64,000 nucleotides of DNA from contig RGCG01000002.1 in assembly GCA_009919275.1 (NCBI GenBank), positions 20,028 through 84,027 of the forward strand, written 5' to 3'. Made by a program: the position numbers and the translations under genes. The notes under the pieces are model-generated. The model saw only the letters and a program-made list of their open reading frames with translations, did not search any database and was not told the origin of the DNA. This document shows positions 1 to 64,000 of the stretch, piece after piece. How positions within the stretch are numbered: the stretch's first letter is position 1; each line of letters begins with the position of its first letter. This stretch comes from Actinomycetota bacterium. GTDB lineage: Bacteria > Actinomycetota > Acidimicrobiia > Acidimicrobiales > Ilumatobacteraceae.

Positions 1-165
1 CTTCATCCACTCGTCCCGGTCGGGAAACGAAGTCGGTCCATGGAATGCGCAGGCGGACGTCACGGCAACCAACGGATGCGAGACGCGCGAGATCGGCAAG
101 TCGACGCTCAACTTCGTCGTGTGTTGCTGGGAGGGTTGCGCGGGTTGCGAACCGGACCATTCGTG

Positions 166-717
166 TCACATCACGAAGGGGGACCGTGTCCACAGCTCGC
201 CGGTGTCGTTCCGGTCGGCGATGACGGGGTCGCCCGACAGCGTGACGACGGCGAGGGGTTCGCTGAATCCGCGGAGCTCGAGCGGGCTGTGTTCGATGGT
301 GCGGACGCCTTCGGGCAGGGTTTCGATTTGGTCGACCGGAATGAGGACTTCGAAGGCCCCGGCGGCGTCGCAGAGACGCGCTGCGGTGTTGACGGCGGAG
401 CCGATGTAGTCGTCACCTTCGAACAACAGGGCGTAGCCGGTTGACAGGCCGATGCGCAGGGTGAGTGGTGCACAAACGGTGGCCGCGCGACGTTGGAGCT
501 CCATCGAAAAGACAACCGCGTCGGCCTGGTCGACGGCGACGATCATGAGACCGTCACCCAACCATTTGGCGATGCGAACCCCGCGTTCCGAGGCGACATC
601 GCGGGCGACGGCCCGAAACGAGGCGAGCAGCTTGCCGGCGGCGTCGTCGCCGTGCACTTCCGTGAAATGCGTGAACCCGGAAAGGTCGACGAAGGCGAAG
701 GTGCGGGGGACGCGCAT
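166..717 (-). CDS. class III adenylate/guanylate cyclase domain protein
   Basis: Translation FAFVDLSGFTHFTEVHGDDAAGKLLASF...KWLGDGLMIV...RIGLSTGYALLFEGDDYIGSAVNTAARLCDAA matches cyclase homology domain motifs. Confidence 0.85.
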   Translation of the reverse strand: MRVPRTFAFVDLSGFTHFTEVHGDDAAGKLLASFRAVARDVASERGVRIAKWLGDGLMIVAVDQADAVVFSMELQRRAATVCAPLTLRIGLSTGYALLFEGDDYIGSAVNTAARLCDAAGAFEVLIPVDQIETLPEGVRTIEHSPLELRGFSEPLAVVTLSGDPVIADRNDTGELWTRSPFVM

Positions 718-751
718 GCACCTTCAGGTTACGCCAAGTAGGTTCTTTTCC

Positions 752-2752
752 ATGTCGACCCGGTTCACCTACTCCCGCTGGGACGGGACTCAGAAGGGTT
801 TCGAACTCGATGCCGACTCGCTCCTCGAGGCGGTCACCGACGACCTTCTCTATCACGGCGACGTGAACAGTGCGTTGCGCCGAATCATGCAACAGGGGAT
901 GACCGACCGCAATGGCGAACGCATCGCCGGGCTGCGCGACATGCTCGACAAGGTCAGGCAGCGCCGGGAGGAAATTCTCGACCGCTCCGATCTGGGTGGC
1001 GTATACAAGGAAATCGCCGATGCGCTCGACGACATCGTCGACGAAGAACGTCACCAGCTCGACCGCAACGTGGCCGAAGCCGACGCGAGCGGCGACGAAC
1101 GTCGGGCCGATACCGCGCGCAATGCCGCTGCCGAAAAGCACATGGAACTCGAGATGCTGCCTCCCGATCTCGCCGGCAAGGTGCGAGGCCTGCAGAACTA
1201 CAACTTTGAGTCGGCAGAGGCACAGCAACGTTTCGACGAATTGATGGACAAGCTGCGCGAGCAACTCATGCAGCAATTCGTCGACCAAATGTCGGGTGCG
1301 ATGCAGAACATGTCACCTCAGGACATGCAGCGCATGAAGGACATGATGGCTGCGCTGAACGACATGCTCGATCGACACGCGAACGGCGACGACCCACGAT
1401 TCGACGAATTCATGTCGCAATACGGCGACTTCTTTCCCGAAAACCCCCAGAACATCGAAGAACTGATCGAGCTCCTCGCCGAGCGAATGGCGCAGATGCA
1501 GGCGATGATGAACTCGATGACGCCCGAGCAGCGGGCCCAGTTGCAGCAACTCTCCGAACAATTGCTTGGTGACATGGACTTGCAGTGGCAGGCGAACCGT
1601 CTGGGTGAGCATCTCCAGAACATGGCCCCGCAGGCGGGTTGGGAACGCCGGTACCAATTCAACGGCGACCAGCCGATGGGAATGGGCGAGGCGATGCAGG
1701 CCATGCAAGAACTCTCGGGCCTCGAGGAACTCGAGAACTTCATGCGAAATGCCACGAATCCGGGGGCTCTTGCCGAGGCCGATATGGACCGCGTGCGTGA
1801 ACTACTCGGCGAAAATGCTGCTCAGTCCCTCGAGCGTTTGGCGCAACTGACGAAGATGCTCGAAGACGAGGGCCTCATCAACCAGACCGAGGGCCGTCTC
1901 GAGCTCACCCCGAAGGGACTGCGCAAAATCGGTCAGAACGCGCTGCGTGACCTCTTCAACAAACTCGCCAAGGACAAGATCGGCCAGCACCAAATGCGGG
2001 AGTCCGGTGGTGGCCACGAGCGGATGTACGAAACCAAGCAGTACGAGTACGGCGATCCGTTCCGTCTCGATCTGCAGCAGACGCTTCGCAACGCGCTGCG
2101 TCGGCAGGGTGGCGGCACGCCCGTGCGTCTCGAACCCGACGATTTCGAGATCGAGCGGACGGAACACGTCACCACCACGTCAACCGTTCTGATGATTGAC
2201 CTGTCGATGTCGATGCCGATGCGTGACAACTTCCTGCCGGCCAAGAAGGTGGCGATGGCGCTCCATTCGCTCATCACCTCGCAGTACCCGCGCGATTACA
2301 TCGGTCTTGTCGGTTTCAGCGAGTCGGCGCGCATCCTCACCGCGGCGCAGATTCCCTCGGTGTCGTGGGACTTTGTGTACGGAACCAACATGCAACACGG
2401 ATTCATGCTGGCCAGACAGTTGCTCGCCAAGCAGCACGGGACGAAGCAGATCATCATGATCACCGACGGCGAACCGACCGCGCACATCACGCGCAACGGC
2501 GACGTGTACTTCAACTATCCACCGGTCCGCGAGACGATCGAGGCGACCCTTGCCGAAGTGATGCGCTGCACGCGCGAAAAGATCGTCATCAACACCTTCA
2601 TGCTCGATGCGACGAGTGGACTCCGGTCGTTCATCGAGCGAATCACCGAGATGAACCACGGTCGCGCGTTCTTCACGACACCCGAGACCCTGGGTGACTA
2701 CGTGCTCGTCGACTTCATCGAGCACAAGCGCCGACTTTCACGCGCTCGCTGA
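752..2752 (+). CDS. VWA-domain protein (CoxE/Mg-chelatase-subunit-like)
   Basis: ATG at 752; C-terminal MIDLSMSMPMRDNFLPAKKVAMAL MIDAS-like motif; long Met/Gln-rich helical N-terminal region. Confidence 0.75.
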   Translation: MSTRFTYSRWDGTQKGFELDADSLLEAVTDDLLYHGDVNSALRRIMQQGMTDRNGERIAGLRDMLDKVRQRREEILDRSDLGGVYKEIADALDDIVDEERHQLDRNVAEADASGDERRADTARNAAAEKHMELEMLPPDLAGKVRGLQNYNFESAEAQQRFDELMDKLREQLMQQFVDQMSGAMQNMSPQDMQRMKDMMAALNDMLDRHANGDDPRFDEFMSQYGDFFPENPQNIEELIELLAERMAQMQAMMNSMTPEQRAQLQQLSEQLLGDMDLQWQANRLGEHLQNMAPQAGWERRYQFNGDQPMGMGEAMQAMQELSGLEELENFMRNATNPGALAEADMDRVRELLGENAAQSLERLAQLTKMLEDEGLINQTEGRLELTPKGLRKIGQNALRDLFNKLAKDKIGQHQMRESGGGHERMYETKQYEYGDPFRLDLQQTLRNALRRQGGGTPVRLEPDDFEIERTEHVTTTSTVLMIDLSMSMPMRDNFLPAKKVAMALHSLITSQYPRDYIGLVGFSESARILTAAQIPSVSWDFVYGTNMQHGFMLARQLLAKQHGTKQIIMITDGEPTAHITRNGDVYFNYPPVRETIEATLAEVMRCTREKIVINTFMLDATSGLRSFIERITEMNHGRAFFTTPETLGDYVLVDFIEHKRRLSRAR

Positions 2753-2769
2753 CGCCCCAAGGGTCGGTG

Positions 2770-2792
2770 AAACCCTTGAATTGCAAGGGTTT
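2770..2792 (+). terminator. inverted repeat AAACCCTTG-AATTG-CAAGGGTTT downstream of the VWA gene
   Basis: Perfect 9-bp stem with 5-nt loop starting 17 bp after the stop codon; followed by a second hairpin CCCGATTTTTTCGGG near 2815-2830. Confidence 0.55.
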
Positions 2793-2891
2793 GGCGGGAT
2801 GAGGGGTACAAAACCCCCGATTTTTTCGGGCTCATTGGCAACGAGAAATGCGCACTTGCTTATTTTGCAAGGATTTGGCACAATGTCATCG

Positions 2892-2903
2892 TTGTAATTA
2901 CAA
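2892..2903. promoter_or_regulatory. 12-bp perfect palindrome TTGTAATTACAA upstream of whiB
   Basis: Exact palindrome in a ~250 bp non-coding region, followed directly by hairpin GCCTG-CCATCA-CAGGC (2904-2919). Confidence 0.4.
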
Positions 2904-3006
2904 GCCTGCCATCACAGGCATGCCACAAGTTGGGGGACAGCGTCCGGTCAACACGCGCCGGACGGCGACGGTGGATGTCGGGGGTGTGCAGGACGGGAGG
3001 CAATCC

Positions 3007-3294
3007 ATGCAATTCCCAGAACACGAATCTGCGGACAATTCAGAGCTCAGCCCGGAACGGGGCTGGCAAGACGAGGCCAACTGCCTCGGCGTCGATCCCG
3101 ATCTTTTCTTTCCCGAACGCGGTGCATCAACCCGCGAGGCCAAGGAAGTGTGCAGGGGTTGCGTCGTGCGCAACGAGTGTCTCGAGTATGCGTTGGTGAA
3201 CGGTGAGAAGTTCGGCATTTGGGGCGGACTCTCCGAACGCGAGCGTCGTCGCCTGCGCCGAGCCCGAGCTCAGGCGAATCGCAACGTCGTCTGA
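3007..3294 (+). CDS. WhiB-family transcriptional regulator
   Basis: Four-Cys pattern ANC...CRGC...C, GIWGG motif and basic C-terminus. Confidence 0.9.
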   Translation: MQFPEHESADNSELSPERGWQDEANCLGVDPDLFFPERGASTREAKEVCRGCVVRNECLEYALVNGEKFGIWGGLSERERRRLRRARAQANRNVV

Positions 3295-3360
3295 CGCATA
3301 AACAACGTCGTCTGACGCATAAACAACGTCGTCTGACGCATAAACAACGTCGTCTGACGC
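3282..3360. repeat. 21-bp tandem repeat, 3 full + 16 bp partial copies (CAACGTCGTCTGACGCATAAA)
   Basis: Direct reading; first unit contains the whiB stop codon; array ends next to the convergent gene stop. Confidence 0.98.
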
Positions 3361-3361
3361 G

Positions 3362-4174
3362 TTATGAGAGCGCGTTGAGGCGGGCTTCGATGGTCTGTGA
3401 CGGACCGATGTCGAGTTGCTCCCACCGCGTTTCGTCGACCATTTCCAGCTGACGTTGTGGCAATAGCCCCACAAGCTCGGCACGTTGGACGGTGCTGCCT
3501 GCGAGGCGGGTTTCCGATGCCACGAGGTCGTAGGCGTCGGCGACGCTGATGGTCTGGGTGTCGACGATGTTCATGCTCACCTGTGCGGAGCCCGCGACGA
3601 GGAAGGCGAGTGTTCGCAGGCCGGGGCGCCGCACCCGCGCCGCCACGATTCGGGCAACGTTCATGTCCGATGTTGCGAGGAACACGTTGTAGGCGATGAG
3701 AACCGGTCGCACTCCGACGCACATCGCACCGGCGGTCGGATGCGGCGCATCCGGTCCATGATCGGGCGACAGCGATGTCCACGCAGTGCGTCTCACATCG
3801 GGAAGCGTTCGCTCGGGTCCGTAAAGAAACACCGGTACGTGCAGTGCCGTTGACGCCCAGTGTGCGAAGTCATCGCGGGCGCGAAGCGCATCGTCGGTAC
3901 CGGAACCGTCGAGTGCGACGAAGGGCACCACGTCGACGACGCCGAGCCGCGGATGAACTCCCGCATGCTGCGAGACGTCGAGCACTTCGACAGCGCGCCG
4001 GGCGATATCCCTCACACAACTTGTCCCGACGGTGGTGTAGACGCTCCGGTTGTGGTCGGCATCGGAGTGAATGTCGAGGACGGCGGGGTTGGTGGTCCCG
4101 GGTTCACCGCCCGCGATGAACCGTACAAGGCCCGTGTCGCGGCCCTCGCTCACGTTGACGACGCACTCGAGCAT
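3362..4174 (-). CDS. glutamate formimidoyltransferase (FTCD N-terminal domain)
   Basis: MLECVVNVSEGRD...DIHSDADHNRSVYTTVG...HPRLGVVDVVPFVAL. Confidence 0.85.
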   Translation of the reverse strand: MLECVVNVSEGRDTGLVRFIAGGEPGTTNPAVLDIHSDADHNRSVYTTVGTSCVRDIARRAVEVLDVSQHAGVHPRLGVVDVVPFVALDGSGTDDALRARDDFAHWASTALHVPVFLYGPERTLPDVRRTAWTSLSPDHGPDAPHPTAGAMCVGVRPVLIAYNVFLATSDMNVARIVAARVRRPGLRTLAFLVAGSAQVSMNIVDTQTISVADAYDLVASETRLAGSTVQRAELVGLLPQRQLEMVDETRWEQLDIGPSQTIEARLNALS

Positions 4175-4230
4175 CCCGACATGTTGTCAGGGCGGTGCCG
4201 AGTCAGCCGGCGTGCTGGTAGGTTCTCGGT

Positions 4231-4398
4231 ATGTTCGCTTTTCTCGAAGGTCCCGAACTGATCATCGTCGCGGTGGTCGTGCTTGTTCTCTTCGGCGGGT
4301 CACAGTTGCCCAAACTGGCGAAGAACCTCGGTCAGGCCCAGAAGGAATTCAAAAAGGGCCTCGCCGAAGGCCAAGCCGACGACGCCGACAAGAAGTAG
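4231..4398 (+). CDS. tatA: Sec-independent translocase TatA/E family (55 aa)
   Basis: MFAFLEGPELIIVAVVVLVLFGGSQLPKLAKNLGQAQKEFKKGLAEGQ; FGGSQLPKLA motif. Confidence 0.9.
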   Translation: MFAFLEGPELIIVAVVVLVLFGGSQLPKLAKNLGQAQKEFKKGLAEGQADDADKK

Positions 4399-4403
4399 GT
4401 TTC

Positions 4404-4715
4404 TCAGGCCGCGCCGTCACGACGGCGCTTTTTGATGCGGCGACGCTCGCGCTCGCTCGCCCCGCCCCACACGCCGTGTTCGATTTCCTCGACAAGTGCG
4501 TACTCGAGACACAGGTCCTTCACCTCGCAATTGCCGCAGATCTTGCGAGCCTTTTCGACCCCTGCTCCGTCGGAGGGAAAGAAGATTTCCGGGGCGTTGT
4601 CACGACACAGCCCGAGGTCCATCCATTCGGTTGTGCGGAAGTTCCCCACGAAGGGGAGGGCCAGCACCGACAATTCGGTGCGCTTCTTGGTCATGTGTCC
4701 TGGTGCGCGGCTCAT
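4404..4715 (-). CDS. WhiB-family transcriptional regulator (second copy)
   Basis: GLCRDNAPEIFFPSD...CGNCEVKDLCLEYAL...HGVWGGASERERRR; start codon uncertain. Confidence 0.88.
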   Translation of the reverse strand: MSRAPGHMTKKRTELSVLALPFVGNFRTTEWMDLGLCRDNAPEIFFPSDGAGVEKARKICGNCEVKDLCLEYALVEEIEHGVWGGASERERRRIKKRRRDGAA

Positions 4716-4803
4716 GTCCCTTCTGACGACGCAAGCGGTACAAAAGTTCCCGAGCCCGGGAAAGGGGTACTCCAGATAGCCTGAGGCGCAAAGGAGGCAC
4801 GCC

Positions 4804-5064
4804 GTGTCCGAGATCACCACCAACGAGCCACCCCGAGCGCATGCCCGAATCGTGTATTTGGGCCCAGTTGCGCCCCATTGGGAGGTCTACGGCGACTATG
4901 GCGACAGGGCCCTCCTCGAGGAGTTCCGTACCCGGGTCCTCGCCAGGCTCGTCCTCATCACCCGTGACGACCCGCAGTTCCGGCGCAACAGCGAGCGTGT
5001 GGCCCGCGACGCCGAGCGCGAGCTGATCTCGATCGAGTGGGATCTGGGCACCGTCAGCGCCTGA
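4804..5064 (+). CDS. hypothetical small protein (86 aa)
   Basis: ORF with GTG start packed between whiB and ppk. Confidence 0.55.
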   Translation: MSEITTNEPPRAHARIVYLGPVAPHWEVYGDYGDRALLEEFRTRVLARLVLITRDDPQFRRNSERVARDAERELISIEWDLGTVSA

Positions 5065-5119
5065 CGGTTCGTCCGGACGTCACGGTCCGTTCACGCACGC
5101 GCCTTTTTCCGCACCCCGA

Positions 5120-7228
5120 ATGCTCAACCGTCGGTCCTACGTTGACGGAATCGACGAACGTTTCTTCAACCGCGACCTGAGCTGGCTCGCGTTCAACGAA
5201 CGGGTCCTCTCCCTCGCCCGCGAATCAGCAATTCCCCTGCTCGAGCGGGCGAAGTTCTGTGCGATCTTTTCGTCGAACCTCGACGAGTTCTTTCAGGTTC
5301 GCGTCGCGGGCCTGAAGAGCCAGGTCGACGAGGGTGTTCTGTTGCACGGCGTCGACGGCCGCAGCCCCGCACAGGTCCTGGACGAGGTGAATTCCGTCGT
5401 TCGACGCCTCGTGCGTGAGCAAGAACGAATTCTTGGCGAAGAGATCTTCCCGGCACTCGGTCAGCACGGCATTCGAGTCGTTATGTGGCGTGAACTCGAC
5501 ACGACCACCAAAGAGCGACTGACCCGCGAGTTCCGGCAGCGCATCTTTCCCGTGCTCACGCCGCTCGTCGTCGACCCCGCGCATCCCTTTCCGTACATCT
5601 CCGGGTTGGCACTCAGCATCGGTGCGTCGGTCACCGATCCGCAGTCGGGCGAGGAGAAGTTCACCCGGGTCAAGGTTCCTGCATTGTTGCCGCGACTCAT
5701 CGAAGTCGACGGAACGGGAATCTTCATCCCCATCGAAGAAGTCATCGTCGCACATCTCCACGAGTTGTACGAGGGGATGGAAGTGCGCGCGCCGTTCGTG
5801 TTCCGAGTCACGCGCGACGCCGACATCGAAGTCGATGACGAAGACGCCGATGACCTGCGCGAGGCCATCGAAGAAGAACTGCGCCGCCGACGCTTTGGTC
5901 GTGCGGTGCGGCTCGAGACGGTTGTCGGGGTGCCACCCGAGGTGGTGGGGTTGTTGCTCGAGGAACTCGAACTCGACGCCGTCGACCATTACGAAAGCGA
6001 CGCACTTCTCGACCTCACTTGCCTTCAAAGGATCGCCGCACTGCCGCGGGAAGACCTGCGTGACAAACCGTGGCCATCGGTGACCGCGGGGCGGATTCTC
6101 GCCGCGCGTGAGAACGACGAGCCGATCTTCAATCTCATCAGGCGCCGCGATCTCGTTGTTCATCACCCGTACGAGTCATTTCAATCATCGACCGAGGCGT
6201 TCATCGACGAAGCAGCTCACGACCCTCGTGTTCAATCGATCAAGATGACGCTGTACAGGACTTCGCCCGACAGTGCGATCATGCGCAACTTGATATCGGC
6301 GGCGGAACGCGGTGTCCAGGTGGCGGTGTTGGTTGAATTGAAGGCCCGGTTCGACGAGGCGTTGAACCTCAACTGGGCCCGACAACTCGAACAGGCCGGC
6401 GTGCACGTGATGTACGGCATCGTCGGCCTGAAGACCCATGCGAAGTTGGCGATGGTGGTTCGCGACGAGCCCGATGGCCTGCGCCGCTACGTTCATTTCG
6501 GAACCGGGAACTACAACGCGAAGACCGCGGCCGTGTACGAGGACATCGGAGTGTTCACGTGCAATCCCGAGCTTGCCGATGACGCGACGCGGTTGTTCAA
6601 CCACTTGACGGGTTTCAGCCGCGCCAATTGGTACCGCCACCTGTTGGTTGCGCCGCAGTTCCTGCGCGGCGAAATCGTCGATCTGATTCGACGGGAACGC
6701 GAGATGGGTCCGCGCGGTTCCATTCGCTTGAAGGTCAACTCGGTGGCCGATGCCGACATGATCGCCGAACTGTACGAGGCATCGCGGGCGGGTGTGCGCG
6801 TCGAGATCGTGGTCCGTGGAATCTGCATGTTGCGTCCCGGGGTCCCAGGCCTCTCCGAGAACATCTCCGTTCGATCGATTCTCGGGCGTTACCTCGAACA
6901 CTCTCGTATCTACCACTTCGGCAACGCGCACGGGCCCGACAAACCGGCGTGGTACATCGGGTCGGCGGACTTGATGACACGCAATCTCGACCGCCGTGTC
7001 GAGGTGATGACGCCGATCCTCCTCGAACGCCACAGGGCTTGGCTCGAACAAACGCTTGCCTACCTCAACGACCCCGAAACCCCCCATTTCGTGCTCGCAT
7101 CCGATGGTTCGTGGGAGCGGAGCGGGCGGGGTGACTTCTCCGACGACGCCCAGGGTCGTATGTACCGATGGGCCAAGGAGCAACAAGAGCGACGCGGGGT
7201 CGAGAGGTCGAATGAAGGGGTCGCTTGA
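5120..7228 (+). CDS. ppk1: polyphosphate kinase 1
   Basis: FFNRDLSWLAFNERVL...FSSNLDEFFQVRVAGL...HFGTGNYNAKTA..YEDIGVFT. Confidence 0.97.
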   Translation: MLNRRSYVDGIDERFFNRDLSWLAFNERVLSLARESAIPLLERAKFCAIFSSNLDEFFQVRVAGLKSQVDEGVLLHGVDGRSPAQVLDEVNSVVRRLVREQERILGEEIFPALGQHGIRVVMWRELDTTTKERLTREFRQRIFPVLTPLVVDPAHPFPYISGLALSIGASVTDPQSGEEKFTRVKVPALLPRLIEVDGTGIFIPIEEVIVAHLHELYEGMEVRAPFVFRVTRDADIEVDDEDADDLREAIEEELRRRRFGRAVRLETVVGVPPEVVGLLLEELELDAVDHYESDALLDLTCLQRIAALPREDLRDKPWPSVTAGRILAARENDEPIFNLIRRRDLVVHHPYESFQSSTEAFIDEAAHDPRVQSIKMTLYRTSPDSAIMRNLISAAERGVQVAVLVELKARFDEALNLNWARQLEQAGVHVMYGIVGLKTHAKLAMVVRDEPDGLRRYVHFGTGNYNAKTAAVYEDIGVFTCNPELADDATRLFNHLTGFSRANWYRHLLVAPQFLRGEIVDLIRREREMGPRGSIRLKVNSVADADMIAELYEASRAGVRVEIVVRGICMLRPGVPGLSENISVRSILGRYLEHSRIYHFGNAHGPDKPAWYIGSADLMTRNLDRRVEVMTPILLERHRAWLEQTLAYLNDPETPHFVLASDGSWERSGRGDFSDDAQGRMYRWAKEQQERRGVERSNEGVA

Positions 7229-7300
7229 GGCGACTCGGGTAGCGTTGTTGGTGCGCTTGGCAACGCATTCGGTGTTTGCTGAACGGAAACGGTGGAGACG

Positions 7301-8041
7301 ATGGAAGAACTTCGCAAGGGTTTTCACGGCGAGATCAATGAAGTCCGCCAGAGTTTGGCGACCCTTGCCGCTTCGGTCATCGAGGCAATTCCGCGCGCCA
7401 CGAACGTGCTCCTCGCCAGTGATCTCGAGGGTGCCGAGTACCTGATTCTCACCGACGACGAGATCGATGCCAGATCGCTCGAACTCGAGGACCGCTGCTA
7501 CCGGTTGCTCGCCCTGCAAGCGCCGGTCGCCGGTGAGCTTCGACAACTCGTCGCGATCCTGAAGATGATCGGTGAAATCGAGCGCAGCGCCGACCTCACC
7601 GTGAACATCGCCAAGGCCGCACGGCGGATCTACGGCCACAACCTCGACCCGAAGTTGCGCGGAATCATCAGCAAGATGGGTGACCAAGCCCAGCAGCTCT
7701 TCGCCGCCGCTCTCGAAGCGTTCGAAACCGAGGATGTCGCCAAGGCGAGCGCGCTCGACGACATGGACTCCTACCTCGACGGACTCCAGCGTCAGTTCGT
7801 CCAGGCGATTTTCGAGTGCAATCTCGCCGGCACAATCGACCTCCAGGTGGCCATTCAGCTGGCGGTGGTGGCCAGGTTCTACGAACGCATCGGCGACCAT
7901 GCGGTGAACATCGGTGAACGCATTCTCTATGCCGTCAGTGGTTGGCGTCCCGAACTGAAAGGCGCGGCCCGCCACAAGGCGCGTTTGGCCGGTGACGACA
8001 CCGACGGTGTGCCGTTCCCCGAGGTCGGTCCGGGGTCCTGA
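7301..8041 (+). CDS. phoU: phosphate uptake regulator PhoU
   Basis: Two PhoU repeats; HGEINEVRQSLATLA...GEIERSADLTVNIAK...YERIGDHAVNIGERI. Confidence 0.92.
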   Translation: MEELRKGFHGEINEVRQSLATLAASVIEAIPRATNVLLASDLEGAEYLILTDDEIDARSLELEDRCYRLLALQAPVAGELRQLVAILKMIGEIERSADLTVNIAKAARRIYGHNLDPKLRGIISKMGDQAQQLFAAALEAFETEDVAKASALDDMDSYLDGLQRQFVQAIFECNLAGTIDLQVAIQLAVVARFYERIGDHAVNIGERILYAVSGWRPELKGAARHKARLAGDDTDGVPFPEVGPGS

Positions 8042-8076
8042 CCATCGAGATCACACTCGCCTTCATCCTCGGCGCC

Positions 8077-9189
8077 GTGGCGGCGGCTGCGGTTGCGAGT
8101 CTTTTCGGTGCGGTCCTCCGCGATCGCAGGAACCGCGGGGTTGTCGTACCTGCCGCAGTCCAAGACCTTGCGGCGCGAAGCATCGAGCAGTCGCGCGGTC
8201 CCGACTACGAGGTCGTGTTGAACGCATTGCCCCTCGGCGTGGTTCTTGCTGCGAGTGACGGGTCGGTCATCTTCCGCAATCGCGTTGCGGTCTCCGTCGT
8301 TGGATTGCGACACGTCGACCTCCTCGTCGAAGCCGCGGTCGATCGCTTGATCCGGCAAACCTTCGACACGGCCGAGGCCAAGACCGAGCGACTTGAGTTG
8401 TTCGGTCCGCCTCCGCGCGTCCTCATCGTGTCGACCGTCGAACTGGCCGACGGATTTTGTCTTGCGGTCATCGAGGACATCAGCGAGCGATCGCGAATCG
8501 ATTCCGTTCGAACGGACTTCGTCGCGAACATCAGCCACGAACTAAAGACGCCCGTCGGTGCACTCTCGATCCTGGCCGAAACGCTCCAGGGAGAAGCCGA
8601 CCCCGCGGTGATCGCACATCTATCGTCACAGATGATCAAGGAAGCCCATCGAATGTCGGACACGATCGACGATCTTCTTGAATTGTCGAAGATCGAGTTG
8701 GATGCACCACTGCGTCAGAACAACATCGACCTTGGGGCATTGGTTCGCGAAGCAGCCGAACGTCACGCGAGAACGGCTGCCGCGGGTGGAGTGACCATCG
8801 CAACCGACGTTCCCGAGGCTCGGTTCGTCGTGACCGGTGACCGGATCCAGTTGTTGTCGGCGGCGTCGAACCTCATCGACAACGCAATCAAGTACAGCGA
8901 GCCCGGTGACACCGTGTCGGTTCGTCTTTACCGTGAGCCGGGCAAGCTCGTGATCTCGGTCGAAGACGAGGGCATCGGAATTCCGCCGGCCGATCTTGAT
9001 CGAATCTTCGAGCGCTTCTATCGGGTCGACAAGGCCCGGGGGCGCGGTACGGGTGGAACGGGACTCGGATTGTCGATCGTCCGTCACATCATGGCGAATC
9101 ATGGCGGCGAGGTGAACGTGGCCTCACAAGAAGGTGAAGGTTCGTCGTTCCGACTCATTCTTCCGGTGCAGATCGGTGATAATCAGTGA
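8077..9189 (+). CDS. sensor histidine kinase, SenX3-like
   Basis: PAS-like region, H-box NISHELKTPVGALSILAETLQ, N/G boxes; adjacent to a RegX3-like regulator; exact start uncertain. Confidence 0.9.
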   Translation: MAAAAVASLFGAVLRDRRNRGVVVPAAVQDLAARSIEQSRGPDYEVVLNALPLGVVLAASDGSVIFRNRVAVSVVGLRHVDLLVEAAVDRLIRQTFDTAEAKTERLELFGPPPRVLIVSTVELADGFCLAVIEDISERSRIDSVRTDFVANISHELKTPVGALSILAETLQGEADPAVIAHLSSQMIKEAHRMSDTIDDLLELSKIELDAPLRQNNIDLGALVREAAERHARTAAAGGVTIATDVPEARFVVTGDRIQLLSAASNLIDNAIKYSEPGDTVSVRLYREPGKLVISVEDEGIGIPPADLDRIFERFYRVDKARGRGTGGTGLGLSIVRHIMANHGGEVNVASQEGEGSSFRLILPVQIGDNQ

Positions 9190-9196
9190 CGTCCGC

Positions 9197-9916
9197 ATGA
9201 ACGCCGCACCCGCCAACACAACACAAACCGTCCTGGTCGTCGAGGACGAAGAGTCGTTCATTGAAGCCCTCCAAGTGGGGCTGAAGCGCGAAGGTTTCCG
9301 GGTCGAAGTCGCCCGTGACGGGATGCAGGCCCTCGATCTGTTCGACCTCGTGCGCCCCGACCTTGTTCTGCTCGACGTGATGTTGCCGAAGGTGTCGGGC
9401 ATCGACGTGTGTCGGCAGTTGCGTAAGCGTTCGCAGGTTCCCATCATTATGGTCACCGCCAAGGCGGCCGAGATCGACACGGTTGTCGGTCTGGAAGTCG
9501 GAGCCGACGACTACATCACGAAGCCCTACCGACTGCGCGAGCTTGTCGCACGTATGCGAGCGGTGCTTCGTCGCGCGCCACTCGACCGCGCGGGCGAACT
9601 CACCGAGGATGCATTGGTGGTCGGTGATGTTCAACTCGATCCCGACCAGCACGAGGTTTTGATTCGCGGCGAACGGGTCTCGTTGCCGCTCAAAGAGTTC
9701 GAGCTGCTCCACATTCTCCTCGCCAACGCCGGACGCGTCCTGCCGCGGGAAACGTTGATCGATCGGGTGTGGGGCAATGACTACGTGGGCGACACGAAGA
9801 CGCTCGACGTGCACATCAAGCGGCTTCGCGCCAAGATCGAAGATGACCCGGGGACACCGCAAAAGATCGTCACCATCCGTGGCCTCGGGTACAAGTACGA
9901 GCGACCACGCGCCTGA
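9197..9916 (+). CDS. OmpR-family response regulator, RegX3-like
   Basis: VLVVEDEESF...DLVLLDVMLPKVSG...MVTAKAAEID plus winged-helix C-terminus. Confidence 0.93.
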   Translation: MNAAPANTTQTVLVVEDEESFIEALQVGLKREGFRVEVARDGMQALDLFDLVRPDLVLLDVMLPKVSGIDVCRQLRKRSQVPIIMVTAKAAEIDTVVGLEVGADDYITKPYRLRELVARMRAVLRRAPLDRAGELTEDALVVGDVQLDPDQHEVLIRGERVSLPLKEFELLHILLANAGRVLPRETLIDRVWGNDYVGDTKTLDVHIKRLRAKIEDDPGTPQKIVTIRGLGYKYERPRA

Positions 9917-9946
9917 TCGTCGGCCCGTCCGACCTACCATCGGGAC

Positions 9947-11176
9947 GTGACGGCGCGCGAGACGACAACCGATCTACCGCCCCGACCGCCGTTTTTCGTT
10001 CTTGCCCGAACCCACGGTCTCATGACGGTCGGCGAGGCAGTGATGACGGTCGCACTCGCCGACTCGCTCTTCTTGTCGATCAGCCCCGACGCGGCCCGCG
10101 GGAGGGTGATCCTCTTTCTGGCGCTCAGCCTGGCTCCGTTCGCGATCGTTGCACCATTCATCGGACCGCTCGTCGACCGGATGAGGGGTGGTCGTCGGCT
10201 CGTTGTGATTCTCGCCGCGTCGTTGCGTGCCGCCGTTTCGTTTCTCATGATCGGCCGAATTGATTCGCTCACACTCTTTCCGTTGGCATTCGCCGCCCTC
10301 GTGTTGTCGAAGACGTATTCGGTGTCGAAGTCGGCACTTGTTCCCACCGTGGTTCCCAAAGAACGTGAACTCGTCGATGCGAACAGCAAACTCGGTCTTC
10401 TCTCGGGACTGATCGGCTTCGCAGCGGCCGTACCCGCGGCGATCATCCAATTGATTTCGCCAAACTTCACCCTCGGGTTGTCGGCCGCCGCGTTCATTGC
10501 CGCCGTGATCTCCGCCTGGCATCTTCCGCGCGACGTTCGCATTGCCCGGGAACCGCGTTCTCGGGCCGAAATAGAAGAGCTGCGCTCGAAGCGCGTACGC
10601 CGTGCGGTCGCCGCGATGCGCCTGATGCGGGCCCTGGTCGGGCTCATGTTCTTCCACCTGGCGTTCTGGCTCCGCGATCAAAAAGCGGGCACGGTGTGGT
10701 TTGGCTTCGCCGTTTCGCTCGCTGCCATGGGGACCATGACGGCCAATGCAATTGCGCCGATCATCCGACGGCGAATCCGGGAGGAGTCGATGATCATCGG
10801 CGCACTTGCCGCCACGGGCATCGGTGGATTCATCTGCACGTGGATTGGCGGTGTCACGGGCGGTGTCGTGCTCGTTGCCCTCGTCAACGCCTTCGCTGCG
10901 ACGTGCAAGCTTGCCTACGAAGCGGTGGTGCAGTCCGACGCACCCGATGCAAACCGTGCCCGCGCCTTTGCATCGTTCGAAACACAGTTCCAACTTGCTT
11001 GGGTCGGTGCCGGTCTGGTCCCGGTTGTACTCGACATGCCGGGTGAATTCGGCTTCTTCGTCGTCGGGTTGGTTGGCTGCGTGGGAACCTTGCTGTTCGT
11101 CTTGCGGATGCGAGCAGCTAGGCGATCTCGAGGCGGGCGAGCCACAACCCGGGCGCGTCGATCTCGGCCGGCGTAG
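9947..11176 (+). CDS. MFS transporter
   Basis: ~12 hydrophobic helices; PFIGPLVDRMRGGRR loop typical of MFS. Confidence 0.85.
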   Translation: MTARETTTDLPPRPPFFVLARTHGLMTVGEAVMTVALADSLFLSISPDAARGRVILFLALSLAPFAIVAPFIGPLVDRMRGGRRLVVILAASLRAAVSFLMIGRIDSLTLFPLAFAALVLSKTYSVSKSALVPTVVPKERELVDANSKLGLLSGLIGFAAAVPAAIIQLISPNFTLGLSAAAFIAAVISAWHLPRDVRIAREPRSRAEIEELRSKRVRRAVAAMRLMRALVGLMFFHLAFWLRDQKAGTVWFGFAVSLAAMGTMTANAIAPIIRRRIREESMIIGALAATGIGGFICTWIGGVTGGVVLVALVNAFAATCKLAYEAVVQSDAPDANRARAFASFETQFQLAWVGAGLVPVVLDMPGEFGFFVVGLVGCVGTLLFVLRMRAARRSRGGRATTRARRSRPA

Positions 11177-12311
11177 GCAACGCATCGGAGCGTCGCAACA
11201 GGTCGAGCACCTGATCGGGGGTCGCGCGTTCGAGGATGCCACGGATGAACGCACGACCCCGTTCGACGGTCGCCCGGGTGTGATGAATACCGAGGAGGTG
11301 TTCTACGAATCGATCGGCGGGGGAGGACTCGATGCGGCGTCGCCGGAGTGCCTCGCTGACAGCGGGTGCCCCGCCGAGCAGACGTTGGGTGACCCCATCG
11401 ACAATCCAATCGATGAGGCCCACGGTGCATGCGAGCAGAGCATCGAGCCGTGGACGGAGCTCCTCTTGTTCGGGGGAGATCACGGCACCGAGCAACAGCG
11501 CAGGGTCGGACATCGTTTGCTGAAACGCCGCCATCGGGTTTGATGCGTCGATGTCGGTCTCGGAGAGTTTTTCGATGACTGCATCGGGATCGGGTGAGAA
11601 AGCCGAGACGTATGCGTTGACGGCATCGAGAAGCGCACTGCGCAGGTGTGGCGTGCCCAGAACCGCATGGGCAGCAAGTTCGTGCACCAGAACCCACATG
11701 CGGATGTCGGCGACCGGCAGGTCCCATTCGGCGGCGAAGCCGTCGACGTTTGTCGCGACGATGAGCAACGGCTTCGCGGGGTCGCGTGGAAGCAGGAGGT
11801 CGTATTGGCCGAACGCACGAGCCGCGAGCTGGCCGACCATCGAGCCGATGGTCATGCCGAGCATCATCGGGGCCATCGCCGACATGAGACCGTTCATCAT
11901 CGACGTCATGGGATCGTCGGTGGCGGTGTCGTTGGAGCCGGTACCCGGGCGCTTGCCGAGGGCGGTCGCGAGGTTGTCGAAAACCGGCTTGTAGGACTCG
12001 AGCGTCGAGTGGCACCACTGTGCCGAGGTGACGCAGTCGATTCGCGGTTCGGCCGTTCCCACACCCGCCAGGAAATCGGCGATGTGGCGTTGGGCGAGGG
12101 GAGCCAGATTTTCGAAGGCAATTCGCGATGCGGGTTCGACGTTGGCGGTTCCCTGGCCGACCCCCATGTAGGCAACTTGACGTGCGATTTCCCAGTTCAA
12201 CGGGCCTTGGCCGGCGAGAGATTTCATGATGTCGCCGAGAAACGGCATTGCACCGAAGGGGTTGCCTCCACCGAACGGGAATTCGCCCGGCGGAGTGTCG
12301 TCGTCGGCCAT
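11118..12311 (-). CDS. zincin-like metallopeptidase-type protein (DUF2342-like)
   Basis: LGQYDLLLPRD-like region, WVLVHELAAHAVL HExxH-like motif; actinobacterial family architecture. Confidence 0.75.
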   Translation of the reverse strand: MADDDTPPGEFPFGGGNPFGAMPFLGDIMKSLAGQGPLNWEIARQVAYMGVGQGTANVEPASRIAFENLAPLAQRHIADFLAGVGTAEPRIDCVTSAQWCHSTLESYKPVFDNLATALGKRPGTGSNDTATDDPMTSMMNGLMSAMAPMMLGMTIGSMVGQLAARAFGQYDLLLPRDPAKPLLIVATNVDGFAAEWDLPVADIRMWVLVHELAAHAVLGTPHLRSALLDAVNAYVSAFSPDPDAVIEKLSETDIDASNPMAAFQQTMSDPALLLGAVISPEQEELRPRLDALLACTVGLIDWIVDGVTQRLLGGAPAVSEALRRRRIESSPADRFVEHLLGIHHTRATVERGRAFIRGILERATPDQVLDLLRRSDALPTPAEIDAPGLWLARLEIA

Positions 12312-12351
12312 GTTCTGATGATACGACCGTATGGCGCGAGGTGCTTCGTCG

Positions 12352-13122
12352 TCAGTCGAGTCGTGACAACAGACTCTCAACGGCGGCCATCGGAACGAAA
12401 CCAATCGCGCCATCACGCGTCGTGAAGAGTCCGAGCGCCTTGCCTGCCGGGTCGACGACCACCGCCGCTTCGGGAACGTCGACGTTGGCCACGTCACCAC
12501 CGAGCGGTACGAATCGACTGGTGTCACTCTTCACGGCGATGCCGATCACCGCTGCGACATCTCCCGAAGTCTCGGGGCCCGTGCGGACGATGACGTCGGT
12601 TCCACTCGCCGGCGCAACCGTTGATGTTGCGACGACCGAGGATCGTGGTGGGTTGCCGCCCGCGAGGACCACCAGCCCCAGGTCTTCGTCGCGTGCAATG
12701 ACTTCAAGGTCGTATTCCTCGTCGTATTCCTCGTCATATTCCTCGGGTTGGTTGATACTGACGAGGAAGGTGCGATCTGCATGGTCGACGGCGATGACGA
12801 ACCGTGAGCCGTCGTCGACGAGGAAACCGGGTGGCGCCGCATCGGTGGCTGTGGCGCCGCGTGTGGCCACGCCTGCGGCATTGCGCACGGTCGGGGTCGA
12901 TTCGCGTTGGGCGTCTCGTGGCACCACGAGTGCAACGACGGCGACAATGAGGGCCAGCCCCAGGCCGCCCGCAAGTGATGCAACGACGGGATTGAGCGGT
13001 GGTGCAGGTCGTCGTTGGATCGCCCGACGGGATTGGCCGATCTCGCTTGGGTGGCGCCACTCGCGCTCGTGTTTGGGCAACGGCGCGGGCTTCACCTCCA
13101 GGCGGTCGTCGTCTTCGGGCAT
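12352..13122 (-). CDS. membrane-anchored protein with degenerate trypsin-like/PDZ-protease-like region
   Basis: Single TM near residue 50; ...VVDPAGKALGLFTTRDGAIGFVPMAAVESLL; catalytic triad not recognised. Confidence 0.55.
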   Translation of the reverse strand: MPEDDDRLEVKPAPLPKHEREWRHPSEIGQSRRAIQRRPAPPLNPVVASLAGGLGLALIVAVVALVVPRDAQRESTPTVRNAAGVATRGATATDAAPPGFLVDDGSRFVIAVDHADRTFLVSINQPEEYDEEYDEEYDLEVIARDEDLGLVVLAGGNPPRSSVVATSTVAPASGTDVIVRTGPETSGDVAAVIGIAVKSDTSRFVPLGGDVANVDVPEAAVVVDPAGKALGLFTTRDGAIGFVPMAAVESLLSRLD

Positions 13123-13198
13123 GGAGAGGACAGTAATTAGCCGCCACCCAAATTGGACGTCGGGTCCGAATCACGGTGTGGTCGGTACCATTTCATCC

Positions 13199-13681
13199 GT
13201 GTCCGGACGTGAAGTTCCTGCCGCCGATCACGGCGACAACTGGGTCGCCATCACCAGCGACGCGCTCGATGTTGGTCGGGCGTACGACTGGGCGTTGCAG
13301 CCGTCGTGTGGCGCGGTTGTGGTCTTTTCCGGAACCGTGCGCGATCATGCCGACGGTCGGGACAACGTCACACACCTCACCTACGAGGCCTACGAAGACA
13401 AAGCCGTTGTTCGTATGGCAGAAATCATTGACGAGGCACGACGCAAGTGGCCGACGGTCGTGCGGGTGGCAATGTTGCATCGAGTGGGTCGATTGACCCT
13501 CGGAGAATCGTCGGTGTTGGTCGTCGTTTCCTCGCCGCACCGCCCGGAAGCATTCGAAGCTGGACGCTTCTGCATCGACACCTTGAAGGTTGCGGTTCCG
13601 ATCTGGAAACAAGAGGAGTGGTCGGAAGGGTCCGACTGGGGAACCGGAGCGCACGACATCGGAAGCGTCCCGCGTTCATGA
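13199..13681 (+). CDS. moaE: molybdopterin synthase catalytic subunit MoaE
   Basis: GAVVVFSGTVRDHADG...LTYEAYEDKA...HRVGRLTLGESSVLVVVSSPHRPEAFEA...VPIWKQE. Confidence 0.93.
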   Translation: MSGREVPAADHGDNWVAITSDALDVGRAYDWALQPSCGAVVVFSGTVRDHADGRDNVTHLTYEAYEDKAVVRMAEIIDEARRKWPTVVRVAMLHRVGRLTLGESSVLVVVSSPHRPEAFEAGRFCIDTLKVAVPIWKQEEWSEGSDWGTGAHDIGSVPRS

Positions 13682-13902
13682 TCGCCGCGCAGACCGCCGT
13701 GGTGGTGTTCGCCGTTCTCGCCCTCGCCTGTGGTGCGGCACTTGCAACTGTTCTTTTCCGTCAGCAACACCAGACCGGTATCTATGACGGAATCGAAAAT
13801 TTCCGTCGTCACATCGACGCACTCTCACCCGAGGCGCGTCGGAACGTCGTCAATCGGCAGGTCGAGACGCGAAGCGCTGACCGCACCGATCCCCGTTTGT
13901 AG
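13678..13902 (+). CDS. small membrane protein (74 aa)
   Basis: ATG overlaps moaE stop (ATGA); N-terminal TM segment. Confidence 0.55.
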   Translation: MIAAQTAVVVFAVLALACGAALATVLFRQQHQTGIYDGIENFRRHIDALSPEARRNVVNRQVETRSADRTDPRL

Positions 13903-13956
13903 GCGCCATTCGCCCTCACGGTTCTCGTCGCCTCTCGCGACATACACTGGGCGCGC

Positions 13957-14961
13957 ATGGCCCGCGACCTCGCTATCGACCTCGGCACCGCGAACACGCT
14001 GGTCTACATGAAGGGCCGCGGCATCGTGTTGAACGAGCCGTCGGTCATCGCGGTCAATCGCAAGACCAGTGAGGTCCTCGCCACGGGGCACGAGGCGTGG
14101 AACATGATCGGTCGCACCCCCGGGTACATCGTTGCGGTGCGGCCTCTTCGCGGTGGGGCAATCACCGACTTCGACATCACCGAGCGAATGATTCGCTTGC
14201 TTCTTCAGCGGGTCGGAGTTTCGCGGTTCACCCGCCCCAAGGTCGTCATCTGTGTTCCGTCGGCGATCACCGAAGTCGAGCGTCGCGCGGTGACCGATGC
14301 AACGCGCCGAGCCGGAGCCTCCGATGCACAGTTGATCGAACAACCGATGGCAGCCGCCATCGGTGCCGAGCTTCCCATCGACGAACCGGTGGGCAACATG
14401 GTCATCGACATCGGTGGCGGAACAAGCGAGACCGCCGTCATCAGCCTCGGCGGCGTCGTGGCTCTCGAGGCCATCCGCGTGGGCAGCTTCGATATCGACG
14501 CTGCCATCCAAACCTACGTGCGCCGCGAACACGGCATTGCCATCGGAGAGCGGACTGCCGAGGAAATCAAGATCCAAATCGGAACCGCCGCACCGATGCC
14601 AAACGAACGCGGTGCTCAGGTACGTGGGCGCGATCTCGTCACCGGACTTCCGAAGAACATCGATCTCTCGGCCGAGGAAGTGCGCTTCGCAATCGACGAA
14701 GTCGTGTCGCAGATCGTTCAGTCGGTCACTCGTTGTCTGTCGAAAGTGCCACCGGAAATGGCACAGGACTTCCTGCAGCGCGGCATGTACCTCGTGGGTG
14801 GTGGCGGATTGCTTCGCGGCCTTGCCCAGCGAATCGAACGTGAAACCGACGTGCCGGTGCGCATGTCGCCGATGCCCCTCGAGGCCGTCGTGCTCGGCGC
14901 GGGCCACTGCGTCGAGAACTACCAAGTCCTCCGCAGTATGTTCATGGGCGCGAGGCGTTAG
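13957..14961 (+). CDS. MreB/Mbl-like rod shape-determining actin homolog
   Basis: ARDLAIDLGTANTLVYMKGRGIVLNEPSVIAV...VIDIGGGTSETAVISLGG. Confidence 0.95.
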   Translation: MARDLAIDLGTANTLVYMKGRGIVLNEPSVIAVNRKTSEVLATGHEAWNMIGRTPGYIVAVRPLRGGAITDFDITERMIRLLLQRVGVSRFTRPKVVICVPSAITEVERRAVTDATRRAGASDAQLIEQPMAAAIGAELPIDEPVGNMVIDIGGGTSETAVISLGGVVALEAIRVGSFDIDAAIQTYVRREHGIAIGERTAEEIKIQIGTAAPMPNERGAQVRGRDLVTGLPKNIDLSAEEVRFAIDEVVSQIVQSVTRCLSKVPPEMAQDFLQRGMYLVGGGGLLRGLAQRIERETDVPVRMSPMPLEAVVLGAGHCVENYQVLRSMFMGARR

Positions 14962-15066
14962 CCGAACGCCCGGTGGGCATTTCGCGAGGCGTTAGCCGAG
15001 CGCCCGGTGGGCATTTCGCGAGGCGTTAGCCGAGCGCCCGGTGGGCATTTCGCGAGGCGTTAGCCG
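14950..15066. repeat. 34-bp tandem repeat, 3 full + 15 bp partial copies (GCGAGGCGTTAGCCGAGCGCCCGGTGGGCATTTC)
   Basis: Direct reading; unit 1 contains the MreB-like TAG stop; array runs into the 3' end of the convergent gene. Confidence 0.98.
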
Positions 15067-16108
15067 GCGCGAAGGACGCGGCCTTGTTGCCCGTGATCTT
15101 GATTGCGGTGACGCGTCCGGTGCAATAGTCCCCGAAGACGTACCAGCCGAGGAGTGCAGGGAGAGCCTTGTCGCGTACCTTCGTGCCGCCGATGATCGAA
15201 CAGCCCTCTTCGCCGTGTTCGTAGACGTAGACGGGTGGGGCATGGTCAGGGGCGGACTGGTCCTTGTTCAGGCGCGAACGCCCCTCGTAGGCGCTCCACC
15301 CGAAGTTGGCCCCACGCCCCGACCCGTCAACGGCCCACGCGACGTTCAGTTCTTCCCAACGTTGTTGGCCGACATCGGGAACCCACAGGTTCATTTCGTC
15401 GTCGAACTCGAACCGCCACGGATTGCGAAGTCCGATGGCCCAGATTCTCGGGTCGGCCGACTTCGCGTCGCGGGCGAGCGAGTCGATGCTGACGATCTTC
15501 CCGAACAACGACTTGGGGTCGAGTGCGAGACGCTTCGGGTCGTTACCCGAGCCGCTGTCGCCGGTGCTGATGAAGAGTCGGCCGCCCGGACCAAAGTCCA
15601 TGCTGCCGCCGTTGTGGACCGACTTCTGGTTTCGTACCAGTTGGAAGACGACGACCCGTGTTGAGGCGTCTGCAGTGTTGTCGTCACGCATTGCGTAGCG
15701 GGCCACCACCGTGTTGCCCTTCGAGTCGGTGTAGTTGACGAACAAGTAACGACCGTTCGTGTGGAAGACGAGGCCGAGAAGGCCACGTTCCGCATCGGCG
15801 CGGGTGAATCGGGTGAGATTGAGTACGACGGAGCGTCCCTTCGAGACTGCGTCGTAACGAATGACCACACCATTTTGTTCCGCGATGTAGAGGCCGTCGT
15901 CGTTCGCGCGGGTGGCAATGTCGACGGGAATTCTCGCCGAGGTCACCTTCTCCAGTCGTAGCGCCTTGTTCGACACTGATCCGGCGTGTGTCGGACCCAA
16001 TCCGCCAACCCAGGGGACCGCGGTGACGAATGCGATCGCAAGCAGCAGGGCGCGTACCGATAGGCGCCGCTGAAACGTGGGAATTCTCACCGAAGTGAGT
16101 GTAGGCAT
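15026..16108 (-). CDS. PQQ-dependent sugar dehydrogenase (GDH-B/Hedgehog-interacting-protein-like propeller)
   Basis: Signal peptide; GLYIAEQNGVVIRYD...RGLLGLVFHTNGRYLFVNYTD...FGPGGRLFISTGDSGSGNDP...GLRNPWRFEFD. Confidence 0.88.
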   Translation of the reverse strand: MPTLTSVRIPTFQRRLSVRALLLAIAFVTAVPWVGGLGPTHAGSVSNKALRLEKVTSARIPVDIATRANDDGLYIAEQNGVVIRYDAVSKGRSVVLNLTRFTRADAERGLLGLVFHTNGRYLFVNYTDSKGNTVVARYAMRDDNTADASTRVVVFQLVRNQKSVHNGGSMDFGPGGRLFISTGDSGSGNDPKRLALDPKSLFGKIVSIDSLARDAKSADPRIWAIGLRNPWRFEFDDEMNLWVPDVGQQRWEELNVAWAVDGSGRGANFGWSAYEGRSRLNKDQSAPDHAPPVYVYEHGEEGCSIIGGTKVRDKALPALLGWYVFGDYCTGRVTAIKITGNKAASFAPANASRNAHRALG

Positions 16109-17196
16109 CAGCCCCGTTGGGTGAGGAGGCTCACGGTGCCACCGAGTTCGAGGACGTAGACGTCACCCGAGGCGACCGTTCTCACGGCCGTCACCGAACC
16201 GGCATTCTCGACGAGCCTTGTGATGGAAGTCGTCTTCTTCCCGTTCACCTCGATGGCGGTGATGTGTCCGGTGCAGTAGTCGCCGAACACGTACCAGCCG
16301 GTGAGTGTCGGCAACTTCGGTGACCGCACCCGGGTGCCTCCCGAGATCGAGCAGCCATCGTCGCCGTGTTCGTAGACGTACACAGGTGCAAGGTGGTTCC
16401 TCGCCGTTTGATCCTTGTTGAATCGCGCAAAGCCTTCGTACGCGCTCCATCCGAAGTTGGCATTGCGCCCCGACCCCAACGTTGCCCACGCGACGCTGAC
16501 TTCTTCCCACTTGTCCTGGCCGACGTCGGCGACCCAGAGATTCATGTCGTTGTCGAACTCGAATCGCCATGGATTGCGCAGCCCAATCGACCAGATTCGT
16601 GGATCGGCGGCACGCTTGTTGCGTGCAAGTGGATCGATACTGATGATCTTTCCGAGCATCGACTTGCGGTCGAGTGCGAATCGTTGCGGGTCGTCGCGCG
16701 AGCCGCCGTCGCCCGTGCCGATGTACAGACGGTTGCTTGGTCCGAACGCGAGACCGCCGCCGTTGTGGTTGGCGTAGGGCTGCTCGAGCGAAAAGAGCTC
16801 GACGCGGGTCGCGGGATCGGCCACGTTTCCGGTGGTCATGCGGAATCTTGCGACGATGGTGTCGCCGGCGGCGTCGGTGTAATTCGCGAAGAGAAATTGG
16901 CCGTTGGGGTGAAAGGCGACTCCCAGCAGACCGCGTTCGCCGGAGGCGCCGGTGAGCGACGTGAGATCGAGAGCGGTCGTCTTTGCCTTTGTCTTTGGCG
17001 CGTAACGAATGACGAGGCCATCTTGTTCGGCGATGTAGAGGCCGTCGTCCCCCGGGCGCGAGGCGATGTCGACGGGTTTCGATGCGTTCGTGACCTTCAC
17101 CAGTCGCGCAGATGGCATTTGTGCCGCCCCGACCCCGTCGAGGGTGCCACCAAGAATGAAACCCGCGACCGCGAGGAGGGAAATTGGTTTACGCAT
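16108..17196 (-). CDS. PQQ-dependent sugar dehydrogenase, tandem paralog
   Basis: Same family as 15026-16108; ATGA start/stop overlap with it. Confidence 0.88.
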   Translation of the reverse strand: MRKPISLLAVAGFILGGTLDGVGAAQMPSARLVKVTNASKPVDIASRPGDDGLYIAEQDGLVIRYAPKTKAKTTALDLTSLTGASGERGLLGVAFHPNGQFLFANYTDAAGDTIVARFRMTTGNVADPATRVELFSLEQPYANHNGGGLAFGPSNRLYIGTGDGGSRDDPQRFALDRKSMLGKIISIDPLARNKRAADPRIWSIGLRNPWRFEFDNDMNLWVADVGQDKWEEVSVAWATLGSGRNANFGWSAYEGFARFNKDQTARNHLAPVYVYEHGDDGCSISGGTRVRSPKLPTLTGWYVFGDYCTGHITAIEVNGKKTTSITRLVENAGSVTAVRTVASGDVYVLELGGTVSLLTQRG

Positions 17197-18046
17197 CGGC
17201 GTTGACGCGCGCTAGCCCCTCTTGCACGACCGTGATTGCGAGCTGACCATCCTGTGTGTAGATGGATCCGCCAGCGAGTCCGCGGGCGTTCGAAGTTGAG
17301 ATGGAGTACTGGTCGTAGAGCATCCACTCGTCGGCGCGAAACGGTCGATGAAACCACATGGCGTGATCGAGACTTGCCATCTGCACGCCCTTTGAATTCC
17401 ACGACAATCCGTGGGGCAACAAGGTTGTATCGAGAAGTGTGAAGTCGCTTGCGTAGGTGGCGATGCAGGTGTGAAGAACGGGATCGTCGGGCAGTGTGCC
17501 GTCGGCGCGCATCCACACGCGTTGGCCGAGTGTCGGCACGCCCTCGCGGGAAAACGGATCACCATCGACGTAGCGAAGGTCGATCGGGCGCGGCCTGTCG
17601 TACCACTCACCAATGAGGTGTTTGTAGGGCGCCATGCGTTCCTTGAAGTCGGGCAGTGTCTCGGGATCGGCAAGGTTGTTCGGCCCGTTGATCTGGTGGT
17701 CGGGGCCGGGCTCGTTGAGGTGGAACGACGCCTGGAGGTTGAAGATGACCTCGCCATGTTGGATGGCGACGACACGCCGGGTGGTGAAACTTCGTCCGTC
17801 GCGGATGCGGTCGACGTTGTAGAGAATCGGAACCCAGGGATCCCCCGGGCGCAGAAAGTAGGCGTGGAGAGAGTGCACGTGGCGGTCGGCCTCGACGGTG
17901 CGGGCCGCAGCCACCAGTGCCTGGCCCGCCACTTGGCCACCAAAGACACGCTGCCGGTTTTCATCGGGCGACTTGCCGCGAAACACGTTGACTTCGATGG
18001 CTTCGAGGTCGAGGAGATCGATGAGGTCGTCGAGCGCGGATTTCAT
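17189..18046 (-). CDS. tesB: acyl-CoA thioesterase II
   Basis: RVFGGQVAGQALVAAARTV...VHSLHAYFLRPGDP...DHAMWFHRPFRADEWMLYDQ. Confidence 0.92.
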   Translation of the reverse strand: MKSALDDLIDLLDLEAIEVNVFRGKSPDENRQRVFGGQVAGQALVAAARTVEADRHVHSLHAYFLRPGDPWVPILYNVDRIRDGRSFTTRRVVAIQHGEVIFNLQASFHLNEPGPDHQINGPNNLADPETLPDFKERMAPYKHLIGEWYDRPRPIDLRYVDGDPFSREGVPTLGQRVWMRADGTLPDDPVLHTCIATYASDFTLLDTTLLPHGLSWNSKGVQMASLDHAMWFHRPFRADEWMLYDQYSISTSNARGLAGGSIYTQDGQLAITVVQEGLARVNADA

Positions 18047-18109
18047 TGCACCCCATGTTGTCAGGGCAGGGGACCGCACACAACGTGGGAGAGGGGTACC
18101 ATCGCCCCC

Positions 18110-19401
<1,292 letters not shown>

Positions 19402-19412
19402 CGGCCGCAACA

Positions 19413-20441
19413 TCAGTGGTCGAGGAAGCCGTGGCGGAAGAGCCGCGAACCCGGTGATGCTCCGGTAATGGCATCGGCCGCCAAGATGACTGCTGCACCC
19501 GTGTAAGCCGTGCGTTCGTCGGCGGGGAACGCAATGCGATCGGGGTAGACGATTCCCGTGAGGTACGAACCGTCGTCGCAGCGGTGCGCACGCGTCCACG
19601 ACAACAACTTCACGGCGGTATCGATGTCGCCGAGGGCGGAGTGGGCGAGCGAGCACTCGGCCGTCTCCGCTGCGGTTATCCAAGGTTCGTCACTCACGCA
19701 ACGGATGCCGAGACCATCCATTGAAAACGTGTCCCACAACGACGCAAGGCGATCCTTGGCCTGGGATCCCTCCATCGTGCCCGTCATGACGGGGTAGTAC
19801 CAGTCCATCGCCCATCGTTCCTTTGGTTCGAAAGCGGTGAGATCGGTACGCACGACATGGTCGATTGCATCGGCCGCGCGCAACAGATGATCGGGGTGGT
19901 CGTCGACGAGAGCAGCCAACATCGCACCGCAGCGAAGCGAATGCCTGATCGACGACGATCCGGTGAGAAGCGAGTAGTTCCAGGGCATCTCATCGACCTC
20001 GCGGGCCCACAGCACCGTTCCATCGGACTTTCGGTGATTGAGTACCCATTCGAGGGCGGCACTGACGACCGGCCACAGATTCTTCACCGTGGCGATGTCG
20101 CCGGTGCACAACCAGTGGTGCCACAGCCCGGCTGCGACATAGGCACAGACGTTTGTGTCGAGCTTTGCATCTTCGATGCCGCCGTCGGAGAGGTAGTAGT
20201 TGTGCCACGCACCATCATCGCGTTGGGTCGAGGCCAGCCAGTCGTAAGCGAGGCGGGCTTCGCGATGCAGGCCCAACGTGTCGAGCGCCATCGCGGTTTC
20301 GACGTGGTTCCACGGATCGCAGTGTCCACCGTCGAACCAAGGAATCATCCCGTTGGGCAACTGCAAGCGGGCGATTGATTCTGCCGTCGCGAGAAGTTCG
20401 GCATGGCTGACGACCCCGCTGATGGTGAGATCGTGTTTCAT
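19413..20441 (-). CDS. (alpha/alpha)6-barrel protein, glycoside hydrolase/prenyltransferase-like
   Basis: Repeated helical segments with GGHCDPWNHVETAMALDTLGLHREARLAYDWLASTQRDDGAW. Confidence 0.6.
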   Translation of the reverse strand: MKHDLTISGVVSHAELLATAESIARLQLPNGMIPWFDGGHCDPWNHVETAMALDTLGLHREARLAYDWLASTQRDDGAWHNYYLSDGGIEDAKLDTNVCAYVAAGLWHHWLCTGDIATVKNLWPVVSAALEWVLNHRKSDGTVLWAREVDEMPWNYSLLTGSSSIRHSLRCGAMLAALVDDHPDHLLRAADAIDHVVRTDLTAFEPKERWAMDWYYPVMTGTMEGSQAKDRLASLWDTFSMDGLGIRCVSDEPWITAAETAECSLAHSALGDIDTAVKLLSWTRAHRCDDGSYLTGIVYPDRIAFPADERTAYTGAAVILAADAITGASPGSRLFRHGFLDH

Positions 20442-21187
20442 CGCGATGCCCCAACCGGCGATGCGATGTCGGCCCGACTGCGGGCGTAAACGACGAAGCT
20501 CTTGCCGAGCACCGGACTCAGCACTTTTTCGACGACCTTCATCCCACGGGGCTGGTTGATGATGTCCCATTCGAGGAAGCGCCGGTAAGCCGTGACGGCT
20601 CGGTGTGATTCGTTTCGCGGTCCGACCGCACACCGCAACCACCAGTAGGGACTGTGCAATGCGTGTGCATGGTGCTGGCCGACGATGTCGAAACCGGCGG
20701 TCCGCAATTTTGCCTTCAGTTCGGTTGCCGAGTAGATGCGGACGTGGCCCCCGGGGGATTTCGGCGCGTGGTATTCATCGGACAGCATCCAGTTGATCTT
20801 CTCGGGAAGCCACGTCGGAACCGTGGCGGCGAGGACTCCACCGGGCTTCAAGACGCGGTGCAACTCTGCGATGGCCGCCGTGTCGGAGTCGATGTGTTCG
20901 AGCACCTCGGAGGTGACGACACGGTCGAACGTGGCATCGGCGAACGGCAGCCGCGTCGCATCACCGCGCAGGCATGCAACGAACCGATCGGGCGCCATTT
21001 CGCCCGCCAACGCCATCGCAGCGAAGGTGTTGCGGGTGGCGACGACCTCGTCGGCTGCCCAGTCGAGAGCAACGACACGCGCACCGAGTCGGGCGGCCTC
21101 GTAGGCATGGCGACCAAAGCCGGCCCCCGCATCGAGAAAGAGTTGACCGGGACTGAGGCCCAGCTTGTCGAATCGAACCGTCAGCAT
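20438..21187 (-). CDS. SAM-dependent methyltransferase (type 11)
   Basis: LFLDAGAGFGRHAYEAARLGARVVALD...TFDRVVTSEVLEHI...LKPGGVLAATVP. Confidence 0.88.
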   Translation of the reverse strand: MLTVRFDKLGLSPGQLFLDAGAGFGRHAYEAARLGARVVALDWAADEVVATRNTFAAMALAGEMAPDRFVACLRGDATRLPFADATFDRVVTSEVLEHIDSDTAAIAELHRVLKPGGVLAATVPTWLPEKINWMLSDEYHAPKSPGGHVRIYSATELKAKLRTAGFDIVGQHHAHALHSPYWWLRCAVGPRNESHRAVTAYRRFLEWDIINQPRGMKVVEKVLSPVLGKSFVVYARSRADIASPVGASR

Positions 21188-22464
21188 CAACGTCTCCGTG
21201 CGCGATTGTGCGGCATGTCGAGAACTTCGCGGTACTGCTCGACCGTGAGTGCAGCGCAGTGACGCCAGCTCCACCTTTCGACGACCCGCCGCCGGCCGTT
21301 CGCACCGATGCGGGCACGGAGCTCGGCATCGTCGAGCCCGCGACGCAGGGCTGCCGCGAGTGAGTCGACGTCACCGGCCTTGCATTGCAAAACCGTGTCA
21401 CCGTCGATACCGGTGACTTCTGGGAGCGCTCCACCGTCGGTGGCGACAAGGCAGATGCCGGTGCACATCGCCTCGATGGCGGGGAGGCTGAATCCTTCGT
21501 AGAGACTCGGCACCACCGCGAGTTCGGCTTCGGCGTACAACTCGACGATGCGCTCGTCGGGCACACCCGACACAAAGTCGACGTGATCACGCAGGCCGAG
21601 AGAGTCGATGAGATCGGCGCTCTTTCCGGGTTTTGGTTTGCCGATGATCGTCAGGCGGACATCACGCTCGGTGCGCAACTTCGCCATTGCTTCGAGCAAA
21701 AAGGACAGTCCCTTCAACGCAACGTCGGCCGACGCCGTGGTGATGAGGTGGCCGGGCTTGCGAGCAACGTTGGGGATCGGACGGAAGAGGTCGGGGTCGA
21801 CGCCGACCGGCACGAGACGCATGCGGTCGAGCGACACGCCCATGTCGTCGTGGATGTCCTTGATGGAGTTCTCACTGACGACCACGATCCGGGGCATTTT
21901 CGAGGCAACCTTGCCTTGCATCTTCACGAACGAATACCAGCGGCTGATTCCGAAGCGCTTGTAACGACTCTTCGTGTGTTCGAGCTCGAGAGCACGATCG
22001 CGCGTGATGGGGTGGTGAAGCGTGACGACGGTGGGAATCATCTTTTCGATTTTCAGGATGTCGTCGCCCAGGCATTGGTTGTCGTGCACGATGTCAAAGT
22101 CACCGACGCGGCTCTTCAGGGCGCGATAGGCGCGCATGCTGAAGGCCTTGGGTTCCCCGAAGGTTCCCTTCAAGAAAAGCGCTGCCTCGACGAAGTTCGG
22201 CCAGTTCTTCAGTTCCCAGTAGGCGGGGAATCGACCCGGATACTGGTCGTTGAAGATGTCGAGGCTCGGCAGTTGGTGAAGGGGGATGCGAGGGTCGAGA
22301 ACCGGGTAGGGCTGGCCGCCGAACACCTCGACGTGGTGACCGAGATCGACGAGAGCCTTGGTGAGATGTCGGGTGTAGACGCCCTGGCCACCGACGTGGG
22401 GCTTTCCTCTGTAGGTGAGGTATGCGATGCGCAACGGCCCACTCGGGTCTGACCCCACTGTCAT
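21187..22464 (-). CDS. glycosyltransferase family 4
   Basis: GGQGVYTRHLTKALVDLGH...VPVGVDPDLFRP...VVPSLYEGFSLPAIEAMCTGICLVATDGGALPE. Confidence 0.93.
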   Translation of the reverse strand: MTVGSDPSGPLRIAYLTYRGKPHVGGQGVYTRHLTKALVDLGHHVEVFGGQPYPVLDPRIPLHQLPSLDIFNDQYPGRFPAYWELKNWPNFVEAALFLKGTFGEPKAFSMRAYRALKSRVGDFDIVHDNQCLGDDILKIEKMIPTVVTLHHPITRDRALELEHTKSRYKRFGISRWYSFVKMQGKVASKMPRIVVVSENSIKDIHDDMGVSLDRMRLVPVGVDPDLFRPIPNVARKPGHLITTASADVALKGLSFLLEAMAKLRTERDVRLTIIGKPKPGKSADLIDSLGLRDHVDFVSGVPDERIVELYAEAELAVVPSLYEGFSLPAIEAMCTGICLVATDGGALPEVTGIDGDTVLQCKAGDVDSLAAALRRGLDDAELRARIGANGRRRVVERWSWRHCAALTVEQYREVLDMPHNRARRR

Positions 22465-22506
22465 AGAGCGGTCAGGCTACCGCCCGGTAGGCGACCTGCT
22501 CGTGGG

Positions 22507-23752
22507 TCACTTCGTGCGTGTTTTCGCCGGCTCTCTGTCATCGAACCGACGCATGAGCAGGTAGGCAAACGCGCCAAGCATGACGAGGACAATCGGCATG
22601 TCGCCGAGGCGTGAATACCAGGTGCGCCCGGTGCGCAGCGGCACGTCGGCGATGATGACCGCGTCGTCGCCAATGCGCGTTCGCGAGACGACGTCTCCTG
22701 CATTACTAATGAAGCCCGAGAAGCCGGTCGGCGCCGCCTGGACAACGAATCGCGCCGACTCAATGGCGCGAACCCGCGACGACGCGAGTTGCTGTGTCTG
22801 CAGAATCGTGCCGCGGTACGAGGATCCGTTCGTCGGGTTGATGACGATTGAGGCGCCGTCCTCGACTCCCTCGTTGACGCGACCCGCAAAGAAGATCTCC
22901 CACGAGATCGCCGTTGCGACACGCACTTCATCGATGGCATCGCCGCTGATGGTGGCCTTGTCGAGCGGAACGGTGAGTAGTCCCCTCGACGTGCCGGAAA
23001 CTGCATCGGTGGGCACTTGATCAACCGGTGCACCAATCGCGCGCAGGACCCCGCGCATCGGGATGTACTCGCCAAACGGGACACGGCGCACCTTGTCGTA
23101 TTGATCGCCGATCGACCCGTCGGGCATCACGACGACTTGGCGGTTCGTGAAACGACCCGGGCCGGCGTCTTGTGTGACTCCGACAAGGAACGGAACGTCG
23201 AGTCGCCCAGCCTCAGCGGCGATTTCTGCGTACTCCGGAGAAACTGCGAAGTCTGCGACGTCGATGACGTTTTCGGGCCAAACCACGAGGTCGACCTTGT
23301 CCGACGACACCGATGACCCTGACGAGCGGGACAACGGGACTCTGCGCCTGGGAGATTCCGAGCGACGCAAGCGGCACACCACCGAACGGCCACGAGAATC
23401 GGAGTGCTTCGACGAGGCCGTGCGAAAGCGGTTGCATCACGGCGTGGCGATCGGTGCGCCAAATGACAGCCTCGGCCAGGCCGTGAAGCAGTGCAAAAAG
23501 GATGCAGGCGATGATCCAACCCGGTGCCGAGATGAACCACATCCATGCAGTCGCGGGCAAAAGCCAGCCCAACACGAAAATGGTTGCCAGTGCGAATGCA
23601 CCACGGCGTGTCTCTGCCTTGCGGCTGATCGTGTGGAACCACGCGAGGCCGAGAAATGCGAGGGGCCACCAACCCCACGGGGGCATCGACGCGGCGACAA
23701 TGAGCCCCGCCGCGAGTGATCGTGTGCCGGCGGGCGCGATGCGACGTGTCAC
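22507..23752 (-). pseudogene. lnt: apolipoprotein N-acyltransferase, apparently disrupted by internal deletion plus frameshift
   Basis: N-terminal TM half (GTG at 23752; SMPPWGWWPLAFLGLAWF...GGVPLASLGISQAQSPVVPLVRVIGV) in one frame, nitrilase half (VDLVVWPENVIDV...YDKVRRVPFGEYIP...NPTNGSSYRGTILQTQQLA) in another; the linking region is absent. Confidence 0.75.
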
Positions 23753-24312
23753 TGGCCGCCGGAGGTTCTCTGCGAGATCAGCTTTGCGAAGACGACGTAT
23801 CTGTAGGCAATTGAGTGCGGAGGATGGCAAGCAAAGATTGTGAGCGTCGCTGTGCGTGTTGGCCGCGTGATCCACATTGCATCGGGTCGCACCACCTGGC
23901 GCTTCGTGATCCGGTACTCGAGAACGCTTTGCTTCTTCCCGGTCGTGGTGACGTAGATGAGGTCGCCGATTGCCAATTTGTCGATGTCGCGCATCGGGGC
24001 GCCGTGGCTGGTTCGGTGGCCGGCGATCACTGCGTTGCCGGGGCGGCCCGGTAGCGAGGTTCCCGGCCACAAGCCGAGCCCGCGCGACAGAGCGTCGTCA
24101 TGGATGCCGTAAAGAAGAGGAACGTTCACACCGATCGAGGGGATGTTCACGACGGCCACACTGCGCCCGAGCCGCGGAACCGCGGTTGCGGTTCCAGCGG
24201 CTCGAGTGGCGAGCGTTGGCGTGGGCGCGAAGGCGACTGCCGATGTCGCCAGTGCCGCCGATGTTGCCAAAAACAAGGCGAGCCACACCAGCCGGGGTTG
24301 GGAACGACGCAC
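23749..24312 (-). CDS. sortase (class D/E-like)
   Basis: Signal/TM N-terminus; AVIAGHRTSHGAP, TLTIFACHPPHSIAYRYVV give His, Cys and Arg active-site residues. Confidence 0.88.
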   Translation of the reverse strand: MRRSQPRLVWLALFLATSAALATSAVAFAPTPTLATRAAGTATAVPRLGRSVAVVNIPSIGVNVPLLYGIHDDALSRGLGLWPGTSLPGRPGNAVIAGHRTSHGAPMRDIDKLAIGDLIYVTTTGKKQSVLEYRITKRQVVRPDAMWITRPTRTATLTIFACHPPHSIAYRYVVFAKLISQRTSGGQ

Positions 24313-24339
24313 GGGTCAATTGTGGCAAGAACGGCGGTC

Positions 24340-25737
24340 TCAGCGGGCGGAAATCTCGTCGATGATTCGCATCGCAACGTCGTTTGCCTGCTGAATGCAA
24401 GCCGGTATCCCGATTCCACGGTAACTGGCGCCCGCAAGGTGGGCGGTTGGAAGTTCGACGGCGAGGTGTGCTTCGACATGAGCCACCCGGTCGAAGTGTT
24501 GCGGGCGGTACTGCGGGAAACTCTCGACCCACCTCGTGACTCGGACCGCACTCGGGTTGAGGTCGACTCCGAGGTGCATTTTCAGGTCGGCAAGTGTGAA
24601 CGACTGAAGCTCGTCGTCGGAGTGGTGGTGCAACGGCATGCCGTCCCGACCGAGGGACACACGAAGCACTGCCGTCGAGTCGCTGTCGAGGTGCGCCCAC
24701 TTTTGAGAGGCGAACGAGACGGCGGTGACGAAGCGCTGCACGGGTTTGGGAACGAGATAGCCACTGCCGACGGCGGCTCGGGGGAGGCTGCGCTTCGGTA
24801 CTGCGAGGGTCACCATGACAACCGACGCGTGTTCCCACTCGCGAAGGAGGCGGCCGGCATTCGGTGCGGTCGCCGCAAGCCATTCCCCGGTATGGCGCGC
24901 AGGACCGGCGAGTACGACATGGTCACAGTGGTGTGAGCCTGATGATGTTTGCACCACGACGCCGGTCGCGGTGCGTTCGACAGAAGTGACGCGTTCGTTC
25001 GTCAGCACTGTCGCACCGAGTCGCGTGACGGCATCGAGAGTGGCATCGACGAGTTGTTGCATGCCCCCGATCGGTGCCGCGAACACGGGGGTTTCGGTCC
25101 CGTGGGCTGCGGGTTTCGGCCGCTTTCGCGCCGAGATGATGAGGCTGCGTCCTTCCGTTGCGAGCTCCGACAACTGTGGCATGCCGCGCAGGGAGAAGTT
25201 GTCGGTGTCTGCCGCATAGATGCTGCCCACCAACGGATCGATGAGCATTTCGTGAACCTCGTTGCCGAGACGTTTGCGCATGTATGCGCCGAGACAGTCG
25301 TTGTCGATCGACGTGCGGGGCACCAGCGGCTCGAGACCCGCGCGGATCTTTCCGCGTGCCGACAGAAGACGCGAACGGCCAAGTGGCGCAAGTCGCGTGG
25401 GCACGCCGAGGAGGAGACTTTCGGGGAGCGGGTGGAGGCGGCCCCGCCATACCGATGCCTGCGCCACCGCGGGTGAGGTGAGCACGTCGCCGAGACCAAC
25501 CGCATGCGCCAGGTCTCGCGCCGAGGGTACGCGCAGCAGGAACGCGTCAGCAGCTTCGTCAACGGCGGGGAGTCCGGCGAAGGGCGTCGTGCGGATGAGA
25601 CCACCGATGCGATCACTTGCCTCGAGAAGCGTGACCTTGATGGTTGGATCAAGGGTCAACAGCCGGTGTGCGCAAGCCAAACCGGTGATGCCCGCGCCGA
25701 CAACGACGACGTGGACGGGTGGTGACCCGGTGCTCAA
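24340..25737 (-). CDS. hemG: protoporphyrinogen/coproporphyrinogen oxidase
   Basis: VVGAGITGLACAHRLL...EASDRIGGLIRT; next to hemH and hemE. Confidence 0.9.
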   Translation of the reverse strand: MSTGSPPVHVVVVGAGITGLACAHRLLTLDPTIKVTLLEASDRIGGLIRTTPFAGLPAVDEAADAFLLRVPSARDLAHAVGLGDVLTSPAVAQASVWRGRLHPLPESLLLGVPTRLAPLGRSRLLSARGKIRAGLEPLVPRTSIDNDCLGAYMRKRLGNEVHEMLIDPLVGSIYAADTDNFSLRGMPQLSELATEGRSLIISARKRPKPAAHGTETPVFAAPIGGMQQLVDATLDAVTRLGATVLTNERVTSVERTATGVVVQTSSGSHHCDHVVLAGPARHTGEWLAATAPNAGRLLREWEHASVVMVTLAVPKRSLPRAAVGSGYLVPKPVQRFVTAVSFASQKWAHLDSDSTAVLRVSLGRDGMPLHHHSDDELQSFTLADLKMHLGVDLNPSAVRVTRWVESFPQYRPQHFDRVAHVEAHLAVELPTAHLAGASYRGIGIPACIQQANDVAMRIIDEISAR

Positions 25738-26645
25738 CCCGCTGCCTCGATAATGCGCCGCGCGAGTGCGGCCATCACCTCGGGGTTGTCGTTCACACAG
25801 GTTGTGCGGTCAAAGACGAGACCGCGTGCCTCGGCGTGCTTCTTCGCTTCGATGTCGAGGTCGAACAGAACCTCGAGGTGGTCGGCAACGAAACCACACG
25901 CGCACACGAGTACACCCCCCGGCGGGTTCTCCGAGGCCGCGAGTGCGTCGATTGCGTCGAGCACATCGGGGCCGATCCACGGTTCGGGAGTTCGTCCTGC
26001 CGACTGCCATGCGATTGCCCACTGTTCACCCTCACGCAAACCAACCGCTTCCGCCACGGCGACCGCCGTCGCGCGCAGTTCTTGCGGGTAGGGGTCACCT
26101 GCATCGATGATGCGTTGGGGTAACGAATGGGCAGTGAACAAGACCTTGGTCTTCGGGGGCATTTTCGCGAGGCGTGACCGCATGTCATCCGCGAGGAAGG
26201 TGATGAAGGCCGGCTCGGTTGCCCACGAGTCGATGCCAATGACTTCGATGCCGTTCGGCTCCGCCGCAGTTGTCGCGCGGCCAACGTATTGGCCGATGCT
26301 GTAGCTCGAGTAGTGCGGGGCAAGGACCAGGCCAACGATCTTTTCGACTCCGACGTTGGCGACGTTGGCGACGGCCTCTTCGATCATTGGATGCGCGTGC
26401 TTCAGCCCGAGCGTGACGCGAAAGCGTCCCGGTTGAAATGAATCGAGGGCATGTTGCACCGCGTCGCGTTGCGCTTCGGTGAGTGCCGCCAACGGAGACA
26501 ACCCGCCGATGGCCTCGTAACGTCCCGTCAGTTCGGCGAGCAACTCGTCGGTCGGCGGACGACCGCGCCGGATGTCGGTGTAGTACGGGAGGATTTCTTC
26601 GCGGCTGCGCGGCGTGCCGTAGGCCATGAGAACGACGGAAATCAT
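25734..26645 (-). CDS. hemH: ferrochelatase
   Basis: VVLMAYGTPRSREEILPYYTDIRRGRPP...FTAHSLPQRIIDAGDPY. Confidence 0.93.
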   Translation of the reverse strand: MISVVLMAYGTPRSREEILPYYTDIRRGRPPTDELLAELTGRYEAIGGLSPLAALTEAQRDAVQHALDSFQPGRFRVTLGLKHAHPMIEEAVANVANVGVEKIVGLVLAPHYSSYSIGQYVGRATTAAEPNGIEVIGIDSWATEPAFITFLADDMRSRLAKMPPKTKVLFTAHSLPQRIIDAGDPYPQELRATAVAVAEAVGLREGEQWAIAWQSAGRTPEPWIGPDVLDAIDALAASENPPGGVLVCACGFVADHLEVLFDLDIEAKKHAEARGLVFDRTTCVNDNPEVMAALARRIIEAAG

Positions 26646-27682
26646 CGGCGGGTCCTTTCGTGAACATGTTGCACCACGGCGAGAAGAACATCGGGATCGC
26701 ACTGTGGTGTGACACCGTGGCCGAGGTTGAAGATGTGTCCAGCGTGTCCGCCGTTCGCTGCGAGGACTTCATCGGCCGCGGCAATGGCATGATCGCGTCC
26801 CGCGAGTACCGCCGCCGGGTCGAGGTTTCCCTGGAGAATGACGTCGGGCCCGATTCGTCGACGCACCTCGTTCAGCGCAACGGTGTGGTCGACACCGAGT
26901 ACAGCGGCCCCCGCGTCGTTCATGGCCTCGAGCAAATGTGAACAGCCGACCCCGAAGTGGATTCCTGCAACGTCGGGGTGCAAGCGACGAAGTTCGGCGA
27001 AGAGTGCGCGGGTGTGGGGGAGAACCGCCCGGCGATACGTGTCGATGTCGAGAGCGCCGATCCAACTGTCGAAAATCTGGAATGCCTGTGCGCCGTGCAC
27101 GATCTGCCGGTCGACGAGTTCGACGGCGTGTTGTGTGAGGCGCTCCATCGTGTCGCCCCACAGGACGGGTTCGTCGCGCATCATTGCGAGGGTGTGTTCG
27201 TAGGTGCGGCTGGGACGACCCTCGATGAGATAGCTCGCAACCGTGAAGGGTGCCCCTGCGAAGCCGAGCAGTGGCACGTCGAGTTGTCGTACGAGGATGT
27301 CGATCGTCTCCATGACGTAGCCCATGTCGGTTTCCGCATCAAGCGGACGAAGACGAGCAAGGTCGGCGGCGCGTCGCAACGGTGCTTCGGCAACCGGCCC
27401 CGTTCCCGGTGCTACATCGATGCCGAATCCAACCGCGTGTGACGAGACGACGATGTCGCTGTACAGAACCGCGGCATCGACCCCGTAGCGACGAACGGGC
27501 TGCAGCGTGAACTCGGCTGCGAGGTCGGGCTTCTTGATGGCATCGAGGATGCTGCCCTCGCCACGCAGAGCGCGGTATTCGGGCAGGCTGCGCCCCGCCT
27601 GACGCATGAACCACACGGGTGTATGTGTTGCGGGCAGACCGTTGGCCGCAAGAAGAAAGGCCGAGTCGGTGGGGGCAGCCAC
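26642..27682 (-). CDS. hemE: uroporphyrinogen decarboxylase
   Basis: HTPVWFMRQAGRSLPEYRALR...GFAGAPFTVASYLIEGRPS. Confidence 0.96.
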   Translation of the reverse strand: MAAPTDSAFLLAANGLPATHTPVWFMRQAGRSLPEYRALRGEGSILDAIKKPDLAAEFTLQPVRRYGVDAAVLYSDIVVSSHAVGFGIDVAPGTGPVAEAPLRRAADLARLRPLDAETDMGYVMETIDILVRQLDVPLLGFAGAPFTVASYLIEGRPSRTYEHTLAMMRDEPVLWGDTMERLTQHAVELVDRQIVHGAQAFQIFDSWIGALDIDTYRRAVLPHTRALFAELRRLHPDVAGIHFGVGCSHLLEAMNDAGAAVLGVDHTVALNEVRRRIGPDVILQGNLDPAAVLAGRDHAIAAADEVLAANGGHAGHIFNLGHGVTPQCDPDVLLAVVQHVHERTRR

Positions 27683-27715
27683 GTGCGGCAGGCTACCGCT
27701 GCACGAAGTTTTCGG

Positions 27716-28606
27716 CTAACGGGAGCGGGCCCGCAGGAGCGCCTCGACACGTGCGATGCGCGTGCGAGCCGGCGGATGTGACGAGAAGATCCGCTCGTGT
27801 CGACTGCGTCCGATTGCACTTGGATCGCGGGCCGCAACATGGGTGAGCGCGCGTGACAGCTGTCGCCCAAAGCCGAGCTCAACGACGCGTTTGTCCGCAT
27901 TGAATTCCGCATCACGACCGACAAGGTCGTTCAGTCTCTGCGCGAAAACGAGCGTCGACCCGAACATCCACGAAAACGCGGTGAGCATTGTTCGCACGGC
28001 ACCGGCGACATAAGGAACGACACCTGACATTCCCTCGGCGCGGCGCACCGATGCATCGGCGAACCGTCGCAACCACTCACCGATCTGGTTGAACAGCAGC
28101 ACAGGAAGACTGAACCACTGGGCAAACGAGAGGGCGACCGTGTGGGCGCCGAGGTGGTGACTGAACTCGTGTGCGACAACACCGATGAGTTCATCTTCGT
28201 CGAGCTTTGCGAGGGCGAAGGAACTGACGACGAGAATGTGGCCTCCACAAGCAAAGGCGTTCAGATCATCGCTGTCCTCGACCGCCAGCAGGAACCGCCG
28301 ACGCGGTGTTCCCGCGGCGGCGAGAACCATGCGTGCCGCGACGGCGAGTCGACGTTCTTCGTCACGTTGAGGAGTTCTGACTCCGAGAAGTCGCAAGACG
28401 AAGAGTTGTTGTGTGATCGGAACGAACATGACAACCGACGCGAGAACGGCAATGGCAATGAACATCGGGTAGTTGATGTCGAACGGAAGTGAAACGACGA
28501 GCCAGATCAGTGACACCGCGACGAGCCAAGCAGGGAGTAGTGCGACAACGGGCAGGACCGCGGTGAAAGCGGCTGCGTCGACAGTTCGTTTTTTCCGCCG
28601 CGCCAC
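27716..28606 (-). CDS. M48-family HtpX-like zinc metalloprotease
   Basis: DELIGVVAHEFSHHLGAHTVAL HExxH; EFNADKRVVELG third ligand motif; SSHPPARTRIARVEALL. Confidence 0.88.
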   Translation of the reverse strand: MARRKKRTVDAAAFTAVLPVVALLPAWLVAVSLIWLVVSLPFDINYPMFIAIAVLASVVMFVPITQQLFVLRLLGVRTPQRDEERRLAVAARMVLAAAGTPRRRFLLAVEDSDDLNAFACGGHILVVSSFALAKLDEDELIGVVAHEFSHHLGAHTVALSFAQWFSLPVLLFNQIGEWLRRFADASVRRAEGMSGVVPYVAGAVRTMLTAFSWMFGSTLVFAQRLNDLVGRDAEFNADKRVVELGFGRQLSRALTHVAARDPSAIGRSRHERIFSSHPPARTRIARVEALLRARSR

Positions 28607-28645
28607 GCGACCGAGGCTAGACACCACCGCGTCTACACTGAGTGA

Positions 28646-29410
28646 ATGAGCGAGTCACAGGTCATGGATGGTGCGGAAGCGTGGTCCCACGAGGGAACGG
28701 TCGACGCCGGAGTGGTCGTGGTGCACGGATTCACCGGAAACCCAGGCTCGATGCGCGGTCTCGCCGAGGCATGCGCAGCAGCGGGTCTGCATGTCGAGAT
28801 GCCGCGACTGGCAGGTCACGGAACATGCGTCGACGACATGCTCCCGACGAGGTGGGTCGACTGGTGCCGCGACGCTGATGCCGCGTATGCGCGATTGTCC
28901 TCGCGCACCAAGAACGTCGTCGTCATGGGTCTGTCGATGGGTGGATCGCTCACGTTGTGGCTCGCAGCCGAGCACCCCGAAACAAAGGGGATCGTGTGCG
29001 TGAACCCGGCGACTTTCCCTCTGCCCGACGAGATGATGTCGGCAATTCGCGGAATTCTCGAAGGCGGCACCGAGGTCATTCCGGGGATCGGCAGCGACAT
29101 CGCTGATCCCGAGGTCACCGAGAACGCCTATCCGGGCACACCGGTGAGGCCCCTTCTGTCCTTCATGGACGAGGGCTTGGTGCCGCTGTCACGGCGCTAC
29201 GCCACCACCCGGGTGCCACTCCTTCTCTATACGTCGGCGAACGACCACGTCGTCGACCCGGCCCAAAGCGACCGGTTGGCCGAGGTCTACGGAGGGACGG
29301 TCGAACGGGTCACCCTCGAGCGCAGCTTTCACGTCGCGACCCAGGATTACGACAAGGGCGAGATTTTTGCCGGTTCGGTGGCCTTCGCACGTCGCGTCAC
29401 GGGGTTCTGA
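28646..29410 (+). CDS. alpha/beta hydrolase (Est30-like carboxylesterase)
   Basis: VVVVHGFTGNPGSMRGLAEA...VVVMGLSMGGSLTLWLA...PLLLYTSANDHVVDPAQSD. Confidence 0.85.
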   Translation: MSESQVMDGAEAWSHEGTVDAGVVVVHGFTGNPGSMRGLAEACAAAGLHVEMPRLAGHGTCVDDMLPTRWVDWCRDADAAYARLSSRTKNVVVMGLSMGGSLTLWLAAEHPETKGIVCVNPATFPLPDEMMSAIRGILEGGTEVIPGIGSDIADPEVTENAYPGTPVRPLLSFMDEGLVPLSRRYATTRVPLLLYTSANDHVVDPAQSDRLAEVYGGTVERVTLERSFHVATQDYDKGEIFAGSVAFARRVTGF

Positions 29411-29413
29411 TCG

Positions 29414-30250
29414 GTGTCACTGCTCGCAGCCATACCGAGCCCGTCGTCGAACGCGCTCGAGATCGGCCCTCTCAGACTGAATGCCTACGGGTTGATGATT
29501 GCGCTCGGCGTCATCCTCGGTGTGCGCATCGCAGGCAAGGCACTCGAGCGACGTGGCGCGGGAACCAGCGATGATTTCGGTGCGGTCGCAATGTGGGCGG
29601 TTCCCGCGGGCGTCATTGGTGCGCGGATTTACCACGTCGTCACCGATTGGGACAGGTTCTCCGGAAACATCGGTGATGTCGTGAAGGTCTGGCAGGGAGG
29701 CCTCGGCATCTGGGGCGGCATTGCCCTTGGCGTACCCGTCGGGATGTGGGCGGCACGTCGCCGCGGACTCGACGTAGCGGTTGTCGTCACCGTCGCCGCA
29801 CCGGCGATTGCCGCGGCGCAGGCGGTTGGTCGGTGGGGGAACTGGTTCAATCAGGAACTCTTCGGAAAGCCGACGGACCTACCTTGGGCGTTGCGCGTCA
29901 GCGATGCGAAGGCAGCCGCCGCGGGTTTCGATCCGGGAACGACTTTTCATCCGACCTACCTTTATGAGTCGCTGTGGTGTGCGGCGCTTTGCATTGCACT
30001 GCTGGCGGTCAACCGCCGTGGCTCACTCAAGCCCGGCCGCGTGTTTTGGCTCTACGCCGCGGGGTACACGCTCATGCGTTTCTTCATCGAGGGATTGCGT
30101 ATCGACCGTGCCCACGAAGCCGGCGGGTTGCGGCTGAACCAATGGGTGTCGCTGGTGGTGTTCGTCGTCTCCGTCGCGCTTTTCGCGGTTCAGGTTCGGG
30201 CCGATCGTCGACACGGGTCTAGCGTGGCGATCCATGAGCCCCAGCAGTAG
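29414..30250 (+). CDS. lgt: prolipoprotein diacylglyceryl transferase
   Basis: NAYGLMIALGVILGVRIAG...GGLGIWGGIALGV...QAVGRWGNWFNQELFGKPTDLPWALRV...FHPTYLYES. Confidence 0.96.
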   Translation: MSLLAAIPSPSSNALEIGPLRLNAYGLMIALGVILGVRIAGKALERRGAGTSDDFGAVAMWAVPAGVIGARIYHVVTDWDRFSGNIGDVVKVWQGGLGIWGGIALGVPVGMWAARRRGLDVAVVVTVAAPAIAAAQAVGRWGNWFNQELFGKPTDLPWALRVSDAKAAAAGFDPGTTFHPTYLYESLWCAALCIALLAVNRRGSLKPGRVFWLYAAGYTLMRFFIEGLRIDRAHEAGGLRLNQWVSLVVFVVSVALFAVQVRADRRHGSSVAIHEPQQ

Positions 30251-31070
30251 CCCAGCTTCCGGCAGCGACGTCGTTCTCTATTCCACGCCCGCGCCGGGTG
30301 TCGCACTCTTGACCTTGAACCGGCCCGATCGGATGAATGCATGGAATGCAGATCTCTCCGCGCGCTACTTCGAGCTTCTCGAACACTGCGCGCAGAGTGA
30401 CGACGTGCGTGCGATCGTGGTCACGGGGGCGGGTCGCGGATTCTGCGCGGGCGCCGACATGGATGCACTGCAGTCCATCGGCTCGTCGTCTGACGGCGGG
30501 TCGGGCGGTGCACCAAGCGCCGAGGCAGCGTCGGGTTCGCACCTCCAGTCGTTCACGACCACCGTCCCCAAGCCCGTCATTGCGGCGGTCAACGGCGCAT
30601 GCGCCGGCATCGGCATGGTTCAGGCCCTCGCCTGCGACATTCGTTTTGCGGCCGCGGGCGCGAAGTTCACCACTGCATTCGGTCGTCGCGGACTGATTGC
30701 CGAGTACGGAATGAGCTGGCTGCTCCCGCGACTCGTGGGAACCGCCAACGCACTCGACCTGCTCTTGTCCGCGCGGGTTGTGCTGGCCGAAGAGGCTCAC
30801 GCGATGGGAATGGTCAACGCCGTGCTGCCCGCCGACAAGCTCGTCGACCACGCGGTCGCCTACGCCGCCGATCTCGCCGCGAATGTCTCGCCGACATCGA
30901 TGGCCGTCATGAAACAACAGGTCTATGCCGACTACGGGATGACCCTCGGCGATGCCGAGCAGAAGGCGTTGCGTTTGATGAAGGAGTCGTTGCGCCGGCC
31001 GGACTTCAAGGAGGGCGTCGCCAGCTTCCTTGAAAAGCGGCCACCGAATTTCTCCCCGGTCACTCGTTAG
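30234..31070 (+). CDS. enoyl-CoA hydratase/isomerase family protein
   Basis: LTLNRPDRMNAWNADL...VVTGAGRGFCAGADMDAL...KPVIAAVNGACAGIGM. Confidence 0.92.
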   Translation: MSPSSSPASGSDVVLYSTPAPGVALLTLNRPDRMNAWNADLSARYFELLEHCAQSDDVRAIVVTGAGRGFCAGADMDALQSIGSSSDGGSGGAPSAEAASGSHLQSFTTTVPKPVIAAVNGACAGIGMVQALACDIRFAAAGAKFTTAFGRRGLIAEYGMSWLLPRLVGTANALDLLLSARVVLAEEAHAMGMVNAVLPADKLVDHAVAYAADLAANVSPTSMAVMKQQVYADYGMTLGDAEQKALRLMKESLRRPDFKEGVASFLEKRPPNFSPVTR

Positions 31071-31081
31071 CATCTGACGCC

Positions 31082-31384
31082 GTGTCACAGCGTCTCACCG
31101 CCGCCGACGTGGCGAAGGTTGCGCGCCTCGCCCGTCTCAACGTTTCGCCCGAGGAAGTCGAGCGTTACACGCGCCAACTCGATGGCATGCTCGATCACTT
31201 CGCCGACATCGACAACCTCGATCTTGCGAATGTCGAGCCGATGACGCAGCCGTACCCTCTCGTCAACGTGTTGCGCGCCGATGTCGAGCAACCATGCCTC
31301 GATCGTGACGAGGTTCTCGCGGTGGCACCCGCGGCCGAAGATGGTCGATTCCGCGTTCCTCCATCGGGTGGTCTCCATGAATGA
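31082..31384 (+). CDS. gatC: Asp/Glu-tRNA amidotransferase subunit C
   Basis: DVAKVARLARLNVSPEEVERYTRQLDGMLDHFADIDNLDLANVEPM. Confidence 0.94.
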   Translation: MSQRLTAADVAKVARLARLNVSPEEVERYTRQLDGMLDHFADIDNLDLANVEPMTQPYPLVNVLRADVEQPCLDRDEVLAVAPAAEDGRFRVPPSGGLHE

Positions 31385-32801
31385 CTTTCCGACTGTTGCA
31401 TCGATTGCGGCCGACGTCGCGGCCGGCCGCGTGTCGGCACGCGCGATCCTCGAAGAGCATTTGACGCGCATCGATTCCCGTGAATCAGAGGTTCATGCCT
31501 TCAATCTCGTCATGCGCGACCGGGCTTTGCAAGCCGCAAATGAGATCGACGACCGCGTGAAGCGTGGGGACAACCCGGGAAGGCTCGCGGGCGTACCCAT
31601 CGCACTGAAGGACAACATGTGTACGCGCGGTATCGACACCACGTGTTCGTCGCGCATTCTCGAGGGCTGGAAGCCGCCGTACGACGCAACAGCAGTGAAA
31701 AAACTCGCCGCCGAGGGCGCGGTCTTCATCGGAAAGACGAACCTCGACGAGTTCGCGATGGGGTCGAGCACCGAGAACTCTGCGTTTGGTCCCACCCGCA
31801 ATCCGCTCGACACATCGCGTGTTCCCGGTGGTAGCAGCGGTGGAAGTGCGGCGGCAGTCGCCGCGGGGTTTGCCGCAGGCAGTCTCGGCAGCGACACGGG
31901 CGGCAGTATTCGTCAGCCCGCCGCACTGTGCGGTCTCGTTGGAGTGAAGCCGACCTACGGCCTTGTCAGTCGGTACGGCCTCGTCGCATTCGCAAGCAGC
32001 CTCGACCAAATCGGCCCGTTCACACACACCGTCGAAGACGCAGCAATCCTCACCGAAGTGATTGCGGGCCACGACCCCATGGATTCGACGAGCATCCCGC
32101 AACCCGCCCCGGCTCTCGTCGGTGTCCTCGGTGCCGGTGTGAAGGGCCTGCGCATTGGTCGCGTCGCGGACTTGCCGAAGGGCGCCGACCCCGACGTGCT
32201 TGCGCGTCTCGATGTTGCGTTCGATGAACTCGCCAAAGCGGGTGCCACCATCGTCGATGTGACGTTGCCGTCGCTTTCTTTCGCGCTCACGGCCTATTAC
32301 CTCATCGCTCCCGCAGAAGCGAGCAGCAACCTTGCGCGCTACGACGGCGTCCGCTACGGCAAGCGTGTTGCGGCAGGTGACATCAACACGATGTACGCCG
32401 ACACACGCGAGGCCGGCTTCGGCGACGAAGTGAAGCGGCGCATCATGCTCGGCACGTACGCATTGTCGGCCGGTTACTACGACGCCTACTACGGAAAGGC
32501 CTTGAAGGTCCGCCGACTCATCGCCGATGACTTCGCGCGGGCCTATGCCGCTGCCGACGTCATTCTCACGCCGACGTCCCCGTCGGTCGCGTTCCGCTTC
32601 GGGTCAAAAACCGACGACCCGCTCGCCATGTACCTGTGCGACATCTTCACCATTCCGACGAACCTCGCCGGCCACCCGGCGATGAGCGTTCCGTTCGGAA
32701 CCGGCCAAGACGGCATGCCGGTGGGTGTGCAAGTACTCGCTCCGACACTCGGCGAATCGACGATGTTCCGCGTCGCTGCGGAGCTGGAGCGTGCGGCATG
32801 A
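31377..32801 (+). CDS. gatA: Asp/Glu-tRNA amidotransferase subunit A
   Basis: GSSGGSAAAVAAGFAAGSLGSDTGGSIRQPAALCG amidase signature. Confidence 0.96.
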   Translation: MNDFPTVASIAADVAAGRVSARAILEEHLTRIDSRESEVHAFNLVMRDRALQAANEIDDRVKRGDNPGRLAGVPIALKDNMCTRGIDTTCSSRILEGWKPPYDATAVKKLAAEGAVFIGKTNLDEFAMGSSTENSAFGPTRNPLDTSRVPGGSSGGSAAAVAAGFAAGSLGSDTGGSIRQPAALCGLVGVKPTYGLVSRYGLVAFASSLDQIGPFTHTVEDAAILTEVIAGHDPMDSTSIPQPAPALVGVLGAGVKGLRIGRVADLPKGADPDVLARLDVAFDELAKAGATIVDVTLPSLSFALTAYYLIAPAEASSNLARYDGVRYGKRVAAGDINTMYADTREAGFGDEVKRRIMLGTYALSAGYYDAYYGKALKVRRLIADDFARAYAAADVILTPTSPSVAFRFGSKTDDPLAMYLCDIFTIPTNLAGHPAMSVPFGTGQDGMPVGVQVLAPTLGESTMFRVAAELERAA

Positions 32802-34252
32802 GCGGCACGGGGAAAATCGAAAACGGTCTACCCGACGGTTGGGAACTCATCGTCGGACTCGAAGTCCACGTCGAACTTGCCACGAAAACGAAACTCTTCA
32901 GTGCATCGCCGAATCGCTTCGGTGACGAGCCGAACACCAACATCGACCCCGTGACGCTCGGCCTGCCGGGTGCGTTACCGGTGCTGAACGAGCACGCCGT
33001 CGAACTCGCCATGCGAATCGGTCTCGCACTGAACTGCAGCGTGCAGCCCTGCACGTTCCACCGCAAGAACTACTTCTATCCCGACCTGCCCAAGGCCTAC
33101 CAGATCAGCCAGTACGACCAGCCCTTGAACGTCGACGGCTATCTCATGTTGCCGGGCAACGTCCGAGTCGAGGTTGAGCGGGCCCATCTCGAGGAAGACA
33201 CGGGCAAGTCGACGCACTTCGGCGGGGCCGGAGGGCGTATCCACGGCAGCGAATACTCGCTCATCGATTTCAATCGCGCAGGTGTGCCGTTGGTCGAAAT
33301 CGTTTCGCGACCCGACATCCGCACCGCCGAGCAAGCAAAGCAGTATGTGAGCGAATTGCGTTCGATTCTGGTTGCCATTGGCGCAAGCGATGCGAAAATG
33401 GAAGAGGGTTCGATGCGCTGTGATGCGAACGTTTCGGTTCGTCGTTTCGGCGAGCCGCTCGGTACGCGGTGCGAAATCAAGAACGTCAACTCGGTGCGAT
33501 CGCTCGGTCGTGCGATCGAATACGAAGCGCGTCGACAAGTCGACATCCTCGATACCGGTGGAAGCATTCGTCAAGAGACGCGTCACTGGGACGATGCCGA
33601 GGGTCGCACCCATACTCTTCGCACGAAAGAGGACGCCGACGACTATCGCTATTTCCTCGAACCCGACCTCGTGCCGCTTGCTCCCGATGCTGCGTGGGTC
33701 GAGCGAGTCCGGACCGCACTGCCACCGTTGCCGGCTGCGCGTCGCGCCGCGCTTGCCTCTCTCACCGGCGCCGACGTCGAAGGTGAAGCCGTGTCGGTGG
33801 TCGTCGAGCGCGGACAGGACACGTACGTGAAAGCTGTTGTCGATGCAGGTGGCGATGCGGCCCGCGCATTGGTGTGGGTTCAGCAATCGTTTGCCGATGA
33901 AGGTGACTCGCCGCGATTGCCGGCGTCCGATCTCGCAGCGCTCACCCAAATGGAGCGTGCCAACAAGATCACGGCGACCCAAGCAAAGACGGTTCTCGGC
34001 GACATGCTTGCCGCAGGCGGGGGAGACCCGGCACGGATCGCTGCATCGAAGGGCTTTGAAGCACTCGACACAACGTCGATCGCTGTGTTTGTCGACGAAG
34101 CGATTGCGGCGCAACCCGATGCCTGGGCAAAGTACTGTGCAGGTGAAGAGAAGGCCGCAGGTGCGCTCGTCGGTGCCGTCATGAAGGCGAGCAAAGGAAA
34201 AGCCGACGGCAAAGTCGTCACGGCGTTGCTACAAGAACGGCGCGGATCGTGA
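32798..34252 (+). CDS. gatB: Asp/Glu-tRNA amidotransferase subunit B
   Basis: WELIVGLEVHVELATKTKLFS...FHRKNYFYPDLPKAYQISQYD. Confidence 0.96.
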   Translation: MSGTGKIENGLPDGWELIVGLEVHVELATKTKLFSASPNRFGDEPNTNIDPVTLGLPGALPVLNEHAVELAMRIGLALNCSVQPCTFHRKNYFYPDLPKAYQISQYDQPLNVDGYLMLPGNVRVEVERAHLEEDTGKSTHFGGAGGRIHGSEYSLIDFNRAGVPLVEIVSRPDIRTAEQAKQYVSELRSILVAIGASDAKMEEGSMRCDANVSVRRFGEPLGTRCEIKNVNSVRSLGRAIEYEARRQVDILDTGGSIRQETRHWDDAEGRTHTLRTKEDADDYRYFLEPDLVPLAPDAAWVERVRTALPPLPAARRAALASLTGADVEGEAVSVVVERGQDTYVKAVVDAGGDAARALVWVQQSFADEGDSPRLPASDLAALTQMERANKITATQAKTVLGDMLAAGGGDPARIAASKGFEALDTTSIAVFVDEAIAAQPDAWAKYCAGEEKAAGALVGAVMKASKGKADGKVVTALLQERRGS

Positions 34253-34794
34253 AGCGTTCATTCGTCGTTGTTCTCGTTGCGTGTCTCTTGGCGGCGGGAT
34301 GCGCGGAAGACTCGACTCCAAACAGTGATGCATCGGCGGTCACGAGCCTCGAAGCGTCGCCGTTGGAATCGTCGACGTCGAAAGCGTCGACTCCAGCGGT
34401 GTCAACGACAACGGCTGCGCCGGTGTCGCCAGCGGGTGACTTTGGGTCGCGATACAACGGGGCACCGGTTGCCTTCTGGTTCTGGGCGCCGTATTGAGGC
34501 ACCTGCAACAGTGAAGCCCCCTCGGTCGAGGTGGCCAGTCAAAAGTGGGCCGGAGAGGTTCAAATTGTCGGGGTTGGCTGGAACGGCACCCAGGACGAAA
34601 TTGATGGTTTCGTCTCTCGCCACGGTCTGACCTTTGCCAACGTTCGAGACGCCGACGGGTCGATTTTCGCCTCTTTCGGCGTTGCGGGCCAGCCAGCATG
34701 GGTTTTCCAGTCGGCCAACGGATCTCGTGAACTTGTGCTCGGGGCCCCCTCGGCTTCCGAAGTCGCGGGTCGTCTCGCCGGAATCGCCGGCTGA
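34249..34794 (+). CDS. thioredoxin/TlpA-like lipoprotein with in-frame TGA at the first active-site Cys position: candidate selenoprotein (or UGA-interrupted gene)
   Basis: GTG start overlaps gatB stop (GTGA). Signal peptide/lipobox LLAAGC. ...APVAFWFWAPY-[TGA 34495-34497]-GTCNSEAPSVEVASQKWAGEVQIVGVGW...VAGQPAWVF...; downstream frame open to TGA at 34794. Confidence 0.75.
34516..34535 (+). promoter_or_regulatory. SECIS-like hairpin immediately downstream of the in-frame TGA
   Basis: GCCCCCUC-GGUC-GAGGUGGC: 3 bp, one C.U mismatch, 4 bp, GGUC loop beginning 27 nt after UGA. Confidence 0.55.
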
Positions 34795-34904
34795 TTCCTG
34801 ACCCTCGCCGGGCTCCAGATGACTCCCGGGAAAACGCCGATTGAAAGATGTGTCACCTGACTGGTCAATAATGGGGTCTCTCATTACCTTGAGGGCAAGT
34901 CCAG

Positions 34905-35429
34905 TTGAAGGGGGCAGCGGTGGGTGTTCGTCGTGCGAGAGGAAATTTTTTAGCCGTTTGCATAGTCGGTGCATTTGTACTGGGTGCATGCGGTGGTTCC
35001 GACTCGTCGTCGAATGACGAAACAACTGCCGACTCCACCGAAGTTGTCAACGAAACAGATGAAGCAGAGGAAGCAACAACTGACACCGCTGTTGAAGCAA
35101 CCGGTTCGGTTGAGGAGTTCTGCAAGTCGGCACTCGACAACCAGGGTGGTGCCGACATCGCCGCCGACGATGACCCTGCAGCGATTGCCGAGAAGTTGTC
35201 GGCGAATGCTGCGGCACTCGAAGAGATGGCATCACTCGCGCCGAGCGACGTGAAGGCAGATGCCGAAGCTGTTGCCACTGCTGCTCGCAGCATGGCCGAG
35301 GCAATTTCTGGTGACCCGACTTTGGACAAGTTCAACTCGCTGATCGAAGAATTCGCAACATCCGATGCCAACACCGCGTCAGCCAACGTGCAGACATGGG
35401 TGAAGGCGAACTGTGAGCCCGGGAAATGA
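34905..35429 (+). CDS. putative lipoprotein of unknown function
   Basis: LAVCIVGAFVLGACGGSDSSSNDETTADS lipobox plus low-complexity linker; TTG or downstream GTG start. Confidence 0.7.
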   Translation: MKGAAVGVRRARGNFLAVCIVGAFVLGACGGSDSSSNDETTADSTEVVNETDEAEEATTDTAVEATGSVEEFCKSALDNQGGADIAADDDPAAIAEKLSANAAALEEMASLAPSDVKADAEAVATAARSMAEAISGDPTLDKFNSLIEEFATSDANTASANVQTWVKANCEPGK

Positions 35430-35446
35430 TGAGAGGTACATCAATC

Positions 35447-36502
35447 ATGAGGAAACGATCGTTCTTGACCGGGGTCATCGCGGCCACGGTTGTGCTGGCT
35501 TCGTGCGGCGGGTCATCTGACTCGTCGTCGGGTGAGACAACGGCATCGACGCGTGTGAAGAACGCGGCGCTACCCGCAACGACTGTTGCTGCGACAACCG
35601 CGGCACCCGAGACCACCGCTGCACCTGCAACGACTGCGGCACCTGCGACAACCGCGGCGCCTGCAACGACCGCAGCACCCGAGACCACCGCGGCACCTGC
35701 GACAACCGCAGCGCCCGAGGTCACGGTGCCCGAAGTGACAAAGGTGAAGGACCCGGGTGGCTACCAGGCGACGTACCTCGCAACCACCGACCCACTCGGC
35801 TCACCGCGTCCCGCGTTGCCCGCCGAAGCATCGATCACAGCGAATGCGGCCAAGGCAGTCGGCAGCGTTTACCGCACCGACAGCGACGGCATCCTCGGTG
35901 TCACTGCCGCTGAATGGTCGGGCACGGCCACGCCGCTCACGCTTCGCTGGACAGTGAACGGCAAGCCCTGTGACAACTGCGCCTTCCTTTCGCCCACCTC
36001 GAAGAAAGTGGTGAAGGCCCTGCTGGCGGCGACATTGCCCGGTTCCGGAATCACCGGCATTCGAGGCCTCGATGCGACGGCCGTCGGAGTCGGTCGGTAT
36101 CAGGGCAGTGGTTGGGGTTTCGAAGTCCTCATCGGCGACCCGGCATCGGCTGAAGCGCAAAAGACCGGCAATGCAATCCGTGACTGGGCGCTTTCCTGCT
36201 CGGGTGATACCGCAGCGACCTGCCGCAACGTCGAGCTCGGAATCGGCGAACTGCGCTGGAAGAACCAAATCTGGTCGGTGGCCAACTGCACCTCTGCGCT
36301 GCAGAACGGCGGACCAAAGATTCTCCTCGCCGACGCAGCAAATCTGCTGAAGGGCGCCACTGCCGAAACCGCAAGCCTCGTGCGCCAACGCGCCGCAATC
36401 GATCGGGTGGCAATCGCCACGCCCACGTATCGCCCAGTTTTTGCGAGCTCGGGTGACGCCCGCGCTCTCACCGGATTCGCTTCGACAGGATGTGCGAAAT
36501 GA
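35447..36502 (+). CDS. putative lipoprotein with Thr/Ala/Pro repeat linker
   Basis: MRKRSFLTGVIAATVVLASCGGS lipobox; (ATTAAP)n linker; Cys-containing globular domain. Confidence 0.8.
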   Translation: MRKRSFLTGVIAATVVLASCGGSSDSSSGETTASTRVKNAALPATTVAATTAAPETTAAPATTAAPATTAAPATTAAPETTAAPATTAAPEVTVPEVTKVKDPGGYQATYLATTDPLGSPRPALPAEASITANAAKAVGSVYRTDSDGILGVTAAEWSGTATPLTLRWTVNGKPCDNCAFLSPTSKKVVKALLAATLPGSGITGIRGLDATAVGVGRYQGSGWGFEVLIGDPASAEAQKTGNAIRDWALSCSGDTAATCRNVELGIGELRWKNQIWSVANCTSALQNGGPKILLADAANLLKGATAETASLVRQRAAIDRVAIATPTYRPVFASSGDARALTGFASTGCAK

Positions 36503-39500
36503 GCATGAATAGCTTCAAGAAATTTGCCCTGGTATCGGCGGCGATCAGCATTGCAATCGTCGACATCACCCCGGTCGGCGCAAGCAGCCCGGCCGATTCG
36601 ACGACCACCACGGTCGCACCGGCAGCCGAGGCGACCACCACCACTGGCGCGCCCGCTGCGGGTGACGCAACCACGACGACGGCTCCGGGTGCTGCAGCGC
36701 CCGCCGCGACCGACGTCGCGGTGCCCACCACGATTCCCGGTCTCGACAACGCGTTACTCGCGCCACTGCCGAGTGACGCGAAGCCCGACAACGTCGACCT
36801 CGTGCCGGCAACCACGGCACCGGCCACTACGTTGCCGCCCGCAACGCCGGGCAAAGCGAAGTCCGGCCCCGACATCATGGCCTCGGCAAACCAAACAAGC
36901 GTTGTCACCACCGACCTCAACGCGGTGATCATTGTTCGTTTGTCGAACATGGGTAACGCGGCCGCGGGTATTGAAGCCCCGGTCTCGTTCTCGTTGGCCA
37001 AGTTGCCGCGAGGCGTCAAGGTGCTCGAGGTTCTTCCTGCGCTGAACGACAAGTCGGCGATCGGTGACCAGGGCTGGGAGTGCAACGCGACATCGTGCAC
37101 GCTCAAGCAGAAGACCGACACCGGTATCTCCAGCGGCATCATTCCCGTTGCGGGTGTCGTGCGCGCCGACCTGCGCGTGAACTACGCACCCGATGCGGAA
37201 TTGTTCGTCGCCGACGATGCGTACACCACCAAGAGCAACGAGCTTGCCGAAAAGCGTGACATCGCAGGAATCCAGGCCTTGTCGCGTACCGTGCCGCACT
37301 TCCTCGTGCGTGCGTCACTCGCGGGTGATGCTGCTCCCGAAAACGACGAGTTCGCTCTCGCGGTGCTGGGCGCTCCTCGCAATACAACGGGCAACAGCCC
37401 CGCCGAGGACACGGGCCGCAGTTCATGCGTCTTCGTTGACGGTGAACCGTCCGGAAACACCTATCCGGGTGGTCGCTTCAAGATCGTTCTGCGCACGCTT
37501 CCGGTGTGTGATCAGGTTTTCTCGGGCGACATCACTTTCACCGACATTCTTCCCGCACAGCTTGGTCTCACCGATGTGAAGATTTCCGGCAACGGTTGGA
37601 CCTGCGATGACCCTGCCGCACCGAAGCGTTGTACGCGCACCGGTGGCGAGATTCAGCCCAGCTTCTTCAGTGAGCCGCTCATCATCGAGGGTCGCACATC
37701 GAAGACCGCAGCGGTGACGGCACAGCCCTTCACGTGGAAGGTCAACTCAGTGAGCCGCGTGCTGGCCGATGGAACCCAGCTCGAGGCGCTCGCCGAACTC
37801 ACCTCGCAGATCAACGAAGCCCCGAAGCCCGACCTCGTCGCAAAGGTCATCGCGCGTGATGGCAAGACCAGCATGGTTGCTCCCGGCACGTTGCTCGTCG
37901 ATGCGAAGGTGCGTTCGATCAACGGTATTGGTCAGAACGTCGCCGTCACCGTGGGTGTCCGCAAGGGCGTCACAATTGAAACGTCAGCCGATGGCTCGCC
38001 CGGTTGGACCTGTGCGTCCGCCGCCGCCGACCCGGCTGCCGGCGAAGGTGCAACTGCGTTCAAGTGCGTGAAGGCAGAGTTGTTCGACACGGCCGAAGAA
38101 ACGGTCGCTTTCAAGTTCACGACCACCGAAGCGACCGAAACGGGCGCAGCGCAGGTCATCAGCGTGATCTCGGCCGAGAACGAAGATGCGGCGAAGGTCG
38201 AGAACAACCGTTCGGGCCAGACGTTGCTCATTCAGCCCGCTCCGGCAGCAATGCCCGGCATCGTGTTCACGCGTGCCGACGAGAAGGGCGCAACCCAGGC
38301 CGTCAGCGACGGTTCGACAACCGAGATCATCGTTGGCAAGAAGGCCAGCTACGGCCTCGCGGTCTCGAACCTCGGCGCGGCTCCCATCGCAGCTGGATCG
38401 GTTGTTCGTCTCGAACAGTACGTATCCGACTTCGCGATCTTCTCGGGCAAGTCAGCACCGAAGGAAGCCGACTTCAAGGGCGACCTTGATTCGAAGAAGA
38501 TTCCGGCAACGCCGGGCCAGTGGGCCTGCGTTGCAGGTCAAGGCACTCCGCCAGTGGTGCAGTTGCCCGAATCCCTCGCGGGTGCGGGGGAGGCCATCGC
38601 CGCGCCGACACCCGTTGCCACACCGGGCAAGAAGGGCGCGGCAATTCGTTGTGAGTTGACGCTCGCCGCTGCCGTGGCACCCGAGGCACAGACGCCAATT
38701 CTCAATCTCACCGTCGAGGCCGCGAATTCGGCCAAGCCGGGCAAGCCCGAATGGCCGGTGTACGCGTCGTTGCCAGCGGTGAAGACCGCTCCGGTGGCCC
38801 GCTACGGCATGGGCATCACCGTGGTCAAGCAGCAACCGGCGCTCACCGCGGCGATTGCCGCACCGGCCGGACCTCGTCCGGGTGGCAAGGCCGCTGCGCA
38901 ATTCAGCGTGAAGAACGAAGGCACGGCCGACTCCAATGCTCAGTCGATGATCATCAAAACCAAGGGCGGTCGTTTGACCGGCGCCAAGGGTGAGGGTTGG
39001 AACTGTGCAGTCGTCGGTGGCTTCATCGCCGAGGGCTTCATTGCGTGCTCGCGCAAACTCCCGCTGAAGGTCGGGGAAGCGTCGAAGGCCGTCGCTGTCG
39101 ACTATCAGTCGAGTGACCCGAAGGCCAAGAAGATGGTGTTGCAGGTGACGTCGATCGTCTCGAACATCTACGGCCAGCCCACCAGCCAAACCTCGACCCA
39201 GGAAGTCGACCTGCGCGCGCCGCTGTCGTTCTCGATCCAGGGTCCCGACGTCATTGTCGATCAGATCGTCGATGCCACCGGAAAGCGTGTGCCGTCGTCG
39301 ATTCTCCTCACAACGGTCGGCAACGCCGACGGTTCGAAGTTCACGTGGCGCCAGCTCTGCACGACCGATGCCGATGTCAAGGCATCGAACGGGCTCTGCA
39401 AGGCCGTCACCTCCGCGGCCAAGTGGGTCAGCGACGCTCCGTCGACGGGCCCCACGGCGAATCTGCTCGCACCCGCCGTCAAGGCGGAAGAGACGTTGGT

Positions 39501-42500
39501 CTTCGAAGCAACCGCTCTCGACGAGGCGGGAACTTCCTCGACCGCGCGCTTCTCGGTGCGTGTCCAGCCGTTGCCCACCGCGCAGGGTCCGACCGGCAAG
39601 GCGGGAAGCGGCAGCGGTTCGTCCGTGCTGCGTCGCGTGCCGAAGCAGTCGGGACCAAGCGTCCGCGCATTTGCCGCCACCGCGCCGACATCGGGCGCCG
39701 GTGACACTTCCGTTCTCACGTCGGCCAATGCCGGCGTGACGGTCAACGGCAACATCTTCGGTGGTTCGACGCTCACCGTCGCTCAGGGTGCCGCTGTGTC
39801 GGTCACCGCCGCGGCCTCGGGCGTTGGCGCGGTCACCTACGCGTGGTCGCAGGCCGCGGGCCCGACACCTTCGGTGCTTGCAACAGCCGTTACGAACACC
39901 GCAACGGTCGCGTTCACCGCACCCGCAGCGAACACAACCATCAGCCTCCGCGTGGTCGCAACCGACTCACGCGGCGAAAAGTCATCCGATGTCGTCACAG
40001 TTGTCGTTGGCACCGGTGGCGCTGCCGCCGTGTCGGCGAACATCACCGAGGGCGAAGGTCCCTTGGCAGTCGACACGGCGAAGGCAATTGCTCTCAACGC
40101 AACCGCAACCGGTTCGGGCGCCATCACCTATGCCTGGACACAGGTGTCGGGTCCTGCTCTTACGTTGAACGGTGCGAACACTGCAGCGCTCTCGATCGCG
40201 GCATCGGCCGCAATCGGCACCGCAGTCATCCTGGTCACTGCCACCGACGCCACAGGCGCCAGTGCAACCGACCAGATCACACTGCAGATGAACCCAAGCG
40301 GTGCACCGACCCCGTTGTGTGACTTCGTCGAGGCAATCTCCACGAACACCGCCTCCAAGCTCGAAGCGACGTACAAGGCGATCGGTATCGGCAATCTTGA
40401 TCTGTCACAGCTCAAGGTGAACTCTTCGACGTGTTCGGAGAGTTCGAAGGTGTCGTTCACCAACGCCGGGTTCTCGCTCGCCGGCTACCTCACCGTTTCG
40501 GGTGCAAGCGGCTCGATCAGCGCCGCCGGTCTCACCATTCGCTCGGCCACTTTCACCGGTCCCGAGTCGTGGGGTTCACCCGTCTTCTCGATCGGTGGAA
40601 CCGACCCCGTCGGCCTCTTCATTCCGTTCTCAAGAGCATCGATTGCAATCGGCGCATTCGAAGGCAAGATCGAATCGGGTTCGATGCCGTTCCTCAAGTT
40701 GCCCGCCGGCTGGACGCCCGCTGCGACGTTGACGTTCAGCGTCGACGCCGAGGGTGGCAAGGCCGTCAGCCTCGAAGCAACCGCTACCGGCCCCGAGAAG
40801 AACGGCAAGAAGCCAACGGCCCGCATCGCGGGTGCCGTCGCCACAAACGGCACGTTCTCGCTTGACGCATCGCTCGCCAACGGGTTCGAGCTCTTCGGCT
40901 CGACAATCGACTTCGCCGGCTCGGTGAAGAAGGAAACCCCCGAAGCCGACGTCGCTTTGTCGCTGAAGGGCGCCCTGCAGGGTGAGATCGCGCTCACGTC
41001 GAACGTGAAGATCACCGCATTGTCGGCGTCGTACGACAAGGGCGGCGCCATCACAGGTTCCGGCACGATGACAATCGGCTCGGGCGACACCGCACTGGCA
41101 GTGACGGCCGACCTCAGTTACACCGATGCAAACAACCATTCGTTCGCCGTGAAGGCCGCAACCGCGGGTGGCAAGTGGAGCCCGGGCAAGGACATCTCGA
41201 TCCCGCTCGCCAGCGCGTCGGGTTCGTACGTTGCCAAGGACGGCGCAAAGACCATCGACGTCTCCGTCGTCGGTGGTGACGTGTCGCCCTTTACCGGTCT
41301 CAAGTTCGTCGCACCCACCATCAAGGCGACCGCACAGTGCCCGGCAACGGGTGCCTGTGACGTGAAGGTCAACCTTGACTCGGGTGCGGAAGTCACCCTG
41401 GGTTCAACCTCGACGACCGGCAAGATCACCGGTGCGGTCGACATCACCAACAAGACGGCGTCACTGAAGGCATCGCTCGACAAGATTCCGCTCGTCGCGG
41501 GCCTCGAGATCACGTCGGCCTCACTGGCAATCGATTCCACCAACATCGGTGCCGCGAATGCGGCCACCACCGTCACGTTGGCGGGTTCGATGACAGTGTT
41601 CGAAAAGACGGTCAGCGCCTCTGCGGCGTTCTCGAAGACCGGCGTGTTGCTGACCGCCGACCTGCCGGAGCTCGCACCGTTCGGCGCAAGCGGACCGGTC
41701 TGGAAGCCGGGCCAGCTGAGCTGGTCGTCGGGTCCGATCTCGATCACACCAAAGGTGCCGTCGTTGCCGAACATCAAGTCGGTCAACCTGACACCCAGGG
41801 TGCCGCGTCTCAACATGGCGATCGCACTGCCCGAGCAGATCAAGGGTCTCGCTTCGGCAACGGTGAGCAACGTTGGCGACATCGCCCTCGATGGTGAAGT
41901 CGACTTCTCGACCGGCAAGTTCAGCCTCGCCGCGTCGCTCACGAACGACACGATCGACCTCGCTGGTGCAATCAGCCGCGAGAAGACCGGCGACCCGTTC
42001 AAGTACAACCTCACCGGCAAGGTGAAGAAGGCAATCGCCCTCACCGACTCGGTGTCGCTGACCACGCTCGACGTGAGCTTCGGCAACGCAACGGCGGGTG
42101 GCCCGCTCACCCTCACCGGCAATGGTTCGGTTGACGTGAAGTTGCCCGACTCGACGGTTGTCACCGTCGCGGGTGCGGTCACCTACAACTCGGCCACCGA
42201 CTTCACCGTTACCGTCTCGGCGGGTGCAACCGCTCCGTCGTTCGCGGTCACCGGTGGCGAGGCTCTGAGCCTCGGTCAGGCAAGCGGTACCTTCAAGCGC
42301 ACCGCTGCAGGAAGCGTCCTCGACGTCAACTTGTCGACCGCTGGTCCGTGGAAGCCCGTCAGTGGCCTCAGCGTCACCAACGTGTCGGCCAAGGCATCGG
42401 TCACCTGCAACACCGGCGCCAAGTGCGTGCCGGCGTTCGACCTGAAGGGAACCCTCGGCTTCGACCTCGGTATCTCGGGCCTCAACTCCGCGGATATCAG

Positions 42501-45500
42501 CGGCAAACTCGACGACAAGGGCTTCGCGTTCAGTGCGAAGTTCAACGACCTCGCGTTCACGTCTGACATCAAGTTGTTGGCTCCGACCTTCAGCCTGGCG
42601 ATTCCACCGAAGACCAGCACCGACAAGGCCTCGGCATCGTTGTCGGGCACGTTCGCGCTCTTCGGCGCGACGCTCAACGCAAACGTCAACTTCAGCTCGG
42701 CGGGCGTCCTGCTCACCGGCGACTTCCCGAAGTTCAACTTCCCGGGCTCCGACATCGGCTTCGACGGTGGTCAGTTTGCATGGGCGCTGCGCGCACCCAG
42801 CAGCATCAGCTGGACACCGAAGGTTCCGAACTTCCCGTCACTGCCGGCCATCAGCCTGCCCGCTGGCGCTCCGCGCCTCGTGTTGTCGATGCCGACACCC
42901 GACGCAGTGAAGCAGTTGTCGGGCGACACGAGCCTCACCTTCGGTGCGGTCAAGGTCGAAGGCAGCATGACGCTGGCGTCCGGGGCGTTCTCGCTCACCG
43001 CGTCCTACGACTCGAATGCCACCAACATCACCGGCACGTTCTCACGTGAGGGCACCGGCAAGAACCTCACCTACAACATCTCGGCCAAGGTGAAGCAACC
43101 GCTCACCGTCGTCGACGGTGTGAAGGTGGCCGCACTCGACCTCAACTTGAACAACACCACCGGTTCGGTGCAGGCGACGGGTACTGGTGACATCGAAATC
43201 TCCACCCCGTCGACGCCGATCGTCCTTGGCTTCAACCTGAACTACAAGTCATCGACCGACTACTCGTTCCAGGTGACGGTGAAGCCGACGGGTGGTACGA
43301 CGTCCTGGTCGCCCTTCGCAGGATTCAGCCTGCCGCTCGGCAACCTGACGGGCACGATGGCACGTTCGGGTCAGACCCGCACGTTCAGCCTCGCGTTCAA
43401 GGGCGCCTCTGACTGGATTCCGGTCGGCTCTGCGAACGGCCCCGGTGTGAAGATCAGCGAGCCTGGCGCGGCCATCTCGGCCACGTGCCAGGTCGGCGCG
43501 AGCTGCGTGCTCGCGTTCACTGCAACCGGCAAGGTGTCGGTCAACGTCGGTCAGGGTTACACCGCGCCGGCAACCCTCACCGGTACCTTCACCAAGGACA
43601 GGTCGGAACTGCAGGCGGTGTTTGCCGACATTCCGGTCACCACCGGCGTCACGATCAAGGCTCCGACACTCGCCGTTGCATACGCGACGGTCGGGGGTCT
43701 CTCGGCCAGCGTGTCGGGTAGTGCCGATGTTCTCGGCACCACACTGTCGATGGCCGCGGTCTTCTCCGCCCAGGGCGTCATCGTCTCGGGTGGAATGAAC
43801 GACTGGACGCCGATCCCCGGCGGCCCGACGCTCACCAACGCCTCGTTCGCATTCGCGACCTACAACGCGGTCCAGGTGACGTTGCCGAACGCACCAAACC
43901 TCGGCAAGGTCGACATTCCGCTCAACAACCCGACGCTGCTCGCGGGCTTCAAGGTCCCGGGCTGGTTGAAGGACATGGTCAAGCAACCGAGTCTCAACGT
44001 GGTGCCGGTGACGGTGCCGCTGAAGGACTTGGCGGCCGGCAAGTTGCCGACACTCAAGATCATGCTCCCGACCCCGTCGAACTGGTTCCTCTTCCAGACG
44101 AGCTCGCTCTCGATGCGCTTCACCGGGTTCGGTGTGGAAATCGGCGGTAGCCCGACTCCTTCGATGAGCCTCATCGGCAACATCGAGTTCACCACCGGGT
44201 CTGGTCAGCGTCCGATCCCGCTCGAGGTTCGCGGAACGGTGTCGACCACTGCGATCTCGATGGCACTCAGCCTCGGCATCGACTCGACGACGGGCAAGCC
44301 CTACGAATGGCAGAACGCGTTCGGTATCAGCGGTCTCACGTTGTCCGACGCCGCAATCCAGGTGGGTATCAACTTCGCAACGACTCCGTTCCCGCTGCCG
44401 ACCATCGGCATCGCGGCAACGGCACAGTTGCCCGATGCGTGGAAGAAGCCCCTTGGAATGGAGGCCGGTGTCGCGGTTCGCTTGATGGCGAACATCGACG
44501 TGACGAAGCCCTGCTTCCAGTTCAAGGCGGGAACCCTCGGCTCCGATGGCAAGACAATTTCCGTCGGCCCGGCGAAGGTCATCAACGTGGGCAGCGGGGT
44601 ACTCACCTCGTCGTTCATGGAACTCACCATCGCGCCGCTCGGTTGCCAAATCGGCAACCAGATCCTCGACCCGGGTATCTCGGTCGGTTTCTCGGGCACT
44701 GTTCTCGGAACACCGGTCGATGTTCGTGCGAAGATCGGAACCAATCCGTTCTCGCTCGAGGCGAGCCTCGCCATCGGTGCGTTCCGTGCGGGTGGTGTGC
44801 AAGTCGATGAGACCCGTCTCACCATCAAGGTGTCGCCAACCGAATCGTTCGTCGCCTTCGCGGGTGGCATCACGATCGGTCAGACCAAGGTCTCGGTCAA
44901 CGGCAACATCGGCTTCAACGTCACCGATGGTCCGTGGGTCGACCTGACGGGCAGTGTCGACAACCTCGTGGTTGTTCCCGGATTCCTCGAAGTTCGGTCG
45001 GCTTCCGTACGTGTGAACGTGCGACCGAAGAATGGCTTCGCAGAAGTCCAAGCACGCGGCAACTTCACCTTCCTTGGTGACGTCACGCAGGTCGACTTCG
45101 CGATGTCGATGTCGAACTTCAAGCTGCAAACCCTGAAGGCGAACATTCGGGCGACCCGAACGATCGCGAGCGTCGTCAGGATCGACGGCACCTTCTCGAT
45201 CGACTACCGCGACGGCCAGTTCCCGACCCTCGCATTCGATGCGACGGGCTCGGTGGCCGGATACGACTTCGGTCGTGTCACCGGTGTGGTCGACCGCAAC
45301 CAGGTCAGGATCACCGGCACCATCTCGGTGGGTGGCGTGTTCAGCGCACAACTCACCGGCCAGGTGGTGTGGGCTGCCGGATCGGGCATCACCATCGTCA
45401 ACCGTGACGGCCAGACCGTCGCCGCAGCGGCCGGTGACTTCCGGGTCGGAGCCGACAACATCAGCATCAACCTCGGTGGCTTCGCCGCCGGTGGCTCGGT

Positions 45501-46476
45501 GGTGGTGGGTCGCGCCAGCGGTGTCGCCTACGCCCGGTTCAACGCCTCGTTCTCGATTGGCTCCGGCAACATCGGCGGCAGCCTCAACGTCAGCGGCGAC
45601 TTCGGAACCGACGGCAACTTCCGCTTCAACGGCAGTGGCAACCTGAACCTTGTCGGGTTCAGTGCCGCGGTCAACGTGAGCGGCAGCAAGTCGGGTGCCA
45701 ACTGGGCCTTCGCACTGTCGACCAACATCCAGGTCCTCGGCGCGGTCAACGTCGGCTTCAGCGGCAGCTTCTACCGCTCCGGTAGCGCATTCCGATTCAC
45801 GATGACCGGCAACGCCTCGTTGTCGGCCGCGGGTGTCGCAGCCAGCGGTTCGTTCAGCATTTCGAACGAGCCCGGCCGTGAAGGAATGTCGGCGTCGGTC
45901 AGCCTGCAGGTGCCGGGTATTTCCGGTAGCGGTTCGATCGCCATCAACGCCGACGGCACCTTCGACGCCAGCATCGGAGTCAATGTCTCGCTCGGCATCG
46001 TCAATGCCGGCGCCACGCTGAAGATGGGCAACGTTGCCTACTGGAACGGCCAGCGCTACCGCGGTGGCACGTACTTCAGCGTCTCGGGTTACTTCGAGAC
46101 GTCGGGTATCGGCTTCTGGTTCTCGGGCAACATCGACGGGAACGGCCGCTTCGACTTCTCCGTGAACTCCGGCTTCAACTGGAATTCGGGCGAGGTGTAC
46201 CTCGTCGTGGTGAAACTGCGCCTGTCGGCCAGCGTCAATGCGTCACTGCGTGTCTACAGCTGGTCGCCGTACTTCTCGTTCAGCGCGAGCGGTACGGTCA
46301 GCGTCCAGGGTTCGCGGTACTACATCGACGCGGGTTGCCGCGCCTGGAAGCCGAAGTGCTGGTGGAACGACGGTTGGACCGGTTGGTCGAACTGGGTGAG
46401 CCTCGGCCTCGGCTTCTCGATCAACCCGACACGAATCTGGGTGGACTACGACGGCCGTCGCTACGGCATTCGGTGA
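36499..46476 (+). CDS. giant secreted repeat protein (~3,325 aa)
   Basis: Uninterrupted ~10 kb ORF; signal peptide; CARDB/DUF11-like N-terminal repeats, PKD/Ig-like segments, three ~358 aa repeats, Gly/Ser-rich beta repeats, Trp-rich C-terminus. Confidence 0.9.
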   Translation: MSMNSFKKFALVSAAISIAIVDITPVGASSPADSTTTTVAPAAEATTTTGAPAAGDATTTTAPGAAAPAATDVAVPTTIPGLDNALLAPLPSDAKPDNVDLVPATTAPATTLPPATPGKAKSGPDIMASANQTSVVTTDLNAVIIVRLSNMGNAAAGIEAPVSFSLAKLPRGVKVLEVLPALNDKSAIGDQGWECNATSCTLKQKTDTGISSGIIPVAGVVRADLRVNYAPDAELFVADDAYTTKSNELAEKRDIAGIQALSRTVPHFLVRASLAGDAAPENDEFALAVLGAPRNTTGNSPAEDTGRSSCVFVDGEPSGNTYPGGRFKIVLRTLPVCDQVFSGDITFTDILPAQLGLTDVKISGNGWTCDDPAAPKRCTRTGGEIQPSFFSEPLIIEGRTSKTAAVTAQPFTWKVNSVSRVLADGTQLEALAELTSQINEAPKPDLVAKVIARDGKTSMVAPGTLLVDAKVRSINGIGQNVAVTVGVRKGVTIETSADGSPGWTCASAAADPAAGEGATAFKCVKAELFDTAEETVAFKFTTTEATETGAAQVISVISAENEDAAKVENNRSGQTLLIQPAPAAMPGIVFTRADEKGATQAVSDGSTTEIIVGKKASYGLAVSNLGAAPIAAGSVVRLEQYVSDFAIFSGKSAPKEADFKGDLDSKKIPATPGQWACVAGQGTPPVVQLPESLAGAGEAIAAPTPVATPGKKGAAIRCELTLAAAVAPEAQTPILNLTVEAANSAKPGKPEWPVYASLPAVKTAPVARYGMGITVVKQQPALTAAIAAPAGPRPGGKAAAQFSVKNEGTADSNAQSMIIKTKGGRLTGAKGEGWNCAVVGGFIAEGFIACSRKLPLKVGEASKAVAVDYQSSDPKAKKMVLQVTSIVSNIYGQPTSQTSTQEVDLRAPLSFSIQGPDVIVDQIVDATGKRVPSSILLTTVGNADGSKFTWRQLCTTDADVKASNGLCKAVTSAAKWVSDAPSTGPTANLLAPAVKAEETLVFEATALDEAGTSSTARFSVRVQPLPTAQGPTGKAGSGSGSSVLRRVPKQSGPSVRAFAATAPTSGAGDTSVLTSANAGVTVNGNIFGGSTLTVAQGAAVSVTAAASGVGAVTYAWSQAAGPTPSVLATAVTNTATVAFTAPAANTTISLRVVATDSRGEKSSDVVTVVVGTGGAAAVSANITEGEGPLAVDTAKAIALNATATGSGAITYAWTQVSGPALTLNGANTAALSIAASAAIGTAVILVTATDATGASATDQITLQMNPSGAPTPLCDFVEAISTNTASKLEATYKAIGIGNLDLSQLKVNSSTCSESSKVSFTNAGFSLAGYLTVSGASGSISAAGLTIRSATFTGPESWGSPVFSIGGTDPVGLFIPFSRASIAIGAFEGKIESGSMPFLKLPAGWTPAATLTFSVDAEGGKAVSLEATATGPEKNGKKPTARIAGAVATNGTFSLDASLANGFELFGSTIDFAGSVKKETPEADVALSLKGALQGEIALTSNVKITALSASYDKGGAITGSGTMTIGSGDTALAVTADLSYTDANNHSFAVKAATAGGKWSPGKDISIPLASASGSYVAKDGAKTIDVSVVGGDVSPFTGLKFVAPTIKATAQCPATGACDVKVNLDSGAEVTLGSTSTTGKITGAVDITNKTASLKASLDKIPLVAGLEITSASLAIDSTNIGAANAATTVTLAGSMTVFEKTVSASAAFSKTGVLLTADLPELAPFGASGPVWKPGQLSWSSGPISITPKVPSLPNIKSVNLTPRVPRLNMAIALPEQIKGLASATVSNVGDIALDGEVDFSTGKFSLAASLTNDTIDLAGAISREKTGDPFKYNLTGKVKKAIALTDSVSLTTLDVSFGNATAGGPLTLTGNGSVDVKLPDSTVVTVAGAVTYNSATDFTVTVSAGATAPSFAVTGGEALSLGQASGTFKRTAAGSVLDVNLSTAGPWKPVSGLSVTNVSAKASVTCNTGAKCVPAFDLKGTLGFDLGISGLNSADISGKLDDKGFAFSAKFNDLAFTSDIKLLAPTFSLAIPPKTSTDKASASLSGTFALFGATLNANVNFSSAGVLLTGDFPKFNFPGSDIGFDGGQFAWALRAPSSISWTPKVPNFPSLPAISLPAGAPRLVLSMPTPDAVKQLSGDTSLTFGAVKVEGSMTLASGAFSLTASYDSNATNITGTFSREGTGKNLTYNISAKVKQPLTVVDGVKVAALDLNLNNTTGSVQATGTGDIEISTPSTPIVLGFNLNYKSSTDYSFQVTVKPTGGTTSWSPFAGFSLPLGNLTGTMARSGQTRTFSLAFKGASDWIPVGSANGPGVKISEPGAAISATCQVGASCVLAFTATGKVSVNVGQGYTAPATLTGTFTKDRSELQAVFADIPVTTGVTIKAPTLAVAYATVGGLSASVSGSADVLGTTLSMAAVFSAQGVIVSGGMNDWTPIPGGPTLTNASFAFATYNAVQVTLPNAPNLGKVDIPLNNPTLLAGFKVPGWLKDMVKQPSLNVVPVTVPLKDLAAGKLPTLKIMLPTPSNWFLFQTSSLSMRFTGFGVEIGGSPTPSMSLIGNIEFTTGSGQRPIPLEVRGTVSTTAISMALSLGIDSTTGKPYEWQNAFGISGLTLSDAAIQVGINFATTPFPLPTIGIAATAQLPDAWKKPLGMEAGVAVRLMANIDVTKPCFQFKAGTLGSDGKTISVGPAKVINVGSGVLTSSFMELTIAPLGCQIGNQILDPGISVGFSGTVLGTPVDVRAKIGTNPFSLEASLAIGAFRAGGVQVDETRLTIKVSPTESFVAFAGGITIGQTKVSVNGNIGFNVTDGPWVDLTGSVDNLVVVPGFLEVRSASVRVNVRPKNGFAEVQARGNFTFLGDVTQVDFAMSMSNFKLQTLKANIRATRTIASVVRIDGTFSIDYRDGQFPTLAFDATGSVAGYDFGRVTGVVDRNQVRITGTISVGGVFSAQLTGQVVWAAGSGITIVNRDGQTVAAAAGDFRVGADNISINLGGFAAGGSVVVGRASGVAYARFNASFSIGSGNIGGSLNVSGDFGTDGNFRFNGSGNLNLVGFSAAVNVSGSKSGANWAFALSTNIQVLGAVNVGFSGSFYRSGSAFRFTMTGNASLSAAGVAASGSFSISNEPGREGMSASVSLQVPGISGSGSIAINADGTFDASIGVNVSLGIVNAGATLKMGNVAYWNGQRYRGGTYFSVSGYFETSGIGFWFSGNIDGNGRFDFSVNSGFNWNSGEVYLVVVKLRLSASVNASLRVYSWSPYFSFSASGTVSVQGSRYYIDAGCRAWKPKCWWNDGWTGWSNWVSLGLGFSINPTRIWVDYDGRRYGIR
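40321..44000 (+). repeat. Region with three homologous ~356-360 aa protein repeats, each with a CX5C pair (approximate bounds)
   Basis: CX5C codons at 41338, 42406 and 43486 (spacing 1068 and 1080 nt) with flanking motifs recurring in order. Confidence 0.75.
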
Positions 46477-48284
46477 TCCAACCCAACACAAGTAGTCGCA
46501 CAGCGCGGCTGTCGGTACTGGCACTTTTGCTGGTACCGGCAGCCGCGCTCGGCTGTTCGGGGGGCGGCGCCGAGCCGCTCGAACCCGTTGTGCCCGATGC
46601 ACTGCCGACCTTCGTGGAAAAAGGTCAAGCCGTGGGCTTCACCGATTCGCAGGGTGTGCGCAACGACGCTGCGAACTGTCTCTTCAGCAAGTCGAATCTC
46701 GCACAACGATTCCCCGATCTCATCGAGGCCGGGGTGGCGTCAGGATTGCGATTCAACCAGTGCGTCCCCGAACGGATGACGTCGGGGGCTGCGGCCGTCG
46801 ACGTTGACGGCGATGGCCTGGAAGACGTTGTCTTCACGCGCCTCACCGGCACGCCGATTCTCTATCTCAACGAGAGCACCCCGGGCGCACCATTGTTTCG
46901 CAATGCCACGCAGGGGTCGGGCTTCGACAAGGTCGAGGGTGCGACGAACGGTGTCGGTTTCGCCGACATCGACAACGACGGTGACAAGGACGTGGCCCTC
47001 ACGGGGGTTGCCTCACCGCAGATGTACCTGCTGATCAACGATGGAACGGGAAAGTTCACGGAAGAGGCCGTGGCCCGCGGTGTGGCCATGGACGACGGCG
47101 AACCACACGCAGGCCAAGGAGTGACTTTCGGCGACTACGACCTCGACGGCTGGCTCGACATGCACACCAACGAGTGGCAGTCGTCAATCGTTGCGAAACT
47201 CGGAGTGCCGTCGCACTCGCGACTGTTCCGCAACCTAGGGGCCCAGGGAAAGCCCGGTGTGTTCGAAGACGTCACTGAGACGGCGAAGACGCGGGTTGAC
47301 TCCGTCGTCGACACCACGTGGACGTTCAGCTCGATCTTCACCGACTTCGACGGCGATCGATATCCCGACCTCGCGGTCATTGCCGACTTCAACACCACGA
47401 AGTTGTTCTGGAACAACCGCGATGGAACCTTCGAAAACACAACCTACGAGTCGGGCCTCGGGGGAGAAGAAAACGGCATGGGCCTCGCCGTCGACTTCCA
47501 TGGCAGGGAACAAAAGCCGACGCTGTTCATTTCGTCCATCAAGTCGCTGTCGGATTGCAAGGATGACAGCGGACTGATCGGTACCGGGAACAGGCTTTAC
47601 CAATACGGTGAAGATCGCGTGTTCGACGACGTCACCGATCGCGCCGGTGTGCGCGACGGCGGTTGGGGGTGGGGCGCAAGTTTCATCGACGCCACCAACA
47701 CCGGATCGCGCGATCTCGTCCAGGCCGCTGGTATCGACGAACCGTGGTCGAATCCCGCGGGTTGCCACGCAAGAGACCCGGTCATCTATTGGCGCAACGA
47801 CGGCACCGATACCTACGACGAAGTGGCGACACGCGTGGGCATCGTCGAAACCAAGCCGACCAAGGCGACCGTTGTGTTCGATGCCGACAACGATGGCCGA
47901 ATGGACCTTCTCGTCACGCGCGACGCCGAGACGCCCGCATTCTTCCACAACGTCACGCCCATCGTCGGCCGGTACGTCGACGTTCGGGTGGTGGGGACCC
48001 GCAGCAACCGCGACGCCCTCGGTGCAATTGTCTCGGTGACGGCGTTACCCGATGGCCCGACAAAGAAGTACTTCACGGGCACAACGGGAACGTATCTCGC
48101 GCAGGACACCGCAAACTTGCGTATCGGTCTGGGCGGAGGTGTCGAACCCGTGCACCGCATCGAGGTGTACTTCCCGCTCAGCGATGAAACCGTCGTGCTC
48201 ACCAACATCGAGCGCAACACAACCGTCGAAGTGGTCGAACCAGATGGCTCAACTCCTTCGGCTGATGGTGGAGCCGGTTCGTGA
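46473..48284 (+). CDS. FG-GAP/VCBS repeat protein with ASPIC/UnbV (CRTAC1-like) C-terminus, lipoprotein-like signal
   Basis: GTG overlaps upstream stop (GTGA); AALGCSGGG; repeated AAVDVDGDGLEDVVF, FADIDNDGDKDVALTG, TDFDGDRYPDLAV; SNRDALGAIVSVTA...YLAQDTANLRIGLGGGVEPVHRIEVYFP. Confidence 0.9.
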   Translation: MIQPNTSSRTARLSVLALLLVPAAALGCSGGGAEPLEPVVPDALPTFVEKGQAVGFTDSQGVRNDAANCLFSKSNLAQRFPDLIEAGVASGLRFNQCVPERMTSGAAAVDVDGDGLEDVVFTRLTGTPILYLNESTPGAPLFRNATQGSGFDKVEGATNGVGFADIDNDGDKDVALTGVASPQMYLLINDGTGKFTEEAVARGVAMDDGEPHAGQGVTFGDYDLDGWLDMHTNEWQSSIVAKLGVPSHSRLFRNLGAQGKPGVFEDVTETAKTRVDSVVDTTWTFSSIFTDFDGDRYPDLAVIADFNTTKLFWNNRDGTFENTTYESGLGGEENGMGLAVDFHGREQKPTLFISSIKSLSDCKDDSGLIGTGNRLYQYGEDRVFDDVTDRAGVRDGGWGWGASFIDATNTGSRDLVQAAGIDEPWSNPAGCHARDPVIYWRNDGTDTYDEVATRVGIVETKPTKATVVFDADNDGRMDLLVTRDAETPAFFHNVTPIVGRYVDVRVVGTRSNRDALGAIVSVTALPDGPTKKYFTGTTGTYLAQDTANLRIGLGGGVEPVHRIEVYFPLSDETVVLTNIERNTTVEVVEPDGSTPSADGGAGS

Positions 48285-48850
48285 TGCGCCGTGTTCGAAT
48301 CATCCTCGTTGCGGTTTGCACAGTGACGCTCGTTGGGTGTGGGGGAGAGGACGACACCACAGCCGGTGATTCGACTGTTGCCGAAACAACCGTTGCAGCG
48401 TGCGTGCCCGTCGCCCGGGGGGCGTGTCGCGGCGCCGATTTGTCGGGTGCCGACCTCGCGGGCGTCGACCTGTCGGGCATCGACCTCCGCGCGGCGAGTC
48501 TCGCTGGTGCGGATCTTTCGGGTGCGAACCTCACCGACGCGAATCTCATCGGTGCCGACCTGGCCGGGGCGAAGCTTGCCGGGGCGGCGCTCGCGAGGGC
48601 CTCGCTTGACGAGGCAAACCTGTCGGGAGCCGACCTTGTGCGGGCGCGCCTCAGTAGCGCCTCGCTGCGCGCAGCACGGCTCGACGGTGCCGACTTCACT
48701 GGAGCGTTCGCCACCGATGCGACGTTTGCAACACGACGCTTCCCGACGGCGAAGTGGCTGAGCCTGCATGTTGAAGACGACCCGACTCTTCGTTGTTCTG
48801 GTGCTTGCAACGAGCGGATTCATGGCGACGCCTGCGTCGGCATCGGGTGA
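48281..48850 (+). CDS. pentapeptide-repeat lipoprotein
   Basis: CTVTLVGCGGE lipobox; ADLSGADLAGVDLSGIDLRAASLAGADLSGANLTDANLIGADL. Confidence 0.85.
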   Translation: MMRRVRIILVAVCTVTLVGCGGEDDTTAGDSTVAETTVAACVPVARGACRGADLSGADLAGVDLSGIDLRAASLAGADLSGANLTDANLIGADLAGAKLAGAALARASLDEANLSGADLVRARLSSASLRAARLDGADFTGAFATDATFATRRFPTAKWLSLHVEDDPTLRCSGACNERIHGDACVGIG

Positions 48851-50063
48851 TGGTGCAACCGTGCCGCGCGGTACGGGCGAAGTGTCGGCGGTGCTCACCG
48901 AAATGGCACCGCTCATTTCGCGCAACCGTCAAGGCCCCACGCGTACCAGTCGCCTGTACGGCATCATTGGCTACGCCATGCTCTCGGCGTCGAGTCAGCG
49001 CCCCGCGTTCCTCGCCAATGTCATCGACCCGGTCGAGATTCCCGAGGTGCCCGAGGCTCTGGACGATGCCATCGCCGCGGTGGCCGCGGGAACGACCGCC
49101 GTGCGAAAGTTGATGCCGACCAAACTCGACCGCACGACGTATGCAGAGCTGCGCGACAAGCTTCTTGCCGAGCTCGTGGCGAGCGCACCGCAAGACATCG
49201 ACGTTCGGGCGAGCCTCGTCCGGGGTGCACAAGCAGCGGTCGCCGTTCTCGCCCGTGCAAAGAACGACGGACTCGACGAGGCCCTCAAGATGACATACCT
49301 TGCGCCTCAGTCGGCGGGTGGATGGATACCCACACCACCCGGCTATCAGGCAGCAATCGACCCGGGGTGGGGATCGTTGCGCACGTACCTGCCGTCGACC
49401 AATTCGTGTGATCTCCCCGAGCCACCGCGCGGTGACGATGCGACCAACCCGTTCGGTGCCGTGGCACGCGAGGTTGCCGATGTCACCGCTGCACTGACAG
49501 ACGAACAGAAGTTGATCGCACGTTTCTGGGACGACGGCCGCGGCCGCAGCAGCACACCGTCGGGTCACTGGGTCGAGATTGCGGCACGTGCGGCTATGGC
49601 GAACTCGCTACCGGCAACCGACACGATCGCGATGTTCGGTTCGATGACGATGGCGTTGTCCGACGGGGTGATTGCCAACTGGCGCGAGAAGTACAGGTGG
49701 TCGGTCGAGCGGCCGGTCTCGGTGCTCGCGCGCGTTGACCCCGAGTGGAACTCGTATCTCACGACGCCCGCCTTCCCGGAATATCCGTCGGGGCACTCCA
49801 CCATCTCCCGCGTCGCAGCCGAAGTGCTGACGGCGACGATCGGGGAGTGGGCGTTCACCGATCCGGGATGGGGTCTCACCGACGGCTCGCGCAAGAAATT
49901 CGAGATCACGCCGCGCTCGTTCGATTCGTTCCTCGATGCCGCCGCCGAGGCAGGGGAGTCGCGAGTGTTCGGTGGAATCCACTACCCATTCAGTATTGAC
50001 GCAGGCGCCGATCTCGGGGTCTGCGTCGTGACGCCGTTCCTGGCCCGTTCGCCCGTGAACTAA
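48768..50063 (+). CDS. vanadium-dependent haloperoxidase/PAP2-like protein
   Basis: Signal peptide; FPEYPSGHSTISRVAAEVL...ESRVFGGIHYPFSIDAG motifs. Confidence 0.85.
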   Translation: MLKTTRLFVVLVLATSGFMATPASASGDGATVPRGTGEVSAVLTEMAPLISRNRQGPTRTSRLYGIIGYAMLSASSQRPAFLANVIDPVEIPEVPEALDDAIAAVAAGTTAVRKLMPTKLDRTTYAELRDKLLAELVASAPQDIDVRASLVRGAQAAVAVLARAKNDGLDEALKMTYLAPQSAGGWIPTPPGYQAAIDPGWGSLRTYLPSTNSCDLPEPPRGDDATNPFGAVAREVADVTAALTDEQKLIARFWDDGRGRSSTPSGHWVEIAARAAMANSLPATDTIAMFGSMTMALSDGVIANWREKYRWSVERPVSVLARVDPEWNSYLTTPAFPEYPSGHSTISRVAAEVLTATIGEWAFTDPGWGLTDGSRKKFEITPRSFDSFLDAAAEAGESRVFGGIHYPFSIDAGADLGVCVVTPFLARSPVN

Positions 50064-50132
50064 AGGTTTTCTCTCCAAGAAATGGCGGGGGGCGACCTGA
50101 AATAGTCACCAAAACTGCCATAAAATCCTTTC

Positions 50133-53100
50133 ATGGAAACGGGGGCACGTCGTCGCCTTGGCGCGGGTTTCATTGCCGCGTGCCTCGTCGTGCTTGCCGC
50201 CTGCGGTGGCGGAGGAGGCGGATCATCCGCGGGCGGTGACGGCGCGAGCCAGGCGAAGAACGCGGCGCCGGCACCAACGGGTGCGGTTGCAACCAAAATG
50301 CAACCTCAACTGAACGGGTGGGCATTCCCCAACTTCCCATCCGCAACGTTTCCCGATCTCAATTTCGACACGGCTGACCTCGTTTCGATGTTCGGCGCGG
50401 GCCCCGAGGTGTGTGTCGACGGAGTTGCCGACCCGTGCACACTCACCGCCGAAGCCGCGGCGTGGGCACGCATGGTCAACCAGGCCCGCGCGACGGGACA
50501 CTGCGAGGGTCTCGTCGCTCTCGCCTCTGCCCGTTTCAACAAGGCCGAACTTCCCGAGACGGTGAAGTTGCCCTCGCAAGAGGAAGAGATCCGCGCCGTC
50601 ATGCGCGCTTTCGCAACACAGTTCGTCCCCGAAGTTCAAGAGTCGATTCAGAAGTGGACCAAGGCATCACTCGCCGAGAAGGTCGATGAGTTGAAGCGGT
50701 CGTTCGCAAGCGACAAGTTGGAATACACACTCGGTGTCTACGTCGAGTCCGGTGGTCACGCCGTGTTGCCGTACGCAGTCGAGTATCCGACTCCCGACGT
50801 GGCTCGCATCATGGTGTACGACTCGAACTGGCCAGGACGCAACAGGTACGTCGATGTCGACCTGGCGAACGACAAGTGGTCGTTCTCGTTTGCCGGCGAC
50901 GATCCGGCCAGCGATCCGAACATTTGGTCGGGTGGCGCGGGTGACATGGACCTGACCCCGTTCGAAGCGCGTGAGGGAACTTGTCCCTTCTGCGGTGACG
51001 AAACCAAGGTCCAGTCAACGACGATGCTCGTGCGCACCGACAACCTCGACTGGTCGGTCGAAACGCCTGCCGGCGCCGTGTCGCCCACACAGGCCACGAA
51101 CGGCGATGGCGCAGCGGCCCGCCCCATCAAGGGTGGCGTGGTCATCACACGGCTGGCACCGCGGGCGACCGAACGTTCCTCGTACGACTTCATGATCACC
51201 ATCCCCAACGAAGTCCTGGAAAACGGCTCGTCAACGTCGTCGTCCACTGCTGTTGACGGAGAGGTAGCTCTTGCGACGCCGCGCCTCGACGCGTTCATCA
51301 GCGATGGTCAGCGACCGAAAGTCGCCTCAACGACGACGATTGCCGCGGCTCCATCGACCACGGTTGCCGCGAGTGGATCGCGGGCGAAGTTGCTCTTCGG
51401 TGGCGCGGCATCCGTGTTCGCCGTGACCCCGGGCGGAGTCGCACAGTTCTCGACGCCCGGGTCGAAGGACACGCCGGTCGAGGTTGGCGCCCGCTCCATC
51501 AAGTCGAGCGACCCGAACGTCGACCTCACACTGGCCTCGGGCAACCTCGTTGCGAACGCTTCGGGTCCGACCGTCGAGCTCGGGACCGAGGGAGGGACTC
51601 TGGCGGTTCAGGTCACCACGGCTAGCGGCGAAGTCATTCAACAAGAGGTCACCGTCGATACCCCGGCCGTGCAGGTGAAGGCCGATGCAACCGGCGGCGT
51701 GACGGTGCTCGAGGCGTCGTCGAGCGGCGAAGTTCAAAAGACCGAGATCGCTTCGGACGGCACCAAGACCCAAACCGTGGTCGATGCATCCGCGCTGAAT
51801 CTGAACAAGGTGGAAGTTCAACTCCCGCCGGCACTCGAGAGCAAAGCGATTGAGGCGTTGCCCAAGTTGGAAGATCGCAACCTGAACAACCCGAACTACA
51901 AGTCCGACGAGGCGTACACCGCGCCAACAACAACGGTTCCCACTGCGGCCGGTGCACGCGAAATTGCGGCGGCGTCAACCACGTCGGTTCCCCGAGGCGA
52001 GACACCATCGACCGTTCAAACCCGTAACGCGGCGCTACCCACGACGGTTGCTCCCGGCGCATCGACCGTGACCACGGTCGCAACGCGCAATGCCGCCCTA
52101 CCCACAACGACGGTCGCCCGTGCGGTGACGGCCGCCGGTGCTACCCCCACGACAGTCGCGGCGGTGGTCAGGCCGACTCTGTCGGGCTTCCGCATCGCCA
52201 CAAAGACCTTTGGTGACGACGCATTCACGCTCGACCCCCCCGATTCAAATAGCCCCGGCGGCTTCAGATATTCGTCCAGTCGAACCGATGTGGCAACTGT
52301 CAGCGCAACGACGGGCCGCGTCACGATCGTCGGTGCAGGAACAACATCGATCACCGCCACGCAGTCGGCCGTCCGCGGTTTCGAGGCCGCAACGATTTCC
52401 GCCACGTTGATTGTCGCAAAGGCCTCGCCGGTCAATTCGGACCTCCGTGACATCACGAAGACGTTTGGAGATGACTCGTTCACGATCGCCCGACCCACGT
52501 CGACTTCCAACGGCGCCTTCACCTTTGCGAGCAGCGACGAAGACGTCCTCAAGCAGTCGCGCACGACGGGCCGGTGGATCATCGGTGGTGCCGGTCGTGC
52601 CACAATCACCATCACGCAGGCCGCAACCGACGACTTCGTCGCCGCAACCGACAGTTTCGTGGTGACGGTGCGAAAAGGCACCCCAACCCTGACCGCGCCC
52701 ACCGACGTCTCGAAGGCGTTCCTCGACGCCGACTTCGATCTACCGAGGCCAACCTCCGACAGTCGCGGGGCCTTCACGTATTCCTCGTCCGACGCAAACG
52801 TGGTCAATGTGTCCGGCACCCGCGCATCAGTACGTGCCGCAGGTACGGCCACGATCACCGTCTCCCAGGCAACGACAACCGATTGGCTCGCCGCGAGCAC
52901 GTCGTTCAAAGTGGTTGTTGCCCAGGCGGCACCAACGCTCGCCGACTTCCCCGACGTCAACAAGACGTTCGGAGACGCTGCCTTCGACGTGACAGCACCG
53001 AAGTCGAATTCGAGCGGTGCTATCACTTACTCGTCGAGCGATACCGGAGTCGTCACGGTGGGTGAGCGCGATGGGCGAGTCAGCATCATCGGTGCCGGCA

Positions 53101-56100
53101 CGGCCACCGTCACTGCCTCGCAGGCCGCAACAACCAGCTTCAGCGCTGGTTCGATCTCCGCGAAGGTGACGGTTGCCAAGGCGACACCCGCAATTTCCAG
53201 CCTCCTCGTCGCCGACAAGACGTACGGTGATGCCGATTTCACCCTGAAGCCAAGTTCCTCCAGTCCCGCAGCGTTCTCATTCGCAACCGACAAGACCGAC
53301 ATCTTCGCCGTTGACGCAAAAACCGGGCTGGTGAAAATCATCGGTACCGGTACAGCGACGCTCACCGCGCGGCAGGAAGCGTCGGCCAATTTCGAGTCAG
53401 GGTCGGTTGCGGTCAGCGTGACGGTGAAGAAGGCAGCGCCAACATTCACCTGGACCCTCGCCAACAAGACCTTCGGTGATGAAGCGTTCGATCTCACCGC
53501 CCCGAAGTCGAATTCGAAGGGGGAGTTCTCCTACTCCGTGGACGACCCGACGATCGCAACGGTGTCCGCTGCGGGCCGCGTGAACATTCTCAAGGCAGGG
53601 ACCGTCACCATCACCGCCAAGCAGGTAGCCACCGACCTGTACGCGGCCGACTCGACGACGGCGAAACTCACGATTGACAAACTTGCACCGACGCTCACCA
53701 ACTTCGTCATTCCCGCCAAGAAATTCGGCGATTCCGCTTTCGCGCTGACGGCACCAACGTCGAATTCCTCGGGTGGCTTCACCTACGACATCGTTGCCGG
53801 CACTGAGTCGAATCCGAACGTCGCAACCGTTACTTCGGCCGGACAGGTCACCGTCGGCGAGGCAGGGACGGTGCAGATCCGCGCCACGCAGAATGCCACC
53901 GCAAACTACGCAACCGCATCAATCACCGCGACATTGACGGTAGGTCGTATCGCTCAACAAGGCACCTTGATCAATGGTCTGGTGGCACGGTGGTCGTTCG
54001 ATTCCGCGAACACACTCGGAGCCAACGCCGTGGGAACCGGAAATCTCACCGAGACGGGTGGACCTACCTGGACTTCTGCAGGAAAGGTCGGTGGAGCGGT
54101 ATCGCTGAACGGTTCGGGTGCCCACCTGTACCTTGCCAGTGGCTCAATCACCGGACTTCCCGTCGGGAACTCTTCGTACACAGTCTCGGCGTGGATCAAG
54201 CCGTCGGCATTCGGTGCGCGCGGCATTGTCGGCTGGGGCAACTACTGGAACTCCCGACAGACCAACGCATTCCGACTCGACGGATCCGGTGGTCTCTTCA
54301 ACTACTGGTGGGATGTCGATCTCTACGCGAATCCCCGTCCGAACGAAATCTCGGTCAACGGTCCGTGGGCGCACGTCGTTGCCACGTACGACGGTACGAC
54401 GCGGCGAATCTGGGTGAACGGCGTTGTCGCGAGCTCCGATACCAATCGCGGTGCTGCAAACGTCAGCTGTGTGGCATCGGGATGCAACTTTGCGATCGGA
54501 AAGACCGTCGGCAACGAGTGGTTTGCGGGTCTACTCGACGAAGTCACCATCTACAACCGTGCTCTTGACTCGTCCGAAATCACACAGCTCTCAGCCGGAG
54601 TCGGCGCGGCACTCTCCATCACCTCGACGGCGGGGACGTTCGGAGCGCCACTCAGCCTGACGACAATCGGCGGCCAAGGTCTGGGTGCGATCTCTTACCG
54701 TGTTGTCAGTGCCGGTACGGCAGGATGCTCCGTCACCGGATCAACCCTCACGGCCACGGCGGGAGGCAGCTGCGTCATCACTGCCACGAAGGAAGCCGAC
54801 CGCAACTACGACGCGTCCGCGTCGGCTGACACCACGGTCACGTTCAACCGCATCAGCCAGTCGTCGCCCGTCGTCATCTCCACCATCACAGCCATCGCAG
54901 GCGTCAACCTCGCACTTGCGGCGAGTGGTGGATCGGGGACGGGTGCGATGTCATTTGCCGTGGTGAGCGCGGGGACCGCCGGATGTTCAATCAGCAGCGG
55001 AGCACTCGTCACGACGGCAAGCGGATCGTGCTCAATCACGGCCACGAAGGCGGCGGACTCCAACTTCACGTCTGCGACCTCTGTGGCGACCACGATCACC
55101 GTCTCCAAACAGGTGCCGATTATCGCGCCGCTGGTTCTCGCCGATCGTTTTTACCTTGGGGCCGGTTTCACGGTTGCTGCACCGAACTCCACGAGTAGCG
55201 GAACGTGGACTTGGGCGTCCAGCAATACCTCTGTGGCGTCAATCAACTCGTCCACGGGTTCAGTCACCATCGGCGTGCCGGGCACGGCCATCATTACCGC
55301 GACTCAGGCCACCACGCCGATGCACTCATCGGCCGCGATTACCGCCGAGCTGAAGGTTCTCCCGGCCACCCCGACAATCGGGGCGTTGTCGATACCGTCA
55401 AAGACCTTCGGCGATGCGCCCTTCACGTTCTCCGCGCCGTCGTCAAACAGCACCGGAACGCTGACGTATTCCAGCAGCGATACCTCGATCGCCACGGTGA
55501 ACTCCGCAACCCGGACGATCACCATTGTCGGAACAGGGTCGACAACGATCACGGCCACTCAGGCCGCAACCACGAACTTCGCCACTGGATCAGTGACCGC
55601 GGTCTTCGTTGTGAACGGTGTGACGCCGACACTGACGACGTTCGGCGGCGACGGTGGGTCGGGCCCGGGCCTGAAGGGCACCCGCTACGTGGGCTACTTC
55701 AACGACAACGTGAACTGGTTTGCCACTGCGACAAAGCACGGCGACACGAACCAAATCACCAATTTCACCAACTTCACCTCGAGCGCCGACCTGTACAGCT
55801 GGGAATGGACCGGGTCGTTCAAGGCGTCGACGTCCGGTACCTACACCTTCTGCACCAACTCCGATGACGCGAGTTATCTGTGGTTGGGCCCCACTGCCAA
55901 GGTTGGCTTCACCACGTCGAATGCGCTCATCAACAATGCTGGCCTGCACCCGATGCGCGAGATTTGCAACACCACAACGCTCGTCGGTGGAACGTTCTAC
56001 GCAATCCGTATCCAGTTCGGTGAGAACGGTGGAGGTGACGCGATCATCGTGCGCTTCACCCCACCGGGAAGCGGCACCACCATCTACAACGGCACGGGTT

Positions 56101-59100
56101 ATTACTTCGGTGGTATGGGCCTCACGAGGGCTGAAGGCGACGCGCCGTTCACGCCAACCCTGCCCACATCGAACAGCCCGGGCGCGATCACCTATTCCAG
56201 CAGCGACACCTCGGTTGCCACCATCGATGCGAACTCAGGTCTCGTCACCGTGGTGGGCCGTGGCACCACGACGTTGACCGCAACCCAGGCGGTGAACGGC
56301 ACATGGGCCTCGACCAGTACGTCAATCGACTTGCGCGTCTTGCGGCGCGCAACGGTCGGATCCTTTGCTTTGCCGACCGGTGTCACGTTCGCCTCGGCGC
56401 CGTTCGCCCCCACGCCGCCCACTTCGAACAGCCCCGGAGCCTGGTCGTACGAAAGCTCGAACACCGCGGTCGCGAAGTGGGATCCGACCACCAGTCTCCT
56501 GAGCGTCGCAGCAGCGGGCACGGCGACAATCACCGCAGTTCAGGCAGAGACGGGTGAGTTTGCCGAGTCACGCGTCAGCACCATGCTGACGATCGCTGGT
56601 GAGACGGTCGTCAACATCGAAAGCGGCGACCGCCACACGTGCGGCATCACCGATCAAAGCGGCGTCGTATGTTGGGGTTACAACGATTTCGGGCAGCTCG
56701 GTGACGGCAGTCGAACAACTCGTTCGGCACCTGTCGCGGTGACCGGCTTGACGTCGGGAGTCGTGAAGATTGCGACCGGTTTCTGGCACAGCTGCGCGGT
56801 TCTCTCGAATGGCACCGTGAGGTGTTGGGGCCGCAATGACTGGGGCATGCTCGGTAACGGAACGAATACGGCGAGCAACACACCCGTCACGGTCACGGGA
56901 ATCACCAACGCGGTTGACATCGCGGCGTCGGCACACGCAACGTGTGCGATTCTCGCAACCGGAGCGCTCACGTGCTGGGGCCACAATGGCTACGGCGAAC
57001 TCGCCAACGGCACGACGACGACCTCATACGTTCCGGTTCCCGTCCCGAGTCTGACCAGTGGCGTCACCGACGTCTCGGGTACCGAAACCTTCTACTGCGC
57101 GACATTGGAAAGCGGTGCGGCAAAGTGTTGGGGTCGCAATGATTGGGGCAATCTGGGCGACGGGACCACGACCATGCGCACAACCCCGGTCGACGTTCTC
57201 GGGCTCACATCCGGCGCGGTGCGGATCACCGTTCTTCGTCATTCAGCGTGTGCTGTGACGGGCGCCGGTGGGGTGATGTGCTGGGGTTACGGCGGCAACG
57301 GCCAAAATGGAAACGGGACCGGAACTCAATACCTGACCCCGGTTCAGGTCACGGGAATCACAAACGCGCTCGACGTCGCGGGCGGGTACCAGCACGTCTG
57401 TGCGCGTCTCTCGACCGGTGCGGTTCGCTGCTGGGGTTGGAACGGTTACGGCCAACTGGCCACGGGCAATACCTCGAACGCAACGGTTCCTTCCACCGTT
57501 GCCGATCTCACCGATGTGCGCGACATCTCGGTCGGCTACGGGTTCTCATGCGCGCTCTCGGTGAAGGGCGCCGTGTGGTGTTGGGGTCGCAACGACGGGG
57601 CTGAGCTTGGTGACAAGACGACGACGAACAGGTACTCACCGGTCGGTGTTGCAGGCCTGAAAACCTCGGTGACAACCGATCCCGAGACCCAGCTGTCCGC
57701 AGTGACTCTGTCAACGCAACGCTTCCGCGTCGGCGACACCGGTGTCGCCTTTGCCGCTGCATCCACCAACCGCACCGACGCGATCGCGTACACCAGCACC
57801 AACCCATCTGTTGCAACAGTCGATGCAACCGCTCGGACCGTGTCGATCGTCGGCACCGGTGTGGCCTACGTGAAGGCGAGCCTTCCCGCGACTGCCACGC
57901 AATCTGCTGCGGTGTCGTACGCGCGTGTCGGGGTGCCAACGGCCGAATATGTCCAAGTCAGCGCCGGATACCACTCATCCTGCGGCTTGACCGCCGCAGG
58001 GGAAGTCAGGTGTTGGGGCAACGGCGACTGGGGTCAGCTCGGTAACTCAACAACAGAACGTCGCTACGCGCCGACCACCGTGACCGACCTCGGTTCGGGC
58101 GCGTCGTCGGTCGCGGTTGGCCACCACCATGCGTGTGCGGTCACAAGTCGTGGTGGGGTCGTCTGCTGGGGATTGAACGATTACGGGCAGATCGGTTTTG
58201 GTACCACGTCCGTGCGTCCGTACGTTCCGGTCGCGGTCACGGGGCTCTCGTCCGGTGTGGTGCAAGTCGATGCCGGATACCAACATACGTGCGCACTCAC
58301 CGCTGCGGGAGGCGTGAAGTGCTGGGGTTACAACGGCTTTGGTCAATTGGGGGATGGAACAAACGAGAGCCGCACGGTTCCTGTCGATGTCGTTGGACTC
58401 ACATCGGGTGTCACCCAAATCGATCTTGGTTACGAGTTCTCCTGCGCACTCCTTGAAAACGGGACAGTGCGTTGTTGGGGACGCAACGATTGGCGCAACC
58501 TGGGTGATGGCACCACGACGGTGCGACACACTCCGCGTACGGTCAGCGGACTTTCTGGCGCCGTTGCTATCGCTGCCGGCTTCCATCACGCGTGTGCGGT
58601 GTTGAACACCGGGGCTGTTCGTTGCTGGGGTTACAACGGCAACGGACAGCTGGGAGACGGCACGGTGACCGACCGCAGCGCTCCCGTCACTTCGACCGGC
58701 CTGGCCTCGGGTGCCACACGTGTGGTCGCGGGCGGTCAGCACACCTGCGCACTCATGAGTGGTGGGGGAGTGAAGTGTTGGGGTCGCAATGACAGTGGTG
58801 AGTTGGGTGATGGCACGACGACTCGCCGTTTGGTCCCGACCGACGTGTCGGGACTCACCTCGGGTGTCTTTGAACTCTCGGCCTCGAATGGTTATTCGAC
58901 CTGCGCGATCGTCGCGAACGACGCCTTGAAGTGCTGGGGTTTCAACGACTGGGGCCAAATCGGCAACGTGGTTTCGGGCAATGTTTTCTCACCGACCAAT
59001 GTTGTTGATTCGTTCGCCGGAGCCGGACGCACCACAACGACGCTCGGGGCACTCGCACTTCCCGGCTCCAACTACACAACTGCAAGCCCGAGTTTCACGC

Positions 59101-62100
59101 TTCCGGTACCAACCTCGAGCAGGACGATCGGGACCTTGACGTGCGCCCAGGGCGGACCATGCAGTGTGGGTGACACCGGCCCCGGTGGCGGACGGGTCTT
59201 CCATGTCTCGTCCGGTTTTGCTGCCCCGGGTGCACCGTGTGGTTCATCGTGCAGATACCTCGAGGCTGCGCCGATTACGTGGGCCGGGACCAACGACGAC
59301 CCCCGCGTCGCGTGGTCCGGGAACACGGGTACCGCAATCGGCACGTCCGCGCGCGGCACCGCAATTGGATCGGGCTTCGGCAACACGCAGGCGATCATCG
59401 CCCAGTCGTCGACGACGAGCCGAGCCGCGACCATGGCGCGTGCATACAACGGCGGTGGCCTCTCCGATTGGTACCTCCCGTCGATCGACGAACTTCGACA
59501 GATCTATCTCAAGCGCGACACCATCGGCAGCTTGTCGTGTGGAGAGTGGTACCAAGCATCGACGGAGTTCGACGCGGGCTCACGTTGGTTGCAGCACCCG
59601 TGCCAAGACTCGACGGCAGTCACGGGCAAAGGTGACAGCCGCTACGTTCGGCCGATTCGCGCCTTTGCCCCGACAAGCGAGGCGACACCAATCTCGTATG
59701 TCAGTTCCAACCCTGGTGTCGCGACGGTTGATGCTCGCACGGGTGCGGTGACAATCACCGGTGCAGGGACGGCAATCTTGGCGGCGTCGCAGGGTGGTCT
59801 CGGTGCGGTTCGAGGTGCGGCCAGTCGCGTCACCCTTGCGGTCGAACCGTCCTGCGCCGACGGTGGAGCGTGTGTACCACCGGAGGTTCCGCCGGTGGGT
59901 GGCAGCCTGACGAACTGTCAGCTCGGCATTTCGTGTTCGATCGGTGACACCGGGCCCGGCGGTGGCAAGGTCTTCTTTATTGACACCAACGATGACTACG
60001 TCGGTGTCGACTATCTGGAGGCCGCGGTCGCCGGTGGGACCACCAGCTGGTGCAATACCTCCGCCGCCTCGACGTCTCTGTCGGGCACATCCGACAACGC
60101 ACAGGGCATCTTCAACATGCCGGGAATTCTCGCCAACTGCAGCAGCAGTGCGGCCCATTCGGCGCGGGCCTTCCCGGGTGGTGGACGAACCGACTGGTAT
60201 CTGCCCGCTCCGGTCGAGCTGCAACTCGTCAAGACAAACCTCATCGACGCCGGACTCCTCACCGGGGTGTCCGGGGAGTTTTGGGCATCGAATCAGGTGA
60301 ACGCCACCCGCGCCTACACCGTTGACCTGACTTCGGGCACTCGATTCGATGCATTGAAGACCGATTTGCGGGGAATCATGCCGATTCGTGCCTTCGCAGC
60401 GAAGGGGTCCGTTGCCATCAACGCGACGCTGACCGGCTTCGCCCTCCCCGCATCCTCGTACGTCTTTGGAACCGCGCCCTTCTCGGTGACGGCGCCAACA
60501 TCGCTCAACCCTGCGCCTACCGAATACTCCAGCAGCAACACGTCGGTGGCAACAATCGACCGTTACTCGGGACGTGTGACGATCGTGGGCTCCGGTTCCA
60601 CAACGTTCACCGCAACCGAGCCCGCGTATGGCGCCTATCTGGTGAAGTCGCAGACCGTCGCGTTCACGGTGACGAAGGCAACGCCCACGTTGAGCGGATT
60701 CACCGTGCCGGGTGGGCCGTACCGCGCTGACGATCCGAACTTCACGGTGGTCGCCCCAACACCGAGTACGACCGACGCGGGTGCGGTGGGTTACACGAGT
60801 AGTGATCCTGCAGTTGCCACGATTCACCCAACGACAGGCGTCGTCGATCTCCTCACAGCAGGGGTGGCCGTTCTTACCGCGTCGGTGCCGGGCAACGCGA
60901 ACTGGAACTCCGCGTCGGTGACCTATGAACTCACGGTCGGCGCATTGTGCAAGGACGGCGGCACATGTCGCATCGGCGACGAAGGGCCCGGCGGCGGCAC
61001 CGTGTTCTTCCTCGACACGTCGAACCAGTACCCCGACCTTGACTTCATGGAAATTGCACCCGCCGATGCCTCATCGTCGGCAACATGGTGCCCGTATTCG
61101 GCTGGCAGTGCTTCCACTGCGACGGGTGTGGGGACGGGTGCGGCGAACTCATCGGCGATGCTTGCGGCAAGCGCGTCGTGCGCTGCCGCGGCGGCCGCCG
61201 ACGGTTATGCCACGACGACACAGACCGACTGGTTCCTGCCGTCGAAGAGCGAGTTCGAACTAGCGGTGTCGAACCTCGCCACTGCCGGTATCACACTGCC
61301 CGCCGGGAAATACTGGACGTCATCGGGCGCGGTGACGAGTGCAGTCGGCGCCGGGGCTCCTCTTCCATCAACGTCGGGACTCGCACCGGTGCAGGGACTT
61401 GGCACGACGTACGTCGACATGACAACCGCGGGCGGAGGTTGGAAGCTCGTTGCCTACGGTGAGTCGGGCGCCATCGGCAAGCTCGACACGACAAACGGAA
61501 CGTTCAATGCAGCGACGCGGTCCGGATCGGCGAACCTGAACGCTCTCGAAGCGTTCCGTGGTGCCGACGAGGTGGCAATCTCGTGGACCGGCGCGAGCGG
61601 CACGCTTCCCACCGGCGGCATCGATTCGTACGCCAATGCGGTGTCGTTCAAACTGCCGATCGCGTCGCTGATGACGCTCACCGGAACGGCATCGACGCCG
61701 CCGACCGGCACCTCATCGACGTCGTTCTCGATCGGCGGTACCTCGGTCGATCAGTCACTCGTCAGCCTGACCACTCTTGTCGGTTCCCCCGGCCTACCGA
61801 GTTCCATGTACATGCGCAATAAGACGTTCGGTGTGCGGTATGGCTCGGCGTACGGTCTCGTCTCCAACCCCGGCATCAATCCGCAACTCGATTGGAACGA
61901 AGACGAACAGGCCTTCAGTGCCGTCTATCTGGGCCACGATGGTTCATCGGGTTACGTGACGCCGAGTGGTACGGCCAGTGGTTACGTGCCGCGGACGATG
62001 GCCGTGTGGGTGCGTTCATCGTCGGCGGTCTACAGCGACTTCAACACGGCGAATGGTTCGGTTGGCGACACGAACCCATGGACGTATTACGACATTCCGT

Positions 62101-63440
62101 CGGCACGAAGCAGCGCGACAGTCTTGCCGAACTGGCAGGCATCGGGCAACGAGGTCATTCCCCACGAGGCACAGTGGGACAACAACAAGTCGTACGGAAA
62201 CTATCCGTTCGTCCAGCGCGTCACATTCCCATCGTTCTCAGCGCCCGGATCCACGGCATTCGGTGGTCGACCTGCGCTGCTCATCCACCCGGACGACAGT
62301 GACAGCGGTGTCGGCGTGGGTTGGACGAACCGCACCGGGTCGGACATTGTGGTCGACATCGAGGGTTCGTTGAAGCTTGCGTATCCGACCAATAACACCG
62401 ATGGAATCTCTTACCACGTGCAGCGTGGTTTGGTGGGCGACACCAACTATTCGCTGATTTCGTCGGGCACGATTGCCTCCGGTACCACGGCGGAAACTCC
62501 GTTCTCGGGCTCGAAGATTCTCGTGCCGAGCGGCGAGTCGATCTACGTGATCGTTGGTCGAAACTCCGTCTACTACTGGGACCACACGATCCTGAAGTTC
62601 GACGTAACCCAGTCAACGCGTGGGGCGCATGTCGTCACACAGGCAGGCTCATCGAGCATCGCTCAGATCGGCCTGCCCGCCAAGGTTCGCGCGGTGCGTT
62701 CGTGGCAGAGGCGGAGCTCGTGTCTCGACATCAAACAGACAACCAACACAAACGCGAACGGTGTCTACACAATCAACGTCAACTCGGGTGGCGTCATCAT
62801 TCCGACACAGGCCTACTGTCTGATGGACAGCGCCATGGGTGGTGGTGGCTGGACGATGATCATGAAGTCGGCCCAGAACAGCACAACCTTCCCGTACGCC
62901 TCGAATTACTGGACCACCACGAACACCTTGAACGAGGGGTCAACCAATACAACGTCGGCCGACGCGAAGTTCTCGACCTTTAACCGCCTTGCCGGCACCG
63001 AACTGCTCGCCATCTTCCCCGACGTCAGTACGACATCGTTCGGGGCGACAGAGCGAGGTTCTATCGACGGCCACAACTATGGCTGGACGTGGACGGCGAA
63101 TGTGCCCAGTGGACCAAAGACAGCCCTTGGTCTCTTCGGCGGTGCCAATAACCAGTCGCTTGGCGACCCATTCCTCTTCTCCGGTTGGAACGGCTCGGTC
63201 TTCAGCGCGCAGGGCGGCTTCAAGTGGTACGGCTTCAACTACACGACAAGCGCTCCGCAGTTGAAGACGCGCTGGGGATTCGGCTGGAACAACGAGGGCG
63301 ACCAGGGGTCGAACGACGTGAGTGGTGGCATTGGCCTCGATGTGTCAGCACGTAGCTACTCGGCCGGCGACGTGATCAACTGCTGCCAGTCGCAGACCGG
63401 ACTGAACCGGTCGATGGCTGTTCAGATCTTCATTCGCTGA
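50133..63440 (+). CDS. giant mosaic lipoprotein (4,435 aa): Ig-like/BID_2-like repeats, LamG-like, PA14-like, 14 RCC1 repeats, Lcl/DUF1566-like, fibrinogen-related domain
   Basis: Single 13.3 kb ORF; lipobox VVLAACGGGG; domains recognised from translation. Confidence 0.92.
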   Translation: METGARRRLGAGFIAACLVVLAACGGGGGGSSAGGDGASQAKNAAPAPTGAVATKMQPQLNGWAFPNFPSATFPDLNFDTADLVSMFGAGPEVCVDGVADPCTLTAEAAAWARMVNQARATGHCEGLVALASARFNKAELPETVKLPSQEEEIRAVMRAFATQFVPEVQESIQKWTKASLAEKVDELKRSFASDKLEYTLGVYVESGGHAVLPYAVEYPTPDVARIMVYDSNWPGRNRYVDVDLANDKWSFSFAGDDPASDPNIWSGGAGDMDLTPFEAREGTCPFCGDETKVQSTTMLVRTDNLDWSVETPAGAVSPTQATNGDGAAARPIKGGVVITRLAPRATERSSYDFMITIPNEVLENGSSTSSSTAVDGEVALATPRLDAFISDGQRPKVASTTTIAAAPSTTVAASGSRAKLLFGGAASVFAVTPGGVAQFSTPGSKDTPVEVGARSIKSSDPNVDLTLASGNLVANASGPTVELGTEGGTLAVQVTTASGEVIQQEVTVDTPAVQVKADATGGVTVLEASSSGEVQKTEIASDGTKTQTVVDASALNLNKVEVQLPPALESKAIEALPKLEDRNLNNPNYKSDEAYTAPTTTVPTAAGAREIAAASTTSVPRGETPSTVQTRNAALPTTVAPGASTVTTVATRNAALPTTTVARAVTAAGATPTTVAAVVRPTLSGFRIATKTFGDDAFTLDPPDSNSPGGFRYSSSRTDVATVSATTGRVTIVGAGTTSITATQSAVRGFEAATISATLIVAKASPVNSDLRDITKTFGDDSFTIARPTSTSNGAFTFASSDEDVLKQSRTTGRWIIGGAGRATITITQAATDDFVAATDSFVVTVRKGTPTLTAPTDVSKAFLDADFDLPRPTSDSRGAFTYSSSDANVVNVSGTRASVRAAGTATITVSQATTTDWLAASTSFKVVVAQAAPTLADFPDVNKTFGDAAFDVTAPKSNSSGAITYSSSDTGVVTVGERDGRVSIIGAGTATVTASQAATTSFSAGSISAKVTVAKATPAISSLLVADKTYGDADFTLKPSSSSPAAFSFATDKTDIFAVDAKTGLVKIIGTGTATLTARQEASANFESGSVAVSVTVKKAAPTFTWTLANKTFGDEAFDLTAPKSNSKGEFSYSVDDPTIATVSAAGRVNILKAGTVTITAKQVATDLYAADSTTAKLTIDKLAPTLTNFVIPAKKFGDSAFALTAPTSNSSGGFTYDIVAGTESNPNVATVTSAGQVTVGEAGTVQIRATQNATANYATASITATLTVGRIAQQGTLINGLVARWSFDSANTLGANAVGTGNLTETGGPTWTSAGKVGGAVSLNGSGAHLYLASGSITGLPVGNSSYTVSAWIKPSAFGARGIVGWGNYWNSRQTNAFRLDGSGGLFNYWWDVDLYANPRPNEISVNGPWAHVVATYDGTTRRIWVNGVVASSDTNRGAANVSCVASGCNFAIGKTVGNEWFAGLLDEVTIYNRALDSSEITQLSAGVGAALSITSTAGTFGAPLSLTTIGGQGLGAISYRVVSAGTAGCSVTGSTLTATAGGSCVITATKEADRNYDASASADTTVTFNRISQSSPVVISTITAIAGVNLALAASGGSGTGAMSFAVVSAGTAGCSISSGALVTTASGSCSITATKAADSNFTSATSVATTITVSKQVPIIAPLVLADRFYLGAGFTVAAPNSTSSGTWTWASSNTSVASINSSTGSVTIGVPGTAIITATQATTPMHSSAAITAELKVLPATPTIGALSIPSKTFGDAPFTFSAPSSNSTGTLTYSSSDTSIATVNSATRTITIVGTGSTTITATQAATTNFATGSVTAVFVVNGVTPTLTTFGGDGGSGPGLKGTRYVGYFNDNVNWFATATKHGDTNQITNFTNFTSSADLYSWEWTGSFKASTSGTYTFCTNSDDASYLWLGPTAKVGFTTSNALINNAGLHPMREICNTTTLVGGTFYAIRIQFGENGGGDAIIVRFTPPGSGTTIYNGTGYYFGGMGLTRAEGDAPFTPTLPTSNSPGAITYSSSDTSVATIDANSGLVTVVGRGTTTLTATQAVNGTWASTSTSIDLRVLRRATVGSFALPTGVTFASAPFAPTPPTSNSPGAWSYESSNTAVAKWDPTTSLLSVAAAGTATITAVQAETGEFAESRVSTMLTIAGETVVNIESGDRHTCGITDQSGVVCWGYNDFGQLGDGSRTTRSAPVAVTGLTSGVVKIATGFWHSCAVLSNGTVRCWGRNDWGMLGNGTNTASNTPVTVTGITNAVDIAASAHATCAILATGALTCWGHNGYGELANGTTTTSYVPVPVPSLTSGVTDVSGTETFYCATLESGAAKCWGRNDWGNLGDGTTTMRTTPVDVLGLTSGAVRITVLRHSACAVTGAGGVMCWGYGGNGQNGNGTGTQYLTPVQVTGITNALDVAGGYQHVCARLSTGAVRCWGWNGYGQLATGNTSNATVPSTVADLTDVRDISVGYGFSCALSVKGAVWCWGRNDGAELGDKTTTNRYSPVGVAGLKTSVTTDPETQLSAVTLSTQRFRVGDTGVAFAAASTNRTDAIAYTSTNPSVATVDATARTVSIVGTGVAYVKASLPATATQSAAVSYARVGVPTAEYVQVSAGYHSSCGLTAAGEVRCWGNGDWGQLGNSTTERRYAPTTVTDLGSGASSVAVGHHHACAVTSRGGVVCWGLNDYGQIGFGTTSVRPYVPVAVTGLSSGVVQVDAGYQHTCALTAAGGVKCWGYNGFGQLGDGTNESRTVPVDVVGLTSGVTQIDLGYEFSCALLENGTVRCWGRNDWRNLGDGTTTVRHTPRTVSGLSGAVAIAAGFHHACAVLNTGAVRCWGYNGNGQLGDGTVTDRSAPVTSTGLASGATRVVAGGQHTCALMSGGGVKCWGRNDSGELGDGTTTRRLVPTDVSGLTSGVFELSASNGYSTCAIVANDALKCWGFNDWGQIGNVVSGNVFSPTNVVDSFAGAGRTTTTLGALALPGSNYTTASPSFTLPVPTSSRTIGTLTCAQGGPCSVGDTGPGGGRVFHVSSGFAAPGAPCGSSCRYLEAAPITWAGTNDDPRVAWSGNTGTAIGTSARGTAIGSGFGNTQAIIAQSSTTSRAATMARAYNGGGLSDWYLPSIDELRQIYLKRDTIGSLSCGEWYQASTEFDAGSRWLQHPCQDSTAVTGKGDSRYVRPIRAFAPTSEATPISYVSSNPGVATVDARTGAVTITGAGTAILAASQGGLGAVRGAASRVTLAVEPSCADGGACVPPEVPPVGGSLTNCQLGISCSIGDTGPGGGKVFFIDTNDDYVGVDYLEAAVAGGTTSWCNTSAASTSLSGTSDNAQGIFNMPGILANCSSSAAHSARAFPGGGRTDWYLPAPVELQLVKTNLIDAGLLTGVSGEFWASNQVNATRAYTVDLTSGTRFDALKTDLRGIMPIRAFAAKGSVAINATLTGFALPASSYVFGTAPFSVTAPTSLNPAPTEYSSSNTSVATIDRYSGRVTIVGSGSTTFTATEPAYGAYLVKSQTVAFTVTKATPTLSGFTVPGGPYRADDPNFTVVAPTPSTTDAGAVGYTSSDPAVATIHPTTGVVDLLTAGVAVLTASVPGNANWNSASVTYELTVGALCKDGGTCRIGDEGPGGGTVFFLDTSNQYPDLDFMEIAPADASSSATWCPYSAGSASTATGVGTGAANSSAMLAASASCAAAAAADGYATTTQTDWFLPSKSEFELAVSNLATAGITLPAGKYWTSSGAVTSAVGAGAPLPSTSGLAPVQGLGTTYVDMTTAGGGWKLVAYGESGAIGKLDTTNGTFNAATRSGSANLNALEAFRGADEVAISWTGASGTLPTGGIDSYANAVSFKLPIASLMTLTGTASTPPTGTSSTSFSIGGTSVDQSLVSLTTLVGSPGLPSSMYMRNKTFGVRYGSAYGLVSNPGINPQLDWNEDEQAFSAVYLGHDGSSGYVTPSGTASGYVPRTMAVWVRSSSAVYSDFNTANGSVGDTNPWTYYDIPSARSSATVLPNWQASGNEVIPHEAQWDNNKSYGNYPFVQRVTFPSFSAPGSTAFGGRPALLIHPDDSDSGVGVGWTNRTGSDIVVDIEGSLKLAYPTNNTDGISYHVQRGLVGDTNYSLISSGTIASGTTAETPFSGSKILVPSGESIYVIVGRNSVYYWDHTILKFDVTQSTRGAHVVTQAGSSSIAQIGLPAKVRAVRSWQRRSSCLDIKQTTNTNANGVYTINVNSGGVIIPTQAYCLMDSAMGGGGWTMIMKSAQNSTTFPYASNYWTTTNTLNEGSTNTTSADAKFSTFNRLAGTELLAIFPDVSTTSFGATERGSIDGHNYGWTWTANVPSGPKTALGLFGGANNQSLGDPFLFSGWNGSVFSAQGGFKWYGFNYTTSAPQLKTRWGFGWNNEGDQGSNDVSGGIGLDVSARSYSAGDVINCCQSQTGLNRSMAVQIFIR
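52160..53945 (+). repeat. seven tandem Ig-like (BID_2-like) repeats with KTFGDxxF motif
   Basis: ATKTFGDDAFTL, ITKTFGDDSFTI, VSKAFLDADFDL, VNKTFGDAAFDV, ADKTYGDADFTL, ANKTFGDEAFDL, PAKKFGDSAFAL. Confidence 0.85.
53960..54600 (+). other. LamG/concanavalin-like domain (approximate bounds)
   Basis: LVARWSFDSANTLG...YTVSAWIKPSAFGARGIVGWG...WAHVVATYDGTTRRIWVNGVV...FAGLLDEVTIYNRALDSSEI. Confidence 0.85.
55669..56119 (+). other. PA14/GLEYA-like domain (approximate bounds)
   Basis: LKGTRYVGYFNDN...YSWEWTGSFKASTSGTYTFCTNSDDASYLWLG...IRIQFGENGGGDAIIVRFTPPG. Confidence 0.8.
56610..57660 (+). repeat. RCC1 repeats 1-7 (first predicted propeller)
   Basis: Seven ~51 aa units each with C-x9-CWG. Confidence 0.9.
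57951..59015 (+). repeat. RCC1 repeats 8-14 (second predicted propeller)
   Basis: Seven further units each with C-x9-CWG, separated from block 1 by an Ig-like segment. Confidence 0.9.
62700..63440 (+). other. C-terminal fibrinogen-related (FReD-like) domain
   Basis: SCLDIKQTTNTNANGVYTINVNSGGVIIPTQAYCLMDSAMGGGGWTMIMKS. Confidence 0.65.
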
Positions 63441-64000
63441 TTGGTGGACCCGCCGGGCACGTGGCCTCACCCGGATCGGTGAGGTCGATCAGATAAGCGT
63501 CAACCAGATGCGTGACGCAGTCGACACCGAGGTAGCTGGTGTGCCGATTGCCTTCGACGGTGATCAATCGGGCATTTCCGGATTCCCGCGCGGTGGCGAG
63601 GACGCCGGCGAACGGGGAGGCGGGGTCCTTCGTGGCGCCGATGATCAGCGTCGGAGTACCACCGTCGCTGACCAATGCGGACGTCTCGGAGGCTCGGGCG
63701 GGCCAGCGCGCGCACAACTGATCGGGTGCGAAGAATGTGTGGAGACGCGGGGCTACCTGCGCGAGGTCGCCCACGGGTGTTCGGTCGGCGTCGTCGACAC
63801 ACGAGATGGCAACCGAGGCCTCGAACGTGTTGCGGAGATCCTCGAATCCCGCGTCCTGGTAGTAAAACCCGTCGTACATCGCACGAATCTTCGATCCGTC
63901 ACCGGCGGCAGCACTGGTCAATGCAGCATCGAGTTCACTCCACGATTCGGCGTCGTAGAGCGCCGAGATTGCTGCGGCAAGGACCATGTGCCGGGTAATT
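63430..64000 (-). CDS. alpha/beta hydrolase C-terminal part (TAP-like domain), truncated by the window end
   Basis: TPTLIIGATKDPASPFAGVLATARESGNARLITVEGNRHTSYLGVDCVTHLVDAYLIDL; frame remains open to the window edge. Confidence 0.8.
   Translation of the reverse strand, partial: ITRHMVLAAAISALYDAESWSELDAALTSAAAGDGSKIRAMYDGFYYQDAGFEDLRNTFEASVAISCVDDADRTPVGDLAQVAPRLHTFFAPDQLCARWPARASETSALVSDGGTPTLIIGATKDPASPFAGVLATARESGNARLITVEGNRHTSYLGVDCVTHLVDAYLIDLTDPGEATCPAGPPISE

Follow-up and report, generated by a model that had tools for sequence, protein, structure and literature searches.

The genomes of honeybee-gut Bifidobacterium each contain 7-24 genes encoding surface proteins with RCC1 repeats, each protein having 2-4 domains of on average seven repeats, according to the excerpted text of the report describing them (PMC4449606). 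In those excerpts the spacer domain that precedes each RCC1 domain is of the Flg_new type, the proteins are attached to peptidoglycan through an LPxTG anchor, and per-blade cysteines are not mentioned. Such cysteines are a feature of the plant receptor kinase CRINKLY4 (CR4/ACR4), in which each of seven repeats carries C(X~10)CWG and a disulfide is predicted in every blade across neighbouring antiparallel strands (PMC4617170). This kinase has a single ring, with ~39-aa repeats and three modelled strands per blade, as well as a TNFR-like region. Propellers of the RCC1/BLIPII type whose blades are highly repetitive come mostly from bacteria; BLIP-II itself is a secreted bacterial RCC1-type seven-bladed propeller, a single small domain with short blades that inhibits beta-lactamase. 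The same fold occurs in UVR8, RCC1 and HERC2, which are intracellular eukaryotic proteins. Two seven-bladed propellers comprising 14 blades in one chain have been solved for WRAP of Nostoc punctiforme (PDB 2YMU), a WD40-family protein with nearly identical blades for which the excerpted text reports no Cys pairs (PMC6805158), and a 15-blade WD40 array has been predicted to fold as 7+8 (PMC9218822).

Within the window, by which we mean the whole 64,000-nucleotide stretch of DNA analysed here, one open reading frame encodes a putative giant surface protein of 4435 aa in which residues 2159-2963 comprise exactly 7 + 7 RCC1 units. The features of this protein and its neighbouring genes are:

36490-46476, + strand: PKD-domain protein, 3328 aa, upstream of the giant gene
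about 46335-48284, + strand: putative lipoprotein with FG-GAP repeats (integrin-type propeller), upstream
48768-50063, + strand: PAP2/vanadium-chloroperoxidase-like secreted protein, upstream
50133..63440, + strand: host ORF, putative giant modular surface protein, 4435 aa (ORF call, Pfam/NCBIfam domains)
50193..50204, + strand: lipobox LAAC, putative lipoprotein signal, after a basic/hydrophobic N-terminus (sequence motif)
54156..54581, + strand: Laminin_G_3/concanavalin A-like domain (Pfam E 7.4e-22)
55665..56072, + strand: PA14/GLEYA-like domain (Pfam GLEYA E 8.3e-15, PA14 E 5.3e-11)
56607..57668, + strand: RCC1 block 1, seven units, predicted seven-bladed propeller
57669..57947, + strand: Ig-like (weak Big_2) spacer between the propellers, ~93 aa
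57948..59021, + strand: RCC1 block 2, seven units, predicted seven-bladed propeller
59409..59660, + strand: Lcl_C domain (Pfam E 7.2e-10, C-terminal part scanned alone)
62718..62861, + strand: fibrinogen-like YCDxxxxGGGW domain, near the C-terminus (NCBIfam NF040941 E 6.8e-13)
63430-63999, - strand: neighbouring protein

The strict motif C-x9-CWG occurs exactly 14 times in the whole ORF, once in each unit, at positions 56640, 56793, 56943, 57096, 57249, 57399 and 57549 in block 1 and 57981, 58134, 58290, 58443, 58593, 58746 and 58902 in block 2. The spacing between the two cysteines is the same in all 14 units, and the step between motifs 7 and 8 is 144 aa. Both blocks score above the curated cut-offs of the RCC1 and RCC1-like families (PF00415, PF13540, PF25390), with E values for blocks 1 and 2, respectively, of 1.5e-53 and 2.6e-58 for Pfam RCC1 (each block alone), 9.1e-48 and 1.6e-59 for RCC1_2, and 4.9e-69 and 3e-82 for WD40_RLD. 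This motif count and the per-block scores confirm the initial annotation, in which 14 RCC1-like units were described as 7 + Ig-like + 7 with an identically spaced C-x9-CWG in each; the unit length, given there as about 51 aa, ranges from 50 to 52 aa. When scored against their own matrix, the repeat cores reach 73-101 bits versus a maximum of 4.2 bits over 189,489 shuffled positions, a margin that is somewhat flattering because the matrix was trained on the same 14 units. As shuffled positions never exceeded 4.2 bits, the 7 + 7 repeats are not a product of chance. The Ig-like segment, previously placed at about 57690-57945, is present as a spacer at 57669-57947, with a weak likeness to Big_2 (E 0.012, 16 bits) that falls under the cut-off of 22.8. 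Several clear Big_2 Ig-like domains are found elsewhere in the ORF by Pfam.

The structure prediction proposed in the initial annotation was performed using AlphaFold2 on a 13-row alignment with relatives, and yielded a mean pLDDT of 82.9; most residues of the repeat blocks exceed 90, and most of those in the Ig-like spacer lie at 27-69. Block 1 is modelled with 28 strands, corresponding to four per unit in seven units, and block 2 repeats this arrangement apart from a few strands that are shortened or not assigned. The best Foldseek match among solved structures is the closed seven-bladed ring of UVR8 (4dnu), with a TM score of 0.92 by target length and an rmsd of 1.7 A over 369 columns. This match covers one ring, and the second ring rests on its strand pattern, its model confidence and the separate per-block family scores. 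Given a pTM of 0.49 and an alignment of 13 rows, the placement of the rings relative to one another is not fixed by the model. The seven repeats of each block are thus predicted by the model to close into a seven-bladed propeller, which supports the earlier proposal of two complete propellers in tandem.

The same annotation suggested a survey of orthologs for multiples of seven. Survey loci were taken from 80 genome-contig matches, 61 genomes around the window's own and further stretches, and were searched using a repeat matrix that ignored both cysteine columns, counting only arrays uncut by a contig end. Among 165 such arrays, 118 have either seven repeats (89 arrays, the commonest form) or 14 (29 arrays), and several of the others fall just short, with six repeats in nine arrays and thirteen in six. 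Both conditions that the initial annotation named as refuting, a model that does not close into two seven-blade propellers and arbitrary repeat numbers in orthologs, were put to the test, and the proposal withstood them. The arrangement of 7 + Ig-like spacer + 7 is found at the same place in a close relative (L009) and in two more distant ones (L010 and L011), and occurs in relatives of the same genus. RCC1 proteins are present in 12 of the 13 genomes of this genus that were searched, including the window's own. Proteins from other phyla have their 14 units in one unbroken run, with the same spacing at the 7/8 junction as elsewhere. For one such protein (L014), the folded model has a pLDDT of 86.6, with lower confidence around the 7/8 junction, and Foldseek once more ranks the closed UVR8 ring first (rmsd 1.5 over 364 columns). 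Because this model matches the closed ring and loses confidence at the junction, 14 repeats most likely represent two rings even when they lack a linker.

Several other arrays were also noted. At L061 (ORF of 795 aa), L063 (794 aa), L071 (838 aa), L064 and L078, RCC1-like arrays repeat at a shorter interval of ~37 aa; these too come as sevens or near-fourteens, and some have a Cys pair per unit like the ~39-aa repeats of plant CR4, with L064 having none by that test. A 22-kb locus of Reinekea marinisedimentorum (L017) contains seven neighbouring genes, each for a 14-repeat C-x9-CWG protein of ~800 aa, adjoining one 7-repeat gene, and represents a tandem gene family. RCC1-type arrays matching this region were also detected in 24 phage records, for example at 229655-230665 of Synechococcus phage S-SRM01. 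The L009 contig (JAGWWV010000001.1) is labelled Acidobacteria, and the size of its giant-gene ORF matches that of genus-mate G003 (4464 aa); it is probably derived from a misclassified actinobacterial MAG.

A disulfide in every blade, as initially proposed, was assessed from the co-occurrence of the two cysteines and from their position in the model. In a wide sample of 1414 unique repeats, 1306 have both cysteines, 42 have neither and 66 have only one, the second cysteine alone in 65 cases versus the first alone in 1; within mixed arrays, the cysteines co-occur more strongly than in all 2000 permutations. Because this sample was drawn with CWG-containing peptides and is therefore biased towards cysteine, a second, phylum-wide sample was selected by a Pfam RCC1 search blind to cysteine, and in it 125 repeats have both cysteines, 94 have neither and 5 have a single one, counts of pairing that, as in the wide sample, are inflated by kinship between repeats. 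Arrays are nearly all-or-none for the pair, which is kept even as the Cys-Cys spacing ranges from x8 to x11. Part of the apparent single-cysteine repeats were discounted as spacing variants of the pair. In the model of unit 1, the cysteines occupy residues 30 and 40, within strands 28-33 and 38-42 that are separated by a four-residue turn. Their location on two sides of one predicted hairpin fits a cross-strand disulfide. One hairpin disulfide per blade is therefore a well-supported prediction from sequence and model; the pairing and the hairpin position stand as observed and modelled, and the bond itself we infer. Two loci (L064 and L073) contain arrays of thirteen units of ~37-39 aa without the C-x9-C pair, and one such unit retains the cysteine of CWG but not the first one and ends in GQC, which suggests that the CWG cysteine has a different partner in some arrays.

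A phylogenetic tree of rings was constructed in which L009, an 87%-identical relative, stands for the window; with its many long end branches, its support values are rough. Block 2 of L009 groups with block 2 of L010, L011 and L093 (98/75), from which it follows that the second ring is shared by descent, and the placement of block 1 is unresolved. In several contiguous 14-repeat proteins, the two halves are mutually nearest rings (L014, 100/98; L016, 100/89; L035, 100/99), which points to repeated independent doubling. A recent duplication of a whole ring inside the window protein was considered and rejected, as in-register units are 46.5% identical versus 41-48% at other offsets. We tentatively propose, at slightly less than even odds, that Cys-paired RCC1 propellers constitute a distinct extracellular class spanning bacteria, archaea and plant receptors, in which a given domain has the disulfide in almost every blade or lacks it altogether, and in which pairs of seven-bladed rings have arisen on many independent occasions through doubling of a ring.

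The host protein begins with a putative lipoprotein signal, its processing judged from the LAAC motif, followed by a glycine run, and the L009 and L010 giants start in like fashion with LAAC or LSAC. The L009 homologue is of similar length and 80% identical over its length. A GD(T/E)GPGGG motif that occurs three times lends further support to the Lcl_C assignment. The C-terminus, ...NRSMAVQIFIR, lacks an LPxTG-like tail, and neither Flg_new nor kinase and TNFR domains are among the Pfam matches of the ORF. The FG-GAP and PAP2 proteins and the protein at 63430-63999 (-) match DNA adjoining the homologous giant gene in L009 and L010, and the PKD protein matches such DNA in L010 and L011. Because Ig-like, laminin-G-like, PA14/GLEYA, Lcl_C and fibrinogen-like modules are found in the rest of the protein, it is most likely a surface adhesin or receptor, a function suggested by its architecture.

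From what is shown here on the number and spacing of the repeats, on the co-occurrence of the cysteines, on the predicted ring and on domain context and conservation, we favor a joint reading to which we assign a probability of roughly 0.72. The 14 repeats would form two complete, closed seven-bladed RCC1-type propellers in tandem with an Ig-like joiner, each blade being stapled by a disulfide that links the two strands of one hairpin. These rings would lie mid-chain in a membrane-anchored giant lipoprotein displayed outside an uncultured Acidimicrobiales-type actinobacterium, with the Ig-like repeats acting as a stalk. Attachment of the cell to glycans or proteins on other cells or particles would fall to the propellers and to the LamG-like, PA14/GLEYA, Lcl_C and fibrinogen-like modules, all acting as binding heads; each of the two rings would most likely offer one binding face, and the disulfides would stiffen the small blades outside the cell.

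The propellers could be correct as predicted and the cysteines nonetheless be kept for core packing or for metal or redox chemistry, with no disulfide formed. Consistent with this, searches for the dedicated thiol-oxidase families VKOR, Thioredoxin_4 and DsbB found none in the window's own genome, which is 88% complete, and searches for VKOR and Thioredoxin_4 across the genus were negative or nearly so; the excess of second-cysteine singletons (65 versus 1) may likewise reflect a role of that residue within CWG. However, 7 of 12 genus-mates have DsbB-family genes, and pairing is all-or-none (125/94/5) in the sample that was not selected for cysteine. DSBA-family genes were detected in all genomes tested, some of which matches may be cytoplasmic relatives. 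The retention of the pair across spacings from x8 to x11 and the prediction of the same bond in plant CR4 (PMC4617170) also argue for the disulfide, and we regard its absence as unlikely. A single fourteen-bladed ring, or an open array, could be imagined from relatives having 14 contiguous units with no extra residues between units 7 and 8, but in the window protein a 93-aa spacer parts the blocks. Moreover, the window model and that of the contiguous relative both match the closed seven-bladed UVR8 ring, confidence dips at the 7/8 junction of the latter, and arrays of seven are the commonest, such that this geometry appears very improbable.

With respect to function, the nearest functionally known bacterial RCC1-type propeller is BLIP-II (Foldseek TM 0.75-0.78 by target), and by analogy the protein might not be a general adhesin but might instead inhibit or bind one defined enzyme, either in secreted form or at the cell surface. 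Yet BLIP-II is small, free and single-ringed, whereas the rings here belong to a 4435-aa chain with other modules of glycan- or protein-binding type, and UVR8 and HERC2 are better Foldseek matches; we consider such a role rather improbable, a shade more so than the lack of a disulfide. Membership in the common RCC1 repeat family, together with the published RCC1 effectors of Legionella (PMC7157520), would allow for a Ran-type nucleotide exchange factor acting in a eukaryotic host. A putative lipoprotein anchor, the giant stalk-like architecture, cysteine pairs suited to an oxidising exterior and a poorer fold match to human RCC1 than to UVR8 leave this the least probable of the alternatives.

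The adhesive double-propeller lipoprotein that we favor has parts with clear counterparts. Like the Bifidobacterium proteins (PMC4449606), it is actinobacterial and has two RCC1 domains with Ig-like sequence before each; it differs from them in having a lipobox and a Big_2-like spacer. Like CRINKLY4, it carries the blade motif in every repeat (C-x9-CWG, 14/14), and block 1 matches the ACR4 ectodomain structure (PDB chain 7a0j_AAA, E 1.3e-6), but its repeats are of ~51 aa with four strands, in two rings and with no kinase or TNFR region. Its blades would work like CR4 blades, and the protein is not a CR4 member. Sequence matches to the UVR8, RCC1 and HERC2 group extend down to E 4.9e-54, with an identity of 27% for the best match, and the aligned stretch of UVR8 lacks the per-blade Cys pair. 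The novelty implied by the initial annotation is not borne out, since the literature already describes both RCC1 domains of seven repeats in tandem and the C(X~10)CWG motif; every element is known in other proteins, and the window protein combines them. No bacterial giant of this exact make-up was found in the open-access literature.

Bacterial RCC1 arrays keep strongly to the number seven, even where 14 units follow one another without a linker, and the blade cysteines come paired; together, these regularities provide a simple rule by which such arrays can be read as complete rings. The arrays also offer a testable set of naturally disulfide-stapled propellers. If the proposed extracellular class is real, the 7 + Ig + 7 protein of the window would be one outcome of ring doubling. 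For the organism, these findings suggest that a large adhesin with multiple heads is encoded alongside several other surface genes.
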